Source of the DNA: Alloacidobacterium dinghuense
Lineage (GTDB): Bacteria; Acidobacteriota; Terriglobia; Terriglobales; Acidobacteriaceae
Reading direction: 5' to 3'
NCBI RefSeq assembly: GCF_014274465.1
Contig: NZ_CP060394.1
Span: 806,001-870,000 of the forward strand
DNA length: 64,000 nucleotides
The position numbers and the translations under genes were made by a program. Positions 1 through 64,000 of the stretch are shown in pieces. A model generated the notes under the pieces. The model worked only from the letters and a program-made list of their open reading frames with translations, was not told the DNA's origin and searched no databases. Every line of letters starts with the position of its first letter. Positions within the stretch are counted from its first letter, which is position 1.

Positions 1-1273
1 ACTGTCCGTCATCGCCTTTCCAATAACGGCGCACGGTGTCGCGATATTTCCCGTTCCACTCGGCCCACTGCACGGGAAAATTGCCCACCTGATAGCCGCC
101 CTCGCCAACGTCCCACGGCTCCGCGATCAGCTTTACATCGGCCAAGGTCGGGTCCTGATGAATGATGTCAAAGAAGCCGCTCAGTCGATCCACATCATGC
201 AGTTCGCGCGCCAGCGCAGAGGCGAGATCAAAGCGAAATCCGTCGACGTGCATCTCCAGCACCCAATAGCGCAGCGAATCCATGATCAGCTTCAGCACTT
301 GCGGATGCCGCACATTCAGGCTGTTTCCAGTGCCCGTGTAGTCCATGTAAAAACGCGGATTATCCGCCACGGTCCGGTAATACGTGAGGTTGTCGATGCC
401 CTTCTGCGAAAGCATCGGCCCCATGTGATTGCCCTCAGCTGTATGGTTGTAAACCACATCGAGAATCACCTCGATGCCTTCCCGGTGCAGCATCTTCACC
501 ATGGCCTTGAACTCGGCAACCTGATTACCACCATCGCCAGTTGAGCAGTAGCGTCCGTGCGGAGCGAAATAAGCAAGCGTGTTATAGCCCCAGTAGTTGC
601 TCAAGCCGCTCTCAACGAGGTGACTGTCGTTGATGAAGTGATGGACCGGCATTAGTTCCACAGCCGTGACGCCAAGCCGTTTTAGGTGGCGCAGGCTGGC
701 CGGTGATGCTATCCCCGCATAGGTGCCACGCAGAGGCTCCGGCACGTCCGGATTCTGTATGCTGAAGCCCCTCACATGCGTTTCATAGATGATCGAGTCC
801 GAAAGCGGCGTGCGCAGCGGGCGGTCCTGTTCCCAATCGAAATAAGGATTCACCACAAGGCTCTTCGGAATTCCCGGTGCACTGTCACGGTCGTCGCGAT
901 GCAAATCGGCGTCCTCGCCTCCGAAGACGTAGGGAAAGATTGCCTGCGACCAGTCAACACGCCCCGTCACCGCCTGTGCATACGGGTCAACCAACAGCTT
1001 CGCCGGATTGAACCGCAGGCCCTTCTGCGGCTCCCACGGCCCATGCACGCGATATCCATACTTTTGCCCCGGTTGAATACCCGGCAAATAGCCGTGCCAG
1101 ACAAAAGCAGTTGTCTCTTTCAGCGGGATCTTTTCGCAGCCTTTATCCTCTTCATTAAAGAGGCAAAGCTCGACTCCTTGAGCCATCTCGGAATAGAGAG
1201 CAAAATTTACGCCCGTTCCATCCCACTTCGCGCCGAGTGGGTAAGGCCTACCCGGAAGAAGCGTCATTGGCAT
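1..1273 (-). CDS. glgX: Glycogen debranching enzyme GlgX (isoamylase-type), C-terminus outside window
   Basis: Cytoplasmic GH13 enzyme that hydrolyses alpha-1,6 branches of glycogen or limit dextrins. The reverse strand reads open from about 1273 to the window edge, so about 424 N-terminal residues are present and the C-terminal barrel end is missing. It starts with the N-terminal isoamylase (CBM48-like) fold ([20 protein letters not shown]), followed by GH13 motifs: DVVYNH (region I), GFRFDLA carrying the nucleophile Asp (region II) and AEPWD carrying the acid/base Glu (region III). A second in-frame ATG lies at 1267; an AAAGAGA stretch precedes 1273. It is the last gene of a minus-strand run after the ABC transporter and DUF3052-like gene, 90 bp downstream, which may or may not share its transcript. 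Family assignment is firm; GlgX versus TreX-type subgroup is inferred. Confidence 0.9.
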
Positions 1274-1363
1274 ATCGCAAATCTCTTTCGCTGATTGTGA
1301 TCGTTGATCAGGGTTTCCCCATATCAGAGGCAAATAGGGCTGGAAACGTTGCCAGCAGCAGCG

Positions 1364-2164
1364 CTATCTCTTTCTCCGTGCGAATTTTAGCCCAGACCAC
1401 TGCGCATCTACAGCGCACACTTTGTAATCGACAAAACCGCGCGCGAGTCCTACTTCCCGCACATCGTTCTGGTTGAAATCACTGCGCAGCTTCGCCGTTG
1501 TCTTCGGATGAATTATCCAGAACGAAGTGCCTTCGGGCAAATGCGCCTGTGCATGATCAGCCGCAGCATCCAGTTCCCGAAGCGAATGCACAACATACAG
1601 GACTAGCTGTGTCCCAGCAACGATTCGATGGTTGAGCGATGTTCCTTCTGGCAGTTCGCCGATGATCTCTTCCATGCCATCTTCCGCCCCGCCAATCAGA
1701 GCGACTTGCATTTTAGGTGAAATGCCCAGCTTCCGCGTCAGCGCCGAATCGTGCCAGCGCTCCATGTGTGGTGTAGGCTGCACCGGTTCCAGAGGAGACG
1801 AAACGATCGCCTTCTTCAATGCTCCCGCAATCTTCTGCCACGATGTAAAGATCGCATCCGGGAGTTCTGCGCGCAGCCGCGCAACCTTTTCATCTACCCC
1901 GCCCGCAAACACAATCGGAATATGGCGTGTTGTCCTGCTCCCGCGCAACACAATCGCAACCTCACGCCCATGCGAAGGCAAACGATCCAGATCAATCGCA
2001 ACTACTGCGGGATTCAGGCTGCGAAAATGTGTGACAAACGCGCTTGAGCCACGCAGCGAAGAGGCTTCCACTTGATAGCCAAGCTTTGCGATTTCTTTTG
2101 CATACTGCTGCGCAAGCTCATCGTTCCAGCAAATTAACCGAACCAGCCGGGCAGCACGAGCCAT
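1364..2164 (-). CDS. Pseudo-receiver domain fused to DUF3052-like domain
   Basis: Two-part cytoplasmic protein of 266 residues. Residues 1 to about 115 look like a CheY-type receiver fold (LVRLICWNDELAQ at the first strand, AVVAIDLDRLPSHGRE at the third, IPIVFAGG at the fourth), but the phosphoacceptor neighbourhood is atypical, so phosphorylation is doubtful. Residues from about 130 on (SALTRKLGISPKMQVALIGG, LPEGTSFWIIHPK, LARGFVDYKVCAVDAQWSGLKF) resemble the widespread DUF3052 family, whose function is unknown. I place the start at 2164 (MARAARLV) rather than at the longer open frame beginning 2218: it leaves 5 nt after the stop of the upstream permease gene and has an AGG 7 nt upstream. 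The spacing argues for co-transcription with the ABC transporter. Function not known; it might sense or regulate the transporter, but that is inference. Confidence 0.72.
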   Translation of the reverse strand: MARAARLVRLICWNDELAQQYAKEIAKLGYQVEASSLRGSSAFVTHFRSLNPAVVAIDLDRLPSHGREVAIVLRGSRTTRHIPIVFAGGVDEKVARLRAELPDAIFTSWQKIAGALKKAIVSSPLEPVQPTPHMERWHDSALTRKLGISPKMQVALIGGAEDGMEEIIGELPEGTSLNHRIVAGTQLVLYVVHSLRELDAAADHAQAHLPEGTSFWIIHPKTTAKLRSDFNQNDVREVGLARGFVDYKVCAVDAQWSGLKFARRKR

Positions 2165-2169
2165 CTTGC

Positions 2170-3906
2170 CTAATCCAGCCGATATTTTGTCTCGGCCAGT
2201 TTGTAGAGAGGCCGCCACACCAACCGGTTAATCGTCACCACCATCAGCGCCATGATGATCGTTGCCAGCAGCAGTAGCGGGAAGTTTCCCGCATCGCTGG
2301 CTGCGCTGATCTGCGCGCCCAGCCCTAACGTATGCAAAGTCTTATCCTTCAGATGGAAGTACTCGGCAATAATCGACGCGTTCCACGCGCCGCCGGAAGC
2401 CGTTACCAGTCCGGTAATCAGGAAGGGGAAAATTCCCGGCAGTATCACCGTCGTCCAGCGCTGCACGCTCGTGAAATGAAATAGCTGAGCTACTTCACGC
2501 ATCTCCGACGGAATCGCCATCGCACCCGCAATCACGTTAAACAGGATGTACCACTGCGTTCCCAGCATCATCAACGCGATCGATCCAACACCAAGCCCTG
2601 CCCCGAGTTTCATCAGGCCCAGCAGAATGACAGGGAAGAGCGCCGTCGCGGGAAACGAAGCAGCAATCTGCGCCAATGGCTGCGCAATCCGCGCCAGTTT
2701 TGGATTGAAGCCAATCGCGACACCTGTCGGAATCGTCCAAGCCGCTGCCAGCAGCAGAGAAATGTTAACGCGAAAAAAGGTAGTGACCGCGCCTTCCAGC
2801 AGGGTTCCAAAATCCGATCGCGGAACCAGCCGCAGAAGCAGGATTGCCTTAAAAGCTGCGAAGCAGATCACACCCGCCAGCAGAATGATGAGAATAATCG
2901 TGACAGCAGAATTACTTTTCTTCTGATTCTGAGCCTGAGATTTTTCCTGCCGCTGGCGCCGCAACGCAATCGAGCGATACAGTTGCTCGCTTAAAGGTGC
3001 GAAGGTCCGCTGATGAATCACGCCGAGCACATTGGATTGCCGTAGCGCAGCCAGTACTGGCGATTTCACTCGATCGGCCGCTTCCACATTCTCGAACTTG
3101 AATTTGTCCGACCAGTCGATTACCGGCCGCCAGACCAGCTGATCCGTCATCACGATAATCGCAATCATCGTGATCAAGCCGTAGGTCATGGCGAGAGTGT
3201 TTCCTGTAGAGGCAGCTGTCTGCAGATATGAGCCGAGTCCCGGCAACCGAAAATTCCGCGAGCCCACAGGAAACATCTCGCAGACCATCAGGAAAAACCA
3301 GCCGCCAGCGACGGAAACCATCGAGTTCCAGACCAGGCCGATTGTGGCGTACGGCAGTTCGAGCTGCCACAGCCTCTGCCATCGCGAGAAACGGTTGATC
3401 GTGCACGCCTCCTGCAGTTCGCGCGGAATGCTCTTCAGCGAAGAATAAAAGCTGAAGGCCATGTTCCACACCTGTCCGGTAAAGATCAGCAGGATCGCCC
3501 CAAACTCAATTCCAAGCTGCCGGCTCGGAATGAGCGACATCATCGCCAGCATCACGCCCGGCAAGAAACTCAGCACAGGTATCGATTGCAGAATGTCGAG
3601 TGTGGCAATCATCAGCGCTTCCACGCGCTTGTTGTACGCTGCGAGATAGCCATAGCCCACTGCAAACAGCAGGCTCAACAAATAGGCGACGCCGATGCGC
3701 ACACACGAATAAAAGGCATACAGCGGCAGCATCGTCGGCGACTGCGATATATCAACTTCAGGAACGGCGCCGCTCAGCCAGTAACGTGCAATCTGCAGTA
3801 CGGCGTAGAATCCCGCCAGCAGTCCCATCGCTACCGTCAGATCGAGAAAAACCGGCCAGGAACGCTCGATCACCAGCGAGCGTGAAAGCGTGTAGCGCAT
3901 CTTCAC
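2170..3906 (-). CDS. ABC transporter permease, two fused BPD-type (SsuC/TauC-like) permease domains
   Basis: Inner-membrane permease of 578 residues, about twice the length of a normal NitT/TauT/SsuC permease. Two tandem membrane domains are visible: residues ~60-260, with the EAA-type coupling loop around ELQEACTINRFSRWQRLWQLELP, and residues ~350-570, with the second loop around EMREVAQLFHFTSVQRWTTVILP. Both halves end in the cytoplasmic 'WRP' segment, as expected of an internal duplication or fusion. The first codon is GTG at 3906, giving a GTGA overlap with the upstream ATPase gene; ATG at 3900 is an alternative. The pair would form an importer with one permease chain and probably two ATPase copies. 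No periplasmic binding protein is adjacent. The family usually moves nitrate, sulfonates, taurine or similar small anions; the substrate here cannot be read from sequence. Confidence 0.88.
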   Translation of the reverse strand: MKMRYTLSRSLVIERSWPVFLDLTVAMGLLAGFYAVLQIARYWLSGAVPEVDISQSPTMLPLYAFYSCVRIGVAYLLSLLFAVGYGYLAAYNKRVEALMIATLDILQSIPVLSFLPGVMLAMMSLIPSRQLGIEFGAILLIFTGQVWNMAFSFYSSLKSIPRELQEACTINRFSRWQRLWQLELPYATIGLVWNSMVSVAGGWFFLMVCEMFPVGSRNFRLPGLGSYLQTAASTGNTLAMTYGLITMIAIIVMTDQLVWRPVIDWSDKFKFENVEAADRVKSPVLAALRQSNVLGVIHQRTFAPLSEQLYRSIALRRQRQEKSQAQNQKKSNSAVTIILIILLAGVICFAAFKAILLLRLVPRSDFGTLLEGAVTTFFRVNISLLLAAAWTIPTGVAIGFNPKLARIAQPLAQIAASFPATALFPVILLGLMKLGAGLGVGSIALMMLGTQWYILFNVIAGAMAIPSEMREVAQLFHFTSVQRWTTVILPGIFPFLITGLVTASGGAWNASIIAEYFHLKDKTLHTLGLGAQISAASDAGNFPLLLLATIIMALMVVTINRLVWRPLYKLAETKYRLD

Positions 3907-5255
3907 GGCTCTTCGTTCTCCTGCACAGCCGCTGCCGTTTCTTCCTCCGCCTCGGGCAGAATAAAGCGCCGCTTCGCAGCGTCGAAGTCGAACAACTCCG
4001 CATAGCGGCCCCAGTTGATGGCCGTCTCCAACTGCCGTTGCGTCTCCTCCTCGCTGAACTGCTCATCGAGCATATCGAGAAAGAATTCTTCCGGCACAGT
4101 GTGATCTGATTTGTTACTGAGAGCGCGCGTGATCTGCCTCAACAGCAGAACGTGCTCCACCGCCGCAGCGCGGAACAATTCCTTCTGCTTCAGAATTTCC
4201 GACTCCGCATATTCACGCCCAGCGGGGGTAATGGCTACATCGCCTTCCTCCACCGTGAGGAAGCCGAGCAACTGCGCCGCATCCACAATCGGCAGCAGGT
4301 CATCGATCTCGAAGGCAAGCTCATCGGCCAGTCGATACACATCGATATGCCCGCCAAAATCGATGATGAATTCAAGCAAGCCGGCAATGCCGCCTGGACG
4401 CGCATGCGGCAACATCTCATAGCGCATCTGCCGTTGATCGCGCACGCGTCGGCCATCGGTATGCAGACGTGGCACGTCGGGAGTGACGTCAGGACGTGTC
4501 AGCACGGTGTAGATGTAATCCACCAGCTTGGTGAATGTCGGATTCTTCTTGTCACGCGGATGCGCAATTCCAACCTTGAAATCGGTGCGCACATGCCCCG
4601 GATTGCGTCCGAGAACGATAATGCGATCCGCGAGCAACACGGCTTCTTCAATGTTGTGCGTGACGATAAAAATTGCCTGCGTCGGAATCGTCTTCTTCTG
4701 CCACAACTCCAGCAGTTCACTGCGCAGGTTCTCCGCCGTCAGCACATCGAGCGCGGAAAACGGCTCATCCATGAAGAGGACTTCTGGTTCGATAACCAGG
4801 GCACGAGCGAATCCCACCCGCTGCCGCATGCCGCCGGAAAGCTCCTTGGGATACGCCGCCTGGAAGCCATCCAGACCAACCGTATCCAGAATCTTAAGGC
4901 TGCGCTCCTTGCGTGCCTCAGGTTCCACGCCAACGGCCTTCAACGGCGCTTCTACGTTTTCCAAAACAGTAAGCCAGGGAAAGAGCGCGAAGCTCTGGAA
5001 GACGATTGAGACATTGATATGCACGGTCTCAATCGGTTTCTCGTGCCAGAACACCTGGCCTCCCGAAGGCTTTGAAAGCCCGGAAAGCATGCGCAGCAGG
5101 GTTGATTTTCCCGAGCCCGAGGGCCCCAGCAGCGCCACGATTTCGACAGGAAGAATGGAAAGATCGGTAGGAGCAATGACCTGAATACGGTTGGCGCTCG
5201 GCTGAGCGTAAAACTTTTCCACTTGCTGCGCTCGAATAATCGCTTCCGTCATCAC
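3903..5255 (-). CDS. ABC transporter ATP-binding protein with C-terminal AAA-associated domain (NitT/TauT type)
   Basis: ATPase subunit (450 residues) of the adjacent double permease. The N-terminal ~250 residues are a canonical ABC domain: Walker A GPSGSGKST, Q-loop VSIVFQSFALFPW, signature LSGGMRQRV, Walker B VLFMDEPFSALD and switch His in THNIEEA. About 200 further residues follow, matching the AAA-associated C-terminal domain (PF09821 type) seen on some nitrate/sulfonate/bicarbonate ATPases; its tail is acidic (EAEEETAAAVQENEEP). The C-terminal domain is thought to be regulatory, but its ligand is unknown. Two adjacent ATGs (5255, 5252) are possible starts. It is the first gene of the transporter run and is divergent from the CheY-like gene across a 269-bp spacer carrying a strong inverted repeat. 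Confidence 0.9.
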   Translation of the reverse strand: MMTEAIIRAQQVEKFYAQPSANRIQVIAPTDLSILPVEIVALLGPSGSGKSTLLRMLSGLSKPSGGQVFWHEKPIETVHINVSIVFQSFALFPWLTVLENVEAPLKAVGVEPEARKERSLKILDTVGLDGFQAAYPKELSGGMRQRVGFARALVIEPEVLFMDEPFSALDVLTAENLRSELLELWQKKTIPTQAIFIVTHNIEEAVLLADRIIVLGRNPGHVRTDFKVGIAHPRDKKNPTFTKLVDYIYTVLTRPDVTPDVPRLHTDGRRVRDQRQMRYEMLPHARPGGIAGLLEFIIDFGGHIDVYRLADELAFEIDDLLPIVDAAQLLGFLTVEEGDVAITPAGREYAESEILKQKELFRAAAVEHVLLLRQITRALSNKSDHTVPEEFFLDMLDEQFSEEETQRQLETAINWGRYAELFDFDAAKRRFILPEAEEETAAAVQENEEP

Positions 5256-5383
5256 CCGGCTCCGTCTACATCTCTAAAACCTCTGAACGGGCAAACCACA
5301 GCCTGGCAGTGTTACTTTCGGACCGCCAGAATCCTTCTGGAACGACGCTCCCGCCCCTTGCGTCTAGTCTAATTAGGTAGGAT

Positions 5384-5410
5384 TGCAGGAGGATGAAGCA
5401 TCCTCCTGCA
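5384..5410. promoter_or_regulatory. Perfect 11-bp inverted repeat in divergent spacer
   Basis: Arms TGCAGGAGGAT (5384-5394) and ATCCTCCTGCA (5400-5410) flank a 5-nt loop GAAGC. It lies between the divergently transcribed ABC ATPase gene and the CheY-like gene, about 115 bp from the latter. No T-run follows on either strand, so an operator or an mRNA leader hairpin fits better than a terminator. Which gene it serves is not evident. Confidence 0.45.
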
Positions 5411-5524
5411 GACAGCGTATCATCTTAGTAGTCATCAGCATCACCATTTTGGCTGCAACTTTTTCGCTGCTGCTGGCCTACCGCAAGTGTTCATACAATC
5501 GGAGTAGAGAGAGTCGAAGAAAAG

Positions 5525-5899
5525 ATGCAAGACAACAATCAGGCGAAGCCAAAAGTTCTGGTGGCCGATGACGAACGCGTCATCGCCGATACCCTTGCCA
5601 TCATTCTCAATCAAAGCGGATTTGAAGCCACCGCCGTTTATAGTGGCGAAAAAGCAGTAGAAATGGCCGGCTCTCTCAGGCCAGACATGCTCATCAGTGA
5701 CGTCATCATGACCGATCTCAACGGCATCGATGCGGCCATCAAGATTCGCAGCTTGTTGCCATCTTGCAAGATCCTGTTGTTCTCCGGCCAGGCGGCTACC
5801 GCCGACCTCCTCGACCGTGCCCGCAACCAGGGCCACGAGTTCGAGATCCTCGCCAAGCCCGTCCACCCGCAGGATCTTCTCGCCAAGCTGCGCAGCTGA
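5525..5899 (+). CDS. Single-domain response regulator (CheY-like receiver)
   Basis: A 124-residue stand-alone receiver. It has the acidic pair (VLVADDE), the phosphoacceptor Asp in DMLISDVIM, the conserved Ser in ILLFSGQ and the Lys in LAKPVHP, so all phosphorylation residues are present. There is no output domain; it ends just after the last helix. Its cognate kinase is not in the window. It stands alone, divergent from the ABC transporter and convergent with recR. A decayed fragment of a close paralogue (VADDERIIADT) is found at 48183-48261, suggesting the family is multi-copy in this genome. Confidence 0.9.
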   Translation: MQDNNQAKPKVLVADDERVIADTLAIILNQSGFEATAVYSGEKAVEMAGSLRPDMLISDVIMTDLNGIDAAIKIRSLLPSCKILLFSGQAATADLLDRARNQGHEFEILAKPVHPQDLLAKLRS

Positions 5900-5956
5900 A
5901 GTGGGTCGAGGAGTCAACTGACATAAGAGTCTTGTGCGAAGGGAAGTGTGGGATCA

Positions 5957-6556
5957 TCACATTTCCCGGCGTCCCTCCAGTGCTCGCGACATGGTGACCT
6001 CATCGGCATACTCAATATCGCTTCCGGCCGGCACCCCGGTAGCAATGCGCGTTACGCGCACCCGTGCTGGCCGCAGCATATCCGCCAGATACCCCGCTGT
6101 AGCCTCACCCTCAACCGTAGGCGAAGTCGCCAGAATCACCTCATCCACATCGCCGCGTGAAACCCGCGCCAGCAGATTCCCCGTTCGCAAATGCTCGGGC
6201 CCAACGCCATGCAGCGGAGACAGCGTTCCATGCAGTACATGGAAGACGCCGTTATAGCTGCGTGTTTTCTCGATGGTGGCAATGTTCGTAGGCTCCTCCA
6301 CCACGCAAACCAGCCTCTGATTCCTCGTAGGGCTCGCGCAGTACACGCACGGATCGACGTCCGTAATGTTGTTGCAATTGGAGCAGAGCTGCAGCTTTGC
6401 CTTCAGGTTGCGAATCGCATCCGCCAACGCCTCCGCATCCTCGCCGTTCGAGCGCAGGATATGAAACGCCAGCCGCTGTGCGTTCTTCGATCCAATCCCG
6501 GGAAGTTTGCGCAACTCCTCGATCAGCCGCGCCATAGGTTCTGCAAAACGTGACAA
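5957..6556 (-). CDS. recR: Recombination protein RecR
   Basis: Component of the RecFOR gap-repair pathway; forms a DNA clamp that helps load RecA. At 199 residues it is normal length. The helix-hairpin-helix ([20 protein letters not shown], residues ~16-35), four-Cys zinc module ([16 protein letters not shown]), Toprim domain ([14 protein letters not shown]) and C-terminal Walker-B-like part ([16 protein letters not shown]) are all visible. The start codon is TTG at 6556, preceded at good spacing by GAAGAGG; an ATG at 6535 is a less likely start. recR is commonly next to dnaX and ebfC; here they are on the same strand but about 2.9 kb of unrelated genes separates recR from ebfC. Confidence 0.96.
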
Positions 6557-6714
6557 AGCGATACCTCTTCGCTGTTTTAGCAGGATTCGGCACGCTCCGC
6601 CACGTTCGCTGAAAGGAGAGTCCGCGATATACGGTTGTGCGCACTTCGCGAGCTAATTCCGTTGACTTAGTCATGCAACGCCATCGAAAATGCTCTGGGA
6701 ACAAACAAAACAAA

Positions 6715-7353
6715 ATGAGAAATCACTTGAAAAGTTCAATAGCGTTATCTTTTTGCCTGCTCTTCGGTTTAGCGCAGTCCCATCCATCCTTCGGCCAGCA
6801 GGACGCCTCCAGCAAAGCGAAGCAGGCTGTACTTGCGGAGTTGACCAGCAAACTCGACACGAAATCAGCCAAAGCCGGTGATGCGATAACCGCAAAAACC
6901 ATCGCGGACATAAAAATGAACGACGGCTCGACGCTTCCCAAAGGATCGAAACTGTCCGGAAAGGTGACTCAGGTTGAATCGAAGGCTGCGGGAAACGGAA
7001 CAGCATCCGTTTCTGTTCTCTTTGATCGGTTGATGACGAAAGATGGCCAGTCGAAACCGATTCAGGGAGTTCTGGTCGCAATCGCGCCACGTCCCTCAGT
7101 ATCCGATCAAATAGCCTCATCCGGTTCTCTGCCGCAGGCGTCGACACGCGGCGTGGCGTCTACGGCTGTAGCAACTGGAGCGGGCCTGAATGCGAACGAA
7201 GAACGCGGCGAAAACTCGTCTATGCCATCGGGAAGCTCAGTAAAAGGGGTTCAGCTTGACACCAAGCTGGCAGCAGACGGTTCGGCTGTCCTGCATTCCC
7301 AGAAGGATATCCATCTTGAGAGCGGAATGAAAATCGAAGTTGGCCTTATGTGA
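6715..7353 (+). CDS. Secreted protein of unknown function
   Basis: A 212-residue protein with a signal peptide (MRNHLKSSIALSFCLLFGLA, cleavage near FGQ-QD). The mature part contains a beta-rich segment (AKAGDAITAKTIADIKMNDGS, LPKGSKLSGKVTQVES, VSVLFDRLMTKDGQSKPIQG) of the kind found in many acidobacterial secreted proteins, and distantly like the short beta domains of VirB10/TrbI-type proteins. No enzyme motif is seen. The open frame continues 26 codons upstream, but those lack signal-peptide character, so the ATG at 6715 is preferred. It sits alone on the plus strand between recR and the MerR gene. Function unknown. Confidence 0.7.
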   Translation: MRNHLKSSIALSFCLLFGLAQSHPSFGQQDASSKAKQAVLAELTSKLDTKSAKAGDAITAKTIADIKMNDGSTLPKGSKLSGKVTQVESKAAGNGTASVSVLFDRLMTKDGQSKPIQGVLVAIAPRPSVSDQIASSGSLPQASTRGVASTAVATGAGLNANEERGENSSMPSGSSVKGVQLDTKLAADGSAVLHSQKDIHLESGMKIEVGLM

Positions 7354-7361
7354 AGGCCAAC
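7339..7361. terminator. Hairpin at end of secreted-protein gene (terminator-like)
   Basis: Arms GTTGGCCTT (7339-7347) and AAGGCCAAC (7353-7361) with loop ATGTG. It spans the TGA stop of the secreted-protein gene, in a convergent gap with the MerR gene. No clear T-run follows, so efficiency as an intrinsic terminator is uncertain. Confidence 0.4.
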
Positions 7362-7423
7362 CTCGAAATGATTACTGAAGCCTGAATCTTTGCGGCGTCG
7401 GACCTGCGTTGCCACGTCCAAGG

Positions 7424-8233
7424 TCAGGCGGCCTTTTCCACTGGGATTTGAATCTCGGTCACGTACGACTCGTCATCCTGCCGCACAGGCGCTGTGCAGT
7501 AGTGGTACAGCTCGCGGAAAGGCCCTGCCAGCCGGTAATGGTTCTCTTCCACCCATCGCAGCAGATTCTGATAGGCCTGATCCAGGCGGTTATAGGCACC
7601 GTGATGCATGTAGCTCGCGACCCTGGTACTGCCGAGCTGATACATCTGCGTCGTTCCATGTGCTGGCAGGGGCTGTTTCAGCAGGAAGCCAGCTTCGCCA
7701 TCCACGTCTTTTTCTTTGTGTTCCAGGTCATGCCAAATCGCCACAGGCATGCCCAGCTCGCACCCGCCACCAATCTGGCTGATGACTTTGGGGTAAAGCA
7801 TTCCGATAGATGGATAATTGGGAATCACTTCCCGCAGCGACACGATCCACTGCGGCTCCACTTCTTTGATCACCACATCTGCGCTCATCATCGACTCCTG
7901 TTCCATGAATTTGATCAGTGTCTCCAATCGGGCGAGTCGTTCCTGCTCTTCGAATACGCGTGCCTCCTGCTCCGCGCGACGCAGAGCCACCATGCCGCGA
8001 AGCTCCTGCGGCGTGATGGTTCCTTCGAGCGTCCTGCCGATCTGCTCCAGCGAAAAACCCAGGTCTTTCAGAGCCAGGATTCTGTGCAGACGCGGCAGTT
8101 GCTGAGCGGAGTAATACCGGTAGCCGGTCCAGTTGTCCACGTGAGCTGGCCGCAGCAATCCGGTCTCGTCGTAGTACCGGAGCGTTTTGACCGAAATGTG
8201 CGTAAGTGCGGAAAACTCGCCGATCTTGAACAC
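7424..8233 (-). CDS. MerR-family transcriptional regulator with GyrI-like effector domain
   Basis: A BmrR-like activator of 269 residues. The N-terminal MerR winged helix (MFKIGEFSALTHISVKTLRYY, residues 1-70) is followed by a dimerisation coiled coil (~80-120, ARVFEEQERLARLETLIKF) and a C-terminal GyrI-like/effector-binding domain (~125-269, containing PVAIWHDLEH, YMHHGAYNRLDQAYQNLLRW and YVTEIQIPVEKAA). Such proteins bind bulky or cationic compounds and open suboptimal promoters. Its target is not obvious; the upstream MBL hydrolase gene is same-strand with a 77-bp gap. Ligand unknown. Confidence 0.88.
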   Translation of the reverse strand: MFKIGEFSALTHISVKTLRYYDETGLLRPAHVDNWTGYRYYSAQQLPRLHRILALKDLGFSLEQIGRTLEGTITPQELRGMVALRRAEQEARVFEEQERLARLETLIKFMEQESMMSADVVIKEVEPQWIVSLREVIPNYPSIGMLYPKVISQIGGGCELGMPVAIWHDLEHKEKDVDGEAGFLLKQPLPAHGTTQMYQLGSTRVASYMHHGAYNRLDQAYQNLLRWVEENHYRLAGPFRELYHYCTAPVRQDDESYVTEIQIPVEKAA

Positions 8234-8310
8234 AGGTCAGTTCTAAGGTCTCCAGTTACTGGAGAGTCAATAGGGATTTCTTGCGAATCGCAAAAATCTC
8301 GCGATGCAAA

Positions 8311-9291
8311 CTACAGCGTGCTGTACACCAGCTCTACAAACTGATCCGGCTTCAGCGAACCCTTGCCCCAGGCCGCATCAAAGTCCGATGTTGGTTTCGC
8401 CGCAATCACCTGATCGAGCGATTGTCCGCTGCTCTTCAGCTTTTCCACTTTGGTAGCGATGGCGGCGAGCATATCCCGATATTTTTGCAGCGCATCTTTA
8501 TCGCCCAGCGGGCCATGCCCCGGGACAATCTTCGTTTTGTCGTCTGCGACAGCGAGGCAGGCGTCCGCGCCGCGAATCATTCCATTGATCGTGCCGCCCG
8601 TACTCGCGTCAATGAACGGGTAAACGCCGTTGAAGAAAACATCGCCACAATGAAGGACGTTCCCGCCGGCAAAGTGAATGTAAATATCCGTATCCGTGTG
8701 CGCATCCGGCATATTGACAAGGTCCAACTCGTCATTGTTGATGAAAATCTTTTCTTTATCGATAAATGTTTGCTGCGGCAAGGCGCTGGTGGGCGAGGGC
8801 TGAAGTTTCAGATGAAAAAACGCAATCTCCTGCGCGGTTGCAAGTCGATTGCGCGTATTTTCCTGCGCCATGATGAAGGCTCCCATGTCGTCATGCAGGG
8901 CTGCGTTGCCATCTGTGTGATCGAAGTGCCAATGCGTATTGATCAGCAGCTTCATGGGATGAGGAGCGAGTTGCCGCAGCGTATCTTTCAGTCGCGAAGC
9001 CGCTGTAGCCGCGCTTGAATCGATCAGCACCTTCCCATCCGGCCCCGTCTGTGCCACCATGTTCCCGCCCACGCCTTGCAATAAAAACAGCGTGTCCCGC
9101 AACTTCGTCACCTGGATCGGCGTCGTAGCTCCGGCAGTCCGAAACTGCTGCAGTCTGTCGGGCGCAGGAGCGGCTGGCTGCGCTGGCTGCCCGCTCTGCG
9201 CCTGAGTGGAGTACGCAAACAGTCGTGGAGCAAATGCCACTCCCGCCCCGAACCACGCTGCCTGCTTCAGAAAACTTCTTCGCGTCTGCAT
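8311..9291 (-). CDS. Tat-exported metallo-beta-lactamase-fold hydrolase
   Basis: Periplasmic metal-dependent hydrolase of about 326 residues. The N-terminus MQTRRSFLKQAAW is a twin-arginine signal, so it is exported folded. MBL motifs: THWHFDHTDGN (HxHxDH), a metal His in DAHTDTDIYIHF, the bridging Asp region GDVFFNG, and a C-terminal His in PGHGPLGD. It belongs to the broad SoxH/quinoprotein-relay-associated type of MBL protein with unknown substrate. The start at 9291 is chosen for the Tat signal; the open frame extends 16 codons upstream. It lies between ebfC and merR on the same strand. Confidence 0.86.
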   Translation of the reverse strand: MQTRRSFLKQAAWFGAGVAFAPRLFAYSTQAQSGQPAQPAAPAPDRLQQFRTAGATTPIQVTKLRDTLFLLQGVGGNMVAQTGPDGKVLIDSSAATAASRLKDTLRQLAPHPMKLLINTHWHFDHTDGNAALHDDMGAFIMAQENTRNRLATAQEIAFFHLKLQPSPTSALPQQTFIDKEKIFINNDELDLVNMPDAHTDTDIYIHFAGGNVLHCGDVFFNGVYPFIDASTGGTINGMIRGADACLAVADDKTKIVPGHGPLGDKDALQKYRDMLAAIATKVEKLKSSGQSLDQVIAAKPTSDFDAAWGKGSLKPDQFVELVYSTL

Positions 9292-9429
9292 ACAGTTTTC
9301 TTTCAACGGTATTGTTATCCTGCGCGGAGCGCGAATCATGCCCCCGCATGCGCACCTGCTCGCCAGTATGGAATGCGCGCAATCGATCCGCCTGTTCTTC
9401 TATGCACACATGAAGGCGAATCTCAAACT

Positions 9430-9765
9430 CTAGAACAAACCAGGAGGCAGATTCAACCCGCCCAGCATCGCCGAAGCGCTCGACTTGATGGCTTCATCCG
9501 CTCGCCGCCCGGCTTCATTGAAGGCCGCCGCAATCAGGTCTTCCAGCATCTCCACATCCGCCGCGTTGCCGCTGAGGCTGGCAACAGCGTTGGGGTCAAT
9601 CGTCACCTTCAGTACCTGCTTCTGCCCGTTCATCTTCACTGTTACTGCGCCGCCACCAGAGGAAGCCTCGACGATAGTCTGCCCAAGCTTCTCCTGCATC
9701 TGTTCCTGCATCTGCTTAGCCTGAGCCAGCATTTCCTGCATCTTCAATGGATTAAACATTCCCAA
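9430..9765 (-). CDS. ebfC: YbaB/EbfC family nucleoid-associated protein
   Basis: Small dimeric DNA-binding protein of 111 residues, of the family encoded next to dnaX in most bacteria. The N-terminal coiled coil (LKMQEMLAQAKQMQEQMQEK), central beta part (SSGGGAVTVKMNGQKQVLKV, IDP) and C-terminal helix (MLEDLIAAAFNEAGRRADE) are typical. Starts at 9765 or 9759 (MFNPLK) are both possible. It follows dnaX on the same strand after a 152-bp gap. Confidence 0.95.
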   Translation of the reverse strand: MGMFNPLKMQEMLAQAKQMQEQMQEKLGQTIVEASSGGGAVTVKMNGQKQVLKVTIDPNAVASLSGNAADVEMLEDLIAAAFNEAGRRADEAIKSSASAMLGGLNLPPGLF

Positions 9766-9917
9766 ACCTCAACTGATCTCATCCTAAGCGAGCCATACCC
9801 GGAGAACCGAATGCCTGCCGTGGGAACTTGCGGTGTACGAAAAAAGTGCCCGATAGTTGGCATAGAGCAGGGTGTGGGGACAACATCATCTCAATCAAAG
9901 CGCCACTCAGAAACAAC

Positions 9918-11882
9918 CTACTTTTTATCCCGCAAATCCAGAACACTGCGCACTTCACCCGCAAACAGATCCATAGCCTGCTTCACCAGCGGATTATCGA
10001 GCGCCGCAGCCTGCACAGATCCGCTAGCCGCCACCCGTGGCTTTGCATTCGTATTGGCAGCGCCATTTTCTCCCGGAACCACAACCAGCTTCTGAGATAC
10101 GCCGAGGGCCCGCAAGGCATTCTTGACGATCTTTTCCGCCTCGATATTCATGGTCAGTTCGAGCATCATCTTTTTGATGCGAGCCTCGACGCGGATCGTG
10201 TCTCCCTCGATGCTCCAATTGCCATCCGCGAGCAACACCGATGCCGTGTTATGCTCCTTGTCATCGAGAGCCGCACAAACCGCCTCACGTATCCGGTCCA
10301 GATCGAGCGCATCATCACCCTGTGGTTCAGCCTTTGCCTCCACGACAGGTTCAGCAGCCAACGCCAGGGCGCCTGCAGTCGCCTCTAGGGGAGGCTCAGC
10401 CGCGACCGACATCGGAGCCTTTGCAGTAGCCGTCTCCACCGATCGCGAAGCCGCTTCCAGCGGAGTCAGCGCCCGCGGAGCAGCAGCAACCGGCTCAACG
10501 GCCATTTCGATCGATGGAGCTTCCGTTGTTTCGCTTGAAGCCTTCCGGTTCCGGTCCGCCTCAAACGGCGAAAAAGCCGGTTTCGCAGCCTCCGCAGCGC
10601 GCACCGGCGCAACCGGCCGCGGCGCGGAGGAAGTAGGAGCCGCACTCGCAGCAGAGGAAGATGGAGCGGACTTCGGCAGAGCGCCGCCGCCACTGCTTAG
10701 CTTTGTCCCAGTCGGCAACTGGCTCAGGAACTCCTCAACCGGAAGCAACCGCTGCAGGTGCACCAACTTGACCAGCCCAAGCTCCAGGTGGAATCGCTGT
10801 TCCTGCCGATAATTCAACTCATCAAAGGTTCGCAGCATCACCTGGAGAAAGCGCGTCAGGTCTTCTTCGGAGAACAGCACTGCCGACCGCGCCGCGCGCG
10901 CCCGCTCATCAGCCGAAACCTGCAGCAGATCTGAGCCTTCGCCCGCAATCCGCACCATCAAAACATTCCGCAGATAGCGAACAAACTGCCGCGCCAACGC
11001 TGCCGGACTGTTTCCGGCGTTCAGCAGAGTATTGATCTCCTCAATCACCGCCGCTGTCTGGCTCTCGCTGATAGCTTCGAGCAGCCGCTCAAAGACGGTG
11101 TTCGGAACCGACCCCATCAGTTCACGAATCTGCTCCGCATCGAGCTTCGCCTTGCCATCCACCAGCGGGGCCGAAGCGATCGCCTGGTCCATGATCGACA
11201 ATGCATCGCGCATCGACCCATCCCCGGCTTCAGCCAGCAGCGCCAGAGCCGCGTCATCGGCGGAGATGTTCTCCTGCCCGGCAATCGCCCGCAGCTGCCC
11301 CAGAATGTCGTCGAACTTCACCGCATGGAAGCTGAAGTGCTGGCACCGCGAACGGATCGTCTGGGGAAAATCTTCCGGCTGCGTCGTCGCCATCATAAAG
11401 ACGACATGCTCCGGCGGCTCCTCCAGCGTCTTCAGCAGGGCATTGAAGGCCGCATCCGTAATCTGGTGCGCCTCGTCCAGAATGTAAATCTTGTACTTGT
11501 CGCGCGCCGGGCGATACCGCGCCGCATCTCGCAGCTCGCGAATCTCATCGATGCCGCGGTTGGTCGCCGCGTCAATTTCGATCACATCGACGGCATTGCC
11601 TGCCCGAATCTCGGTGCACGAATCGCAGAAGCCGCAAGGCTCCGGCGTTGGCCGCGACCCTGATTGGGTTGTCGACCCAATAGCTGTCCGGCAGTTCAGC
11701 GCCATCGCCAGAATGCGCGCAATCGTCGTCTTTCCAATGCCACGATGCCCACTGAAAATGTATCCATGCGCAATTCGCCCTTGTTCGAGAGCGTTCAAAA
11801 GCGTGCGCGTGACATGCTCCTGCCCAACTACGTCCCCAAATCGCTGCGGACGATACTTCCTAGCTAAAACTTGATACGCCAT
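9918..11882 (-). CDS. dnaX: DNA polymerase III subunit gamma/tau
   Basis: Clamp-loader ATPase of 654 residues. After MAYQVLARKYRPQ come Walker A (GHRGIGKTT), a four-Cys zinc module (final cysteines in EPCGFCDSC), the ILDEAHQIT Walker B, sensor MATTQPEDFPQTIRSRC and the clamp-loader lid domains. A long Ala/Pro/Ser-rich linker (residues ~390-520) leads to a C-terminal tau-like domain. The zinc module carries an unusual Ser/Thr-rich insertion between the first Cys and the PTPEPC segment. The start 11882 is fixed by homology; 28 upstream codons are open but not protein-like. A TACAAT box lies about 25 nt upstream. No run of six A before G is seen, so gamma is probably not made by the E. coli type of frameshift. 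Confidence 0.96.
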   Translation of the reverse strand: MAYQVLARKYRPQRFGDVVGQEHVTRTLLNALEQGRIAHGYIFSGHRGIGKTTIARILAMALNCRTAIGSTTQSGSRPTPEPCGFCDSCTEIRAGNAVDVIEIDAATNRGIDEIRELRDAARYRPARDKYKIYILDEAHQITDAAFNALLKTLEEPPEHVVFMMATTQPEDFPQTIRSRCQHFSFHAVKFDDILGQLRAIAGQENISADDAALALLAEAGDGSMRDALSIMDQAIASAPLVDGKAKLDAEQIRELMGSVPNTVFERLLEAISESQTAAVIEEINTLLNAGNSPAALARQFVRYLRNVLMVRIAGEGSDLLQVSADERARAARSAVLFSEEDLTRFLQVMLRTFDELNYRQEQRFHLELGLVKLVHLQRLLPVEEFLSQLPTGTKLSSGGGALPKSAPSSSAASAAPTSSAPRPVAPVRAAEAAKPAFSPFEADRNRKASSETTEAPSIEMAVEPVAAAPRALTPLEAASRSVETATAKAPMSVAAEPPLEATAGALALAAEPVVEAKAEPQGDDALDLDRIREAVCAALDDKEHNTASVLLADGNWSIEGDTIRVEARIKKMMLELTMNIEAEKIVKNALRALGVSQKLVVVPGENGAANTNAKPRVAASGSVQAAALDNPLVKQAMDLFAGEVRSVLDLRDKK

Positions 11883-12077
11883 GAATGATCCGAACCCTGA
11901 TTGTATCGCCTGTCGGCTTCTTGCGCAGGGGCCATCGCTCTGCACAGCTATCGCTCGGCAAATCACTCAGTTGTCCCACCCGGGGCAGCCAATGAGCGCG
12001 TTAACTTCTCAGCGATTGCAACGTTCTATTCACAATTCCCAATTATGATGGCCTTCCCCAGAGAGCAAGAGGATTCC
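11883..12077. other. Divergent spacer between dnaX and small acidic protein gene
   Basis: A 195-bp gap. On the minus strand GATACAATC is a plausible -10 element for dnaX, with only a weak -35. I looked for an SRP RNA, often found near dnaX, but see no GGAAGGAAGCAGC core. Confidence 0.4.
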
Positions 12078-12311
12078 ATGACGACAGACACGCAAGAACT
12101 CGATCAGTTGCAGACTGAATACAAAACAGCGGTAGAAGCCTGGATCGCGGCCATCCGTGAGGAGGAAGCCCTGGCATCCGGAGATCATTCCATCGCTGAA
12201 GTCGATAAGTGGGAAGCCGCGCATTTCCGCGAAGAGAAAGCTCGCGACAAAGCCAAGGAAGCCAAGAGCGCCTACGAAGACGCCATTCGCGAAAAGTTCT
12301 TTGGCTTCTGA
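12078..12311 (+). CDS. Small acidic helical protein of unknown function
   Basis: A 77-residue, strongly charged protein (MTTDTQELDQLQTEYKTAVE at the start, ending EDAIREKFFGF) predicted to be nearly all alpha-helix, probably a coiled coil. The start at 12078 is supported by AGAGG 8 nt upstream; earlier in-frame ATGs lack a site. No signal peptide, no Cys. It stands alone, divergent from dnaX and convergent with the next gene. I do not recognise the family. Confidence 0.65.
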   Translation: MTTDTQELDQLQTEYKTAVEAWIAAIREEEALASGDHSIAEVDKWEAAHFREEKARDKAKEAKSAYEDAIREKFFGF

Positions 12312-12406
12312 TGGCCTGATTTGAGACAACCGGACAGGCAGCGGTTGATTACAGGGAACTGCTGCTAAGCCTTAAGTCTCTAAGCATTTACAAGAAGTGC
12401 CTCGGA

Positions 12407-13699
12407 TCAGCTTAGAACTGTCTGTCGTGACAAAGCTCGCCGCAGAACCGTCTCCAGCGCTGTCTTCAGCTCGGCATACTCCGATTCGCTCAGTTTGCCC
12501 TCCAGCCGCTCCGTCTCAAGCGCAAACAACTCCTCCTTGAGCGCCGCCAGCAAATCTCCATGACCTGCCGAGGCAGGTGCCGCGACCGGCAGTGACTCAA
12601 CAGCGACAGGAGCTGCGGCGGAAGCTGGCGCCACTGGCTTTGCCCGGAGCAGGAAAGCCGCTGCCACAGCCAAAACCAGAGCCAGCCCGCTCAGGATCCA
12701 CCACTTGTACTTGTTCAGCGGATCAGGCGTGTCAATCGGGGCTCCCAGGCCGATTCCGGGACGAGTATCGGTTGCTGCCGCCGACGGCTGACCAGCTTCA
12801 GGCCCGGCAGCACCAGCGGCAGCGGCATCGTTTTCGCCGCCCTGCGCCTGCGACTCGCGCGGCATCGAGCCCGATCCCGAGACAGTAAAAGCTATCGCCT
12901 GTGAAGGCGAAACATTCCGCGCGAGAAAGGTCTGCGCGTTCACATCATCGTTAATCGGCTGGAAGGCCACCGATCCGCTGCCGGCAAACTTCATTGCCTT
13001 CGGCAGCATGATTGCGACGTTCTGCGTCGGCAATGAGACCTTCGGCGTGAAGTTGAAGCTGCCGTTGTAAGGCAGGTGATAGCTCACCTGGAAGCGCGTC
13101 TCCCCCGGCCGCACCGGAAAGATAAATGCATAGTAGCCCTTCTCGCCCGCCGGAACTGGGGAAGACGAAACCGGCATTCCACCCGGCCCCATCGCCGCGG
13201 AGCCCTCGATGCGGGCATCTGGCGGCAGATAGATCTCATAGGCCGTCTTGCTGAACTGCGTCATCGGTGGATTGGAGTCGTTCTTGACGAAGTAGTTCTC
13301 GATGACGTGCAGTCCCTGCTGATCCGTTTCGATGCGCATGACATCGGCCTCAGTGCTCACGCCCTCAACCTTAGGCAGCACGTCATAGATATCTACATTG
13401 ACTGTCGTCGTACCTGGCCGCACAGGCTGAAAATATGTCGCCTTCTGATGATCGACGCGAATCAGGTGCATGCCATTGTCCGGCACATCAATCGAGTAGT
13501 GACCCTTGGCGTCCGTCTTGGTGCGACCGGCTTCCTGCATGCCTTGCGCGAAGGCGATCAAAACCACGTCGTCACCGCCGGCCGGCTTGTTGACGGTCTT
13601 ATTCGTAACCGTTCCGGTTACAGTAGCGGCGAACGCCGAGGAACAAACCGCAACCAGCAGCGCCAAAGCGCCAAAATGCAAACGAGAAATCAATGTCAT
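12407..13699 (-). CDS. Membrane protein with carboxypeptidase-regulatory-like domain (cytochrome maturation cluster)
   Basis: About 430 residues: signal peptide (LISRLHFGALALLVAVCSSAFA), one N-terminal beta-sandwich of the carboxypeptidase-regulatory/DUF4198-like type (VTGTVTNKTVNKPAGGDDVV), a larger beta-rich periplasmic part, a low-complexity Ala/Gly linker, one transmembrane helix (WWILSGLALVLAVAAAFLL) and a short cytoplasmic SHOCT-like tail (ALETERLEGKLSESEYAELK). ATG 13699 is chosen because it opens the signal peptide. It lies downstream of ccmF-ccmH-ccmI-like on the same strand, so a role in cytochrome c maturation or in handling its products is plausible but unproven. Confidence 0.72.
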   Translation of the reverse strand: MTLISRLHFGALALLVAVCSSAFAATVTGTVTNKTVNKPAGGDDVVLIAFAQGMQEAGRTKTDAKGHYSIDVPDNGMHLIRVDHQKATYFQPVRPGTTTVNVDIYDVLPKVEGVSTEADVMRIETDQQGLHVIENYFVKNDSNPPMTQFSKTAYEIYLPPDARIEGSAAMGPGGMPVSSSPVPAGEKGYYAFIFPVRPGETRFQVSYHLPYNGSFNFTPKVSLPTQNVAIMLPKAMKFAGSGSVAFQPINDDVNAQTFLARNVSPSQAIAFTVSGSGSMPRESQAQGGENDAAAAGAAGPEAGQPSAAATDTRPGIGLGAPIDTPDPLNKYKWWILSGLALVLAVAAAFLLRAKPVAPASAAAPVAVESLPVAAPASAGHGDLLAALKEELFALETERLEGKLSESEYAELKTALETVLRRALSRQTVLS

Positions 13700-13752
13700 T
13701 AAGTAACTTTCCAACCGCAATTCAAAAAATCTGCTCATCTTACAAAGAAATT

Positions 13753-13780
13753 GTCATCCTGAGCGTAGCGAAGGATCTGC
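13753..13780. repeat. Dispersed intergenic repeat, copy 1
   Basis: GTCATCCTGAGCGTAGCGAA followed by GGATCTGC. Related copies are at 22937-22975, 25884-25924 and, inverted, 46866-46884. All lie between genes; the family is common in intergenic DNA of acidobacteria and some other phyla. Confidence 0.6.
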
Positions 13781-13804
13781 TTTTCGTCTAAGTTGCCACG
13801 ATGT

Positions 13805-14095
13805 TTAAGACGCCCTTACACCAACAACCACTTGCCGCTCCAGCAAATCAATCTCAGCCATCACCTCAGCCGCCTCATTCTCGAGCGAAGCCCGTTGCGC
13901 CGCATAATCCTCTTCCGGATACTTCCCCGCGCGATACTCAAAGTTCAAATCGCGCAGATTGTCATACAGCACATCCTTGCGCTCGCGCAGATAATCGACC
14001 CGTGTCTTCTGCACCTGCGCTTCGACCGTGCGCTCCGGATAGAAGACGTAAGCAAAGATCGCAATCAGCAACAGTCCACACGCAATCGTGCTCAA
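13805..14095 (-). CDS. CcmI-like membrane-anchored protein, short form
   Basis: A 96-residue protein with one N-terminal transmembrane helix (TIACGLLLIAIFAYVFYP) and a long helical tail (YLRERKDVLYDNLRDLNFEYRAGKYPEEDYAAQRASLENEAAE; key features YLRER, DLNFEYRAGK, EDY). This matches the N-terminal part of CcmI/CycH without its TPR domain. Its start overlaps the ccmH stop (ATGA), so translation is coupled. Probably assists apocytochrome delivery to the CcmF/CcmH heme lyase. Confidence 0.7.
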   Translation of the reverse strand: MSTIACGLLLIAIFAYVFYPERTVEAQVQKTRVDYLRERKDVLYDNLRDLNFEYRAGKYPEEDYAAQRASLENEAAEVMAEIDLLERQVVVGVRAS

Positions 14096-14559
14096 ATTTC
14101 CGTCTCCTTTCGAATCTGGTCGCGAATCCGATCAAACCCATGCACCTGCGAAGCAGCGGGCATCGGGACCGTGCGCAGCTTCCACTTCCGCACCAGCGCA
14201 ATCGTGCCAACAATCCCCAGCAGCAGCACCACCGGAGGCACAAACCACGCCGCCAGATTGAACTTCGTCAGCATCGGAGCAGCCAGCACCGTCGGCCCAT
14301 ATTTCGACTGAAACGCCTCAAGGATCTCGGTGTCCCCCTTGCCCTGGCTCAGCGCCGTGCGCAGCTCTGCAAGTTCGCGATCCGAATCCGGACACCCGAG
14401 ATGATTGCACTCAATCAGAATCTGCCCGCAGCCGCACACGCACATCATCTTGTGTCCAAGATCGTTGTAGCGCACAGCTGTATCGGCTGAACCCATGGTG
14501 AAGACCACCAGCAAGACGACAAGCCCGACCTGCGAAAAACGAAACAGCTTCCGCATCAA
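14092..14559 (-). CDS. ccmH: Cytochrome c-type biogenesis protein CcmH, variant cysteine motif
   Basis: Membrane-anchored periplasmic thiol oxidoreductase of System I cytochrome c maturation, 155 residues: signal/TM segment, short periplasmic helical domain (RELAELRTALSQGKGDTEILEAF, YGPTVLAAP) and a C-terminal TM (WFVPPVVLLLGIVGTIALV). The classical LRCxxCQ motif is replaced by MMCVCGCGQ followed by two further Cys (ECNHLGC), so at least five Cys are clustered. Start and stop overlap its neighbours by 4 nt each. The extra cysteines suggest altered redox or metal chemistry. Confidence 0.85.
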   Translation of the reverse strand: MMRKLFRFSQVGLVVLLVVFTMGSADTAVRYNDLGHKMMCVCGCGQILIECNHLGCPDSDRELAELRTALSQGKGDTEILEAFQSKYGPTVLAAPMLTKFNLAAWFVPPVVLLLGIVGTIALVRKWKLRTVPMPAASQVHGFDRIRDQIRKETEI

Positions 14560-16610
14560 TCGCCGCCCTTGCTCATCGCCATCGCTGGAGCTTCACCCAC
14601 GGGCACGCGGCTGCGGCTGGCTGCAAACGCCGCCGTCATATTCGGGGTCAGCGCCACGAATGTTCCCAGAATCACAATGATCACGCCAATCCAGATCCAT
14701 GCCACCAGCGGATTCAGGAACACTTTGATAATTGGCTGGCCACTATCCGGATCCTTACCCGCGTAGACGACATACAAATCCCATGCCAGCGTGGAGTGGT
14801 TCGCCACAATCGTCGATGTTGTCTGGCTAGCCTGATAAAAGCGCTTCTCCGGGGCAAGCTGCGTAATCTTCTTATCTCCGCGGTAGACGTCGAGAAGAGC
14901 AAACTCAGTATCGTAATTCGCATTCGTGTCCTGCGAGTAAGACTGGCACTCAAGCCGGTACGGCCCCATCCTCATGCTCTGCTTAAAGCTCAGTTCCTGT
15001 TCTTGACTCTGATTGAACGCCGAACCCGCAAGCCCGATGAAGATAACGACAACCCCAAAGTGAACGATGTATCCGCCGTAGCGCCGCGTGTTGCGTCGCG
15101 TCAGCTGCACTATCGAAGCGAAAAGATTCTGCCCCGTATGCCGGGAAATTACGCCAGCGCCGCGCAAAAACTCCGAGCCGACAGCCGTCACCACCATCGC
15201 ACCGAGCGACCACGCCATCAGAGAATAGAGCGCGCCCTGACCCTGCCAGGGTCGTACGCCGCAAGCGATCAGCACCACCGCTGTCACCAAAAAAGAGACG
15301 ACCGGCAGGATAAAGTTCTTGCGAATGCTTTTAAACGACGTGCTGCGCCATGCGAGAATCGGCCCGATGCCTGTCAGCAGGAGCAAGAACAATCCAATCG
15401 GAATAGCCACGCGATTGTAGAAAGGCGCGCCAACCGTAACCTTGTTCCCCTGAACATATTCCGAAATAACCGGAAACAGCGTCCCCCAAAGCACTGTGAA
15501 GCAAGCCGCCAGCAGCACCAGATTATTGAAGAGAAAACTCGATTCGCGAGAAACCAGCGACTCCAGCTTGTGCTCGCTCTTCAAATGATCGCGCTGCAGG
15601 ATAAACGTGAAGAGGCAAACCGCCAGCACGATGACAAGAAAAGCCCAGAACCACGTCCCGATCGGCGACTCGGCAAAGGCATGCACCGAACTCACCAGCC
15701 CCGACCGCGTCAGCAACGTTCCCAGAATCGAAAGCGCGAAGGTCGAGAAGATGAGCCACATATTCCAGCTCTTCATCATGCCGCGCTTCTCCTGCATCAT
15801 CACCGAATGCAGAAACGCCGTGCCCGTCAGCCATGGCATCAGCGAAGCATTCTCCACCGGGTCCCAGCCCCAGTAGCCGCCCCATCCCAACACCGAGTAC
15901 GCCCAGTGCGCGCCGAGAAAGATGCCGCAGGTCAGAAACAGCCACGTCACCATCGTCCAGCGCCGCGTAATGTGGATCCACTTCTCGCCCGGATAGCGCA
16001 TCATCAGCGCGCCCAGCGCAAAGGCAAACGGCACGCTGAAGCCCACATACCCCAGGTACAGCATCGGCGGATGAATTACCATTTCCGGATACTGCAACAG
16101 AGGATTCAGCCCAAACCCATCCTGCGGCACCGTCCCCGCCACGAGCGCAAAGGGAGGCGCAGCGAAATTCACCAGCAGCAGAAAGAAAATCTGTATCCCG
16201 GCAAGAATCGTCGAAGCATACGCCGTCAGCTTTACGTCCACTTTGTGCCGGATGCGCAGCACAAACCCGTACGCCGCCAGCAGCCACGCCCAAAGCAGCA
16301 GCGAGCCCTCCTGCCCCGACCAAAGCGCAGCAAACTTATACGGCCCCGGCAGCGCCCGGTTCGAATGATGCAGGATGTACGAAACCGAAAAATCGTTGGT
16401 AAACGCAGCCCACACCAGCGCAAATGCAGCGCAGGTGACAGCAAAAAAGCTGCCGATACCAGCACGCCGCGCAGTTTCGGCCAGCCGCTCCGGAGATACG
16501 TGCCCGCGAGCGCCCGTTGCGAGCTGACGCAGGGCAATGGCTCCGGCGAACAGGTTATAGCCGCTGAGGGCCAGGGCAAGCAGCAGAGCGAAGCTTCCAA
16601 ATGCTGGCAT
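14556..16610 (-). CDS. ccmF: Heme lyase CcmF/NrfE subunit
   Basis: Polytopic inner-membrane protein (~684 residues) that attaches heme to apocytochrome c. It has the tryptophan-rich heme-handling motif (GWGGYWGWDPVENASLMPWL), ~14 TM helices, and conserved His-bearing loops (HPPMLYLGYVGFSVPFAFA, FGAHWAYS-like region). ATG 16610 (MPAFGSFALL) gives a normal membrane N-terminus; the open frame runs 42 codons further upstream without such features. First gene of the ccm run here; ccmA-E are not in the window. Confidence 0.92.
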   Translation of the reverse strand: MPAFGSFALLLALALSGYNLFAGAIALRQLATGARGHVSPERLAETARRAGIGSFFAVTCAAFALVWAAFTNDFSVSYILHHSNRALPGPYKFAALWSGQEGSLLLWAWLLAAYGFVLRIRHKVDVKLTAYASTILAGIQIFFLLLVNFAAPPFALVAGTVPQDGFGLNPLLQYPEMVIHPPMLYLGYVGFSVPFAFALGALMMRYPGEKWIHITRRWTMVTWLFLTCGIFLGAHWAYSVLGWGGYWGWDPVENASLMPWLTGTAFLHSVMMQEKRGMMKSWNMWLIFSTFALSILGTLLTRSGLVSSVHAFAESPIGTWFWAFLVIVLAVCLFTFILQRDHLKSEHKLESLVSRESSFLFNNLVLLAACFTVLWGTLFPVISEYVQGNKVTVGAPFYNRVAIPIGLFLLLLTGIGPILAWRSTSFKSIRKNFILPVVSFLVTAVVLIACGVRPWQGQGALYSLMAWSLGAMVVTAVGSEFLRGAGVISRHTGQNLFASIVQLTRRNTRRYGGYIVHFGVVVIFIGLAGSAFNQSQEQELSFKQSMRMGPYRLECQSYSQDTNANYDTEFALLDVYRGDKKITQLAPEKRFYQASQTTSTIVANHSTLAWDLYVVYAGKDPDSGQPIIKVFLNPLVAWIWIGVIIVILGTFVALTPNMTAAFAASRSRVPVGEAPAMAMSKGGD

Positions 16611-16793
16611 AGCTATTAACAGAACCGCCCCATTCAAGAATGTCCGGTAACCTTCATTGTCGCACCACCAATTAACGGCGGCAAACCGAGCAGTGTCCGA
16701 CCGGCTGTATCTGAGACCGAATCTATTTTTCGACAAGCAGCGTCTATCTGATAGATTTACCCATGTCGCGATTTTTATGAAAGGAAAATTAAT

Positions 16794-17549
16794 TTGATCA
16801 GTAAAAATCTTAGCCGGACCCTTGGGGCTGCCCTAGCCCTCTTTTTCTGTGCACCTCTCGCCTGGTCAGCAACAAAAGGGATTCCGCCGCACGGCCCGGC
16901 CGTTGCGCTTTTCGACGGGCACGACTTCAGCGGCTTCGACATATTCCTCAAGAGCAAAGGGTTGAATAACGATCCCGATCAAGTCTTTAAGGTGGAGAAC
17001 GGAATCATTCATGTATCCGGCACCGAATTCGGTTACATCATTACCAGGCAGGAATTCCAGAATTACTACCTGAGAGCCGAGTTCAAATGGGGCGAGGGAA
17101 CCTTCGCGCCACGCGAGGGACAAGCCCGCGACAGCGGCATCCTTTACAACATACAAGGCGAGCAAAAAGTATGGCCGCGATCCGTCGAGTTTCAGATCAA
17201 CGAAGGCTGCACCGGCGACTTTTGGATGACCGACGGCGCAGCGCTCACCGGCAAGGACGGCCAGCGCGTCACCGGACCTCCAGGCAGCGCACTTAAGATT
17301 GATCGCTTTAACAAAGGCCCTTGGAAGAATGTCGTGGGCTATCGCGACCCCGTGAATGAAGTCGAAAAATCGCACGGGCAATGGAATGTGGTAGAGCTTG
17401 TGAACCAGAACGGCCACGTCTGGCAATATGTCAATGGAAAGCTGGCCAACGAAGGCACGGATGCCTTTCCTTCCAGCGGGAAAATCCTCTTTCAATCGGA
17501 AGGCGCTGAAGTATTCTTTCGCAATATTGAACTCTATCCCCTGAAGTAA
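16794..17549 (+). CDS. Secreted DUF1080 (3-keto-disaccharide hydrolase domain) protein
   Basis: Exported protein of 251 residues: signal peptide (GAALALFFCAPLAWS) and one concanavalin-like DUF1080/PF06439 domain (ALFDGHDFSGFDIF, YYLRAEFKWGEGTF, DSGILYNIQGEQKVWPRSVE, EVFFRNIELYPLK). The family acts on sugars, and some members hydrolyse 3-keto-glycosides; the actual substrate is unknown. The start is TTG at 16794, set by AAGGA at 16780-16784; the nearby ATG is followed by a stop after six codons. Divergent from ccmF. Confidence 0.85.
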   Translation: MISKNLSRTLGAALALFFCAPLAWSATKGIPPHGPAVALFDGHDFSGFDIFLKSKGLNNDPDQVFKVENGIIHVSGTEFGYIITRQEFQNYYLRAEFKWGEGTFAPREGQARDSGILYNIQGEQKVWPRSVEFQINEGCTGDFWMTDGAALTGKDGQRVTGPPGSALKIDRFNKGPWKNVVGYRDPVNEVEKSHGQWNVVELVNQNGHVWQYVNGKLANEGTDAFPSSGKILFQSEGAEVFFRNIELYPLK

Positions 17550-17557
17550 GGTGTGGC

Positions 17558-17842
17558 TTACTTTCCAACCAGCGCCTTGAATTCCGGATGCTTCGCAAGA
17601 AAGCCCTGCGCAAGCGGACAGACAACATCGACTTTCAGATTGTTATCACGCGCATATTCAAACGCGGTTTGCGCGAGCATCCCGGCAATGCCGCGCCCGC
17701 GCAACTTTGGCGGAACTTCGGTATGCCAGAGCGTGATCCATCCCTGTCCATCGAGATCGAACTCCAGATACGCAGTTTCGCCCTCTTCTTCGAACTCGAA
17801 CCTGTTACGAGAGACGTTCTGCGGTGAGGCGTCAGTATTCAT
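17558..17842 (-). CDS. YjdJ-type GNAT N-acetyltransferase
   Basis: Small acetyltransferase-fold protein of 94 residues (PF14542 type): beta strands (FEFEEEGETAYLEF), HTEVPPKLRGRGIAGML forming the acetyl-CoA pyrophosphate loop (RGRGIA) and VVCPLAQGFLAKHPEF at the C-terminus. The residues typical of this minimal GNAT subfamily are present. Substrate unknown. Monocistronic, convergent with the DUF1080 gene (8 bp apart). Confidence 0.88.
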   Translation of the reverse strand: MNTDASPQNVSRNRFEFEEEGETAYLEFDLDGQGWITLWHTEVPPKLRGRGIAGMLAQTAFEYARDNNLKVDVVCPLAQGFLAKHPEFKALVGK

Positions 17843-17913
17843 TCCTGCTTACCATTTACAAGCTAACTTCACGTCAGTCTGTCGAGCGCTTTGTGCGATA
17901 GCGAATTCAACTC

Positions 17914-18897
17914 TCAATTTAGAGCAGGAAGCGTGGGCGCAAAAATGTGCTCTATCCACAGAATCCGAAAATATAGCAGAGCGCAGATGACGCAAATGGT
18001 GACAATTACTTCGACCATGAGCAAGCGATGACGGTAAAGTTTCTCCGGGTTTTGCACAGCGCTCTCAGGCTCAAATGCCATATTGAAATAGGTAGCCATC
18101 ATGATGGCGATAAACGGAAAGGCGCCGATCAACTCTAACTTGTAGCGCATAACGAATGCCCCGAAAAAGAGCATGGCAACCGCGGCATAGAAAGTAATTG
18201 AGCAAAGAAGGTTGCGCTCATCGTAATGTCGAAAAGAAGCGCGGTATGCCCCGCTAACGGCCTTGTCTCCGATGTCTCGATACTCGCTGAACCGCTTCAA
18301 TGCCATGAAATAACAACCGATCATCCAGTAGAAAATAAGAAGTGATGCCGGAGGTACGATTGTCGATGTAACCATGTACCAGCCAAGCAGCATGCGTAAC
18401 GGATTGTTCACCGATTCTGTCACGACGTCGAGATAGGCCACGTCTTTTGTGCGAAACGGACGAATGTTATAGAAGCATCCCATGATCCACAACGACGCGA
18501 GCGCAACAGTAAAGGCATGCGAAATCGTGAGGCCGAGTGTTATACCTGCCGCCATCATGGCCAACCATTGAACGTAAGCCAACGGTACGCTCACCAATCC
18601 AAGCGCGGCAGGCCGGTTCTTTTTCGTGGGGTGAAGCCGGTCGAACGGAGCATCCAGGACTTCATTAATTACATAATTACTGCAGGCGATCAATGTAGTC
18701 GCGGCGAAACCGATCGCAAGCCTCTTCCAGAAGGCGATCGAGATCGGCAGGTGCAAAAGCGTAATAGGTACAACCACACCCGGCAGGACAAAAATATTCT
18801 TTAGTGAATGGTCCAACCGCATGATAGCGAGGTGCGCTTTGAGGATGCCCGTCAGAGTTATGGGCTTGCTGGATGTGGGAAGTGATAACGGCGGCAT
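17914..18897 (-). CDS. UbiA-family prenyltransferase, decaprenyl-phosphate phosphoribosyltransferase-like
   Basis: Integral membrane protein (327 residues, ~9 TM) of the UbiA superfamily. The first Asp-rich motif reads NYVINEVLDAPFDRLHPTKK followed by NRP, which matches the DPPR-synthase pattern (DxxxDRxHPxKxxRP) rather than quinone or heme prenyltransferases. These enzymes transfer 5-phosphoribose from PRPP to a polyprenyl phosphate, providing a lipid-linked pentose donor. ATG 18897 has GAGGAG 10 nt upstream; the open frame extends much further but is not protein-like. It is divergent from a GT-C-like membrane protein that could use such a lipid donor. DprE1/DprE2 partners are not in the window. 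Confidence 0.8.
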   Translation of the reverse strand: MPPLSLPTSSKPITLTGILKAHLAIMRLDHSLKNIFVLPGVVVPITLLHLPISIAFWKRLAIGFAATTLIACSNYVINEVLDAPFDRLHPTKKNRPAALGLVSVPLAYVQWLAMMAAGITLGLTISHAFTVALASLWIMGCFYNIRPFRTKDVAYLDVVTESVNNPLRMLLGWYMVTSTIVPPASLLIFYWMIGCYFMALKRFSEYRDIGDKAVSGAYRASFRHYDERNLLCSITFYAAVAMLFFGAFVMRYKLELIGAFPFIAIMMATYFNMAFEPESAVQNPEKLYRHRLLMVEVIVTICVICALLYFRILWIEHIFAPTLPALN

Positions 18898-19268
18898 GCA
18901 AAGGCTCCTCAAACCCAAGTTGGCGTTCATAAAGTGTGGGTCCGCAGTTGGCGTAATACCAAAACAGCTGCCCATCTGATTCCGGTATGAGACGGAAGAT
19001 CGTTGTTGCGCGATTTTTCCCGCACTCGAATGAAAGGCAATCTTTGCAGCTAAGCTACTAGGCGATGAGTCAATTTTAAAACGAAAAGTTCTGCACTGAA
19101 GTGTTGAACTTGTGCCAAGCGTGCTGCGTTTCGAAAACGCTCTAGTATCCTTTCCCAAGGAAGAGTTTCTTGCACATGCCAAGAACTGGCATTGCAGCTT
19201 CTGCAGGCAAGCGTCCGGCTTGCGGTTCAGATTCAATTCTATTTCCATGGGAAGTGGCTGGCGTTCTT
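18898..19268. other. Divergent intergenic region, promoters expected
   Basis: About 370 bp between the UbiA-type gene and the GT-C-like gene. I see no RNA gene or repeat. AT-rich patches (TCAATTTTAAAACGAAAAG near 19071) may hold promoters. If the downstream gene starts at 19176 (AAGGAAGAG upstream), the gap shrinks to about 278 bp. Confidence 0.4.
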
Positions 19269-20888
19269 ATGTGGCAACGATTCAGTTTTGGGGAGAAGAT
19301 TGTGCTTCTCCTGGGCCTTTTTTTCTGGCTTGCCTTCAGTATCTACGCCGCACCTGTATTTGGCGGTACTGATACTTTTCTTTTTCGTGATGCTGCCTGC
19401 AATCTTCTTCATGGTCAGGGATTCAGCACCGCATCCTTCGAGCACTCTCACAGTTTTCGGCCTCTTCTCTATGCCAGCTATACGCCACTGACCCAGTGGA
19501 CGTTTCTGATTTTTGCGGCTCTCTGGCATTGTCGTCCGGCAACGGCAACGCTCTACAACTTTGTAATAGCGATAGCCATCGATCTTGCCGTGCTTGGTCT
19601 GATCGTAAGACGCATGCAGCCTGGTTTGATGCGAACAGTTGCAATTGTTTTGATCGCAGTAACTCTTCCGGTCGGATATATGGGTATTCAGGCCGAGCGT
19701 CCTGAATACATCACCTTTCTGCTGCTGCTTCTATTGCTTATCGCGTTGCGTTCTCCGTTGCCCCTCGGCAGGCTCGTTGGGTGCAGCATCATCGCAAGCC
19801 TGGCCTTCCTCGCTGAGCCTATTGGTGGAGTCTTTGGATCGGCTCTTATCGGCGGAGCGATTGTTTTAGGCAGGAATGGTCTCCAACGAAAGAGCGTCGG
19901 AGGGGTTGTCTCACGTCTGGCAATTTCAGCAATCGCCTTCCTGATCCCTATCGGAATTGTCGTCGGCGTTTATCAGCATAAGGATCACGCAAGCGTTGCC
20001 AGATTTATTCATCAGGCTAAGGTCGGCGGGTTGTCGCGGAAAGAAACGGATGATGGCCGAATACATTCTGCAGACTTAAATAATGGTTCAGTGGCCCCAA
20101 CTGATGAGACACATCGGCTTGGTGCGGCAGACAAGTATGTCGATGCGTTGCGCTTTATCAAGGCTCTCGGCCCCCTGCAAGAGGGCGTAGAGCTATCTGC
20201 CATGATTGTCGTGCTGATCTGGTTGGTTCTGCTCGTCCGATCGAAGGGCAATCGCTGGTCGATTGCGGCACTTGCATTCGCAGGCCTCGTTCTTTTCGTG
20301 GCTGTGTTCGGGGTCTTCCCCCTGCAGCCAAATTATCTTGTCTTGACGCGCTCGCTGTTTCCATTTGTCCTGCTGTTTGATTGGGCTGGCTGTAGAGGTG
20401 CGCTACGCACTGAAAAAGTAATTGAGATAGTTACGGTTCTAAATCTGATAGTGCTGCTGCCTGGACTTCTTCTTGTCTCACTTATGCGCCTGGAGGGCCG
20501 GGAGAGCTATCTGGTAGCGCAGAAGCAGGTAGCGCTACTCAAGAGTTATCTGACCTCACATACCGCTCAGAATAATGTAGTGTTGGCGCCTTCTACGCAC
20601 TACTACCTGTATAAAGAGGCATTTCCCAATCTCTATAACCCGAGCTATCTCTCATCACAGCATGACATGAGCCAGGTAGTCGCCATTGCCAATTGCGATA
20701 CTGCCTCCCCATTCTTCATACCCGGAACAAAGCCCTTGCCGGAGGGTGTGAATCCAACAAAGTTTAAACTCTTTGACTCAGGATCTCCGTCGGTGAGTGT
20801 GACCCTTCTGCATCGAAAGCTCATGTCCAAGAACTGGACATGGTCCTGCGATCTTTATGTGTCGAAATCGCTGGAGAAACCGCAATGA
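19269..20888 (+). CDS. Polytopic membrane protein, probable GT-C-type glycosyltransferase
   Basis: About 540 residues with ~11 predicted TM helices. After the first helix it has a periplasmic loop GGTDTFLFRDAACNLLHGQG, which resembles the catalytic-Asp loop of ArnT/PMT-like GT-C enzymes (D...AxxLLxGxGF). The C-terminal ~150 residues are soluble and may be extracytoplasmic. Such proteins use polyprenyl-phosphate sugars, which fits the divergent lipid-pentose synthase. ATG 19269 (MWQRFSF) opens directly before TM1; ATG 19176, with AAGGAAGAG further upstream, is an alternative. No close family recognised, so the GT-C call is inference. Confidence 0.6.
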   Translation: MWQRFSFGEKIVLLLGLFFWLAFSIYAAPVFGGTDTFLFRDAACNLLHGQGFSTASFEHSHSFRPLLYASYTPLTQWTFLIFAALWHCRPATATLYNFVIAIAIDLAVLGLIVRRMQPGLMRTVAIVLIAVTLPVGYMGIQAERPEYITFLLLLLLLIALRSPLPLGRLVGCSIIASLAFLAEPIGGVFGSALIGGAIVLGRNGLQRKSVGGVVSRLAISAIAFLIPIGIVVGVYQHKDHASVARFIHQAKVGGLSRKETDDGRIHSADLNNGSVAPTDETHRLGAADKYVDALRFIKALGPLQEGVELSAMIVVLIWLVLLVRSKGNRWSIAALAFAGLVLFVAVFGVFPLQPNYLVLTRSLFPFVLLFDWAGCRGALRTEKVIEIVTVLNLIVLLPGLLLVSLMRLEGRESYLVAQKQVALLKSYLTSHTAQNNVVLAPSTHYYLYKEAFPNLYNPSYLSSQHDMSQVVAIANCDTASPFFIPGTKPLPEGVNPTKFKLFDSGSPSVSVTLLHRKLMSKNWTWSCDLYVSKSLEKPQ

Positions 20889-20910
20889 CCGCAGCCCATG
20901 TCCTGCAACC

Positions 20911-22899
20911 TCAGCTGAATAAAAACTCCTTCGTCCGCAATTCCTTCACCGTGTCGCGAAGCTTCGCCGCTTTCTCAAACTCAAACTTCTTCGCCGCCTC
21001 GCGCATGTCAGATTCGAGCTTGCCAATATAAATTTCCAGCTCTTCCTGCGACTTGAACTCCGGCATCGTGTCGTCTTCTTCGGTCAAATCGGCATAGTCG
21101 GCCTTCAGAATCTGCGCCAGCGACATTTCCGTCGCTCGGATGATCGAAGTCGGCGTAATCCCATGCTCCTCGTTGTAAGTCCGCTGCACTTCGCGCCGCC
21201 GCGACGTCTCACCCATCGCCTGCTTCATCGAATCCGTAATGCGGTCGGCATACAGAATCGCGCGTCCATTCACATGCCGCGCCGCGCGTCCAATTGTCTG
21301 AATCAGCGACCCCGCCGAGCGCAGAAACCCTTCCTTATCCGCATCCAAAATCGCCACCAGTGATACCTCCGGGAGATCGAGCCCCTCGCGCAGCAGATTA
21401 ATCCCGATCAGCACGTCATACTCGCCCTTCCTCAGATCGCGCAGCAGTCGCACGCGCTCCAGCGTCTCAATCTCCGAATGCATGTAGCGGCAGCGCACGC
21501 CAACCTCCGCGTAATAGCCAGCCAGGTCTTCAGACATGCGTTTCGTCAGCGTTGTCACCAGCACGCGCTCATTCTTGGTTGCACGGTCGCGAATCTCTGC
21601 CAGCAGATCGTCAATCTGTCCGCGCACGGGCCGGATCTCCACCTCAGGATCAACCAGCCCCGTAGGCCGGATAATCTGCTCGACGACAACCCCCGCCGAC
21701 TTCGTCAACTCATACGGCCCCGGCGTCGCCGAAACATAAATCAGCTGGTTCGTCCGAACCTCAAATTCATCAAACTTCAGCGGACGGTTATCCACCGCCG
21801 AAGGCAGCCGAAACCCATAATCCACAAGGTTCTGCTTGCGCGATCGGTCTCCATGCCACATACCATGCAGTTGCGGAACCGTCGCATGCGACTCATCAAT
21901 AAAGAGCAGGTAATCGCGAGGGAAATAATCCAGCAGCGTCGGCGGAGGCTCGCCCGGCAGTCGTCCGGAAAAATGCCGGGAGTAATTCTCAATCCCGTGG
22001 CAGTACCCCACCGACTTGATCATCTCCAGATCAAAGCGCGTCCGCTGATGAATCCGCTGCGACTCCACCAGCCGTCCCTGCGACTCAAGTTCCTTCTCCC
22101 ACCACGCCAGCTCTTCCAGAATCGACGCCATCGCCGTATTCTTCTTCTCCGGCTTCACCACGTAATGGCTCTTTGGATAAATCGGCAGCCGCGCAAACTT
22201 CTGCTTCACCGTCCCAAACAGCGGATCGATCTGCGCCAGCGACTCCACCTCATCGCCGAAGAGCTCAATGCGATACGCCATCTCGTCGTAAGTAGGGAAG
22301 ACCTCGATCACATCGCCGCGCACCCGAAACGTTCCGCGCCGGAAATCAGCTTCGTTGCGGTCATACAGAATCTCAACGAGCTTTTTGGTAATGTCCTCGC
22401 GCCGGACCTTCTGCCCTTTTTCGAGCAGCAGCAGCATGCCGTAATAAGCATCCGGATCGCCGAGGCCGTAAATGCACGAGACAGACGAGACGATAATCGC
22501 ATCGCGCCGCTCAAAGAGCGACCGCGTAGCCGAGAGCCGCAGTTTGTCCAGCTCTTCGTTGATCGTCGCTTCCTTCTCGATATACAGATCGCCCGAAGGT
22601 ATATAGGCTTCCGGCTGATAGTAGTCGTAGTACGAGACAAAATACTCAACCGCATTCGACGGAAAGAACTGCTTGAACTCGTGATAGAGCTGCGCCGCCA
22701 GCGTCTTGTTATGCGCCAGCACCAGCGCCGGGCGGTTCAGCTCCTCGATGATTTTCGCCATCGTAAAGGTCTTGCCCGACCCGGTCACACCAAGCAACAC
22801 CTGGTGCTTCTCGCCAGCGCCGATGCCGGAAATAAGTTCCTCAATCGCCCGCCCCTGGTCGCCGCGCGGCTTGTAATCACTCACTAACTGAAAATCCAT
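20911..22899 (-). CDS. uvrB: UvrABC system protein B
   Basis: DNA-damage recognition helicase of nucleotide excision repair; 662 residues, normal length. Walker A ([10 protein letters not shown]), the damage-probing beta-hairpin ([13 protein letters not shown]), helicase motifs ([54 protein letters not shown]) and a C-terminal UVR domain (~620-657, [20 protein letters not shown]) binding UvrC/UvrA are intact. Monocistronic; its stop lies 22 bp from the stop of the convergent membrane-protein gene. Confidence 0.98.
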
Positions 22900-22936
22900 T
22901 AAACCCTCAACTCTTCATGGTAAAAGAAAAATGCTT

Positions 22937-22975
22937 GTCATTCTGACCCTGAACAGAGTGAAGGGGAAGGATCTG
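22937..22975. repeat. Dispersed intergenic repeat, copy 2
   Basis: GTCATTCTGACCCTGAACAG followed by AGTGAAGGGGAAGGATCTGC, in the divergent gap between uvrB and the GH31 gene. A member of the same family as 13753-13780, with a slightly longer middle. Confidence 0.6.
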
Positions 22976-23090
22976 CTTTTTGCATCGATCAGAACGAAAA
23001 GGTGCCCCATCCTGACTCAGTCACGGTGGGAAATAAACCAGCCTCCGTGACCTGGCACCAACTCAACAAGGCAATTTATTCTGAATAGTT

Positions 23091-25859
23091 ATGAAAAAAA
23101 GCGTGCTTCTCTGCCTTCTGCCCCTCCTCGCTTTTTCTTCCCTCGCGCAAACAGCAAAGCCGACATCGACGACACCGCCTGAAGCCAGCTACAACCCAGT
23201 CGCCGACCCGCAAGCCATCGTCACGTACGGCAACGCCCGCTTCACGGTTCTCACACCGCAACTCATTCGCATGGAGTGGGCCGCAGATGGCAAGTTCGAA
23301 GACAAACCATCCTTCGTTTTCCTCAACCGCCGCCTGCCCGTGCCCAAATTTACAACTGGGCAGGAGACGAATGGTCTTGGCGGAGGCGTCACGATTGACA
23401 CAGGGGCGCTGAAGCTGGTTTATGGTCCAAGTGACGGTTCGAGAGGAGGCAAATTCACCGCCGACAATCTCAGCATCACCTTCACCCTCGACGGCAAGCA
23501 GGTCACCTGGCATCCCGGCATGCCTGACACCGGCAACCTGCAAGGCACAACACGCACCCTCGACGGCGCATTCGGCAGCAAGACGAAAGAGCCCATCGAC
23601 CCGGGCCTCATCTCCCGCGACGGCTGGACACTCGTCGACGACTCAACGCGCCCGCTCTTCGATTCCGACAACTTCAACTTCACACAAGGCGAAAACAGCC
23701 CGTGGCCGTGGGTAATGCTGCGTCCCGCTGGTGACCGCCAGGACTGGTACTTTTTCGGTTACGGCCACGACTACAAGCAAGCTCTCCATGATTACGTCGA
23801 AGTCGCAGGCCGCATTCCGCTGCCACCACGCTTCGCCTTCGGAGCATGGTGGTCGCGTTACTGGGCCTACAGCGATCAGGAACTCGACGACCTCGTTCGC
23901 GGCTTCCACGAGAACGACGTGCCCCTCGACGTCTTCGTCATCGACATGGACTGGCACTTGAGCGACGTGCAGCTCGAGGCCATGCACGAGACCGATCAGT
24001 CCGGCCACCGCCTTGGTTGGAGCGGCTATACCTGGAACCCGCTCCTCTTTCCCGATCCAGGCGCATTCCTCAAGAGTCTCCACGACGAAGGCCTGAAAGC
24101 CACGCTCAACCTGCATCCCGCCTCCGGAGTGCAGCCGTGGGAAGCAGCCTACCCCGCAATCGCAAAGGCGATGGGCATCGACCCCGCAACGAAGAAATAC
24201 GTGCCCTTCGACATCACAAATAAGAAGTTCGCGACGAACTACATGGACCTGCTTCACCACCCGCTCGAAAAGCAGGGCATCGATTTCTGGTGGCTGGACT
24301 GGCAGCAGGAAGCCAACACGCAGACTCCAGGGGTGAGCCCGACCTGGTGGCTCAACTATGTCCACTTCACCGATCAGGAGCGTGAAGGCAAGCGTCCACT
24401 GCTCTTCCATCGCTGGGGCGGACTCGGGAACCATCGCTACCAGATCGGCTTCTCCGGCGACACCATCTCCGTGTGGAATTCGCTCGCCTTCCAGCCGTGG
24501 TTCACCGCCACGGCCGCGAATGTTGGCTACGCCTACTGGAGCCACGACATCGGCGGCCACATGCCGGGCGCCGTCGATCCCGAACTTTACATGCGCTGGA
24601 TTCAATTCGGCATCTACAGCCCCATTCTGCGCACACACACAACAAAGAATCCCGACTCCGAGCGCCGCATCTGGGCCTATCCCGAACCGTACTCCGGCAT
24701 CATGCGCGACAGCTTCCACCAGCGCTACGCCATGCAGCCGTATATCTACACGGAAGGCCGCCGGACTTACGACACGGGCGTAGCCTTCCTGCGCCCGCTT
24801 TACTATGACTGGCCCGAGGCCGACGAAGCCTACACGAATAAGGACGAGTACATCTTCGGGCAGCAGATGATCGTCGCGCCCGTCGTCAAACCCGTCGACA
24901 AAGACTCGCAACTTGCTCAGGAAAGTGTCTGGATTCCGCAGGGCGAATGGATCGAGCAGCCCACCGGCAAGCACTTCACTGGACCCCAAACAGTAGAGCG
25001 CAGCTTCGCCATCAACCAGATTCCCGTCTACCTCCGCGCGGGAGCCATCGTGCCCATGCAGCCGCCGATGCAGTACACCGGCCAGAAGCCAGTAGACCCG
25101 CTCATCCTCGAAGTCGAGCCGCTCGCCGACAACGCGAAGTCCAGCTACTCCGTCTATGACGATTCGAGTAAAGGCGAGGACTACAAACGCGGAATCTGCG
25201 CCTGGACTGATGTCGACGCCAAGCAGTCCGGAGACGACTTCACCATCGAAGTCGCACCCATCCGCGGAAGCTACCCCGGCATGCTGCGTGAGCGCGCTTA
25301 CGAAATCCGCCTGCCCGGTGACTGGCCTCCGGAATCTGTCACCGTCAACGGCACAAATCTGTCCTTCGCCATGTACAGCGACAAGCCGAGCTGGCACTAC
25401 GAAGGCAATACACTGACGACGGTCATCACCGCGCCGCGCTACTCGGTCGACCAGCGCGTTACTATCCACGTCTACCGCGCTGCCGGATCGCTAGCATCGC
25501 GTTCTCAATTAGACGGGTTCGCGGGAGCGGAAACCCGTCTCCGCGCCGCCTATGACACGCTCAACAGCCTGTCGCCTTTCACCTGGTCTCCGAATCAGCT
25601 CATCGACGCATGCCAGACCGGTGACCGCCTTAGCTACAAGCCGCAAACCGCAAAACAGGAAATTGGCCGCTTCCCGCAGGTCTACGCCGAGGGCATGGCG
25701 CAGGTGCAGGATCTGGTCACCAAAGCCAGCATCCCGGACGAGGAACTCCTCCAGCAACTCATGCAACACCACGGCAACGGCGCAACAAAAGAGCGGGCTC
25801 AGGCCTACCGTTCCTCACTCGACCGCGCCCTGATGCTACTGAAGGACGGCAAACAGTAG
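23091..25859 (+). CDS. Secreted glycoside hydrolase family 31 (alpha-glucosidase/alpha-xylosidase type)
   Basis: Exported alpha-glycosidase of 922 residues. Signal peptide (MKKSVLLCLLPLLAFSSLA), N-terminal beta-sandwich, GH31 barrel with the nucleophile motif DFWWLDWQQE, the acid/base region GFSGDTISVW and WSHDIGGHM, then the C-terminal beta domains (QQMIVAPVV, RAGAIVPMQPP). A final ~100-residue helical segment (from SQLDGFAGAETRLRAAYDTL) extends beyond the typical GH31 end. Possible substrates are plant xyloglucan or starch-like glycans; sequence alone does not settle it. A TonB receptor gene is convergent downstream. Confidence 0.92.
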   Translation: MKKSVLLCLLPLLAFSSLAQTAKPTSTTPPEASYNPVADPQAIVTYGNARFTVLTPQLIRMEWAADGKFEDKPSFVFLNRRLPVPKFTTGQETNGLGGGVTIDTGALKLVYGPSDGSRGGKFTADNLSITFTLDGKQVTWHPGMPDTGNLQGTTRTLDGAFGSKTKEPIDPGLISRDGWTLVDDSTRPLFDSDNFNFTQGENSPWPWVMLRPAGDRQDWYFFGYGHDYKQALHDYVEVAGRIPLPPRFAFGAWWSRYWAYSDQELDDLVRGFHENDVPLDVFVIDMDWHLSDVQLEAMHETDQSGHRLGWSGYTWNPLLFPDPGAFLKSLHDEGLKATLNLHPASGVQPWEAAYPAIAKAMGIDPATKKYVPFDITNKKFATNYMDLLHHPLEKQGIDFWWLDWQQEANTQTPGVSPTWWLNYVHFTDQEREGKRPLLFHRWGGLGNHRYQIGFSGDTISVWNSLAFQPWFTATAANVGYAYWSHDIGGHMPGAVDPELYMRWIQFGIYSPILRTHTTKNPDSERRIWAYPEPYSGIMRDSFHQRYAMQPYIYTEGRRTYDTGVAFLRPLYYDWPEADEAYTNKDEYIFGQQMIVAPVVKPVDKDSQLAQESVWIPQGEWIEQPTGKHFTGPQTVERSFAINQIPVYLRAGAIVPMQPPMQYTGQKPVDPLILEVEPLADNAKSSYSVYDDSSKGEDYKRGICAWTDVDAKQSGDDFTIEVAPIRGSYPGMLRERAYEIRLPGDWPPESVTVNGTNLSFAMYSDKPSWHYEGNTLTTVITAPRYSVDQRVTIHVYRAAGSLASRSQLDGFAGAETRLRAAYDTLNSLSPFTWSPNQLIDACQTGDRLSYKPQTAKQEIGRFPQVYAEGMAQVQDLVTKASIPDEELLQQLMQHHGNGATKERAQAYRSSLDRALMLLKDGKQ

Positions 25860-25883
25860 CCGCCGAGTCAACCGCACACGACT

Positions 25884-25924
25884 GTGATCCTGCCCCTGAG
25901 TGGAACGAAGGGGCAGGGCCTGCT
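25884..25924. repeat. Dispersed intergenic repeat, diverged copy 3
   Basis: GTGATCCTGCCCCTGAGTGG then AACGAAGGGGCAGGGCCTGC, with an internal inverted repeat TGCCCCT/AGGGGCA. Diverged relative of the copies at 13753 and 22937. Confidence 0.5.
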
Positions 25925-26061
25925 TCTTGTCCCGGCAGGCACAAAGAAATACCTGTCAAGCCCACAAGGCTAAATATTTCTTATAACTCGCTGATTTTAA
26001 AGGCAATCTTCCCGCGTAAATCTGGCGTATTATCCTCACAAACCAGCTACAATAGAAATAG

Positions 26062-26092
26062 AGAGGCAAGCTTCGGGAAGCTTGCCTCTTTT
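26062..26092 (+). terminator. Strong intrinsic terminator between convergent genes
   Basis: AGAGGCAAGCTT (26062-26073), loop CGGG, AAGCTTGCCTCT (26078-26089), then further T. A perfect 12-bp stem. It may end transcripts from GH31 (203 bp upstream) and, read backwards, from the TonB receptor gene. A TACAAT box ends only 8 nt before the stem, so it may instead end a very short RNA. Confidence 0.65.
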
Positions 26093-26189
26093 CTTGGTCC
26101 ATTGATTCCCGTAAATTCCTTAGAATCAAGAATTTGTCGAATGCATAAACGGCTAAATCCTTTGTTTCCAAGAATTTAACCATTTTATA

Positions 26190-26206
26190 GGGGTGTCTCT
26201 CACCCC
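26190..26206 (-). terminator. Short hairpin after TonB receptor gene
   Basis: GGGGTG, loop, CACCCC on the plus strand, beginning 11 nt past the stop of the minus-strand receptor gene. The following sequence on the minus strand is only moderately T-rich, so this is a weak candidate. Confidence 0.35.
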
Positions 26207-26216
26207 AAAAGAATGC

Positions 26217-28862
26217 TCAGAAGTTAAACCGCATGGCCACCTGCATCCTTCGCGGAGGATACGCGCTCGTCACTTGGCCAAAGTCTTCACTGCCTTCGAC
26301 GGTATCAACGAACGATCCATTTGGATGATTCAGCACATTGAATGCTGAAGCCGAGAGACCAATCGTCGGGCTCTTGTCCAGTTCCTTCGGATGCAGCTTG
26401 AAATCGTATCCCCAGCGCAAATCTAGATCGGCATAATCCGGTCCAATCTCAGAGTTGCGTGGCACGCCATCGGGACGAGCGTTGAAGAGGTTTGTGCCGT
26501 AGGCGTCCTCACCAGTCGTAATGGTCCACGGCTTGCCGGTATTGGCGAAGATGCCTACGCCAAGATTCAGCAAGTGCTCGGGGTTGAACATGCCATAGAA
26601 GCCGAAGTGATGCCGCTGTTCCCAATCCGCCGGGCCCCATTCCGCGCTCGGCTCATATTGGTTCTGCGGAAACCAGTAGATGCCGCTGGTGTTATTTCCA
26701 TAATGGCTCCATGTGTACCAGGCAAAGCCGGTGAAGTATTTGTTAAAACGTCCACGATAGTTGATGTCCAGAGCCGTGCCGTTCTGTTCGCCCTCGGACT
26801 GAATCTGCCGCAGCTGCGATACGTCAGCATCGGGACGCTCTGTGTAGTCGGGTGGCAGCGGAGCATTGATGTCCACCGAACGAAAGAGGTTCACCCCGCG
26901 ATTGACGCGGCCACCGATCGAAATCGTACCTTTCTCGCCGACTTTTCGATCAATGGAAAGACCATAGTTGATCTGGTAAGGCGTTTTCAGATTCGGCGCG
27001 CGTTCGACGAGCGATGGCGGCAGCGCAGCCAGATTGGCGCAGTCTTGGATGGGGTTGCAGAGCGGCTGTTGCTTCGAGGAGACCTGCAGCAACCGCAGCG
27101 CAGCATATTCATAGCGCGCAAGGTCGGCCAGTGGTCCGGAACCGGTGCGGTCGTAATAGATGCCGCCGCCGCCACGCACCACCATCTCGTGCTCCTTGTT
27201 GAGGACGAGCGCAAAGGACAAACGGGGCGAAAAGTTGTTCACGTCACTGCCGAGAAAGTTCTGCCAGTCGTAGCGAAGACCCGGAGTGAGCGAGAACCTC
27301 GACGTCAGCTTGATCTGGTCCTGAAAGAAGCCGCCAACCTCCTGCTGGTGATAGACAAAGCGAGTCTGGCCCTGCTGAATCGAGAAGCCCGAAGGAATTC
27401 CAGCCTGGTAGTTCTGGATGGCGGTAGCGATGAGCGTTCCGTCTGCCGCATAGGTTGGACCATAAGTATAAGTACCTGCGGAATTGGTATGGTCTTCCAG
27501 GACGCGACGGCTCAAGTGCGGCAGGTTGATGCCAAACTTCATGTTGTGCGGTCCCTTTGTCCAGGAGACCATTTCGTTGGCGCGCAGGTTGTATTCGGAA
27601 CGCACCTGCTCATCCTGCGCGCTGCCGCCGGTAAAGTTACCCTGCACGCTGACCTTGGGCGCGTCTGTAGCGTTTGAAATCGGATCGTAACTTCGCTCCA
27701 ACACGATCGACGCTTGATTCAGGATCGACGGGGAAGCGATGTAGTCGTCATGAAGGATGACGTCGTCCTCACGCGTTTCTGTGTTGTACCCAGCTTCGGG
27801 TAGTGTTTGGTTGCCGACACCTTGGTTGGTATTTGTTGCATCCTGAAAGGCGTACATGATGGATGCAGAGTTCTTGTCGTTGAACTGGTGTCCCACGCGC
27901 AAGGAGAATTCCGTGTCTCGCGTGGGAGCAGCCACGTTCTCGTTGAATATGCCGTTGGGGTTGTCCTGTGTCGGGACTACGTTTGCGTTCACGACTGCGT
28001 AAAGATCTTCTTCAGCGCGATTGAACGAAAAGAGGAACGATGAATTCTTCGCATGCCAGAGCGGTCCCGTTAGGTTGCCCTCGTAGATGCGGCGCTGTTC
28101 TGGCGGTTTGCTCGGGGCGAAATCGTTCTGCGCATTCAGAGCGGCATCGCGAAACAGAAAATTGAATTGGCCGTGATACGCGTCCGCGGCCTGCTTGGTG
28201 ATGATCTCAATCTGTCCCCGCCCTGGGCGGTAGTATTGCGCCGAGTACGGATCCTGATTGATATGTACTTCCTGCACGGCTGAAGGAGAGACTAATGCAC
28301 GGTTTGCTTCGACACCATCCACCATTAGACCTGTTCCAGCAGTCGAACCCTGGCCCGCGTCTAGGAAGTTGCTCATTGCAGTCACATAATCGTTATCGAA
28401 AACGGGCATCGCTTTCAGGTCGTCCGCGCTCAAAACGGCGGTGTCGCCGTTTTCATCGGAGGCCGTCAAATCCACATCCGTATTCCCATTTACCTCAACC
28501 TGGGTCACAGCGGCGGCGACAGAAAGGGCGAAGCTTAGCGGAGATCCGGCCGTTGCTCCTACGTGGATATGCTGCGTAGCGGTCTGGAATCCCTGCAAGC
28601 TGACAACGAGCGAATAATCGCCCTTCTGCGGAGGTTGAATGCGAAAGTTTCCTGTCGAGTCCGTGGTTGCGGTAACCAGTGCCGCTCCTGTTGCATCGGT
28701 GAGCTGCACCTGGGCGCCAGGGATGATCGCTCCTGTGGTGTCCGCCACCGTTCCGCTGATCGTTGCGATCGCTGAACTGGCAACTGGGGCCGCAGGAGTA
28801 TCGACCGCGGCATGGGCGATTGGCGAGACAAGAAGGGCAGAAAGAAAGGCAGTGCGCAGCAA
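26217..28862 (-). CDS. Oar-like TonB-dependent receptor with carboxypeptidase-regulatory N-terminus
   Basis: Outer-membrane protein of about 881 residues: signal peptide (LLRTAFLSALLVSPIAHA), a carboxypeptidase-regulatory beta-sandwich (ISGTVADTTGAIIPGAQVQL), a plug domain (LSADDLKAMPVFDNDY, GTGLMVDGVEANRALVSP, GRGQIEIITK) and a ~22-strand barrel ending in AMRFNF with a terminal aromatic. The start is TTG at 28862 with AAGGAGA 7 nt before it; the upstream open frame is not signal-like. Such receptors are expanded in acidobacteria and import or bind glycans or proteins. Facing the GH31 gene, it may take up oligosaccharides, which is inference. Confidence 0.88.
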   Translation of the reverse strand: MLRTAFLSALLVSPIAHAAVDTPAAPVASSAIATISGTVADTTGAIIPGAQVQLTDATGAALVTATTDSTGNFRIQPPQKGDYSLVVSLQGFQTATQHIHVGATAGSPLSFALSVAAAVTQVEVNGNTDVDLTASDENGDTAVLSADDLKAMPVFDNDYVTAMSNFLDAGQGSTAGTGLMVDGVEANRALVSPSAVQEVHINQDPYSAQYYRPGRGQIEIITKQAADAYHGQFNFLFRDAALNAQNDFAPSKPPEQRRIYEGNLTGPLWHAKNSSFLFSFNRAEEDLYAVVNANVVPTQDNPNGIFNENVAAPTRDTEFSLRVGHQFNDKNSASIMYAFQDATNTNQGVGNQTLPEAGYNTETREDDVILHDDYIASPSILNQASIVLERSYDPISNATDAPKVSVQGNFTGGSAQDEQVRSEYNLRANEMVSWTKGPHNMKFGINLPHLSRRVLEDHTNSAGTYTYGPTYAADGTLIATAIQNYQAGIPSGFSIQQGQTRFVYHQQEVGGFFQDQIKLTSRFSLTPGLRYDWQNFLGSDVNNFSPRLSFALVLNKEHEMVVRGGGGIYYDRTGSGPLADLARYEYAALRLLQVSSKQQPLCNPIQDCANLAALPPSLVERAPNLKTPYQINYGLSIDRKVGEKGTISIGGRVNRGVNLFRSVDINAPLPPDYTERPDADVSQLRQIQSEGEQNGTALDINYRGRFNKYFTGFAWYTWSHYGNNTSGIYWFPQNQYEPSAEWGPADWEQRHHFGFYGMFNPEHLLNLGVGIFANTGKPWTITTGEDAYGTNLFNARPDGVPRNSEIGPDYADLDLRWGYDFKLHPKELDKSPTIGLSASAFNVLNHPNGSFVDTVEGSEDFGQVTSAYPPRRMQVAMRFNF

Positions 28863-28971
28863 GGCGGAATCTCCTTCAAGCGAAAATAGGACTTGCAGAA
28901 TTTGCCAGTGGTCGAACCAGTGCGAGTCCGTTTTCAGAATGCTAAATAGACGTTTCACTTCCGAAAACGAT

Positions 28972-29664
28972 TTATTTTTCCATCTTCGCAGTATCCAGCG
29001 CAGAAATCCAGTCTTTCGGAAAATCGGCCAAATAATCGGATGGTATGGATTCCACCGTGTGAGAGGAGAGACCATAGCGGCAGCCGATTGCCCAGGTTCT
29101 GGCCCGCCGCGCCGTCAGAATATCCACGTCGGAGTCGCCAACCATGACGGTCTCTTCAGGCTGTACTCTCGCTTCACGGATTAGAGTGGTCAGTCCTTCG
29201 GGGTCCGGCTTTTTGGTCGCAAAACTGTTTCCGCCGTAAATCCGAAAGAAATAAGGACTCAATCCCAGGGCCTCGCAGATGGCTTCGGCTGGTCGAACGG
29301 GCTTGTTGGTTAGCACCGCGAGTTGCCGCCCTGTTTTCAGGACGTCGAGCGCAGCAAACACCCCGTCGTAGACGTACGTGTAATCCAGCTTGTGTATCCG
29401 GTAGTGATTCAGGAAGGAGGTCAGTGCGCTTTCTACGAACTTCTCATCGTCAGGATCGCCGAGCGCGCGGCGGACCAGCATCCCGGCGCCATCGCCAATG
29501 TACTCGGAGATAATCTCTTCCGGGAGCGGCTGGCGATCGAACTCCGTGAGCATTGCGTTGATGGAGTTGGTGAGGTCTTTGCGCGAATCGATGAGCGTGC
29601 CATCAAGATCAAAAACAATCAGTCGAATTTTGTCCGCAGGAATGGGCTTTGGTTCATGCGCCAT
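28972..29664 (-). CDS. HAD-superfamily phosphatase, phosphoglycolate phosphatase-like
   Basis: Cytoplasmic phosphatase of 230 residues. HAD motifs: DLDGTLIDS (nucleophile and acid Asp), VLTNKP (motif II Thr), KPDPEGL (motif III Lys) and VGDSDVDILTARRA (motif IV). The helical cap after the first motif is of the Gph/PpaX type. Substrate could be 2-phosphoglycolate or another small phosphoester. Same strand as the MATE gene, 18 bp downstream of it, so probably co-transcribed. Confidence 0.9.
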   Translation of the reverse strand: MAHEPKPIPADKIRLIVFDLDGTLIDSRKDLTNSINAMLTEFDRQPLPEEIISEYIGDGAGMLVRRALGDPDDEKFVESALTSFLNHYRIHKLDYTYVYDGVFAALDVLKTGRQLAVLTNKPVRPAEAICEALGLSPYFFRIYGGNSFATKKPDPEGLTTLIREARVQPEETVMVGDSDVDILTARRARTWAIGCRYGLSSHTVESIPSDYLADFPKDWISALDTAKMEK

Positions 29665-29682
29665 AGATCCAGTGTAATGGCG

Positions 29683-31113
29683 TCAGATCTTCTGTTGCTT
29701 CCAGCGGCCACGACGGAAGAGAAGCACGCTTGCGCCAGCAATGGAACACTCCGAGAGGACGATCGCGAGGAACACGCCGAATTCGTGCATGCCAACTCTA
29801 AACGAAAGCCACCAGGCCAGCGGAATTTGCAGCATCCAGAAACCGAAGAAGTTCACAATGGTCGGTGTGATCGTATCTCCGGCGCCATTGAATGCCTGCA
29901 GCATCACCATGGCGTAGGCGTATCCGATGTTTCCGTAACTTAATATGCGAAGCGCCGTAGCGGCAATCGGGACCACTGCGGGGTCCTGAATGAAAAGACT
30001 CACAGCCGGCGTCGCAAAGAAGACAAAGAAAATGCCGATGCTTCCGAGGAAGATCACATTGTAAAGACCCGTGCGCCATACTGACTTTTCTGCCCGGTCC
30101 GGCTTCTTGGCGCCCAGGTTCTGCCCAACCAAAGTAGCAGCAGCATTACTCAATCCCCACGACGGCAGAATGATGAAGATAAGGATGCGGATGGCGACGG
30201 TGTATCCAGCAAGAGCGCTTGCGCCGAAGAACGAAATGATGCGCACCATAGCGATCCAGCTCGTGTGTGCAATGGCAAACTGTAAAATCCCGGTGATCGA
30301 TACACGCACCAGCCGCCACAATACGTCGAGATGAATTCGAATGTGTCGCATCATCACATGAATGCGTTCTGTACCCTTCAGCAGTCGATAGATCTGATAC
30401 AGCACTCCGATGCTGCGGCCTGTAAACGTTGCTAGCGCAGCGCCCGTCACTCCCAGCTTTGGAAATGGCCCGAGGCCGAAGATGAGGCACGGATCGAGAA
30501 TGAGATTGATAATGTTCGACACCCAGAGCAGGCGCATCGCAATGGCCGCATCGCCCGCCCCGCGAAAAATCGCGTTATTGAGGAAGAGCATGACGATCGC
30601 CCCGCAACCTCCTAACGCAATTCGCGCGTAGCCTGAACCCGTGGCAACAAGCTCCGGCGATGCTCCCATGAGTTGCAGGAGGCGCGGCGCAAAGACAAAA
30701 GAAGGAATTCCGATCGCCAGAGAAATCAGCAATCCGAGGAAGATTGCCTGCACGCCTGCGATCGCAGCGTTTTCCGGATCTTTCTCGCCAATGCGGCGCG
30801 CGACCATCGCAGTAGTCGACATGGCCAGGCCAATGCCAACCGCAAACACTAGCGACAGCAGCGATTCGGTCAGGCCCACGGTTGCCACTGAATTTGCTCC
30901 GAGACGACCGACCCAGAAGACATCCACGACAGCAAAGAGCGATTCCAGTACCATCTCCAGCACCATGGGAATCGCAAGCAGAATGATTGCCCGGTTCAGG
31001 TTGCCGGCTGTGTAGTCCTGATGCGAACCGCGAAGTGCCTCACGGACGGAAGCCCAAAATGACGGTTGCGCAGCACCGGCGGTTTCTGTGGCGGGTTGGA
31101 AGGAGGAGTCCAT
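29683..31113 (-). CDS. MATE-family multidrug/solute exporter
   Basis: Inner-membrane antiporter of 476 residues with 12 predicted TM helices in two homologous halves (first half from NLNRAIILLAIPMVLEMVLE, second from VSITGILQFAIAHTSWIAMV). The N-terminal Glu-bearing helix PMVLEMVLESLFAVVDVFWVG is typical of NorM-type members. Coupling ion and substrate are not clear. Divergent from the S9 peptidase gene. Confidence 0.92.
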   Translation of the reverse strand: MDSSFQPATETAGAAQPSFWASVREALRGSHQDYTAGNLNRAIILLAIPMVLEMVLESLFAVVDVFWVGRLGANSVATVGLTESLLSLVFAVGIGLAMSTTAMVARRIGEKDPENAAIAGVQAIFLGLLISLAIGIPSFVFAPRLLQLMGASPELVATGSGYARIALGGCGAIVMLFLNNAIFRGAGDAAIAMRLLWVSNIINLILDPCLIFGLGPFPKLGVTGAALATFTGRSIGVLYQIYRLLKGTERIHVMMRHIRIHLDVLWRLVRVSITGILQFAIAHTSWIAMVRIISFFGASALAGYTVAIRILIFIILPSWGLSNAAATLVGQNLGAKKPDRAEKSVWRTGLYNVIFLGSIGIFFVFFATPAVSLFIQDPAVVPIAATALRILSYGNIGYAYAMVMLQAFNGAGDTITPTIVNFFGFWMLQIPLAWWLSFRVGMHEFGVFLAIVLSECSIAGASVLLFRRGRWKQQKI

Positions 31114-31237
31114 AGATGTTTTTAGTCCGAGTGCTGGCGCAATCGGCGTTTTCTGTGCGGCCGTGAACCGACAAACCTTCCAGCGAGTGTACAGGTAATT
31201 CGTGACGGCTTGGTCAAATTCGTTACAGTCTCACGGT

Positions 31238-33313
31238 ATGCTCAAAGGCATGCGTTCAAGGCACGCTCTCATCCTGCTCACTTCTGTGATTATTGGGGTT
31301 TCGACATCAGGTTCAGTCGCGCAGCAAACGCGCTTTCCAACCAATGAAGATTTGCGCCATACGCGTGCCATTAGTCAGCCGCGGCTCTCGCCCGACGGGC
31401 AAAGTGTGCTCGTGCAGGTTGCAGATGCGACTGCCGATGGGGGCCGCACACATCTGTGGCTGGTCGACATCAAACAGAATTCTTCACGCCAGCTCACGTA
31501 TTCTCCCGAGTCTGACAAGCGTGGCGAGCATAACGGAGAGTGGATGCCGGATGGGAGCGCCGTTCTATTCCTGGCCAAGCGCGGAGAGCATACGCAGCTA
31601 TATCGCCTGCCGATGGAGGGTGGCGAGGCGCATCCTTATTCGTTGAAAGTAGACCCGCGTGTCGATTTGTCGCAGGAGCCGGATGCGATTCCGCCGAGCC
31701 AGGAAAAATCAACTCAGAAGCAAGAGCAGGTTGAGATCGATGTAGAGCGGTTCGCTGTTTCTCCTGACGGAAGATGGATTGCGATCATCGCAAAGGATCC
31801 ACAGACTCCGGGAGAAAAGAAAGAGGAGACGGAGAAGGCCGATGCTCAGTGGGTTGATCACAATCCACATGGCGCAAGGCTCTATCTGCTCGATCCAGCA
31901 ACCGGCAAGCTGGCGAAGACGGCCATAACACCTGATGTCGAGTCTGCTTCATGGAGCGCGCAGTCCGACAAACTTCTGGTGATTGCAGAGAAGCCTGGCA
32001 ATGTTGGGGATCTTGGGCCAGCGAAGGGGGCGTGGCTCCTAAAGATAGCAAGCCCTGATCAGGCGGAGCAGGCGAAGGAGATTCCGCCATCGGTAGCCCA
32101 AGCTACATGGTCGGAGAACGGTAAGCGGCTTTATTTTCTATCGCAATCAGAGCCGGATTCACCGCCGGGCTACAACGATCTCTACGAGTTCAAATTTAGC
32201 GATGCATCGGTAAAGAGCCTTAGCCAGGGTTATGTAGGATCGATTGCTCACGAAAAGCCAATCGCGTTCGATGGCAAGGTACTGCAGCCGGTGCAGAACG
32301 GCACGAAGATATCCGTCGCTCGATTTGGCGGCAGTTCACCTGAACTCGAGAAATTTGATACATCGGTTGTTACAAATCTCGATACGAACGCGCGGCGAAG
32401 TGGATGGGTTTGGATCGGGGCGAGCAGCACAAAGCCACAAACGCTCTACTTTGTCGAGAAGCTTGGGCACACGCCGCGAGCGCTCAACCTGCCTTCCGTG
32501 ATTCCCGCAGAATGGACCGAAACACCATCGCAACTCATCCAGTGGCAGAACGAAGGGAAAACGATCGACGGCTTGCTTTATCTGCCGCCGCAAGCCAAAG
32601 ATCGCAAGGTGCCGCTGATTATCGATGTGCACGGCGGCCCAACCGGTGCATGGGAAGACGGATATTCTCCGCTCATTCCGTTTCTATTGGGGCATGGATG
32701 GGCCGTTCTCCGGCCAAATCCACGGGGAAGCACAGGCTATGGCGCTGCGTTCGCAGCTGCAAACAAGAATGACCTCGGCGGAGCCGATTTCCGGGACATC
32801 ATGGCCGGAGTCGATGCGGTCATCGCTCATAACTCAATAGATTCTGACAAGCTTGCGTTGATGGGCTATAGCTACGGCGGCGAGATGGCCGGTTTCGCGG
32901 AAGGAAAGACCAACCGATTCAAGGCGATCGTTAGCGGTGCTCCTGTGATTGATCAATACAGCGAGTACGGCACCGAGAGCAGTTCATGGTATGACCGCTG
33001 GTTCTACGGCAAGCCTTGGGAGCATGATGCCGACGCCTGGAAACAAAGCCCGCTTTCCGGGATTGGGCACGCTAAGACTCCCTTTCTTCTATTGCAGGGT
33101 GACGGCGATACTACTGACCCACTTGGGCAGAGCCTTGAGATGTATCGAGCGCTGCGTCAGGTCGGCGTTCCGGTCGATCTTGTCCGCTATCCACGCGAAG
33201 ATCACGGCCCACTCGCGGGCGGGATATTCGGTAACCCGAGTACGGAGCCCTGGCACGGCTTTGATGCTCGTCAGCGCATGGTCAAATTCTTTGAAAAGGC
33301 GTTTTCGCAGTAG
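31238..33313 (+). CDS. S9 family peptidase (prolyl oligopeptidase/acylaminoacyl-peptidase type)
   Basis: Exported serine peptidase of ~691 residues. Signal peptide (HALILLTSVIIGVSTSGSVA), an N-terminal WD40-like beta-propeller (LSPDGQSVLVQVADAT, WMPDGSAVLFLAKRG, SPDGRWIAII) and a C-terminal alpha/beta-hydrolase with nucleophile Ser in GYSYGGEMAG, acid in LQGDGDTTDP and His in REDHGP. ATG 31238 and ATG 31250 are both reasonable starts; a GTG at 31202 is also in frame but adds no signal. Probable role: periplasmic peptide degradation. Confidence 0.9.
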   Translation: MLKGMRSRHALILLTSVIIGVSTSGSVAQQTRFPTNEDLRHTRAISQPRLSPDGQSVLVQVADATADGGRTHLWLVDIKQNSSRQLTYSPESDKRGEHNGEWMPDGSAVLFLAKRGEHTQLYRLPMEGGEAHPYSLKVDPRVDLSQEPDAIPPSQEKSTQKQEQVEIDVERFAVSPDGRWIAIIAKDPQTPGEKKEETEKADAQWVDHNPHGARLYLLDPATGKLAKTAITPDVESASWSAQSDKLLVIAEKPGNVGDLGPAKGAWLLKIASPDQAEQAKEIPPSVAQATWSENGKRLYFLSQSEPDSPPGYNDLYEFKFSDASVKSLSQGYVGSIAHEKPIAFDGKVLQPVQNGTKISVARFGGSSPELEKFDTSVVTNLDTNARRSGWVWIGASSTKPQTLYFVEKLGHTPRALNLPSVIPAEWTETPSQLIQWQNEGKTIDGLLYLPPQAKDRKVPLIIDVHGGPTGAWEDGYSPLIPFLLGHGWAVLRPNPRGSTGYGAAFAAANKNDLGGADFRDIMAGVDAVIAHNSIDSDKLALMGYSYGGEMAGFAEGKTNRFKAIVSGAPVIDQYSEYGTESSSWYDRWFYGKPWEHDADAWKQSPLSGIGHAKTPFLLLQGDGDTTDPLGQSLEMYRALRQVGVPVDLVRYPREDHGPLAGGIFGNPSTEPWHGFDARQRMVKFFEKAFSQ

Positions 33314-33314
33314 T

Positions 33315-34568
33315 TCAGCGCGTCAGGCAGACAGCCAGTGTTGCCAGCAGCAGTGCCGAAGGCATTACGATAATGCCAGCCTTGAGGAAGCTCCATGCGC
33401 TCACGTGTAAGCCTTCTTTGCGGATGGCGATCAGCCAAAGAATCGTTGCGAGCGATCCTGTGACGGAGAGGTTTGGGCCGAGGTCAATACCCACCAGCAC
33501 TGCATTCCGCAGACTCCCAACGATGTGCGCCTGATGGACAGACGCTCCTGCAATCAGCCCAAGAGGAAGATTGTTGATGAGATTCGTACCCACACCGATC
33601 GTGAGTGAGGTAGCGAGGGCGGCCGCTACGGGTGGCCAGTTCACTACTGCATGCAACGCGGCTTGCGAAAGGTGAGCTGCACCGGCACGGTTCACAGCTT
33701 CAACCAGGATAAAGAGTCCAGCCACTAGAGGAATAACGCTCCACGAGATGCCTCGAATGATGGCAACTGGATTGCGGCGTTCTCTAGCGCTAATAGCCAT
33801 CACGACCACCACTGATGTAGCGAAGGTTGGCAATCCAAGATCTTTGCCTAGCGCTGAAGCAGTCAGCAGCACGACTGCAACCAGTCCAATTCCCATGAGT
33901 GCCAGTTTGCCCGTTTGAGAAAGATGGCCATTCCCGATGTTGGTTTCCGTCTCACCCCGAAGAGATTCTCTGCAATACCAGAACAGGGCAGCAAAGGTTG
34001 TGACGATCGACAGCACTGACGCGACAGCAAACATCCGGAGCCATTGAGCGAGGGGCGGCATTCCCAGATGAAATACGACCAGGTTAGCGGGATTGGAGAT
34101 GGGGAGTACAAAACTTGCGGCGTTTGCGATGAAGGCGCAGCTTAGAAGGCAAGGGAGGGGTTCAGTCTTGGCTTTCTTCACCGCCGCCAGAACGGCGGGT
34201 GTGAGTACGACAGCCGTAGCGTCGTTCGACATGAAAATTGTCACTACGGTGCCGACTACGTAAATCAATATAAACAGGCGAGCACGGGACGCTTTGGCGT
34301 GCTGAATTGCTACGGTTGCAAGCCAATCGAAGACTCCATGCGCCTGCCCCAATTGGGCCAGAATCATCATCCCGGCAAGAAACAAGTAGACATCCGTGCC
34401 CTCGAAAACAGCGTGCCGAGCGATGTTGAGAGGAACCAACCTGAACAATATCAATAGACCTGCGCCGCCGCAGACCCAAATCGCCTCTGGAATTCTCCAG
34501 GGGCGAAGCAACATCAGCGCGATAGTGAGAAAGGAAATGATCCAGATAGCAGATAAATGAAGGGGCAT
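33315..34568 (-). CDS. ArsB/NhaD-superfamily membrane permease
   Basis: Polytopic protein of 417 residues, ~11 TM helices, of the ion-transporter (ArsB/CitM) superfamily. Signature stretches include DVYLFLAGMMILAQLGQ, FMSNDATAVVLTPAVL, ANAASFVLPISNPANLVVF and a repeated-half motif TNLINNLPLGLIAGASVH. These match arsenite exporters (ArsB), but no arsR, arsC or other ars gene is nearby, so substrate is uncertain. Its stop is 1 bp from the S9 peptidase stop. Confidence 0.85.
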   Translation of the reverse strand: MPLHLSAIWIISFLTIALMLLRPWRIPEAIWVCGGAGLLILFRLVPLNIARHAVFEGTDVYLFLAGMMILAQLGQAHGVFDWLATVAIQHAKASRARLFILIYVVGTVVTIFMSNDATAVVLTPAVLAAVKKAKTEPLPCLLSCAFIANAASFVLPISNPANLVVFHLGMPPLAQWLRMFAVASVLSIVTTFAALFWYCRESLRGETETNIGNGHLSQTGKLALMGIGLVAVVLLTASALGKDLGLPTFATSVVVVMAISARERRNPVAIIRGISWSVIPLVAGLFILVEAVNRAGAAHLSQAALHAVVNWPPVAAALATSLTIGVGTNLINNLPLGLIAGASVHQAHIVGSLRNAVLVGIDLGPNLSVTGSLATILWLIAIRKEGLHVSAWSFLKAGIIVMPSALLLATLAVCLTR

Positions 34569-34950
34569 TCTTCGTCGCTTGCTTTTCCTAGTGCCTCAGA
34601 TACCTGTGAAATTTCTATCCCTTAAATAAGAAGAGTGGTTATTGTCTGATTCTCTGGCGCAAATTCTCGTAGGCAGACCTCAGCTAAGTACAGTATGATG
34701 AGGCAACTTTAATAAACCAAATAGAATTAGTGCTCTAACAGCTTCCCCAGTCGCGCTGTCCGGAGCTCCCCTTTCGTCCCTAAGTCTGTGATTGTTTTTC
34801 TACCGCGAAAGTTGTAGAGATAGCCCATCGAAGTTTGTTACCTTTGGCTGTATTTGTTGGTTACGTTGGTTAGTTCGCAGTTACCAAAGGAAATAGGGCA
34901 GTAGAGTACGAGATCGATAGCAAGCTTTTTGGGAGAAATGGATTTGACCG
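34569..34950. other. Divergent gap upstream of the cellulose operon
   Basis: 382 bp holding the promoter of the bcs operon and of the ArsB-like gene. AT-rich (GTATGATGAGGCAACTTTAA near 34695). A 7-bp inverted match CCTTTGG (34842) / CCAAAGG is visible. I see no c-di-GMP riboswitch core. A ten-codon ORF (34938-34970) overlaps the bcsQ start in another frame. Confidence 0.45.
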
Positions 34951-36096
34951 ATGGTAAACGGCGAAGGTAAACAGCACGCCTCGGCAGAAATAGATACTGA
35001 CCTGGCAAAAGACGTTGCGAATCTCTATTCATGGGCGAATGTCGAAGACGCAACCTACCTCGATTTCTCCAGGCAGCGAAAAGCGCGACATATTCAACAT
35101 ACTACCGATGTAGACATTCGGAAAAGTGAAGTGCCTTCTGCTCCCAACGTGAGTATTGAAAGTGAGGCGCAGGTCTTTGAATCCTCCATTGCGGCACCCA
35201 TAGCGGAGCCATCCATCATTGGGAAACCCATCCAGGAGAATTCCACACCTTCGGTTCCAATGAGCGCCCAGACGTCGGCAGCAGCGCCAACGCCGCAGTT
35301 GGTTGATTTGCCTGAATTGATTCCCACAACTTTTTTTGAGCCGGGCCTGACAGCGCCCGCTGAAACTCTGTCGCCCGCATTGGCGATCTATTCTCTCGCC
35401 GGTGGGGTAGGTAAGACTACGTTTTGTGCCAACCTCGGCAGAATCTTCTGTGCCACGAAGGAGAAAGTCCTGCTGGTTGATGCATCAGCGAGCGGATTGC
35501 TGCCTTTTTACTTTGGAGCTACGGATCTGCGTCCAGGATTGCGTACTTTTGTCGCTCCTGATGTGAATTACCCACCGCTCCAAGTGTTCGGTACGAATGA
35601 GATTACGAAGCCGTGGCTGGAAGAGGTGAAGGTCGCAATGCGCAAAGCACAGCGAACCATTTTCGACCTCGGGCCGGCATCCATGAGTCTGCTGCCAGAA
35701 ATCTTTGGTATGTGCGGCACAGTTCTTGTGCCTCTGTTGCCCGACCTGAATTCCATCCTTACTGTTTCGCGAATCGAGGCCTCGTTCAAAGCAATGGAGT
35801 CTTCCGGGATAGAAGTTCCTGAAGTTTTCTACCTATTCAATCGGTTTGATGATCAAGATACGATCGACCATCGGGCGCGAGCGTTGGTGGAGAGGCAGTG
35901 TGGTGACCGACTCCTGCCGCTTACGATCCGCGATGGCGCTGAGGTGGCCAAAGCGATTGCCTCCAGAATGACAGTTGCCGATCACGCTCCGGGATCGGCA
36001 GTGACCCACGACTACCTGGAACTGGCATCCTGGGTGAGAAAGCGAAGTCCGGTCCGCGCCGCGTCTAGAACGCAGGCGCGCTGGAGCGAGCGATGA
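34951..36096 (+). CDS. bcsQ: Cellulose biosynthesis protein BcsQ with BcsR/BcsP-like N-terminus
   Basis: ParA/MinD-like ATPase of 381 residues that localises or regulates the cellulose synthase. Residues ~17-45 (DVANLYSWANVEDATYLDFS) look like the short BcsR/BcsP motif, normally a separate small protein. A low-complexity linker (Ser/Pro/Glu-rich, ~50-130) leads to the ATPase: deviant Walker A SLAGGVGKTTF, VLLVDASASG, and the DLGPASMSLLPEI switch region. GGGAG at 34931 is 15 nt from this ATG and only 2 nt from another ATG (34938) in a different frame, so start usage is unusual. Last codon overlaps the bcsAB start (ATGA). Confidence 0.85.
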   Translation: MVNGEGKQHASAEIDTDLAKDVANLYSWANVEDATYLDFSRQRKARHIQHTTDVDIRKSEVPSAPNVSIESEAQVFESSIAAPIAEPSIIGKPIQENSTPSVPMSAQTSAAAPTPQLVDLPELIPTTFFEPGLTAPAETLSPALAIYSLAGGVGKTTFCANLGRIFCATKEKVLLVDASASGLLPFYFGATDLRPGLRTFVAPDVNYPPLQVFGTNEITKPWLEEVKVAMRKAQRTIFDLGPASMSLLPEIFGMCGTVLVPLLPDLNSILTVSRIEASFKAMESSGIEVPEVFYLFNRFDDQDTIDHRARALVERQCGDRLLPLTIRDGAEVAKAIASRMTVADHAPGSAVTHDYLELASWVRKRSPVRAASRTQARWSER

Positions 36097-39000
36097 AGCG
36101 AATCCTTACCCACTGGAGATTGCTCGGAACCGGATCCAGTCCATGGGCAAGCCTGGCTCGCATTCTTGTTTATGGAATGCTTCTTTTCTTCGCTTTTGAA
36201 TGCGTCACGATTGATTTCAGATGGCCCGAACAGGCGGTGCTTGGCATCCTGACCATCGTCCTTGCATTTGCGATCCACCGCACGTCCGCCTCCGAGCTTG
36301 TAACTCTGGCACTCATGTTTGCCTCAATGCTGGCTACTGCCAGATATGCATACTGGCGCTGTTTCACCGTTGGGCAGGCACTTGCAACCTCGGGTTCGAA
36401 GCTGGGTGTGATCAACATCATCTTCATGCTCATTCTTCTCTCGGCTGAGGGCTACGCATTTGTGATCCTGTTTCTCGGCTATATCCAGACCATTCGTCCT
36501 CTCCGGCGACCACCCTACCCAATGCCGAAGAACCTGGAAGACTGGCCGCATGTCGACGTTCTTATTCCTACATATAACGAACCGTTGTCCGTGGTCCGGT
36601 CAACCGCCTTTGCTGCGCTGAATATTGATTACCCAAGTGAAAAACTTCATGTTTACGTGCTGGACGATGGCAGGCGCGAAGAGTTCCGTAGATTTTGTGA
36701 AGAGGCAGATATCGGCTACGTCACGCGAACGGATAATAAGCATGCCAAGGCTGGAAACATAAATCATGCGTTGACCGTGCTCGATTCGCCGTATGTTGCG
36801 ATCTTCGATTGCGATCACGTCCCAACGCGTAGCTTTCTACAGGTCACGCTCGGATGGTTTTTGAAAGACACCAAGCTGGGCATGCTGCAAACGCCGCACT
36901 ACTTCTATTCTCCTGATCCGTTTGAGCGAAATCTACACCAGTTCATGGTGATCCCCAACGAGGGTGAACTGTTCTATGGTGTTCTTCAGGACGGCAACGA
37001 TCTCTGGAATGCCACATTCTTCTGCGGTTCCTGCGCTGTTCTACGTCGTACGGCTCTGAATGAGATCGGAGGAATTGCCACCGAAACAGTTACAGAAGAC
37101 GCGCACACGTCTCTGCGTATGCAGACACGGGGATGGAACACCGCATATATCAACATCCCGCAAGCTGCGGGTCTTGCCACGGAAAGCCTCTCCAGTCACG
37201 TAGGGCAGCGAATCCGTTGGGCGCGCGGCATGATCCAGGTGATGCGGACGGACAATCCTCTCTTTGCGCGCGGGCTTAAATGGCCTCAGAGGCTGTGTTA
37301 CTTCAACGCGATGATTCACTTCCTCTACGCCGTTCCCCGACTCGTATTCCTCACGGCCCCGCTCGTATATATGTTGCTGGGGCGCATCAATATCCCGGGA
37401 TATTGGCTGGCAATCCTGGCGTATGCGATGCCCCACCTTTTTCTGTCAAACCTCACCAACTTCCGCATCCAGGGCAAATATCGTCATTCCTTCTGGAACG
37501 AGGTGTACGAAACAGTTCTTGCCCCATACATTCTTGGGCCAACTTTGCTCGCACTCATTAATCCAAAGCTGGGTAAGTTCAATGTGACAGCCAAGGGCGG
37601 AATCGTGAAGAAGAGCTATTTCGATGCTCGGATTGCCCGTCCGTATATCGCCTTGATTCTTCTCAATGTTGCTGGCCTGGTGGTTGCGCCCATTCGCTTC
37701 TTTTATTGGAACCCTGACCATCCGGGGACCATCGCGATGAACGTCTTCTGGATACTCTTCAACCTGATTATTGTGGGCACCGCGAATGCGGTCGCATTCG
37801 AGTCCCGTCAGCTGAGAACAGACGTGCGGATCGATACGCATATGCCCGTGGAAATTCGCCTGCCGGGCGGGAAAAGCGTATTTGGTGAGTCCGTCAACAT
37901 GTCTCTCGGCGGCGCCTCAATCGATCTTGAAGAACAGCTAAATCTCCCGCAAGCTTCCCGAGTCGAAGTGATCTATCCCTTACGCAGAAAACAGACGGTA
38001 TTCCCGGCATCAATTGTTGCGACGAACGGTTTGAATCTACGCATCAGGTACGAAGATTTGTCGCTTGAGGAAGAAGAATTGCTGACGCTCGTTCTTTATT
38101 CCCGCGCCGATTCATGGCTGAGCAGGAGCGAGCGTCGTGAAGCAGACAAGCCCTGGCGCAGTTTTGCGCGTCTCGTTCGCTTGTCTATTAGGGGTGTTGG
38201 ACATGCTCTTGGAACCCTGATTCCCAAGAGGAAAGACGCCGAGTTGCCCGCTGCCGTGCGCGCTGGAACAGCGATTCTTGTACTCGCGATGATCCTTGCA
38301 GGTGCATGTACCCCTTTGCGGGCCCAGAAACGCGGCAAATCTGCTCCAGCCCGCGATTCTCAAGCTGCGACTTCTGCTGGAGGAACGTTCCAGTCGACGT
38401 TCACGTTGAAAGATATTGGGATACCGGAGGCGATTGTGTTCCGCGGAGTCGCAGCATCTCGTGACGCCCCTTTTGCCTTGCCTCAGACCGAGGTCGTGCA
38501 AAAGTCTACGCTGCATCTGCGTTACGCATTTTCGCCTTCACTTATTCCTCAGATGAGCCACCTGAACGTCTATCTGAACGGTGCGTTGGTGTCGACGCTG
38601 CCCGTCCCGGCAAAGGTTGAGGATGTGCAGGATTCTCTGAAGGCGGACCTGCCGCTTCCTTCTGATCTGTTAGTTCGCAACAACGTATTAAGACTGGAGT
38701 TTATCGGGCACTACACTCAGCAATGCGAGGACCCGGCAAACACCGTGTTGTGGGGACGGGTTGAGAATACTTCAAGCGTCGAAGTATCCGGATCGCTGCT
38801 TCCGCTGGCTGACGACCTGAAGATACTACCCCTGCCTTTCTATGACGGGGCAATCAGCAGCTCTTCCGCTTCAATACCGATTGCTTTCACCAGCAGCCAG
38901 CCCAGCAATAATGCATTTGAGGCTGCAGGCATCCTGGCATCATGGTTTGGAGTCGCGGCAAAGTCGAGACCGCTAACCTTTCCTGTGACAGTCGGCAGCA

Positions 39001-40517
39001 CACTACCATCGGGCAACCTCGTTGTTTTCGTGGAAGGCTATTCGAGTCTTCCCGCAGGAGTTGATCTGGGCAGCGGTGGTCCTGTTGTTGCTGTCCGCAC
39101 AAACCCAGTCGATCCTTACGGCAAGATACTCATCGTTGCAGGTGATGATGCTGATCAATTGGTGACAGCAGCCCGTGCAGTTGCAACCGGCAATATGATG
39201 CTGCAGGGTACTACAACCCGTATAGGCGAATATCGCCTGCCTCAAGCACGCGAAGCTGACGATGCGCCATTGTGGTTGAAGACTGATCGCCTCTCTCCTT
39301 TCTGGGATTATTCTGGAAACCCGGAGCTGCAAAGCGATGGTTCAGGACCTCTGCCGATTTACCTCAGGCTGCCACCTGACATCTACTACGGCGACCGGCA
39401 AAATATCCCCCTCCACATGGATTACCGGTACAACTCCATTCCACTCGCGAATGCATCGACGTTGCGCGTGAGTGCAAACGGATCGCTGGTAAATGAGCTG
39501 GCGCTACCGCATGACAACAATCCCAAGAAGACGCTGGCATATGATCTTGCGGTCCCAGTATCGAATATGCGGCCGTCTGCTAACACATTTCTCTTCACCT
39601 TCTATTTCCAGATGGCGAAGACTGGGAATTGCCAGGATACAGCTCCCATCAACCTGCAGGGTGCAATACTTCGCAGTTCCTATCTGGACATACGTGGCCT
39701 GAAGCACTGGGCTGCCATGCCTAATCTTGAACTTTTTTCCAATGCGGGATTTCCTTTTACGCGCTTTGCCGATCTTTCCCAGACCAAAATTGTGCTTCCA
39801 CCGCGCCCCAGCCCACAGGAACTCGGAATCTATCTAGCGTTACTTGCAAATTTTGGCGAGCAGACGGGCTATCCGGCACTACGGGTTTCGGTTGGCGATT
39901 CCTCATTGCTCGGGGCCGATGCCGACTATCTAATTCTCGGAGCGCCGGATGACGAGCCAGCATTTGAACGGTTGAGTCAGCAGTTGCCGGTCGAAGTGAA
40001 GGAGCAGGGTTTTTCTATTCACGATACAGGCGGGTTCTTTGCATCAGTGGAACACGCCTGGTGGCAGGTTGCCGAAATGCGGCCAAACTGGTGGTGGAAG
40101 CTGCGGCAGGCAAAGGAGCGGGATGGGCTACTTGAGAGCCTGGGTCAATTCCCGGATGCGCTGATTCAGGGAAGTGAATCGCCCTGGGCTTCGAATCGTT
40201 CCATTGTCAGCATCACCATCAAAAATGATTCCCTTGCAGGCCCATTTATTGCAGCCTTCACAAAGTTTTCTACGTCTGGCGATATCAGCGAATCGGTGAG
40301 CGTTCTGCACGGAAGTGAATTCACATCCTACCGACTGGGCGATCGCTACTACCATGTTGGGTATCTACCGTGGTGGGCCCGCATTCGCTATTGGCTGCGA
40401 GCCTTCCCCTGGATGATCGTCGTTCTGACATTTGTCCTCGGTCTTTTCGTAGTCCCATGGACGAGGGCATGGCTCGATCAGCGTTCAAAGGCACGCCTGG
40501 AGGCACAGCAGACATGA
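36093..40517 (+). CDS. bcsAB: Fused cellulose synthase BcsA-BcsB
   Basis: One 1474-residue polypeptide joining catalytic and periplasmic subunits, as in AcsAB of Komagataeibacter. BcsA part (1 to ~750): TM helices, GT2 domain with DVLIPTYNEP, LDDGRR, DCDHVPTR, the TED motif (TETVTEDAHTSL) and QRIRWARG, the translocating TM bundle, then a PilZ domain with RTDVR and NMSLGGASI for c-di-GMP. After a TM-like linker (AGTAILVLAMILAGACTPL) comes BcsB (~790-1474), with carbohydrate-binding and flavodoxin-like domains and a C-terminal anchor (WMIVVLTFVLGLFVVPW). Polymerises UDP-glucose into beta-1,4-glucan and moves it across the inner membrane. Overlaps bcsQ and bcsZ by 4 nt each. Confidence 0.96.
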   Translation: MKRILTHWRLLGTGSSPWASLARILVYGMLLFFAFECVTIDFRWPEQAVLGILTIVLAFAIHRTSASELVTLALMFASMLATARYAYWRCFTVGQALATSGSKLGVINIIFMLILLSAEGYAFVILFLGYIQTIRPLRRPPYPMPKNLEDWPHVDVLIPTYNEPLSVVRSTAFAALNIDYPSEKLHVYVLDDGRREEFRRFCEEADIGYVTRTDNKHAKAGNINHALTVLDSPYVAIFDCDHVPTRSFLQVTLGWFLKDTKLGMLQTPHYFYSPDPFERNLHQFMVIPNEGELFYGVLQDGNDLWNATFFCGSCAVLRRTALNEIGGIATETVTEDAHTSLRMQTRGWNTAYINIPQAAGLATESLSSHVGQRIRWARGMIQVMRTDNPLFARGLKWPQRLCYFNAMIHFLYAVPRLVFLTAPLVYMLLGRINIPGYWLAILAYAMPHLFLSNLTNFRIQGKYRHSFWNEVYETVLAPYILGPTLLALINPKLGKFNVTAKGGIVKKSYFDARIARPYIALILLNVAGLVVAPIRFFYWNPDHPGTIAMNVFWILFNLIIVGTANAVAFESRQLRTDVRIDTHMPVEIRLPGGKSVFGESVNMSLGGASIDLEEQLNLPQASRVEVIYPLRRKQTVFPASIVATNGLNLRIRYEDLSLEEEELLTLVLYSRADSWLSRSERREADKPWRSFARLVRLSIRGVGHALGTLIPKRKDAELPAAVRAGTAILVLAMILAGACTPLRAQKRGKSAPARDSQAATSAGGTFQSTFTLKDIGIPEAIVFRGVAASRDAPFALPQTEVVQKSTLHLRYAFSPSLIPQMSHLNVYLNGALVSTLPVPAKVEDVQDSLKADLPLPSDLLVRNNVLRLEFIGHYTQQCEDPANTVLWGRVENTSSVEVSGSLLPLADDLKILPLPFYDGAISSSSASIPIAFTSSQPSNNAFEAAGILASWFGVAAKSRPLTFPVTVGSTLPSGNLVVFVEGYSSLPAGVDLGSGGPVVAVRTNPVDPYGKILIVAGDDADQLVTAARAVATGNMMLQGTTTRIGEYRLPQAREADDAPLWLKTDRLSPFWDYSGNPELQSDGSGPLPIYLRLPPDIYYGDRQNIPLHMDYRYNSIPLANASTLRVSANGSLVNELALPHDNNPKKTLAYDLAVPVSNMRPSANTFLFTFYFQMAKTGNCQDTAPINLQGAILRSSYLDIRGLKHWAAMPNLELFSNAGFPFTRFADLSQTKIVLPPRPSPQELGIYLALLANFGEQTGYPALRVSVGDSSLLGADADYLILGAPDDEPAFERLSQQLPVEVKEQGFSIHDTGGFFASVEHAWWQVAEMRPNWWWKLRQAKERDGLLESLGQFPDALIQGSESPWASNRSIVSITIKNDSLAGPFIAAFTKFSTSGDISESVSVLHGSEFTSYRLGDRYYHVGYLPWWARIRYWLRAFPWMIVVLTFVLGLFVVPWTRAWLDQRSKARLEAQQT

Positions 40518-41650
40518 AGGCCGCGATCTTGCTCGCTGCAACGCTCGGTTTATGCTGCCAGTCTGCAGCGAGAGCCAGCTCCTGGCCGTTGTGGGACCAC
40601 TATGCTGCGCATTTCCTCAGTCCTCAAGGCCGAGTTGTTGATCCGTCGCGGAATTCGATGACTACCTCAGAAGGACAGAGCTATGCCATGTTTTTCGCGC
40701 TTGTCGCAGGAGATAACAACTCATTTGATCGCATTCAGGAGTGGACGCAAGACAATCTCGCGCAAGGTGATCTTGCTAAGAAATTGCCTGCTTGGAGTTG
40801 GGGCCAAAAGAGCGATGGTTCGTGGGGGGTACTCGATCAGAACTCGGCATCAGACTCTGATCTTTGGGTCGCTTACAGCCTGATTGAAGCAGGCGAACTT
40901 TGGTCAAAGCCAGGCTACAGCAGAACCGGAAAGGCTATGCTGTCGTTGATCGCAAAGAATGAGAGCGCTACAGTGCCGCAGGCAGGTGCTGTTTTGTTGC
41001 CCGGCCCAAATGGCTTTCATCCGGATGCAGATCATTGGGTCTTTAATCCGAGCTACATGCCGCTGCCGTTGTTGCTCGCGGCGAGACATGTTGATCCTCA
41101 AGGACCGTGGAGTGCGATGGCCGCCGCTCTGCCTGCATGGCTGCAGCAGGCGAGCCCTTCCGGTTTTGCCATGGACTGGGTTGAATACACAAGCGGCAAA
41201 GGCTTTTCCGCAGTCAGCGAGCCAGGAACAAGTTCAAGGCCTGCCTGTGGCAGCTATGATGCAATCCGCGTGTATCTTTGGGTGGGCACTACCGCGCAGG
41301 ACTCACCGGGAGCTGCGAGCCTCCTGCATCTGTTTGCCCCCATGTCCAGCTATGTAAAGACACACCTTTCGCCACCTGAGGTAGTTAATCCCGATGGGAC
41401 GGTTGTGAGTACTACGGCTCCGCCGGGATTTTCAGCTGCGGTGATGCCGCTGCTCATGACATCCGGTGAAAAGGCCGCGGCCACTCTCCAGCTTCGAAAT
41501 GTACTGGCTCAAATTGAGCCGTCAACTGGGTTAGTTGGAGATCCGCCGCACTACTATGACCAGAATCTGGCGCTCTTCGCGCTGGGCTGGCAGGAACAAC
41601 GCTTTCGCTTCGCTCCCGATGGAACGCTGAGGGTCCAATGGAAAAAGTGA
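40514..41650 (+). CDS. bcsZ: Periplasmic cellulase BcsZ, glycoside hydrolase family 8
   Basis: Endo-beta-1,4-glucanase of 378 residues that edits nascent cellulose. Signal peptide (MKAAILLAATLGLCCQSAARA). GH8 features: general acid Glu in TTSEGQSYAM, the DSDLWVAYSLIEAG segment with conserved Asp, WGQKSDGSWGVLDQNSAS, and FNPSYMPLPLL. The ATG at 40514 overlaps the bcsAB TGA (ATGA), which fixes the start; a longer open frame upstream is not signal-like. The 3' end overlaps bcsC by 13 nt. Confidence 0.95.
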   Translation: MKAAILLAATLGLCCQSAARASSWPLWDHYAAHFLSPQGRVVDPSRNSMTTSEGQSYAMFFALVAGDNNSFDRIQEWTQDNLAQGDLAKKLPAWSWGQKSDGSWGVLDQNSASDSDLWVAYSLIEAGELWSKPGYSRTGKAMLSLIAKNESATVPQAGAVLLPGPNGFHPDADHWVFNPSYMPLPLLLAARHVDPQGPWSAMAAALPAWLQQASPSGFAMDWVEYTSGKGFSAVSEPGTSSRPACGSYDAIRVYLWVGTTAQDSPGAASLLHLFAPMSSYVKTHLSPPEVVNPDGTVVSTTAPPGFSAAVMPLLMTSGEKAAATLQLRNVLAQIEPSTGLVGDPPHYYDQNLALFALGWQEQRFRFAPDGTLRVQWKK

Positions 41651-44600
41651 ACCGTAACGCTTGCCGAACACTTCTTCTCGTGGCCACTTGTGCGCTGGCT
41701 CTCGGAATCTCGCCAGGCGCATGGGGTCAATCCACGGCGGAACGCGCCCTGTTGATGAAGGCGCAATCCCTCGCTGCAAATGGACACCTGGATATGGCGG
41801 TTCAGACTTGGCAGCAGGTACTACTCGCCGATCCGAACAGTCGAGAGGCGCTTCTTGGAATCGCCAAGGCTGACATGCAGCTCGGAAATACGGATGAAGC
41901 CAGAAGATATCTCGATCGTCTGCGCGCTGCCGGGGGTAATCCTGCGGATATCGCAAAGATCCAAGCTATGCCCGGTGTTGCGCCGAAGAATGTGCGCCTC
42001 GATCAGGCGGCCAGTCTTGCGCAGAGTGGCCGGTATGCAGACGCTATGCGGATCTACCGCGACGTTTTGGGCAATAATCCCCCTGCGGGAGACTACGCGC
42101 TCGCCTACTATGACACCGAGGCTGCCATCCCGGCGGACCGGCCTCATGCCGTTGCAGGATTACGGAAGCTCGCGCAGCAATTCCCGGCGGATTCCCGTTA
42201 CTCGATCACGCTCGGGCGCGTCCTCACATATGAACCGAAGACGCGCGCAGAAGGGATCGCAATCCTGCAGAGATACGATAATGTCCCGGCTGCGCAGAGT
42301 GCCCTGAAGCAAGCTGAGTCGTGGAATGCGGTTGCCAACGCTGCTCCGACTGCAGTGGACACCCAGGCCAAGCCAAAAGCCAGCACTCCCGCTGGGAACC
42401 CGCTGGAGGCATCGGCGTATCGCGCCCTCAATAGCGGTCGGTTGGATGAGGCTCGGCAGCAGTTCGAGACACTGCTGGCGAAGCAGCCAAACAACCCGCG
42501 AGCCCTGAGCGGAATGGGTTACGTGTACATGAAGCAGCAGGACTTCGCGGATGCATCGGACTATCTTGAACGTGCTCGCGCCGCAGGAGCACGGGGACTG
42601 GAAAGCGCGATTGCTACCTCGCGCTTCTGGGAGAAGATGTCGCAGGCAGGAGCCGCGTTGCAGGCGGGCGATTCGGATGCCGCCATCGAGTCCTATACGG
42701 CTGCGTTGTCACTCAAGCCATCGAGTCCTGACGCGCTGGAAGGTCTTGGAGGAGCTTATGTTCAGGCGGGAAACAACGCAGAGGCGATCGATGCCTTTGA
42801 ACGTGCAGTACGCGTCAGCCCTGACCGCCAAACCGCCTGGCGCGGCCTCTTTCTGGCCCAGTCGGCAGCAGGCAATTCTCAGGGAGCGCTGAATACCGGC
42901 GACCGTATGCCCAAGAATGTTCGCGCTCAGTTGAACTCTGATCCCGAATATCTGCGAGCGTTAGCACAGGATAACCTCGCGCTGGGCCGCAAAGCTGAAG
43001 CGGACCGCGCCATCGAGCGAGCGCTGGCTTTGCCGTTCCCGAATGAGGGGCGAGATCTGCCTCTTGATAAGCAGATGCAGTATGCGGCGTTGCTGATGAT
43101 GGCCAACAGATATGAGCCGGCGCTGCAGCTTTACCAGCAGATCGTTGCAGAAGACCCGGGGAATGCCGGAGCGTGGCGAGCGCTTATCGCCGCGCAGCAT
43201 CAACTCGGTCGTGATAACGATGCTCTTGCCACCATGGGTAGCATGCCGCAGGCAATCCTGAACAAGGAGCAAAGTGATCCCAGCTTCCTCGTTCTCGTTG
43301 GATCCATCTATCAGACGCGTCACGAGTGGGATCGCGCTCAGAAGTATCTGGAGCAAGCGCTCGCTGCTGCACCACCTCCTCAGACAGGAATCGAACTTCA
43401 GCTTGCCGATGTGTATGCGGCGAATGGCAATCAACAGAAGGCGTACACAATCTATCGTGAGGAGCTCGACAGGAATCCGCAGAATACGGATGCATGGCGC
43501 GGCATGCTGAATGCTCTTCATCAGGGAAATCACGACCGCGAGGCATTGCGGCAGATTGCCGCAATGCCTGAGTCTGTGCGCCTTCGCTTGGAACAGGACC
43601 CTTCATACTTGCAGACGCTGGCATCGATCCAGTCTGCGACCGGACAGAATCAGGCTGCGTTGAAGACCTTTGCGCAATTGACGCAAATCTATCGCGATCG
43701 CAACACGGACGAGCCAGTTGACGTGCTGATCCAATATGGCTGGGTGCTGCTGAGAACTGGCGACGACCAGAAGCTCTACGCTCTGGTTACGACTCTCTCC
43801 AATTCGGCTGATATGACGGACGATCAGCAGGCCGAGTTCAATCGCCTTGGAGCCAGCTGGAGTGTGCGTCGCGCGAACAGCGCGCTGGCTGTAGGCGATC
43901 AGAATCGTGCTGTGGCAATTCTTACGACAGCTGCGCAAGCTTTTCCCGGAAACGCTGAAGTCTACAGCGCGCTTGCCGGTGTCTACCTCAAGATCGGGCA
44001 GCCGAGGCAGGCGGTTGCAATTTACGCTTCGCTGGACATGACTCACGCGACCAGCCAACTGTATGAGAGTGCTATTGGCGCGGCGATGGCGGCGCGCGAC
44101 ATGAAGCAGGCAGAAACGTGGCTCGAAGACGCGCTCGATCAATACAAGAGCAATCCTTCGATTTTGCGGCTCGCTGCTCAATACGAACAGGCACGCGGAA
44201 ATTCCGATCGTGCGGCAGCTTACTATCGGGCTGCGCTCGATGCTATGGGGCCAGCCGGGCCTGGAGGGATCTTTGCGCAGCCTGGCAGCGATACGGGTGC
44301 TCCCGGAACATTGTCTCCTATGCAGCAGTTGATGCAGCTGCTTGCGCCCGCAGGGCGCACCGCACGGCTGAACGCTCCGGTCGATTCGTCTGAGAGCGGC
44401 AGCGCCGGCGATGTCTCCTGGCTGGACGCTCCCAGCAAGAGTGTTCCGACACTCGGCGACTTTGCGCAGTCCAGAGAAGGCGGTTCGGGGCGAAGTGTAG
44501 GTGATGATGCTGCGCTGAGGCAGCCGTCAACTTCGGCCCTAGGTGACTACGGAAGTCGTTATGATGCGTTGACTCCAACCAATGATCGCTATGTGCCTCC

Positions 44601-46218
44601 GACCGAGGCTTATGTGCGACCGACGAAGGTCACGCGGCGACACTCTGCTCCTCCAGTCGAGCAGGCGGTCGAGCAGGATCAGGTCTCGGCACCGATGGAC
44701 TATCTGGAACCGGTGACGATGAAAGTGCCTGCGCGACCGCTGACCACACCTGCGCCGCAAAACCCGCCGGTTTCTTTCGCACCAACATCCAAGTCGGCGC
44801 ATTTTCTTGACGCGAACGATTTGAATCCGGCGAGCAGGCTGCAATCGGCTGTGCGCGAAATGAACGGTCGAGTGCAGGATCCGCAGTCGACGGATACCGG
44901 GCTGCCGCCAATCGGGGAGGGGAGCCGGGATGCTACGCCACCGCCAGTGCCGCTGAATGCGCTGCCGGAGACGGCGCGGGCTGAGGCGCCGGCGTTACCG
45001 CCGCTCACCGGGCCGGGTGTGCACGTGGTGCGCGCGAAGACCCCGCGCGAGCAGATTGAGGATCAGCTGGCCATCATCCAGGGGGCATCGAGCCCATGGG
45101 TTGGCGGCAATGCCGGCATCGACTACCGCAGCGGTCAGCCGGGATACGACAAGCTCTCCGCCTACACGGGGCAGATTGAGGCTTCGAGCATGCTTGGGCC
45201 AGGCGTGAGAGGCACGGTCATCACGCGTCCGGTACTGCTTGATTCGGGCACAGCTACGACGACGGCTACCTTCCAGCAGGGAACATTACCGGCTGGCGCG
45301 ACACCGTACCTGCAGTCGGCGGCGGGCATTGGCGGCGAGTTCCAGTTGCGGACGGCTTCGTTTGCCGCCAACATTGGCTATACGCCTTACGATTTCCTCG
45401 TTCAGAACATCATTGGCGGAATCTATGTCCATCCTCCAACCTCGCATTTCACGCTGACGTTCGCGCGCGATCCAATCACGGACACGCAGCTTTCCTATGC
45501 CGGTTTGCGCGATCTCGGCAGCAGGGGGCCGACCTATGAGGGCAACACCTGGGGAGGCGTCGTCACCAATGCTGGAGAATTCCAATTGGCTTTTGGCAGC
45601 GCGCAATCCGGCTGGTACATCCAGGGCGGAGGGCAATACATCAGCGGCCGCCACGTTCAGGACAACACGCGCCTGGACGGCGACGCCGGGGCTTACTGGG
45701 CGGTGGTGCATCATCCCGATTACGGAAACCTGACCGTGGGCATGAACTTTTTCGGCATGCACTACGATCACAACCTGCGGTACTTCACCTACGGGCAGGG
45801 TGGCTATTTCAGTCCCGATACGTACATCCTTGCGGGCGTGCCTGTGACCTTCAATGGGCATCATGGCGCGCGGTTTCATTACCGGGTGCTCGGCAGTTTC
45901 GGTCTGCAGGCGTTCGACGAGGCCGCGACACCTTACTATCCGCTCGATCCTACGATTCAGTACGCGAGGAATAATCCTTATTACAGCGAGGCCACGAGCG
46001 TCAGCGCCAACTACAGCTTCGAGGGTGAGGGCGCTTACGCCATTGCCGAGCACTGGTACGTTGGCGGCTACATGAGCTTCAACAACACGCGGGATTATGC
46101 CAGCAGCAAGGGCGGCTTTTATGTGCGGTACCTCTTCCGTCCGCAACCGATGCTCGAAGAGAACGGTCCGACAGGGCTCTTCCCGATTACCGGGATGCGG
46201 CCGCTGAACGTGCCATAG
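41638..46218 (+). CDS. bcsC: Cellulose synthase subunit BcsC (TPR and outer-membrane porin)
   Basis: Exporter of 1526 residues that guides cellulose through the periplasm and outer membrane. Signal peptide (LLLVATCALALGISPGAWG), about 20 TPR-like helical pairs (residues ~30-870, repeats such as ALLGIAKADMQLGNTDEARR and ALEGLGGAYVQAGNNAEAID), a low-complexity linker rich in Pro/Ser (~870-1130) and a C-terminal BcsC beta-barrel domain (from SSPWVGGNAGIDYRSGQ to YVRYLFRPQP). Longer than E. coli BcsC by ~370 residues, mostly in the linker and TPR region. Last gene of the operon; terminator candidates follow. Confidence 0.95.
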   Translation: MEKVNRNACRTLLLVATCALALGISPGAWGQSTAERALLMKAQSLAANGHLDMAVQTWQQVLLADPNSREALLGIAKADMQLGNTDEARRYLDRLRAAGGNPADIAKIQAMPGVAPKNVRLDQAASLAQSGRYADAMRIYRDVLGNNPPAGDYALAYYDTEAAIPADRPHAVAGLRKLAQQFPADSRYSITLGRVLTYEPKTRAEGIAILQRYDNVPAAQSALKQAESWNAVANAAPTAVDTQAKPKASTPAGNPLEASAYRALNSGRLDEARQQFETLLAKQPNNPRALSGMGYVYMKQQDFADASDYLERARAAGARGLESAIATSRFWEKMSQAGAALQAGDSDAAIESYTAALSLKPSSPDALEGLGGAYVQAGNNAEAIDAFERAVRVSPDRQTAWRGLFLAQSAAGNSQGALNTGDRMPKNVRAQLNSDPEYLRALAQDNLALGRKAEADRAIERALALPFPNEGRDLPLDKQMQYAALLMMANRYEPALQLYQQIVAEDPGNAGAWRALIAAQHQLGRDNDALATMGSMPQAILNKEQSDPSFLVLVGSIYQTRHEWDRAQKYLEQALAAAPPPQTGIELQLADVYAANGNQQKAYTIYREELDRNPQNTDAWRGMLNALHQGNHDREALRQIAAMPESVRLRLEQDPSYLQTLASIQSATGQNQAALKTFAQLTQIYRDRNTDEPVDVLIQYGWVLLRTGDDQKLYALVTTLSNSADMTDDQQAEFNRLGASWSVRRANSALAVGDQNRAVAILTTAAQAFPGNAEVYSALAGVYLKIGQPRQAVAIYASLDMTHATSQLYESAIGAAMAARDMKQAETWLEDALDQYKSNPSILRLAAQYEQARGNSDRAAAYYRAALDAMGPAGPGGIFAQPGSDTGAPGTLSPMQQLMQLLAPAGRTARLNAPVDSSESGSAGDVSWLDAPSKSVPTLGDFAQSREGGSGRSVGDDAALRQPSTSALGDYGSRYDALTPTNDRYVPPTEAYVRPTKVTRRHSAPPVEQAVEQDQVSAPMDYLEPVTMKVPARPLTTPAPQNPPVSFAPTSKSAHFLDANDLNPASRLQSAVREMNGRVQDPQSTDTGLPPIGEGSRDATPPPVPLNALPETARAEAPALPPLTGPGVHVVRAKTPREQIEDQLAIIQGASSPWVGGNAGIDYRSGQPGYDKLSAYTGQIEASSMLGPGVRGTVITRPVLLDSGTATTTATFQQGTLPAGATPYLQSAAGIGGEFQLRTASFAANIGYTPYDFLVQNIIGGIYVHPPTSHFTLTFARDPITDTQLSYAGLRDLGSRGPTYEGNTWGGVVTNAGEFQLAFGSAQSGWYIQGGGQYISGRHVQDNTRLDGDAGAYWAVVHHPDYGNLTVGMNFFGMHYDHNLRYFTYGQGGYFSPDTYILAGVPVTFNGHHGARFHYRVLGSFGLQAFDEAATPYYPLDPTIQYARNNPYYSEATSVSANYSFEGEGAYAIAEHWYVGGYMSFNNTRDYASSKGGFYVRYLFRPQPMLEENGPTGLFPITGMRPLNVP

Positions 46219-46266
46219 GCCGGATCCCCCTCCCCCTTGGGAGTTGGGCTTGCCTTTATGTGTTTT

Positions 46267-46305
46267 CAATAAGATAGCGGGGGATCATCCCCCGCTATCT
46301 TATTG
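46267..46305. repeat. Long perfect hairpin after bcsC
   Basis: Arms CAATAAGATAGCGGGGGA (46267-46284) and TCCCCCGCTATCTTATTG (46288-46305), loop TCA. 18 bp without mismatch, 49 bp after the bcsC stop. No T-run follows, so it may act as an mRNA-stabilising or partial-termination structure rather than a classical terminator. Confidence 0.7.
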
Positions 46306-46382
46306 ATTCTGCAGTTGGTTAAGGTCGTTTGAGTGTTTTCAATGGCTTAGCTGGGGGGTCCGCATTTGTCAAAAAGGGAAAA

Positions 46383-46406
46383 GCCCGCTCATTGCGGGCC
46401 TTTTTT
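46383..46406 (+). terminator. Intrinsic terminator of the bcs operon
   Basis: GCCCGC, loop TCATT, GCGGGC, then C and six T. It is preceded by an A-rich stretch (AAAAAGGGAAAA). A textbook Rho-independent terminator, 165 bp after bcsC. Confidence 0.85.
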
Positions 46407-46499
46407 CTCTATCTCCAGAATAACAGTTTTCGAGGAATAGTACGCCACTTGTCGTTGCAACGAATATCTTTGGCGGTCTTGGCTTTAGGAATATTTGGT

Positions 46500-46890
46500 C
46501 GGCTTACCCTCTTGACAGCGACAAAGCCCGGGGCTAAGCCCCCTCTTTCTGTATTGATCTTATTCACCGGGCTAAAGCCCGGTGCTTTTACCTGGAGGTG
46601 CTTCGCACCTCTTTCGGTTTGGCTAGGTTGGAGGTCGTGGTTTCCGACCCTTTTTCATGGTGTCCTCTTTCGGTCGAGCTGGGTTGGATTGTGCTTTCTC
46701 ACCCCCTTTGGCGAGTTCAGGCGGTCTCTTTTGGGAAAAGATGGCACACCCTTCGTCGTGCTGCTGCTCAGGAAAGACGGCCTTGCTTGCAAAGGCTTCG
46801 CACTCGCTCTGCTCGTGCGGGTTCCTTCGGCAAGCTCAGGACAGGCTCTCCGACACCGCGCTAATGCGCTCCGCTCAGGATGACAGTAGC
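46500..46890. repeat. Mosaic of short palindromic intergenic repeats
   Basis: Successive hairpin units: CACCGGGC-TAAA-GCCCGGTG (46565-46584) with T-run, GAGGTGC-TTC-GCACCTC (46595-46611), GGTCG...CGACC (about 46632-46649), then CCTTCGGCAAGCTCAGGACA-like and CGCTCCGCTCAGGATGACAG segments (inverted copy of the 13753 repeat at 46866-46884). Such units are frequent in intergenic DNA of acidobacteria. Probably an accumulation site rather than one element. Confidence 0.55.
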
Positions 46891-46947
46891 TTTTAAGCGG
46901 CAATTTGTGGCGTTCAAGGCGGGGTTAAGCGCGATTTTGTGGCATTT

Positions 46948-46975
46948 TTCAAGCATTTAGAGAGCAGGTTAGAAT
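46948..46975 (+). promoter_or_regulatory. Putative sigma-70-type promoter of tRNA-Arg
   Basis: TTCAAG (46948-46953), 16-bp spacer, TAGAAT (46970-46975), ending 8 bp before the mature tRNA 5' end. Moderate match to consensus; position is right for a short leader. Confidence 0.5.
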
Positions 46976-46983
46976 GTGGGAGT

Positions 46984-47060
46984 GGCCCTGTAGCTCAGGT
47001 GGATAGAGCAACGGTTTCCTAAACCGCAGGTCGGAAGTTCGAATCTTCCCAGGGTCACCA
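46984..47060 (+). tRNA. tRNA-Arg (anticodon CCT)
   Basis: 77-nt cloverleaf. Acceptor GGCCCTG/CAGGGTC (one G.T pair), D stem GCTC/GAGC, anticodon loop TTCCTAA giving CCT, T arm GGAAG-TTCGAAT-CTTCC, discriminator A and encoded CCA. The outermost anticodon-stem pair is an A.C mismatch. A recombinase remnant begins 26 nt downstream, making this tRNA the likely attachment site of a former island. Confidence 0.97.
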
Positions 47061-47085
47061 TAAAATCAATCACTTAAGCAGATAA

Positions 47086-47874
47086 ATTTCTCCACAAAAT
47101 CAAGCTGGTGTCAGCATCCTCGAACTCGGAGAGGATGCGAAGAAGTGGTACAGAGACCACGGCAAACGAGATCTTCGAACTTTCACCGGTCGGATGGACC
47201 TGATCATCAGAGAATTAGGGAGTCGCCCAGCAGACTCCGTAAAGCCTAAGGAGATCGACGACTGGCTAAGCGGTCATTCGGAGTGGAGTCCGGCCACCAA
47301 GAATAGATACAAGACCGTATTAAGTAAAGCGTACCAACTTGGACTTGGTGGCGACAGAGTCAGCCGGAATCCGGTCCGCTCAGTTGAGCGCAGAAATGAA
47401 GGAGACGGTCGAATACGTTATCTGCGACCTGAGGAAGAAGTCAGGCTCAAAGTGGCAATCGCACGACGTTATCCCGGGCACATGCCTGCGTTGGTCTTCG
47501 CGTTGCACACCGGCCTGCGCAAGTCGGAACAATTCGGATTGAGCTGGGGCGATGTTGATATGAACCGTAAAGTGATCATTGTTCCGCACCCGAAAAACAA
47601 TCGATCGCGAGAGATCACAATGAACGAAACTTGCTTCGCAGTTATCGAAAACCTTAACAAGAGTCGTCCCGATGACGACCGCGTGTTTCGGTCAGATCGA
47701 TACAAAAAACGGCCCATTGCCGACATCAAGAAGGCATTCGAAAACGCCTTAAAAGAAGCCAAGATCGAGGATTTCACTTGGCACTGCCTTCGTCATACTT
47801 TCATAACACGTCTTGTGCAGGCTGGCGTCGACTTACGCACTGTTCAATATCTTGCAGGTCATCAGAATCCATGA
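47086..47874 (+). pseudogene. Truncated tyrosine recombinase (phage-type integrase)
   Basis: Reading frame open from 47086 without a start codon until ATG 47194. It encodes the core-binding (SAM-like) domain (RTFTGRMDLIIRELGSRPAD, SPATKNRYKTVLSKAYQLG) and the catalytic domain with the first Arg in HTGLRKSEQFG, Lys region, the HxxR box in CLRHTF and GH in LAGHQN. It stops at GHQNP, before the nucleophilic Tyr, and lacks the N-terminal arm-binding domain. So it is inactive as a recombinase. It sits 26 nt after tRNA-Arg, the classic position for an island integrase. The 3' junction is with TIR-domain sequence, suggesting a deletion removed the rest. Confidence 0.85.
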
Positions 47875-48178
47875 CGTGCTCGATAAAGCAGACGTCGTTC
47901 TTCTGCTTGTAAGCTCTGACTTCCTCTCTTCACAATATTGCTATGACATCGAGGTCAAACGCGCTCTAGAACTCCACGAGTCCGGCAAGGTGCGCGTGAT
48001 CCCCATCATCCTCAGACCGTGCGAATGGCACCGAGCCCTGTTCTCGCAGCTTCAAGCCTTGCCAACGGGTGGACAGGCGGTGACTCACTGGAGAGACCAA
48101 GACACCGCATTTTACGACATCACGCGCGGCATACGCGAAGCGGTGAACTCTATCCGAATGCCAAGCCCAAAAAACTGA
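47862..48178 (+). pseudogene. 3' fragment of a TIR-domain protein gene
   Basis: In the frame next to the integrase frame, reading starts to match a bacterial TIR domain at IRIHDVLDKADVVLLLVSSD and continues FLSSQYCYDIEVKRAL, VRVIPIILRPCEW, LQALPTGGQAVTHW, TAFYDITRGIREAV. The Glu in YDIEVKRAL corresponds to the NADase catalytic position. The N-terminal strand and helix of TIR (about 25 residues) are missing and replaced by integrase DNA. The ORF has a nominal ATG at 47813 inside integrase sequence. TIR proteins of this type act in anti-phage defence or signalling; this copy is very likely dead. No partner gene is beside it. Confidence 0.8.
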
Positions 48179-48182
48179 GCTC

Positions 48183-48261
48183 GAGCAGTGGAAAAAGGTG
48201 ATCGTTGCTGATGATGAGAGGATCATCGCTGACACCATCGCACATCCTCAATCAATCAGGC
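48183..48261 (+). pseudogene. Frameshifted fragment of a CheY-like response regulator gene
   Basis: Reads KVIVADDERIIADTIA, then, after a one-base shift, ILNQSG. This matches the start of the intact receiver at 5525 (KVLVADDERVIADTLAIILN). Only ~25 residues remain before IS3 sequence begins. It shows that a paralogous single-domain regulator was carried or captured here. Confidence 0.7.
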
Positions 48262-48697
48262 GTGGGCCATAGACTTCGTCTCCGATCAACTCAGCGATGG
48301 AAGACGCTTCCGTGCGTTGACTATTCCTCGATGTTTATACCCGAGAAAGCCTTGCTATCGAAGCGGGACAAAGCCTGAAGAGAGAAGACGTGGTGCGAGT
48401 GTTGAATCGGCTGAAGCTGGAGCGTGGTGTGCCGAGGGTGTTGTTCTGTGACACGGAGCTGAGTTCACCAGTCAAGTGATGGATCTTTGGGCTTACAGCA
48501 ACGGGGCCAAAATCGACTTCTCGCGGCCCGGTAAGCCGACAGATAATGCCTTCGTCGAGTCGTTTAATGGAACTTTCCGGGCCGAGTGTCCGGCTGCGCA
48601 CTGGTTCCAAAATCTAGCTGATGCAAAACAGATAATCCGGGCTCTTCACCTGCAGGGAACCGAAATCGCACAGGTTGGATTCCAAGTGCCGCATTGA
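48260..48697 (+). pseudogene. IS3-family transposase (OrfB) remnant, two frameshifts
   Basis: DDE integrase core in three frames: AWAIDFVSDQLSDGRRFRAL (first Asp), then after an extra base near 48325 DVYTRESLAIEAGQSLKRED and GVPRVLFCD (second Asp), then after a missing base near 48452 FSRPGKPTDNAFVESFNGTF (catalytic Glu in FVESFNG). The pattern is the IS3-group OrfB. 5' part, orfA, terminal repeats and the true C-terminus are absent. Non-functional remnant. Confidence 0.85.
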
Positions 48698-49041
48698 TCA
48701 AACGTCACCGTCGAAGGATCCTCGCAATACCTCCGTAACAACAACTTGTTGCAGCGTGCTACAAGATCAGAAGGGTCGTTCTAGTTTGTAATTTTTCTAG
48801 GCTACGCTTATTTCACCATTGCTATCCTCACACTGAAAATGTTTCAATTACTCTCCCAAGAGAGACTGCACGATTGCTCACGCGCTGAATCACGATAGTT
48901 GAATGCTTCGAGTGCTTTGTTTCCCAGGAGGGCTTGTTGATTATCTATAAGAGTTTGGATATCCCTCCTTCCGTTCCCACGGAACCTTGAAATCGATAAC
49001 CCACTTTAAAAAATCGGACTTGTGACCGAAGAGGCGAAGCT
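48698..49041. other. Leader/promoter region of the EPS locus
   Basis: 344 bp, AT-richer than its surroundings, between the IS3 remnant and the UpxY gene. It should contain the promoter and perhaps a long untranslated leader of the polysaccharide operon. No ops/JUMPstart core (GGCGGTAG) is found. A weak hairpin TCCG..CGGA is near 48980. No RNA gene recognised. Confidence 0.45.
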
Positions 49042-49650
49042 ATGTCTGTCGGCGTATTTCCACCCGGGGGAAACTTTTCTCGCGTAATCGAAAGGACGAG
49101 CGCAATTGAGAATTCGTCGCGCGACTACCTTTGCGGAACCCACTGGTTTGCTGTGTGGACAAAGTCGCGCCAGGAGAAGACTGTGGCCGCGATGATTGCG
49201 TCCCTCGGTATTACAAACTTTCTTCCGCTGAAATCGGAGTCGCGCCAGTGGAGTGATCGAAAGCAAACGGTCAATGTGCCGCTTTTCAGTGGATACCTCT
49301 TCGTAAGAATGAGCCTTTCGGATGGTAACAAGCTTCTGGTTCTCCAGGTACCGGGAGTAGCGGGCTTTGTGGGCAATAGCCATGGACCATCGCCCATTCC
49401 GGAAGACCAAATCGAGGCGGTTCGCACCGTGGTCGAGCGCAGGGTTGAGTGCACAATCCACCCGCTTCTTGAAGAAGGAGACCGGGTGCGCGTGATTCGG
49501 GGGCCGCTTGCAGGTATAGAAGGGCGACTGGTCCGAATGAATTCCGTAGCGCGGCTAGTGATCTCGATCAGCATGATCCATCGTTCCCTCGCGGCACACG
49601 TGGATCGGGACGACGTGGAGCGATTCGAAGATTGCGCGGTAGCCTCGTGA
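49042..49650 (+). CDS. UpxY/RfaH-type NusG paralogue (transcription antiterminator)
   Basis: Specialised NusG of 202 residues at the head of the EPS locus. NGN domain (HWFAVWTKSRQEKTVAAMIA, FLPLKSESRQW, PLFSGYLFVRMSL, VPGVAGFVGN) and a C-terminal KOW domain (LEEGDRVRVIRGPLAGIEGRL). Such factors ride RNA polymerase and allow transcription through long, poorly translated polysaccharide operons, often recruited through a leader element. A ~30-residue N-terminal extension precedes the NGN. GAAGAGG lies upstream of the ATG. The next gene follows after 78 bp. Confidence 0.9.
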   Translation: MSVGVFPPGGNFSRVIERTSAIENSSRDYLCGTHWFAVWTKSRQEKTVAAMIASLGITNFLPLKSESRQWSDRKQTVNVPLFSGYLFVRMSLSDGNKLLVLQVPGVAGFVGNSHGPSPIPEDQIEAVRTVVERRVECTIHPLLEEGDRVRVIRGPLAGIEGRLVRMNSVARLVISISMIHRSLAAHVDRDDVERFEDCAVAS

Positions 49651-49728
49651 GCGTGGTCATTGGGGGAAAGTGCCGGCGTAGGTTCGGGCTTTCGCTCATC
49701 AGTTCGGAGCTTTGAAAAGGAGTATTCG

Positions 49729-50421
49729 ATGAAGATGCGGAAAATTCTTTCGAGCGTTGTGTTCGCGCTCTGCGCCATAGTGTTTGGTCTGCTCGCGGGA
49801 CAAGCAGTTTGCCAGGCGCAAAGCACGGCCGGTTCAGGCCCGGTCCTCGAGCAGAGGCATCCGCGCTACATCCTACAGCGGGAAGATGTGTTGCTGGTCA
49901 GCTTTCCGCTTTCGACGGAGCTGAACCAGACGGTCACGATCCAACCGGACGGTTACATCAACCTACAAAATGCGGGTAGCGTATACGCGCAAGGGCTTAC
50001 GGCTCCGGAACTAGTCGAGGCCATCAAGAAGGGTTACGCAGGAATTCTTCATGACCCGATCGTGAATATCGACGTGCAGGATTTTCAGAAGCCGCTTTTC
50101 ACCGTGTCGGGCCAGGTTGGCAAGCCGGGGCAGTATGAGTTGCGCTCCGACATCACGGTGGCAGAGGCGATCGCTGTGGCCGGAGGCATGACGATGCCAA
50201 CCGCAAAGGCTCAGGTCTTTCTGTTTCACCGTACCTCCAAGGACTGGATGGAAGTGAAACAAGTAAATCTCAAGGACGTATTGAACGGAAAGAACGTGAA
50301 CGAGGATGCAATGATTATGCCCGGCGACATGATCTATGTGCCGGAGAAGTTCATTGCGAAGTTCAAGAAGTACGTCCCGTACTCGGTTAACGCGGTTGCC
50401 GGCTGGTATGGGGTGCCGTAG
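49729..50421 (+). CDS. Polysaccharide export protein, Wza family
   Basis: Outer-membrane export component of 230 residues. Signal peptide (ILSSVVFALCAIVFGLLAG), a polysaccharide biosynthesis/export (PES) domain (RYILQREDVLLVSFPLSTEL, VTIQPDGYINLQNAG) and one SLBB domain (FTVSGQVGKPGQYELR, TVAEAIAVAGG, MIMPGDMIYVPE). Shorter than Wza and with no clear lipobox or outer-membrane helix, so the pore may need another protein. ATG 49729 with AAAAGGAG at good spacing is chosen over an upstream in-frame start. Confidence 0.92.
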   Translation: MKMRKILSSVVFALCAIVFGLLAGQAVCQAQSTAGSGPVLEQRHPRYILQREDVLLVSFPLSTELNQTVTIQPDGYINLQNAGSVYAQGLTAPELVEAIKKGYAGILHDPIVNIDVQDFQKPLFTVSGQVGKPGQYELRSDITVAEAIAVAGGMTMPTAKAQVFLFHRTSKDWMEVKQVNLKDVLNGKNVNEDAMIMPGDMIYVPEKFIAKFKKYVPYSVNAVAGWYGVP

Positions 50422-50478
50422 TCGCGCACTTCTAATCGCCGTCCGGCGCTCCGCTGGTAATAAAAAAGGAGTTGCATC

Positions 50479-51972
50479 ATGCAAAGGATCAACGCTCGAC
50501 GCCGTCCGACTCCGGAAGAAGAAGGTGTCTCACTGCGCGATTTGGTCGCGCCTCTTTTCCGACAAAATCGGATTCTCATTATCACGCTCGTGGCTTCATT
50601 TGTCGTACTGGTTCCGCTGGGACTGCTTTTCCTTTACAAGTACAGGTCGCAGATGGGAATTCTGGTCAATCACGAGCGCGTTGATTCACCTGTCACCACA
50701 GGCGTGCCGAACCAGACAATCACCGAGCAGATCGCAGTTGCCGAGGAGGAGATCAATTCCGAGGCCGAACTTCTCCTCAGCCGGGACATTCTAGAAAAAG
50801 TCGTGATCGCCAATCACCTGCAGGACAGAGGCTTCTCGCTAAGTAATCTTGTTCCCGGGCATGACGAGTCCTACCGCATTGCTCAGGCAGTGAAAACGCT
50901 GGCGCGGAAGATCAAGGTGAGGCCCTCCACCAAGGCGAACATCATCGACGTTTCGTACAGCTCGCACGACCCGAAGCTCTCTTATGCCGTGTTGAATTCG
51001 CTGGCCGGGTTTTACCTCGAGAAACACGCGGAAGTGCATCGCCCGCAGGGGTCCTACGAGTTTTTCGCCGCACAAACGAACAGCTACAAAGAGGCCCTCG
51101 ACGATTCGGAGGCGAAGCTGCGCACCTTTGTGCAAACCTCTGGCGGTGCCGCTCCGGACGTCGAGCGTGCCGACCTCGATCAACAACTGACCACTTCTAT
51201 CGGCCAACTGCATGCTACGCAGCAGGCTATTGCTGCGGATGAAATGCGCATCCGCAACGATCAAGCCCAGATGAAGACGATCGCGCCGCGCATAACGACA
51301 CAGTTGTCGTCTGCTCCACCGGACATGCTGTTGCAGAATCTCGGCACGGCGCTGCTGGCAGCGGAAACGAAGCGAACGCAATTGCTGTTGAAATACGACC
51401 CGAGTTACCCACTGGTAAAGGAAGCGGATGATGAGGTTGCACAGGCTAAGGCAGCGTTCGAGAAGGCGGAGAACACCAAATACGTAACCGAGGCTACGAA
51501 TATGGACCCGACCTACGAACTGTTACGTGAAGAGTCGGCCAAGACGCAGTCCGATCTTGCTGCACAGAAGGCCAGTCTCGCCGCGAACGAGGCAAGCATC
51601 AACAACCTGCAGTCAAAGATGAGCGATCTGGCCGAAAAAAACCTGGATCTTACTGATTTGGCGCGGGACCAGAAGACCAATGAGGATAATTATCTGCTCT
51701 ACCTGGCCAAGCGCGAACAGGCAAGGAGTTCAGAGGCGCTGGATAAGACGAAGATTGAAAACGTCGACATCGCCATCCCGCCGACGATTCCAGTCCTCCC
51801 GATCATGTCACCAGTGATGGTGGTACTACTGGCGTTTGTGGTCGCAGCATTTTTGAGCATCATGACTGCCTTCGCCTTCGACCACTTCGATTCTTCGTTC
51901 CATTCGCCAGCCGAGGTGGTGGACATGCTGGGAATCCCGGTGGTCGTTCCCATGTCAAAGAAAACCGCTTAG
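50479..51972 (+). CDS. Wzz-type polysaccharide co-polymerase (chain length determinant)
   Basis: Inner-membrane protein of 497 residues. An N-terminal TM (ILIITLVASFVVLVPLGLLFL) is followed by a Wzz domain (VDSPVTTGV), a long periplasmic coiled coil (residues ~190-420) and a C-terminal TM (PVMVVLLAFVVAAFLSIMTAF). The cytoplasmic kinase domain is absent; a separate kinase-like protein is encoded two genes downstream. AAAAAGGAG precedes the start. Sets chain length and couples synthesis to export. Confidence 0.92.
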   Translation: MQRINARRRPTPEEEGVSLRDLVAPLFRQNRILIITLVASFVVLVPLGLLFLYKYRSQMGILVNHERVDSPVTTGVPNQTITEQIAVAEEEINSEAELLLSRDILEKVVIANHLQDRGFSLSNLVPGHDESYRIAQAVKTLARKIKVRPSTKANIIDVSYSSHDPKLSYAVLNSLAGFYLEKHAEVHRPQGSYEFFAAQTNSYKEALDDSEAKLRTFVQTSGGAAPDVERADLDQQLTTSIGQLHATQQAIAADEMRIRNDQAQMKTIAPRITTQLSSAPPDMLLQNLGTALLAAETKRTQLLLKYDPSYPLVKEADDEVAQAKAAFEKAENTKYVTEATNMDPTYELLREESAKTQSDLAAQKASLAANEASINNLQSKMSDLAEKNLDLTDLARDQKTNEDNYLLYLAKREQARSSEALDKTKIENVDIAIPPTIPVLPIMSPVMVVLLAFVVAAFLSIMTAFAFDHFDSSFHSPAEVVDMLGIPVVVPMSKKTA

Positions 51973-51979
51973 GAAGACC

Positions 51980-53485
51980 ATGGTTTTGCGCCATTTCAAT
52001 CTTCGCGAGCAGCCGTTCGGCGTTACGCCGGATCCACGCTTTCTGTATGCGACAGCGACCCATCGTGAAGCATTGGCTGCGCTGCGGTACGGAATCGAAG
52101 CGGGTTTAGGATTCGTATCGCTGATTGCGAACCCGGGGATGGGCAAGACGACAATTCTTTTCGAAGCGCTAGCGCAGCTAGGCGATACGGCGCGAACCGT
52201 CTTCCTGTTCCAGTCGATTCAGACTCCCCTCGACCTGTTTCGTGCTTTGCTGATCGATCTGGGTGAGAAAAATCCGCAGGGAAGTGTGGTCGACCTCGAA
52301 ACCCGCCTCAACGAGATTTTGCTGCAGCAAAACAAGACAGGCAAGAAGCTCATTGTGGTCCTGGACGAAGCGCAGAATCTCGACTTCGCGGTGCTCGAAG
52401 CTGTACGCATGTTGTCCAACTTCGAAACGCCGAGCCTGAAATTGGTCCAAATCGTTCTTTGCGGACAGCTGCAGCTCGGCGACCGGCTCGCCGAACCGCA
52501 GCTTTTGCAGCTTCGTCAGCGGATCTCGATCTTTGCCAGTCTCCACTCGCTTTCGACAACCGAAGTTGCGAATTACATTCAGCATCGGCTTAAGGTCGCG
52601 GGCTACGAGAACGCAAAACCGCTGTTCACCAACGGTGCGATGGAAATGATTGCCCGGCATAGTGGCGGAATTCCGCGAAACATCAACAACATCTGTTTCA
52701 ACGCGCTTACGATTGGGTGCGCTTTAGGCAAACGATGCATTGAGGCAGAGATCATTCGCGAGGTGATCGGCGACCTCAAGGTGCAGAAGGCGGAACGGAG
52801 CGAGCCTATCACCATCACCCAAGCGACCGACGCACGACCGATCATTCCACTGCCCAAGCGCGAAGGAGGTCTTGGTTTGCGCGTCGCTGGATTCGCAGCT
52901 GTGTTCTTCGTTGTATCCGTCATGGCTTACGTATTGGTTCTAGCCAGTTCCGGCGACGCGGGGACAGACAAAATTCACCGTGATGCTACGATCAGCACGC
53001 ACCCGCCCTCGACCCATGCCAACCTTCAGAAGCTTGTTCCAGTCGTTGCGCCGCCCTCGACCGGTACCAAGATTCCAGAGGCAACTCCAACCGTAACCCC
53101 GAAGCAGATGCCAGTTTCAACTCCTGCCGCCGACCCGGCGAAAGCCACGCCGCCCACCCAGGTCGACAAACAGAAAGGATCCTCTCCGGCACCTCTGGCT
53201 CGTGGGAACAAGGACACTCATATGCAGAGAACCGCCGCCGGTTTCGTGGATCGTCCGGTGACTGCGGGCAACAAGATCCGCCTCGTAGAAGCGCACAGAA
53301 CACAATCACTGATCGACTTGTGCACCGAACAATTTGGGCGGTGCGAGCCCGCACTTCTGAAGCGAATCATCGAGCTCAATCTGCTACTCGCCGATCCCAA
53401 CCACATCAAGCAAGGCAACATAATCATCATGCCCGAAGCTGCAACCTCGCCGGAAGTCGACCGTCAAAAGCCGAGCGGCGGATAG
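51980..53485 (+). CDS. ExeA/GspA-like AAA ATPase with TM helix and LysM-like periplasmic tail
   Basis: Three-part protein of 501 residues. Residues 1-270 are an ExeA/TniB-type AAA domain (FNLREQPFGVTPDPRFLY, Walker A IANPGMGKTT, Walker B LIVVLDEAQNL, arginine-finger region LLQLRQRISIFA). A TM helix (VAGFAAVFFVVSVMAYVLVLA, ~293-315) is followed by a Pro/Thr-rich periplasmic stretch and a C-terminal LysM-like or peptidoglycan-binding domain (SLIDLCTEQFGRCEPALLKR ... GNIIIMPEA). In type II secretion, ExeA remodels peptidoglycan to insert a secretin; here it may do so for the Wza pore. 7 bp after wzz. ExeA-like ATPases also occur in exosortase EPS loci, but no exosortase is seen. Confidence 0.85.
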   Translation: MVLRHFNLREQPFGVTPDPRFLYATATHREALAALRYGIEAGLGFVSLIANPGMGKTTILFEALAQLGDTARTVFLFQSIQTPLDLFRALLIDLGEKNPQGSVVDLETRLNEILLQQNKTGKKLIVVLDEAQNLDFAVLEAVRMLSNFETPSLKLVQIVLCGQLQLGDRLAEPQLLQLRQRISIFASLHSLSTTEVANYIQHRLKVAGYENAKPLFTNGAMEMIARHSGGIPRNINNICFNALTIGCALGKRCIEAEIIREVIGDLKVQKAERSEPITITQATDARPIIPLPKREGGLGLRVAGFAAVFFVVSVMAYVLVLASSGDAGTDKIHRDATISTHPPSTHANLQKLVPVVAPPSTGTKIPEATPTVTPKQMPVSTPAADPAKATPPTQVDKQKGSSPAPLARGNKDTHMQRTAAGFVDRPVTAGNKIRLVEAHRTQSLIDLCTEQFGRCEPALLKRIIELNLLLADPNHIKQGNIIIMPEAATSPEVDRQKPSGG

Positions 53486-53516
53486 ACTCATCAGCCTCAG
53501 GGGAAAGAGGGAAGTT

Positions 53517-54257
53517 ATGAGCAAGCACTTTGAACTGATGCAGCAGATCGAGAAGGAACGGGTTCAAGAGGTGTCCGACTCCCGGATTCCGTTCTCGGAT
53601 TTCACGCGGAATGGCAATCATTCCGAGAGCCTTTGGGCAAGCGACGAAGCGCAGCGTCTGGTCCAGCAATTGTTCGTTTTCCAAGTTAAAGAACCGCCGC
53701 AGGTGGTGACCTTCGCGGGAATTGATCACGGCAATGGCTGCAGTCGCATTTGCGCAGACGTCGCCGAGACCTTAGCCAAGAACAAGCGCGGGCGCGTGTG
53801 CCTTGTCGAAGCTAACTTCCGTTCTCCGGCATTGCCGGGAATGTTCGGCGTGCCGAACCACTTCGGCCTGACCGAGGCTCTGCTGCGCGACGAAGCAGTA
53901 AGCCAGTTCGCCAAGCCTCTTCCCCAACAGAATCTCTGGCTGCTTTCGTCCGGCACGCTGGCGGTGGATTCGCCCAGTCTGCTTTCCTCAGTGCAACTGC
54001 GCACACGCATCGCCGAACTGAGGCAGGAGTTTGATTTCGTCATTGTGGATGCGCCCCCGCTGAATCGCTATTCGGACGGGATCGTGCTCGGACAGCTCTC
54101 CGACGGTCTTGTCCTGGTCATTGAAGCCAACACAACCCGGCGTGAGGCAGCAGCCGCGGTAACAGAGAATCTGCAGGCGGCCAAAGTGCCTATTCTGGCC
54201 GCGGTGCTAAACAAACGAACTTTCCCCATTCCTGAGCCCATCTACAAGATCCTCTAA
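53517..54257 (+). CDS. BY-kinase-like (CpsD/CapB) protein with degenerate P-loop
   Basis: A 246-residue MinD-fold protein of the bacterial tyrosine kinase family. In the Walker A position it reads FAGIDHGNGCSRICADVAET, so the GxxxxGKS/T Lys is absent (NGCSR). The A' box is LVEANFRSPAL (usual DADLR) while the Walker B FVIVDAPPL is normal. The usual C-terminal Tyr cluster is missing; only one Tyr is near the end (PIYKIL). It likely binds Wzz but may not phosphorylate. Whether it is an adaptor or a pseudo-kinase is inference. Upstream of the sugar-transferase gene by 192 bp. Confidence 0.82.
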   Translation: MSKHFELMQQIEKERVQEVSDSRIPFSDFTRNGNHSESLWASDEAQRLVQQLFVFQVKEPPQVVTFAGIDHGNGCSRICADVAETLAKNKRGRVCLVEANFRSPALPGMFGVPNHFGLTEALLRDEAVSQFAKPLPQQNLWLLSSGTLAVDSPSLLSSVQLRTRIAELRQEFDFVIVDAPPLNRYSDGIVLGQLSDGLVLVIEANTTRREAAAAVTENLQAAKVPILAAVLNKRTFPIPEPIYKIL

Positions 54258-54449
54258 AAAACGCCCACGAACTCTCCCACCTTCTGCGCAAGCCAGCTTG
54301 AATGAAACGCTCGTGTTGTGAGCCTAATCTCTCAATTCGGCCTCGTAATTCGTAGCCAATCTCGTTCCCCGTCTTACAAGCTTCACTTTCTTTGTCGTTG
54401 ATCGTGCGCCATCGCACTCCCCACCCTCAGAAAACCGCGGAGAACTCGC

Positions 54450-55886
54450 ATGAATGATCACCATAGGCTGATAATTGGACTTCTGAAGGTATTCGATCTC
54501 GTCCTGGTCGTGCTGGCGTTTGCATTGACCACGATAAGCCGCGTGAAAGCCGAGCACACAGTAACACTCGGCGAGTTCCTCTCAATGCGCGCCAAGATAT
54601 CGAATCTCGCCATCATTCTCTTCGCCGTTGTCGTTTGCCACGTAATCTTCACGATGTACGGACTGTACCAGTCGCGCAGGTTGACCGGTCGCAAGAGCGA
54701 AGCGCTGGACCTATTGCGTGCTACGACAACGTACATCCCTTTTTTTCTGGCTCTAAGCGTTGTGTTTTCGATCCGGATGATCACTATTGCATTCCTGGCG
54801 GAGTTCTGGGTCCTGACAACATGCTTCCTGGTCGCCTCCCGATTCATTTTGCGGATTGTGGGCGATCATGTGCGGACACAGGGACGCGATCAGCGCCACA
54901 TGCTGATTCTGGGTACCAACGGGCGCGCGATCGAGTTTGCGCGCCGCATCCTTGTCAGCCGCGAACGCGGATATCGCCTGCTTGGATTCGTGGACGATGA
55001 TTGGCCGGGACTCGATGCGCTGAAAAGAGTCGGTTTTTCGGTAGTCAGTGACTATACAGGCTTGGAAGAGTATTTGCGTCGAAACGTGGTAGACGAAGTC
55101 GCGATCTATTTACCACTGGGCTCATATTATAAGCACTGTTCCCATGTGGCCAATCTTTGCCAGCAGCACGGAATTACGATGCGGATCCACGCCGACATCT
55201 TTGGAGTCAAGTCCACCCGCTGGCGACCCGAGGATTTTGAAGGCGACCAATACATTGCGACCTACACCTCGGCAAGCGAACTTTGGCCACGAACTTTGAA
55301 ACGCGTCTTCGATATCGTGGTCGCTAGCTTAGCACTTGTCGCCCTGCTCCCGGTCTTCGCGCTTACAGCGGTCGCGGTGAAGCTAAGCTCGCCCGGGCCG
55401 ATTTTCTTTCGCCAGCAACGCATCGGGTTGAATAAGCGCCGATTCAAAATGCTGAAGTTCCGCTCGATGGTTCACCATGCCGAGGCGCTGATGCCGGCGC
55501 TCGAGAAGTGGAATGAAGCCAGCGGTCCAGTTTTCAAAATCAGGAACGATCCCAGGATCACCCCGGTTGGCCAGCTGCTGCGCCGGAGCAGCATCGATGA
55601 GCTGCCGCAGCTGCTGAATGTGCTGGCGGGCGATATGAGCCTTGTCGGGCCCCGCCCATTGCCCGTGCGCGACTTTGACGGATTTCACGAAGACTGGCAG
55701 CGCCGGCGCTTCAGTGTTAAACCGGGCATCACGTGCCTGTGGCAAGTGCAGGGTCGCAGCGATCTGTCCTTCGAACGGTGGATGGAGCTTGATCTGAAAT
55801 ATCTGGACGAATGGTCGCTGTGGCTCGATCTTAAAATTCTGACTCGTACCGTTCCCGCCGTTTTTCGGGGAGCCGGGGCTGCCTGA
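54450..55886 (+). CDS. Undecaprenyl-phosphate sugar phosphotransferase (WcaJ-type initiating enzyme)
   Basis: Starts repeat-unit synthesis by transferring a sugar-1-phosphate, usually glucose, to undecaprenyl phosphate. 478 residues: four N-terminal TM helices, a CoA-binding-like soluble domain (MLILGTNGRAIEFARRI), a fifth membrane helix (VFDIVVASLALVALLPVFAL), and the catalytic bacterial sugar transferase domain (KLSSPGPIFFRQQRIGLNKR, FKMLKFRSM, LLRRSSIDELPQLLNVLAGD, GPRPLP, KPGITCLWQVQGRS). ATG with GCGGAGAA upstream. Confidence 0.94.
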   Translation: MNDHHRLIIGLLKVFDLVLVVLAFALTTISRVKAEHTVTLGEFLSMRAKISNLAIILFAVVVCHVIFTMYGLYQSRRLTGRKSEALDLLRATTTYIPFFLALSVVFSIRMITIAFLAEFWVLTTCFLVASRFILRIVGDHVRTQGRDQRHMLILGTNGRAIEFARRILVSRERGYRLLGFVDDDWPGLDALKRVGFSVVSDYTGLEEYLRRNVVDEVAIYLPLGSYYKHCSHVANLCQQHGITMRIHADIFGVKSTRWRPEDFEGDQYIATYTSASELWPRTLKRVFDIVVASLALVALLPVFALTAVAVKLSSPGPIFFRQQRIGLNKRRFKMLKFRSMVHHAEALMPALEKWNEASGPVFKIRNDPRITPVGQLLRRSSIDELPQLLNVLAGDMSLVGPRPLPVRDFDGFHEDWQRRRFSVKPGITCLWQVQGRSDLSFERWMELDLKYLDEWSLWLDLKILTRTVPAVFRGAGAA

Positions 55887-55997
55887 TCCCGCAGGCGATT
55901 CTTCCGCGCCTCCTCGTGGTCTTCTATGTTCTTGCGCCAAAGCTGACACGCAAGGTCTTTGTCGGCTTCCTATCGAAAAACAACAAAAGGAGCTTTC

Positions 55998-57074
55998 ATG
56001 AGCGTCGCCATCATAACCGGATCATCGGGGTTGGTCGGATCAGAGGCTGTCAGCTGTTTTGCATCAGTAGGACTGGACGTTGTTGGAATAGACAACGGAA
56101 TGCGAGCGAAGTTTTTCGGCGATTCGGCATCCACGCACTGGATGACGAAGCGGCTGAAGAAGGATCTGCCCAGATTCCGGCATTACGATGCGGACATTCG
56201 TGATGTGGAGAGCATCAACCGCATCTTCGAGGAATACGGCAGAAACATCGAACTCGTCATTCATGCGGCGGCTCAGCCCTCGCACGACTGGGCGGCCGGA
56301 GACCCCTTCACGGACTTCAGCGTAAACGCGAACGGCACTTCGACGATACTGGAAGCGACGCGTATGTGCGCGCCCGACGCGGTTTTCATCTACATGTCGA
56401 CAAACAAGGTCTACGGAGACCGGCCCAACGAACTGCCCCTGATCGAACAGGAGACGCGGTGGGAGATCGATCCAAGCCACGAATACGCGTGCGGAATTCC
56501 GGAGACGATGTCGATCGATGGCACGCTGCACAGCCTGTTTGGCGCTTCGAAGATTGCGGCCGACATCCTTGTCCAGGAATACGGGCGCTATTTCGGCATG
56601 AAGACAATCTGTTTCCGCGGCGGCTGTCTTACGGGTCCGAATCACTCTGGAACCATGCTCCATGGCTTTCTGGCGTATCTCATGAAATGCGCCGTTACAG
56701 GAACTCCCTATACGATCTACGGCTACAAAGGGAAACAGGTTCGCGACAACATCCATGCTATAGACCTGGTGCGGGCATTCGACAGTGTATTCAGGAATCC
56801 GCGCCCCGGCGAGGTCTATAACATCGGCGGGGGCCGGCATAGCAACTGTTCGATGCAGGAGGCGATTTCGCTGTGCGAGCAGATCTCGCAAAAACAGTTC
56901 AACTGTAAATATGTCGAAGCAAACCGGCGTGGCGATCACATCTGGTGGGTCAGTGACTTGCGCCGGTTTCAGTCTCATTATCCCGAATGGAAAGTCACTT
57001 TTGACGTTCCCAGAATACTGAACGAGATCTATCAGTTGAACGTGGAGCGTTGGAGTGAGCTATGCGTCAGTTAG
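55998..57074 (+). CDS. Extended SDR epimerase/dehydratase (CDP-tyvelose epimerase-like), Tyr-to-Phe in YxxxK
   Basis: Nucleotide-sugar modifying enzyme of 358 residues. NAD-binding [17 protein letters not shown] with the conserved Ser/Thr, and the catalytic YxxxK position reading FGASK ([20 protein letters not shown]). Substrate loop [14 protein letters not shown] and [17 protein letters not shown] follow. The Phe replaces the usual catalytic Tyr; homologues with HSLFGASK seem to form a subfamily, so this may be a family trait. ATG 55998 has AAAAGGAG upstream. Overlaps the next gene by 13 nt. Confidence 0.86.
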
Positions 57075-57865
57075 GGAAGAAAAATGTCATTGGGATCCTG
57101 ATTGACGCCGTCGATTACGAAGCGAGTGTGAATTTCATTCTGCGCGCCGCGCATGAACGGCGACCTGCAGCGGTTTCCGCGCTTGCAGTGCACGGCGTGA
57201 TGACAGGGGTGCTCGATCCCGCCCAGAAATTCCGTCTCAATCATTTCGATCTGCTCGTCCCTGACGGCCAGCCTGTGCGCTGGGTGTTGAACTGGCTGCA
57301 CCAGACCAAACTCGACGATCGGGTCTACGGCCCCAATCTGACTCTCAGGGTGTGCGTGAGTGCCGCGGCTGAGGGTTTGCCAATTTATCTCTATGGTTCA
57401 ACGGCAGAGGTGCTGGCCGCGCTGAGGAAATCGCTCGAGGAACGGTTTCCCGCAATTCGGATCGCGGGCAGCGAGCCGTCAAAGTTTCGGCGACTCACGA
57501 CGGAAGAAAAGGAGGAGATCGCTGAGCGCATTGTGGGTTCGGGTGCCGCAATCACCTTTGTGGGGATGGGCTGCCCACGGCAAGAGATTTTTGCCTACGA
57601 ATTTCGCGACGCGCTTTCCATGCCGGTGCTGGCGGTTGGTGCGGCATTTCCGTTCATTGCCGGGCGTTTGGCGCAGGCGCCAGCGTGGATGCAGGACCGT
57701 GGCCTGGAATGGCTATTCCGCCTTTGCGCAGAGCCGAAACGGTTGTGGCGACGTTATCTTTATCTGAATCCAGCGTATCTTTTTCTTGTTGCACTCCAGG
57801 CATCACGGCTGTCGCGTTTTGCCACAGAGGGAACACTACCGGTGGAAGAGGTTCTTGCCGGATGA
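57062..57865 (+). CDS. WecG/TagA/CpsF-family glycosyltransferase
   Basis: GT26 transferase of 267 residues acting on lipid-linked sugars at the cytoplasmic face. Family features: [11 protein letters not shown]-like segment ([17 protein letters not shown]), [37 protein letters not shown] and [20 protein letters not shown] followed by [20 protein letters not shown]. The Asp in VPDG is probably functional. Translation coupled to the SDR gene by overlap. Sugar unknown. Confidence 0.93.
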
Positions 57866-57910
57866 TGGGATACAGGCGGACGGCAGAATACATCCGACCG
57901 GCGGAAGGAT

Positions 57911-59179
57911 ATGTTGAGGGCGCTGATCAAGAGCAAGCTTGGGAGAAATACGCTGTGGATGTCCCTGGGACAGGGGCTTCGACTTTTAGTTCAGGCTACG
58001 TATTTCACGATTATCGCCCGGACGCTTGGCGCAAATTACTACGGGTCGTTTGTGGGCGTGGCGGCGCTGGTGGGTATCGTCTACCCTTTCGGCGCGCTCG
58101 GCAGTGGTCATCTGCTGGTGCGGTCAGTAGCTCGCAACAAGACCGAGTTCCCAACGGCGTGGGGAGACGCCCTGGTGACAACAGCCATCTGCAGTACCTT
58201 GCTGATCGCATTTGTTCTCTTGATCTCGCGAACCTTACTGCCGGGCACGATTCCCGTGAACCTGGTGCTGGTGGTCGCGATCGCGGACATTCCTGGAGTC
58301 AGCCTGATTACGATCGCCGGACAGGCGTTTCAGTCGTTCGAGCATATGAAGTGGCTGGCGCTCATCACCCTGCTCACTAGCGTCAACCGGCTGCTGGGGG
58401 CGCTGCTGCTGGTTATGCTGCGCAGTCATCCGACAGCGCTCGAATGGGGCTATGTTTATCTGATCTGCACGGCGGTTACCGCGACGATCTCCATTGCGAT
58501 GACCTGCTTTCGACTGGGATTTCCGCAACTGCGGTTGCGGCGATCAATGCGCGCCTTGTGGCACGGATTTCATTTTTCGGTTACGCTCAGCGCGCAAACT
58601 ATTTACAACGACATCGATAAGACGATGTTAACGCGCTTCAGTACGTTGAGTGCGACGGGAATTTACGGCGCAGCGTATCGGATCATCGATGTGAGTTTCT
58701 CGCCGGTGCTGGCTTTGCTCTATTCGGCCTATCCGAATTTTTTTCGCAAGGGAAGCGCAGGAATCAATTCCAGCTACTCCTATGCGAAGGCGCTGATGGG
58801 CCGCGCTATGGGTTACGCGGCGCTCATCGCCTGTGGATTGCTTCTATGCGCCGGCGGTGTTCCCTATGTGCTCGGACCTGAGTATGCAGAGACAACCGTC
58901 GCGCTGCGTTGGCTCTCGCCGCTGCCTTTGTTGAAGGCAACGCATTACTTTTTGGCTGATTCACTCACCGGCGCAGGACACCAGGGGCTGCGTAGCGGTA
59001 TTCAGGCCGGCGTGGCGCTCTTTAACGTTGTCATTAATCTCTGGCTCATTCCCCGATATTCCTGGATGGGAGCTGCATGGTCGAGCATCGCCTCCGATGC
59101 GCTGCTGGCCATATCCGTGGGGACCGCCGTTTATGTCTTGTCCCGCTCGACCCGCGAGGTGGTTCAGACGGAGCCATAG
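57911..59179 (+). CDS. Polysaccharide flippase, Wzx family
   Basis: Membrane protein of 422 residues with ~12 TM helices of the polysaccharide-biosynthesis/MATE-like MOP superfamily (LWMSLGQGLRLLVQATYFTI, ARTLGANYYGSFVGVAALVG, TMLTRFSTLSATGIYGAAYR). It would move the lipid-linked repeat unit to the periplasm. GGAAGGAT lies just before the ATG. 45 bp after the transferase gene. Confidence 0.9.
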   Translation: MLRALIKSKLGRNTLWMSLGQGLRLLVQATYFTIIARTLGANYYGSFVGVAALVGIVYPFGALGSGHLLVRSVARNKTEFPTAWGDALVTTAICSTLLIAFVLLISRTLLPGTIPVNLVLVVAIADIPGVSLITIAGQAFQSFEHMKWLALITLLTSVNRLLGALLLVMLRSHPTALEWGYVYLICTAVTATISIAMTCFRLGFPQLRLRRSMRALWHGFHFSVTLSAQTIYNDIDKTMLTRFSTLSATGIYGAAYRIIDVSFSPVLALLYSAYPNFFRKGSAGINSSYSYAKALMGRAMGYAALIACGLLLCAGGVPYVLGPEYAETTVALRWLSPLPLLKATHYFLADSLTGAGHQGLRSGIQAGVALFNVVINLWLIPRYSWMGAAWSSIASDALLAISVGTAVYVLSRSTREVVQTEP

Positions 59180-59225
59180 GTCCGCAGAGACTGTCCATCG
59201 ACTGGATCGTTAGAAGGAGAAAAAG

Positions 59226-60488
59226 TTGGCTGGTAGCTGGCCTGTTCGGGCGCAAGCCAAATTCGTGCATCGGCTTTTGTTTATGCTGTCGGCGGTCGCA
59301 TTACTGAACGCCCGCAGCGCATCGCCGATATCGGATCAAACCGGGAATCTGCCTGGTCAGCCGATTCCAAGTTCTTATTTTTCGATGAACATCCTCTTCC
59401 ACCCGAAAAACCATGTGCCGTGGCCGTCTGTGCCCCTGGGTGGCTGGAGAACGTGGCACGTAAACTGGGCCGATATTCAAGAGCAGCCGAACAATTTCGA
59501 TTTCAGCCTGCTCGATAAGTATGTCAATTGGAGCCAAGAACATCACACCGAGATCCTGATGCACCTTTCATATACGCCGCGGTGGGCTTCGAGCACGCCG
59601 AATGCGCCGACTGATGTCGAAGTAACCAAGCCGCCTGGTCTTTCCGGGCCGCCCCGCAACATGGAGGATTGGAGAACTTTCGTACGGACGGTGGCGACTC
59701 GGTACAAGGGGAGGATTCACAATTGGGAGCTCTGGAACGAACCCAACCGGCCGCAAAGCTGGAACGGAAGCGTGGAGACGATGGTGCAGATGTCGCGGGA
59801 GGCCTACACGACCCTGAAACAAATCGATCCCACGTGTACCGTCGTTTCTCCGGCAGCTGAGGAGGCGAAGGGAGTGGAGTTTCTGGATGCCTTTCTTAGC
59901 AAAGGCGGCGGGCAGTATGCCGACGTAATCGGTTATCACTTCTACGTGGGCGCGAATGCCCCGCCCGAAGCGATGGTCACGTTGATCAATTCCGTCAAGG
60001 CGGTTATGGCCGAACGCGGGCTCAGTTCCAAGCCTCTCTGGGATACCGAAGCTGGCTGGCTGGGTAATACGATGCTGCCTCCGGAAACCGGTGCAGCGTG
60101 GCTGGCTCGGGCCTACATACTGAACTGGGCCGCGGGTGTATCGCGCTTCTACTGGTATGCGTGGGAAATTCAGCATGGCACTCAGATCGAACTGGTTGGC
60201 CCGGACAACGCCACACTCAAGCCGGCGGGGGTTGCTTTCGCCACAATCCAGAAGTGGATGACAGGCGCTGTGCTCACCGGATGTTCGGGCGCCCGAGACG
60301 GTTTGTGGACCTGCGCCTTTCAGCGCGAGAATAGCGTGTCGCATGTGATGTGGAGCGCAGCAAAAGAAACAACCGTGCCAGTTCCGCCTGCCTGGCAGGC
60401 GCACGAGGTAGAAGCTCTGAATGGCAACAGAACTCAAATTCAGAGCAATCCAATTACTGTGGGCATCGCGCCGGTACTGATCCAGTGA
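59226..60488 (+). CDS. PslG-like secreted glycoside hydrolase (GH39 type)
   Basis: Exported hydrolase of 420 residues in an EPS operon, comparable to PslG of the Psl locus. Start is TTG at 59226 with AGAAGGAG 7 nt upstream; ATG 59283 is an alternative. Signal segment (FVHRLLFMLSAVALLNA). TIM barrel with acid/base Glu in NWELWNEPNRP and nucleophile Glu in LWDTEAGWLG. It may trim or release nascent polymer in the periplasm. The cleaved linkage is unknown. Confidence 0.85.
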   Translation: MAGSWPVRAQAKFVHRLLFMLSAVALLNARSASPISDQTGNLPGQPIPSSYFSMNILFHPKNHVPWPSVPLGGWRTWHVNWADIQEQPNNFDFSLLDKYVNWSQEHHTEILMHLSYTPRWASSTPNAPTDVEVTKPPGLSGPPRNMEDWRTFVRTVATRYKGRIHNWELWNEPNRPQSWNGSVETMVQMSREAYTTLKQIDPTCTVVSPAAEEAKGVEFLDAFLSKGGGQYADVIGYHFYVGANAPPEAMVTLINSVKAVMAERGLSSKPLWDTEAGWLGNTMLPPETGAAWLARAYILNWAAGVSRFYWYAWEIQHGTQIELVGPDNATLKPAGVAFATIQKWMTGAVLTGCSGARDGLWTCAFQRENSVSHVMWSAAKETTVPVPPAWQAHEVEALNGNRTQIQSNPITVGIAPVLIQ

Positions 60489-60672
60489 CTGGGCCCGAGC
60501 ACGTCGGGAAATCGAGAGGTGCTTCACTTTGATTCTCTGCTTCAGTATCCCTAGGCTGCAAATTGAGGCAGCAACTTGAGATGTCGGACCACGACAGGAG
60601 TCGATTTCGCGTCTGGACAGTGGGCCGAAATTTTCAATCGATTTGATCATTAGGCCAGGAAAGGGGAGAGGA

Positions 60673-61605
60673 ATGACCGGAAATCAGGTTTCCGTCTGTG
60701 AGCCGTGTGTTGAAATTGAAGAATCCCGTGTGGCTCTACCGAAAAGGACATCAAAGGATCGCTCCCAGTTCCTGCGCGTGTTGCAGGCATGCATCGATAA
60801 GACCGGAGTCGACGTCGCAGACAGGGTTCTCGTGGTCGGTGGAACGCAAAACGATGCCAAATTCCTGCGCTCGTGCGGATTCAGCCGCATTACCCTTTCG
60901 AATATAAGTGGCGCTCCCGACGTTTCCGACGGGCGGAATGATCTTCCGGTTGTAGTCGTCGATGCCGAAGATATTCAACTCCCCGATAACTCCTACGACA
61001 TCGTTTTTTTCCATGAAGTGATCCATCATTGTCGGAGTCCACATCGGGCCCTATGCGAAATGTTGAGAGTCTCAAGGCGCCATGTGTTGATGATGGAACC
61101 GAACGACTCGACCTTCATGAGGTTGCTCCGCCGCATGCGCTTCTCTTTCCCTTATGAGATATTTGCCGTCGTGAATAACGATTATGTGTGTGGCGGAGTG
61201 CGCAATTCGCAGATTCCTAATTTCATTCTTCGGTGGAATGCCTGGGAGGTTCACCAGTTGACAAGTGCATTCCTGCCGGAATACACCTTGCGCATTCATG
61301 CTGACCCCTATTGGGATTTCAACGCCAGCGAGGAAAATCTCGCCTCTCGCAAGCAAACGAGAATTGGCCTTATCACTGGCATGGTTGGCGCAACTAACTT
61401 CCTCCGGGCACTGCGCGCGTTGCAGCGAGTGTTGAACTTTGTGCCGGTGCTGCGGCGCCAGGGAAACAAATTTTTCTGCTGCATTCAAAAGAGCACCGAT
61501 TTGAAGCCGTGGCTGATGCTTGATTCCGATGGAGGAGTCATCTTCAACCGCAATTTCCAGCGTAGGCAAGTGGACGCGGAGCCACGCTCGGGCGCGAACG
61601 ATTAA
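60673..61605 (+). CDS. SAM-dependent methyltransferase (class I)
   Basis: A 310-residue protein with a Rossmann methyltransferase domain: VLVVGGTQNDAKFLRSCGFS (motif I, deviant VVGGTQ), VVVVDAEDIQLPDNSYDIVF and HEVIHHCRSPHRALCEMLRV (motifs II-III). This is the Methyltransf_11 type. The C-terminal ~120 residues form an extra domain, perhaps substrate-binding. Likely modifies a sugar or the polymer. ATG 60673 has GGGGAGAGGA upstream. A 184-bp gap separates it from the GH39 gene. Confidence 0.86.
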   Translation: MTGNQVSVCEPCVEIEESRVALPKRTSKDRSQFLRVLQACIDKTGVDVADRVLVVGGTQNDAKFLRSCGFSRITLSNISGAPDVSDGRNDLPVVVVDAEDIQLPDNSYDIVFFHEVIHHCRSPHRALCEMLRVSRRHVLMMEPNDSTFMRLLRRMRFSFPYEIFAVVNNDYVCGGVRNSQIPNFILRWNAWEVHQLTSAFLPEYTLRIHADPYWDFNASEENLASRKQTRIGLITGMVGATNFLRALRALQRVLNFVPVLRRQGNKFFCCIQKSTDLKPWLMLDSDGGVIFNRNFQRRQVDAEPRSGAND

Positions 61606-61649
61606 GGGCCGCGCGTGAGGCCGGACAGGCTGAACCGAAGGAGCATTCT

Positions 61650-62912
61650 GTGCGGAAGTTCGAACGAATCGTAATCTTCATCCTTCTCTTGCTGGCAACG
61701 GGAGCCGGACAGAGCTTTATCGTGAACCCTGAGGCTTCTGCCGCCGATCGCGGCCAGTCAGTGACCCAGGTGATATTCGGGTTGATCTATCTGGTTCTGA
61801 TCCTCTTTCTTGTGAAATTCCGCAGCTCTGCGCTTAGTCTCGTGCTAAAAGATCGATGGCTGGCCGCTTTGTGCGTTTTGGCAATACTGTCTGTGGCCTG
61901 GTCCGTCGAGCCGGCAGAGTCGCTTCGCCGCTCGATTGCATTGGTCGGATCGACAATCGCGGGCCTCTACCTCGGATTGCTCAATGAGCCGAAAGAACAA
62001 CTCAAAGCGGTTGGCTACGCGATCGGATTGGGAGCGTTGGGCAGCGTTGCCGTAGCGATTCTGGTTCCTTCCGTTGCCTTCATGCCAACGGGCGAACTGC
62101 AGGGAGTTTATTTTCTTAAGAACACGCTGGGGCATATGATGTCTCTCGGGGCGTTCTGCTTTGCCCTGATGGCGCTGTACGAACGCGGCCGGAGGGTGGT
62201 GCACGTTGGAATGTTTTTACTCTGCTGTGTGCTGCTGGTGTTGTCGAAGTCGGCGACGGCAGCGGTGGTCACGATGTTGATGCTGATCCTGTTGCCGTTG
62301 CGCAAACTCCTTTACCTTCGGACTCGACGTTTACTTGCGGCAATTGCGGTTCTCGGTCCGGTTCTGGCCTTCACGACAATCTGGATCGTCAACTCCTCGG
62401 AAGACCTGCTGGCGGCACTGGGCCGCTCATCTTCGCTGTCAGGCCGCATCCCACTGTGGCAGCACGTTCTGCAGCAGATTGGCGACCGGCCAATTCTCGG
62501 TTATGGCTTTTCGGCCTTCTGGAACAGTTGGCAGGGCGAGCGGGTGAGTGACGCGGTGAACTGGGACAGCGCCGTGCCTCACGCCCACAACGGCTTTCTG
62601 GAGGTGTGGCTGGGGCTGGGCATCGTCGGGCTGGTGATGATTCTGCTCAGCCTGTCGCGCAACTTCCTTCTCTCACTTCGTATCGCGCGCAGCAATCGAG
62701 AGATGGAATATTCCTGGCCACTGCTTCTGGTCATTTTCACAGCGCTCTACAACCTGACGGAGAATTCATTCCTTGTGGTGAACACCACGCCATGGATTGC
62801 GTACTGTGCGGCGAGCTATTGGCTAGCGGGAACTGCCCGTGAGGCAGCACGGACGACGGAAGAGGAGCTTGAGGCGCAGCCGGCTGAGGCAGAGCCCGCG
62901 TTTTCGTCCTGA
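61650..62912 (+). CDS. O-antigen polymerase/ligase family protein (Wzy)
   Basis: Polytopic membrane protein of 420 residues, ~11 TM helices. The large periplasmic loop and PF04932-type Wzy_C segment are visible: GRSSSLSGRIPLWQHVLQQI, ILGYGFSAFW, and AHNGFLEVWLGLGIVGLVM with the conserved His. In a Wzx/Wzy locus it most likely polymerises repeat units. Start is GTG at 61650 with AAGGAGC upstream. Confidence 0.9.
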   Translation: MRKFERIVIFILLLLATGAGQSFIVNPEASAADRGQSVTQVIFGLIYLVLILFLVKFRSSALSLVLKDRWLAALCVLAILSVAWSVEPAESLRRSIALVGSTIAGLYLGLLNEPKEQLKAVGYAIGLGALGSVAVAILVPSVAFMPTGELQGVYFLKNTLGHMMSLGAFCFALMALYERGRRVVHVGMFLLCCVLLVLSKSATAAVVTMLMLILLPLRKLLYLRTRRLLAAIAVLGPVLAFTTIWIVNSSEDLLAALGRSSSLSGRIPLWQHVLQQIGDRPILGYGFSAFWNSWQGERVSDAVNWDSAVPHAHNGFLEVWLGLGIVGLVMILLSLSRNFLLSLRIARSNREMEYSWPLLLVIFTALYNLTENSFLVVNTTPWIAYCAASYWLAGTAREAARTTEEELEAQPAEAEPAFSS

Positions 62913-63002
62913 TTGTCCGCGGCATTTGGTCGTTGTCGGGTGCCGGCAATTTTCTGGAAATGTGGGTTGGCGGGGGCCGATCAAGAAAAGTATGAGGTTG
63001 TC

Positions 63003-63335
63003 ATGAAATCCCTGCTGTTCGCGCTGATCTTCATTGCCGCTCAGGCGATCACGATGCAGGACAAGCCGGTTGTCCACTTGAAGCCCCACTCGAATACGAT
63101 CGATTCGAATTCGCGAGGGTCGCTTGTCGACTTAAGTAATGCGCCGGCGACAGTCTATCTTCCTGCGACGCTTCCGGTACCCGACGCCGATGGCGGTCCA
63201 TGGTCGGTCGACGTCAAGAACTTCGGGCCCGCGCCGGTAAAGATCGTCGGCAGGCAAAATTTCAACGCGCTCATCAGCGTGGGCCAAACGATTCATATTC
63301 TCGTCAACGGACAGGGCTATGTACTGAAGCACTAA
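63003..63335 (+). CDS. Small secreted protein of the EPS locus
   Basis: A 110-residue protein: signal peptide (MKSLLFALIFIAAQAITM) and a short beta-rich mature part (TVYLPATLPVPDADGGPWSV, FGPAPVKIVGRQNFNALISV, GQTIHILVNGQGYVLKH), perhaps a single jelly-roll. No Cys pairs or catalytic motif seen. ATG 63003 follows GAGG; 30 upstream in-frame codons are not coding-like. Function unknown; location suggests the exported polymer or its machinery. Confidence 0.6.
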   Translation: MKSLLFALIFIAAQAITMQDKPVVHLKPHSNTIDSNSRGSLVDLSNAPATVYLPATLPVPDADGGPWSVDVKNFGPAPVKIVGRQNFNALISVGQTIHILVNGQGYVLKH

Positions 63336-63361
63336 GCTCGAAAGCACTACGCATTCTACGA

Positions 63362-64000
63362 ATGTCTTCCATCCACGCGCTCGCCAATTCGAATTCCGAT
63401 GCCCTGACGCGCTCTGCCGCGCCATTGCACGTGTTTGTCTGGCCCATCGACCCGCAGAATCCCTACACGGTCTCGCTCTACGCCGAGATGGGACGGGATG
63501 TGCGGGTGGCAGAATTCTCGGTGCTGAATCTCCGGCACCGTCACGACATCTGGCACGTCCACTGGCCCGAAGCCCTCCTGAATATTCGCAACCCTACTCT
63601 CGCATCGGCAAAACTCACCGCATTCCTCGCGATGATCGACTGGGTTTCGCTGCGTGGCGGCAAGATTGTGTGGACGGTACACAACCTCAAGGCGCACGAC
63701 GAACTACATCCCAGGCTTGAAGTGATGTTCTATCGCCGTTTCATTCGCCGCGTGGACGGGGTAATCAGCCTGAGCGAGACCGCTCTGAAGATGGCGCTCG
63801 AGAAATTCGGTCAACTCCGGATCTTACCCACCGCGATCATCCGCCACGGACACTATCGCAATCAGTATGCGCAGTGCCCACCAGATGCGAGGTCGTCGCT
63901 CGGGATTGACAGCGACACGCGCGTAATCCTCTTCTTTGGCGAGATCCGCGGCTACAAGAATGTGGATGTGCTGGTGCGGGCCTTCCGGGGCGTCCAGAAC
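63362..64000 (+). CDS. GT4-like glycosyltransferase, C-terminus outside window
   Basis: N-terminal 213 residues of a GT-B fold glycosyltransferase. N-terminal Rossmann part (LHVFVWPIDPQNPYTVSLYA, IWHVHWPEALL, KIVWTVHNLKAHD, VDGVISLSETAL) and the start of the donor-binding half (RVILFFGEIRGYKNVDVLVRAF). HVHWPE and WTVHNL are typical of a subgroup in EPS loci. The catalytic EX7E part is beyond the window. No strong RBS is seen before the ATG. Confidence 0.88.
   Translation, partial: MSSIHALANSNSDALTRSAAPLHVFVWPIDPQNPYTVSLYAEMGRDVRVAEFSVLNLRHRHDIWHVHWPEALLNIRNPTLASAKLTAFLAMIDWVSLRGGKIVWTVHNLKAHDELHPRLEVMFYRRFIRRVDGVISLSETALKMALEKFGQLRILPTAIIRHGHYRNQYAQCPPDARSSLGIDSDTRVILFFGEIRGYKNVDVLVRAFRGVQN

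Follow-up and report, generated by a model that had tools for sequence, protein, structure and literature searches.

A kinase-dead BY-kinase-like protein as a probable co-polymerase scaffold in a polysaccharide operon of Alloacidobacterium dinghuense

A Wzx/Wzy-type operon is encoded on one strand of the window, the 64,000-nucleotide stretch of Alloacidobacterium dinghuense DNA analysed here (NZ_CP060394.1, positions 806,001 to 870,000). Its genes run from an antiterminator through an OPX export protein, a PCP-2 co-polymerase, an AAA ATPase, a pseudokinase, an initiating phosphoglycosyl transferase (PGT), an epimerase and a WecG-type transferase to a flippase and further genes, including one of Wzy type (Table 1). 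The co-polymerase has no kinase domain and its tail reads FDSSFHSPAEVVDMLGIPVVVPMSKKTA. Pfam scans of 16 proteins of the window showed no tyrosine phosphatase domain at E <= 0.001. An XrtA/PEP-CTERM exopolysaccharide system was considered and rejected, as the 6.27 Mb genome has no exosortase (PF09721) match at E <= 0.001. Upstream of the operon, 41638-46218 encodes a TPR protein of 1526 aa that carries a C-terminal BcsC domain (cellulose-type export). Just before the operon, an ORF for a phage-type integrase (226 aa) overlaps a short TIR-domain ORF within 47194-48178; both of these look like fragments.

Table 1. Genes of the polysaccharide operon and motifs of the predicted pseudokinase, in window coordinates
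Feature	Position	Strand	Basis or remark
UpxY/NusG-like antiterminator	49042..49650	+	NF033644 128.5 bits, above cut-off; upstream of pseudokinase
OPX polysaccharide export protein	49729..50421	+	PF02563, SLBB; in-frame ATG start, scanned from the codon after it
Wzz/PCP-2 co-polymerase, 497 aa, without kinase domain	50479..51972	+	TIGR03007 (146 bits), GNVR and Wzz, all below cut-offs
AAA ATPase, XrtA-associated type, PGMGKTT intact	51980..53485	+	TIGR03015 216.6 bits, under cut-off of 324.5
Predicted BY pseudokinase gene	53517..54257	+	246 aa, ATG to TAA; TIGR01007 below cut-off; BY-kinase fold
N-terminal helix MSKHFELMQQIEKER	53517..53567	+	helix at residues 3-17 in AlphaFold2 model
Altered EX2RX2R oligomerisation helix DEAQRLVQQ	53643..53669	+	family consensus EE..KLVQR
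Degenerate Walker A GIDHGNGCSR, Lys to Cys75	53718..53747	+	sequence, alignment
Degenerate Walker A' VCLVEANFRSP	53796..53828	+	alignment
Intact Walker B FDFVIVDAPP	54030..54059	+	alignment
C-terminal end LNKRTFPIPEPIYKIL, in place of Tyr tail	54207..54254	+	alignment of 102 members
Initiating phosphoglycosyl transferase (PGT)	54450..55886	+	TIGR03025 416.5 bits, above cut-off
Wzx-type flippase	57911..59179	+	PF01943
Wzy-type polymerase/ligase	61650..62912	+	PF04932

The protein encoded between the AAA ATPase and the PGT had been predicted, from the letters of the window, to lack the Walker A lysine and the tyrosine cluster and to have an altered A' box but an intact Walker B. All four claims were borne out. 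Walker A (residues 68-77, G68-IDHGNG-C75-S76-R77) has Cys75 at the position of the catalytic lysine, and both aspartates of the usual DxD of the A' box (residues 94-104) are replaced (E98, N100). D178 of Walker B (residues 172-181) is retained, and a single tyrosine (Y243) is found among the last 16 residues. The oligomerisation helix motif (EX2RX2R) is altered and reads EAQRLVQ. The features of a canonical BY kinase (GxxxGK[ST], scores above the TIGR01007 and TIGR03018 cut-offs, a Tyr cluster) are all absent: the protein reaches 85.6 bits with NCBIfam TIGR01007 (tyrosine autokinase; cut-off 108.05) and 70.3 bits with TIGR03018 (cut-off 230.65). Pfam returned a weak ParA match alone, under its cut-off. 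All 15 of the solved-structure sequences matched by the protein at E <= 0.01 are BY kinases (BceF, VpsO, CapAB, Wzc and Etk).

The AlphaFold2 model of the protein (30 alignment rows) has a mean pLDDT of 85.7. Averages are 85-98 for ten-residue blocks from residues 41 to 230 and 59 for the last block, and residues 20-35 fall below 50. The low-confidence C-terminal end would fit a peptide that becomes ordered on a partner. The top Foldseek match of the model is CapA2B2 (E-value: 3.5e-15). VIA gave VpsO (Z 28.6; 1.9 A, 201 residues), CapAB (27.0) and Wzc (26.6), with BY kinases occupying the ranking down to BceF (21.8) and MinD/Soj next, at 17.7 and lower. By both sequence and fold, the best solved-structure matches are the kinase domains of Wzc, Etk, VpsO and BceF. 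These kinases are catalytically competent, and those of the Wzc type are fused to the co-polymerase, whereas the window protein is stand-alone.

Homologues were aligned in 102 rows, made up of 84 hits of a class-level profile search at E <= 1.3e-52 (the window included), 17 hits of a search of the bacterial family and the locus L007. The rows were picked by score and not by P-loop, yet the profile itself was built from lysine-less sequences. None of the 102 members has the Walker A lysine, its position being filled by Cys in 64, Ser in 18, Ala in 8 and other residues in 12. The original prediction had set against itself the case of a one-off mutation, in which homologues at the same locus would all carry GK[ST]; lysine was instead found in 0 of 102, at loci of the same type. 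The lysine is lost throughout, NGCS as such is conserved only in part, and the exact GxGC[ST] occurs in 42 of 102. Lysine is likewise absent at the aligned position from the sequences kept outside the 102, which are seven members of subfamily B (L169-L175), L180, a paralogue in the window's own genome (L198) and a protein of genome G827 (L200). GK[ST] is present in 17 of 17 proteins labelled canonical, although this count serves more to describe than to test, because the label was assigned after motifs and tails had been seen. These 17 rows are 12 of 20 comparison regions, L008 and four genes of the own genome; the remaining eight comparison regions are L169-L175 and L180.

The termini of the family are conserved. 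The C-terminal end follows R-T-F-P-I-P-x-x-[I/L]-Y, in which Arg, the second Pro and Tyr are each shared by 100 of 102 members. Tyrosines in the last 30 residues number 0-3 in the family (n = 102) versus 3-9 in canonical proteins (n = 17), the ranges meeting at 3. The N-terminal start resembles MS[RK]NFELLQ, with the loose pattern S[RK].[FYIV][EDQS] matched in 84 of 102. The helix EE..KLVQR is conserved in place of EX2RX2R, which is preserved in one member. Pairwise dN/dS was calculated for 21 hand-picked pairs, one of which was saturated; it is below 0.26 in 18 of the 20 computable pairs and 0.47 and 0.48 in the other two, with dS of 0.10 and 0.19. These ratios, which indicate purifying selection in most of the pairs tested, and the confident BY-kinase fold support the earlier view that the protein is conserved and not randomly decayed. 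Pseudogene decay or a one-off mutation could still be argued from those two pairs, both with low dS, and from one class-search match (G320) with an internal TAG, the other top matches listed being free of internal stops. For the clade, this explanation is ruled out by the missing lysine, the conserved termini and the low ratios in 18 of 20 pairs, and overall its probability is close to nil. ORF starts were assigned mechanically, so some ORFs extend too far upstream (e.g. L127 and L150), and the ORF of L139 lies in the frame that has an internal stop. Judged from sequence, the ability of the window protein to phosphorylate itself or other proteins has most likely been lost.

The nucleotide site is eroded to differing degrees among the members. 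The second Gly of GxG is retained in 88 of 102 and the Walker B Asp in 71, and the lysine position is followed by Ser/Thr in 82; at the A' box, the second Asp is replaced by Asn in 86. Because S76 and the Walker B Asp remain, as does the first A' Asp in 91 of the 102 members, weak nucleotide binding may persist. The protein might then be a live nucleotide-binding switch (an ADP/ATP sensor) that works through Ser76, Asp178 and the small residue of the lysine-less P-loop, in keeping with the frequencies of the Gly, the Ser/Thr and the Walker B Asp. However, Ser/Thr, both A' aspartates and the Walker B Asp are jointly present in only three of 102 members, and the C-terminal end is kept by subfamily B and by the G827 protein despite their scrambled P-loops. 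Such a switch is considered improbable.

The gene neighbourhood points to a co-polymerase partner. Exactly one BY-kinase-like ORF is present in each of the 102 stretches. Where at least 1500 nt of upstream sequence is available (94 stretches), a Wzz-type PCP is encoded on the same strand in 91, and a PCP or AAA gene lies within 700 nt upstream of the pseudokinase in 92, the nearest being AAA in 64 and PCP in 28. In 70 of these 94 loci an AAA gene shares the strand of the pseudokinase. Only one of 413 recognised neighbours is on the opposite strand. Over all 102 stretches, a PCP is upstream in 89, downstream only in five and not seen in eight, five of which have less than 1500 nt upstream. L089 and L166 have no recognisable PCP within about 7 kb on either side, and L077 has none in a stretch that spans only 1.5 kb upstream. 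In other loci, PCP ORFs above 400 aa measure 412-625 aa, and many PCP tails, judged by eye, carry the usual DxSFRTPxEVxxxLxIPVLAxxP segment. The EcpK report describes a segment of this kind as docking with the kinase or pseudokinase in CapA and EpsV (PMC12004946).

The window protein is probably a phosphorylation-independent BY pseudokinase that acts as a scaffold for the Wzz/PCP-2 co-polymerase of an external polysaccharide. It would bind the cytoplasmic C-terminal tail of the upstream co-polymerase, as CapB binds the CapA tail, and through binding alone would support co-polymerase assembly and couple polymerisation to export. The likeliest points of contact with the co-polymerase, or with the AAA ATPase, would be the N-terminal helix and the C-terminal FPIPxxIY end. 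We infer both the Wzz/PCP partnership and the independence from ATP from sequence and gene order. Weighed against a scaffold were the fixed tyrosine (Y243; 100 of 102), the residual Mg-site residues, the loci without a PCP and the altered oligomerisation helix; as EX2RX2R is altered, a Wzc-like octamer may not form.

The AAA ATPase could have a larger part. The pseudokinase would then be an adaptor between the adjacent AAA ATPase and the co-polymerase, with the AAA supplying an ATP-driven cycle in place of autophosphorylation. In favour of this, the recognised gene closest upstream is AAA in 64 of the 94 loci, and 70 of them have an AAA gene on the strand of the pseudokinase. It also agrees with an AAA P-loop that stays intact while the pseudokinase loses its own (GK[ST] is kept in 72 of 73 AAA ORFs of the same operons, and the 73rd ends at a contig end before the P-loop), and with a conserved C-terminal end that is as poorly modelled (block mean 59) as a possible docking peptide might be. 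However, 24 of the 94 loci have no AAA in the fetched stretch. A canonical locus of the same genome (L199, described below) also has an AAA, so the AAA is not confined to kinase-dead loci and its link with the pseudokinase is weakened. Single long ORFs run from AAA into pseudokinase in L086 (2859-5099, 746 aa) and L115 (3133-6177, 1014 aa). A true fusion was rejected in both, by eye, as probable frameshift or assembly read-through, because untypical sequence stands in place of the expected AAA C-terminus and intergenic region, and L086 also has a run of undetermined residues. An adaptor role is rated unlikely. We give the same low chance to an evolutionary form of it, in which a lineage of Acidobacteria inside and close to the class would have rebuilt the kinase module as a non-enzymatic coupler, the intact AAA driving the co-polymerase cycle by way of the pseudokinase and its nearly invariant R-T-F-P-I-P-x-x-[IL]-Y docking peptide, which replaces the phosphorylatable tail.

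Canonical and kinase-dead forms occur together in the A. dinghuense genome. Four genes score above the TIGR01007 cut-off, with GEGKST, REGKST, GDGKTT and AEGKST and with Tyr-rich tails throughout; being picked by that cut-off, they form an independent control. One locus at about 1.45 Mb (L199, 1-8922) encodes NusG, OPX, PCP, AAA, kinase and PGT in the shared-gene order of the window, interrupted by two extra ORFs, one separating NusG from OPX and the other OPX from PCP. Its canonical, apparently active stand-alone BY kinase (6539-7546; REGKST, YYYY in the tail) occupies the pseudokinase slot. It has the fold of the window protein and of other canonical stand-alone kinases (S. aureus CapB, XrtA-associated TIGR03018) and a similar N-terminal helix (the start MSKHFELMQQIEKER of the window protein resembles its MSLIFDALQRSEEER), but the window protein has neither its GKST nor its Tyr tail. 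At about 5.987 Mb, on the minus strand, a second kinase-dead BY-like protein (L198, 7875-8504) has GEGVTH for GEGKST and the end LNKRKYFVPQWIYRRLAAN; its gene is flanked by OPX and PCP genes. Both forms of the slot are thus found within one genome. Since kinase-dead and canonical operons with the same shared-gene order coexist, the contribution of phosphorylation can be tested in one organism.

The canonical kinases of the genome raise the further alternative that the window protein is a substrate, Tyr243 being phosphorylated in trans by a canonical BY kinase of another locus to control the hold on the co-polymerase. The near-fixed tyrosine (100 of 102) would fit this, as would the presence of four canonical BY kinases and two LMW phosphatase-like matches in the genome. 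On the other hand, the tyrosine sits in a motif with equally fixed Arg and Pro and may be structural, and both phosphatase matches are distant (4.19 Mb, the window locus being at 0.86 Mb). The authors of the EcpK study also argue that such pseudokinases are independent of active BY kinases (PMC12004946). We regard a substrate role as a slim prospect and retain the scaffold as the preferred reading.

Non-phosphorylating partners of this kind have been described. Current models have Wzx/Wzy co-polymerases of this class cycle via Tyr phosphorylation, with EcpK and HfsB as described exceptions (PMC12004946); phosphorylation of Wzc is lost when K540 is mutated, and the K540M protein is found as a homogeneous octamer (PMC8285477). 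The EcpK report states that EcpK is important for EPS in Myxococcus xanthus, that it binds its PCP, EpsV, and stabilises it independently of phosphorylation, and that EcpK and EpsV are mutually needed for accumulation (PMC12004946). Judged by these published descriptions, the window protein is like EcpK (MXAN_7447) in its stand-alone BY-kinase fold, its lack of consensus Walker motifs (Walker B excepted) and of a Tyr tail, and its putative PCP-2 partner without a kinase domain (PMC12004946). Differences are also apparent from that text. The EcpK gene lies away from its PCP gene, whereas the acidobacterial gene usually adjoins a PCP or AAA gene, and the C-terminal helix of EcpK has no Tyr and several Lys/Arg, unlike the acidobacterial end RTFPIPxxIYxRL (PMC12004946). 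HfsB of Caulobacter crescentus is described there as similarly stand-alone, without catalytic residues or a Tyr tail, and as important for the stability of its PCP-2, HfsA (PMC12004946). The HfsB pathway is that of the holdfast, unlike the window operon. Its host also belongs to a different phylum from A. dinghuense.

The class proposed for the window protein is that of the BY pseudokinases, the third PCP-2 subfamily as set out in the EcpK report (PMC12004946). Because it shows the pseudokinase features that can be tested in sequence, the kept Walker B being a reservation, it can be counted as a member in kind of the EcpK/HfsB subfamily. No report of an acidobacterial BY pseudokinase was found among the literature matches listed, and the body of the EcpK article does not contain the string 'Acidobacter' (PMC12004946). 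The acidobacterial clade is a large, distinct new lineage of this already described kind, with its own C-terminal signature and a mostly AAA-linked operon. Three proteins scanned against NCBIfam, with matches taken up to E 1, hit no model named for EcpK or HfsB. The three match NCBI tyrosine-autokinase models below cut-off, so similarity-based annotation could mislabel such proteins.

The distribution of the operon is patchy. Among 150 genomes of the bacterial family to which the window belongs, 33 (the own genome counted) have a homologue at E <= 1e-25. The sample includes three further members of the genus, and none of these has one, although two of them are just 77% and 59% complete. The class profile search gave at least 84 hits at E <= 1.3e-52 in at least 65 of 399 sampled genomes, a strict lower bound because subfamily B and canonical kinases overlap in score below the cut-off and six candidates were scored per genome, weaker matches being partly listed. 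Proteins for which autophosphorylation is very unlikely by sequence are thereby encoded in at least 65 of the 399 class genomes. The phylum sample (E <= 1e-48) yielded five of 396 genomes, four from the family of the window (the own included) and one, G827, labelled with the same phylum only. A search of genome contigs yielded a single close homologue, L007 (Silvibacterium bohemicum S15, 65%), along with three distant matches.

In a likelihood tree made from 90 rows, after removal of the Walker A and A' columns, 75 lysine-less sequences are separated from 15 canonical ones by a branch with 100/97 support. Group A is represented in it by 62 of 97 members, thinned at 62% identity, and the canonical set by 15 of its 17 rows. 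The topology is consistent with a single loss of the kinase lysine. Subfamily B (L150, L164, L165, L167, L168 and L169-L175) is one clade with 100/100 support; its P-loop is scrambled (QETDVSG in L165) and its C-terminal end resembles RTFPIPxxIYRRL. Longer variants of about 400-440 aa are found in L119, L120, L121, L124, L132, L134-L136 and L141, and in L119 a long linker separates the N-terminal MSKNFELLQ start from the kinase-like domain. In the A' strand, C95 (window 53799-53801) is Cys in 99 of 102 members and Leu in most canonical rows. The G827 protein (L200, 7240-8058), with OPX and PCP genes upstream, has an erased P-loop (SVDGVEGSALV) and the end RTFPIPEAIYRLL; this member may have been acquired by transfer.
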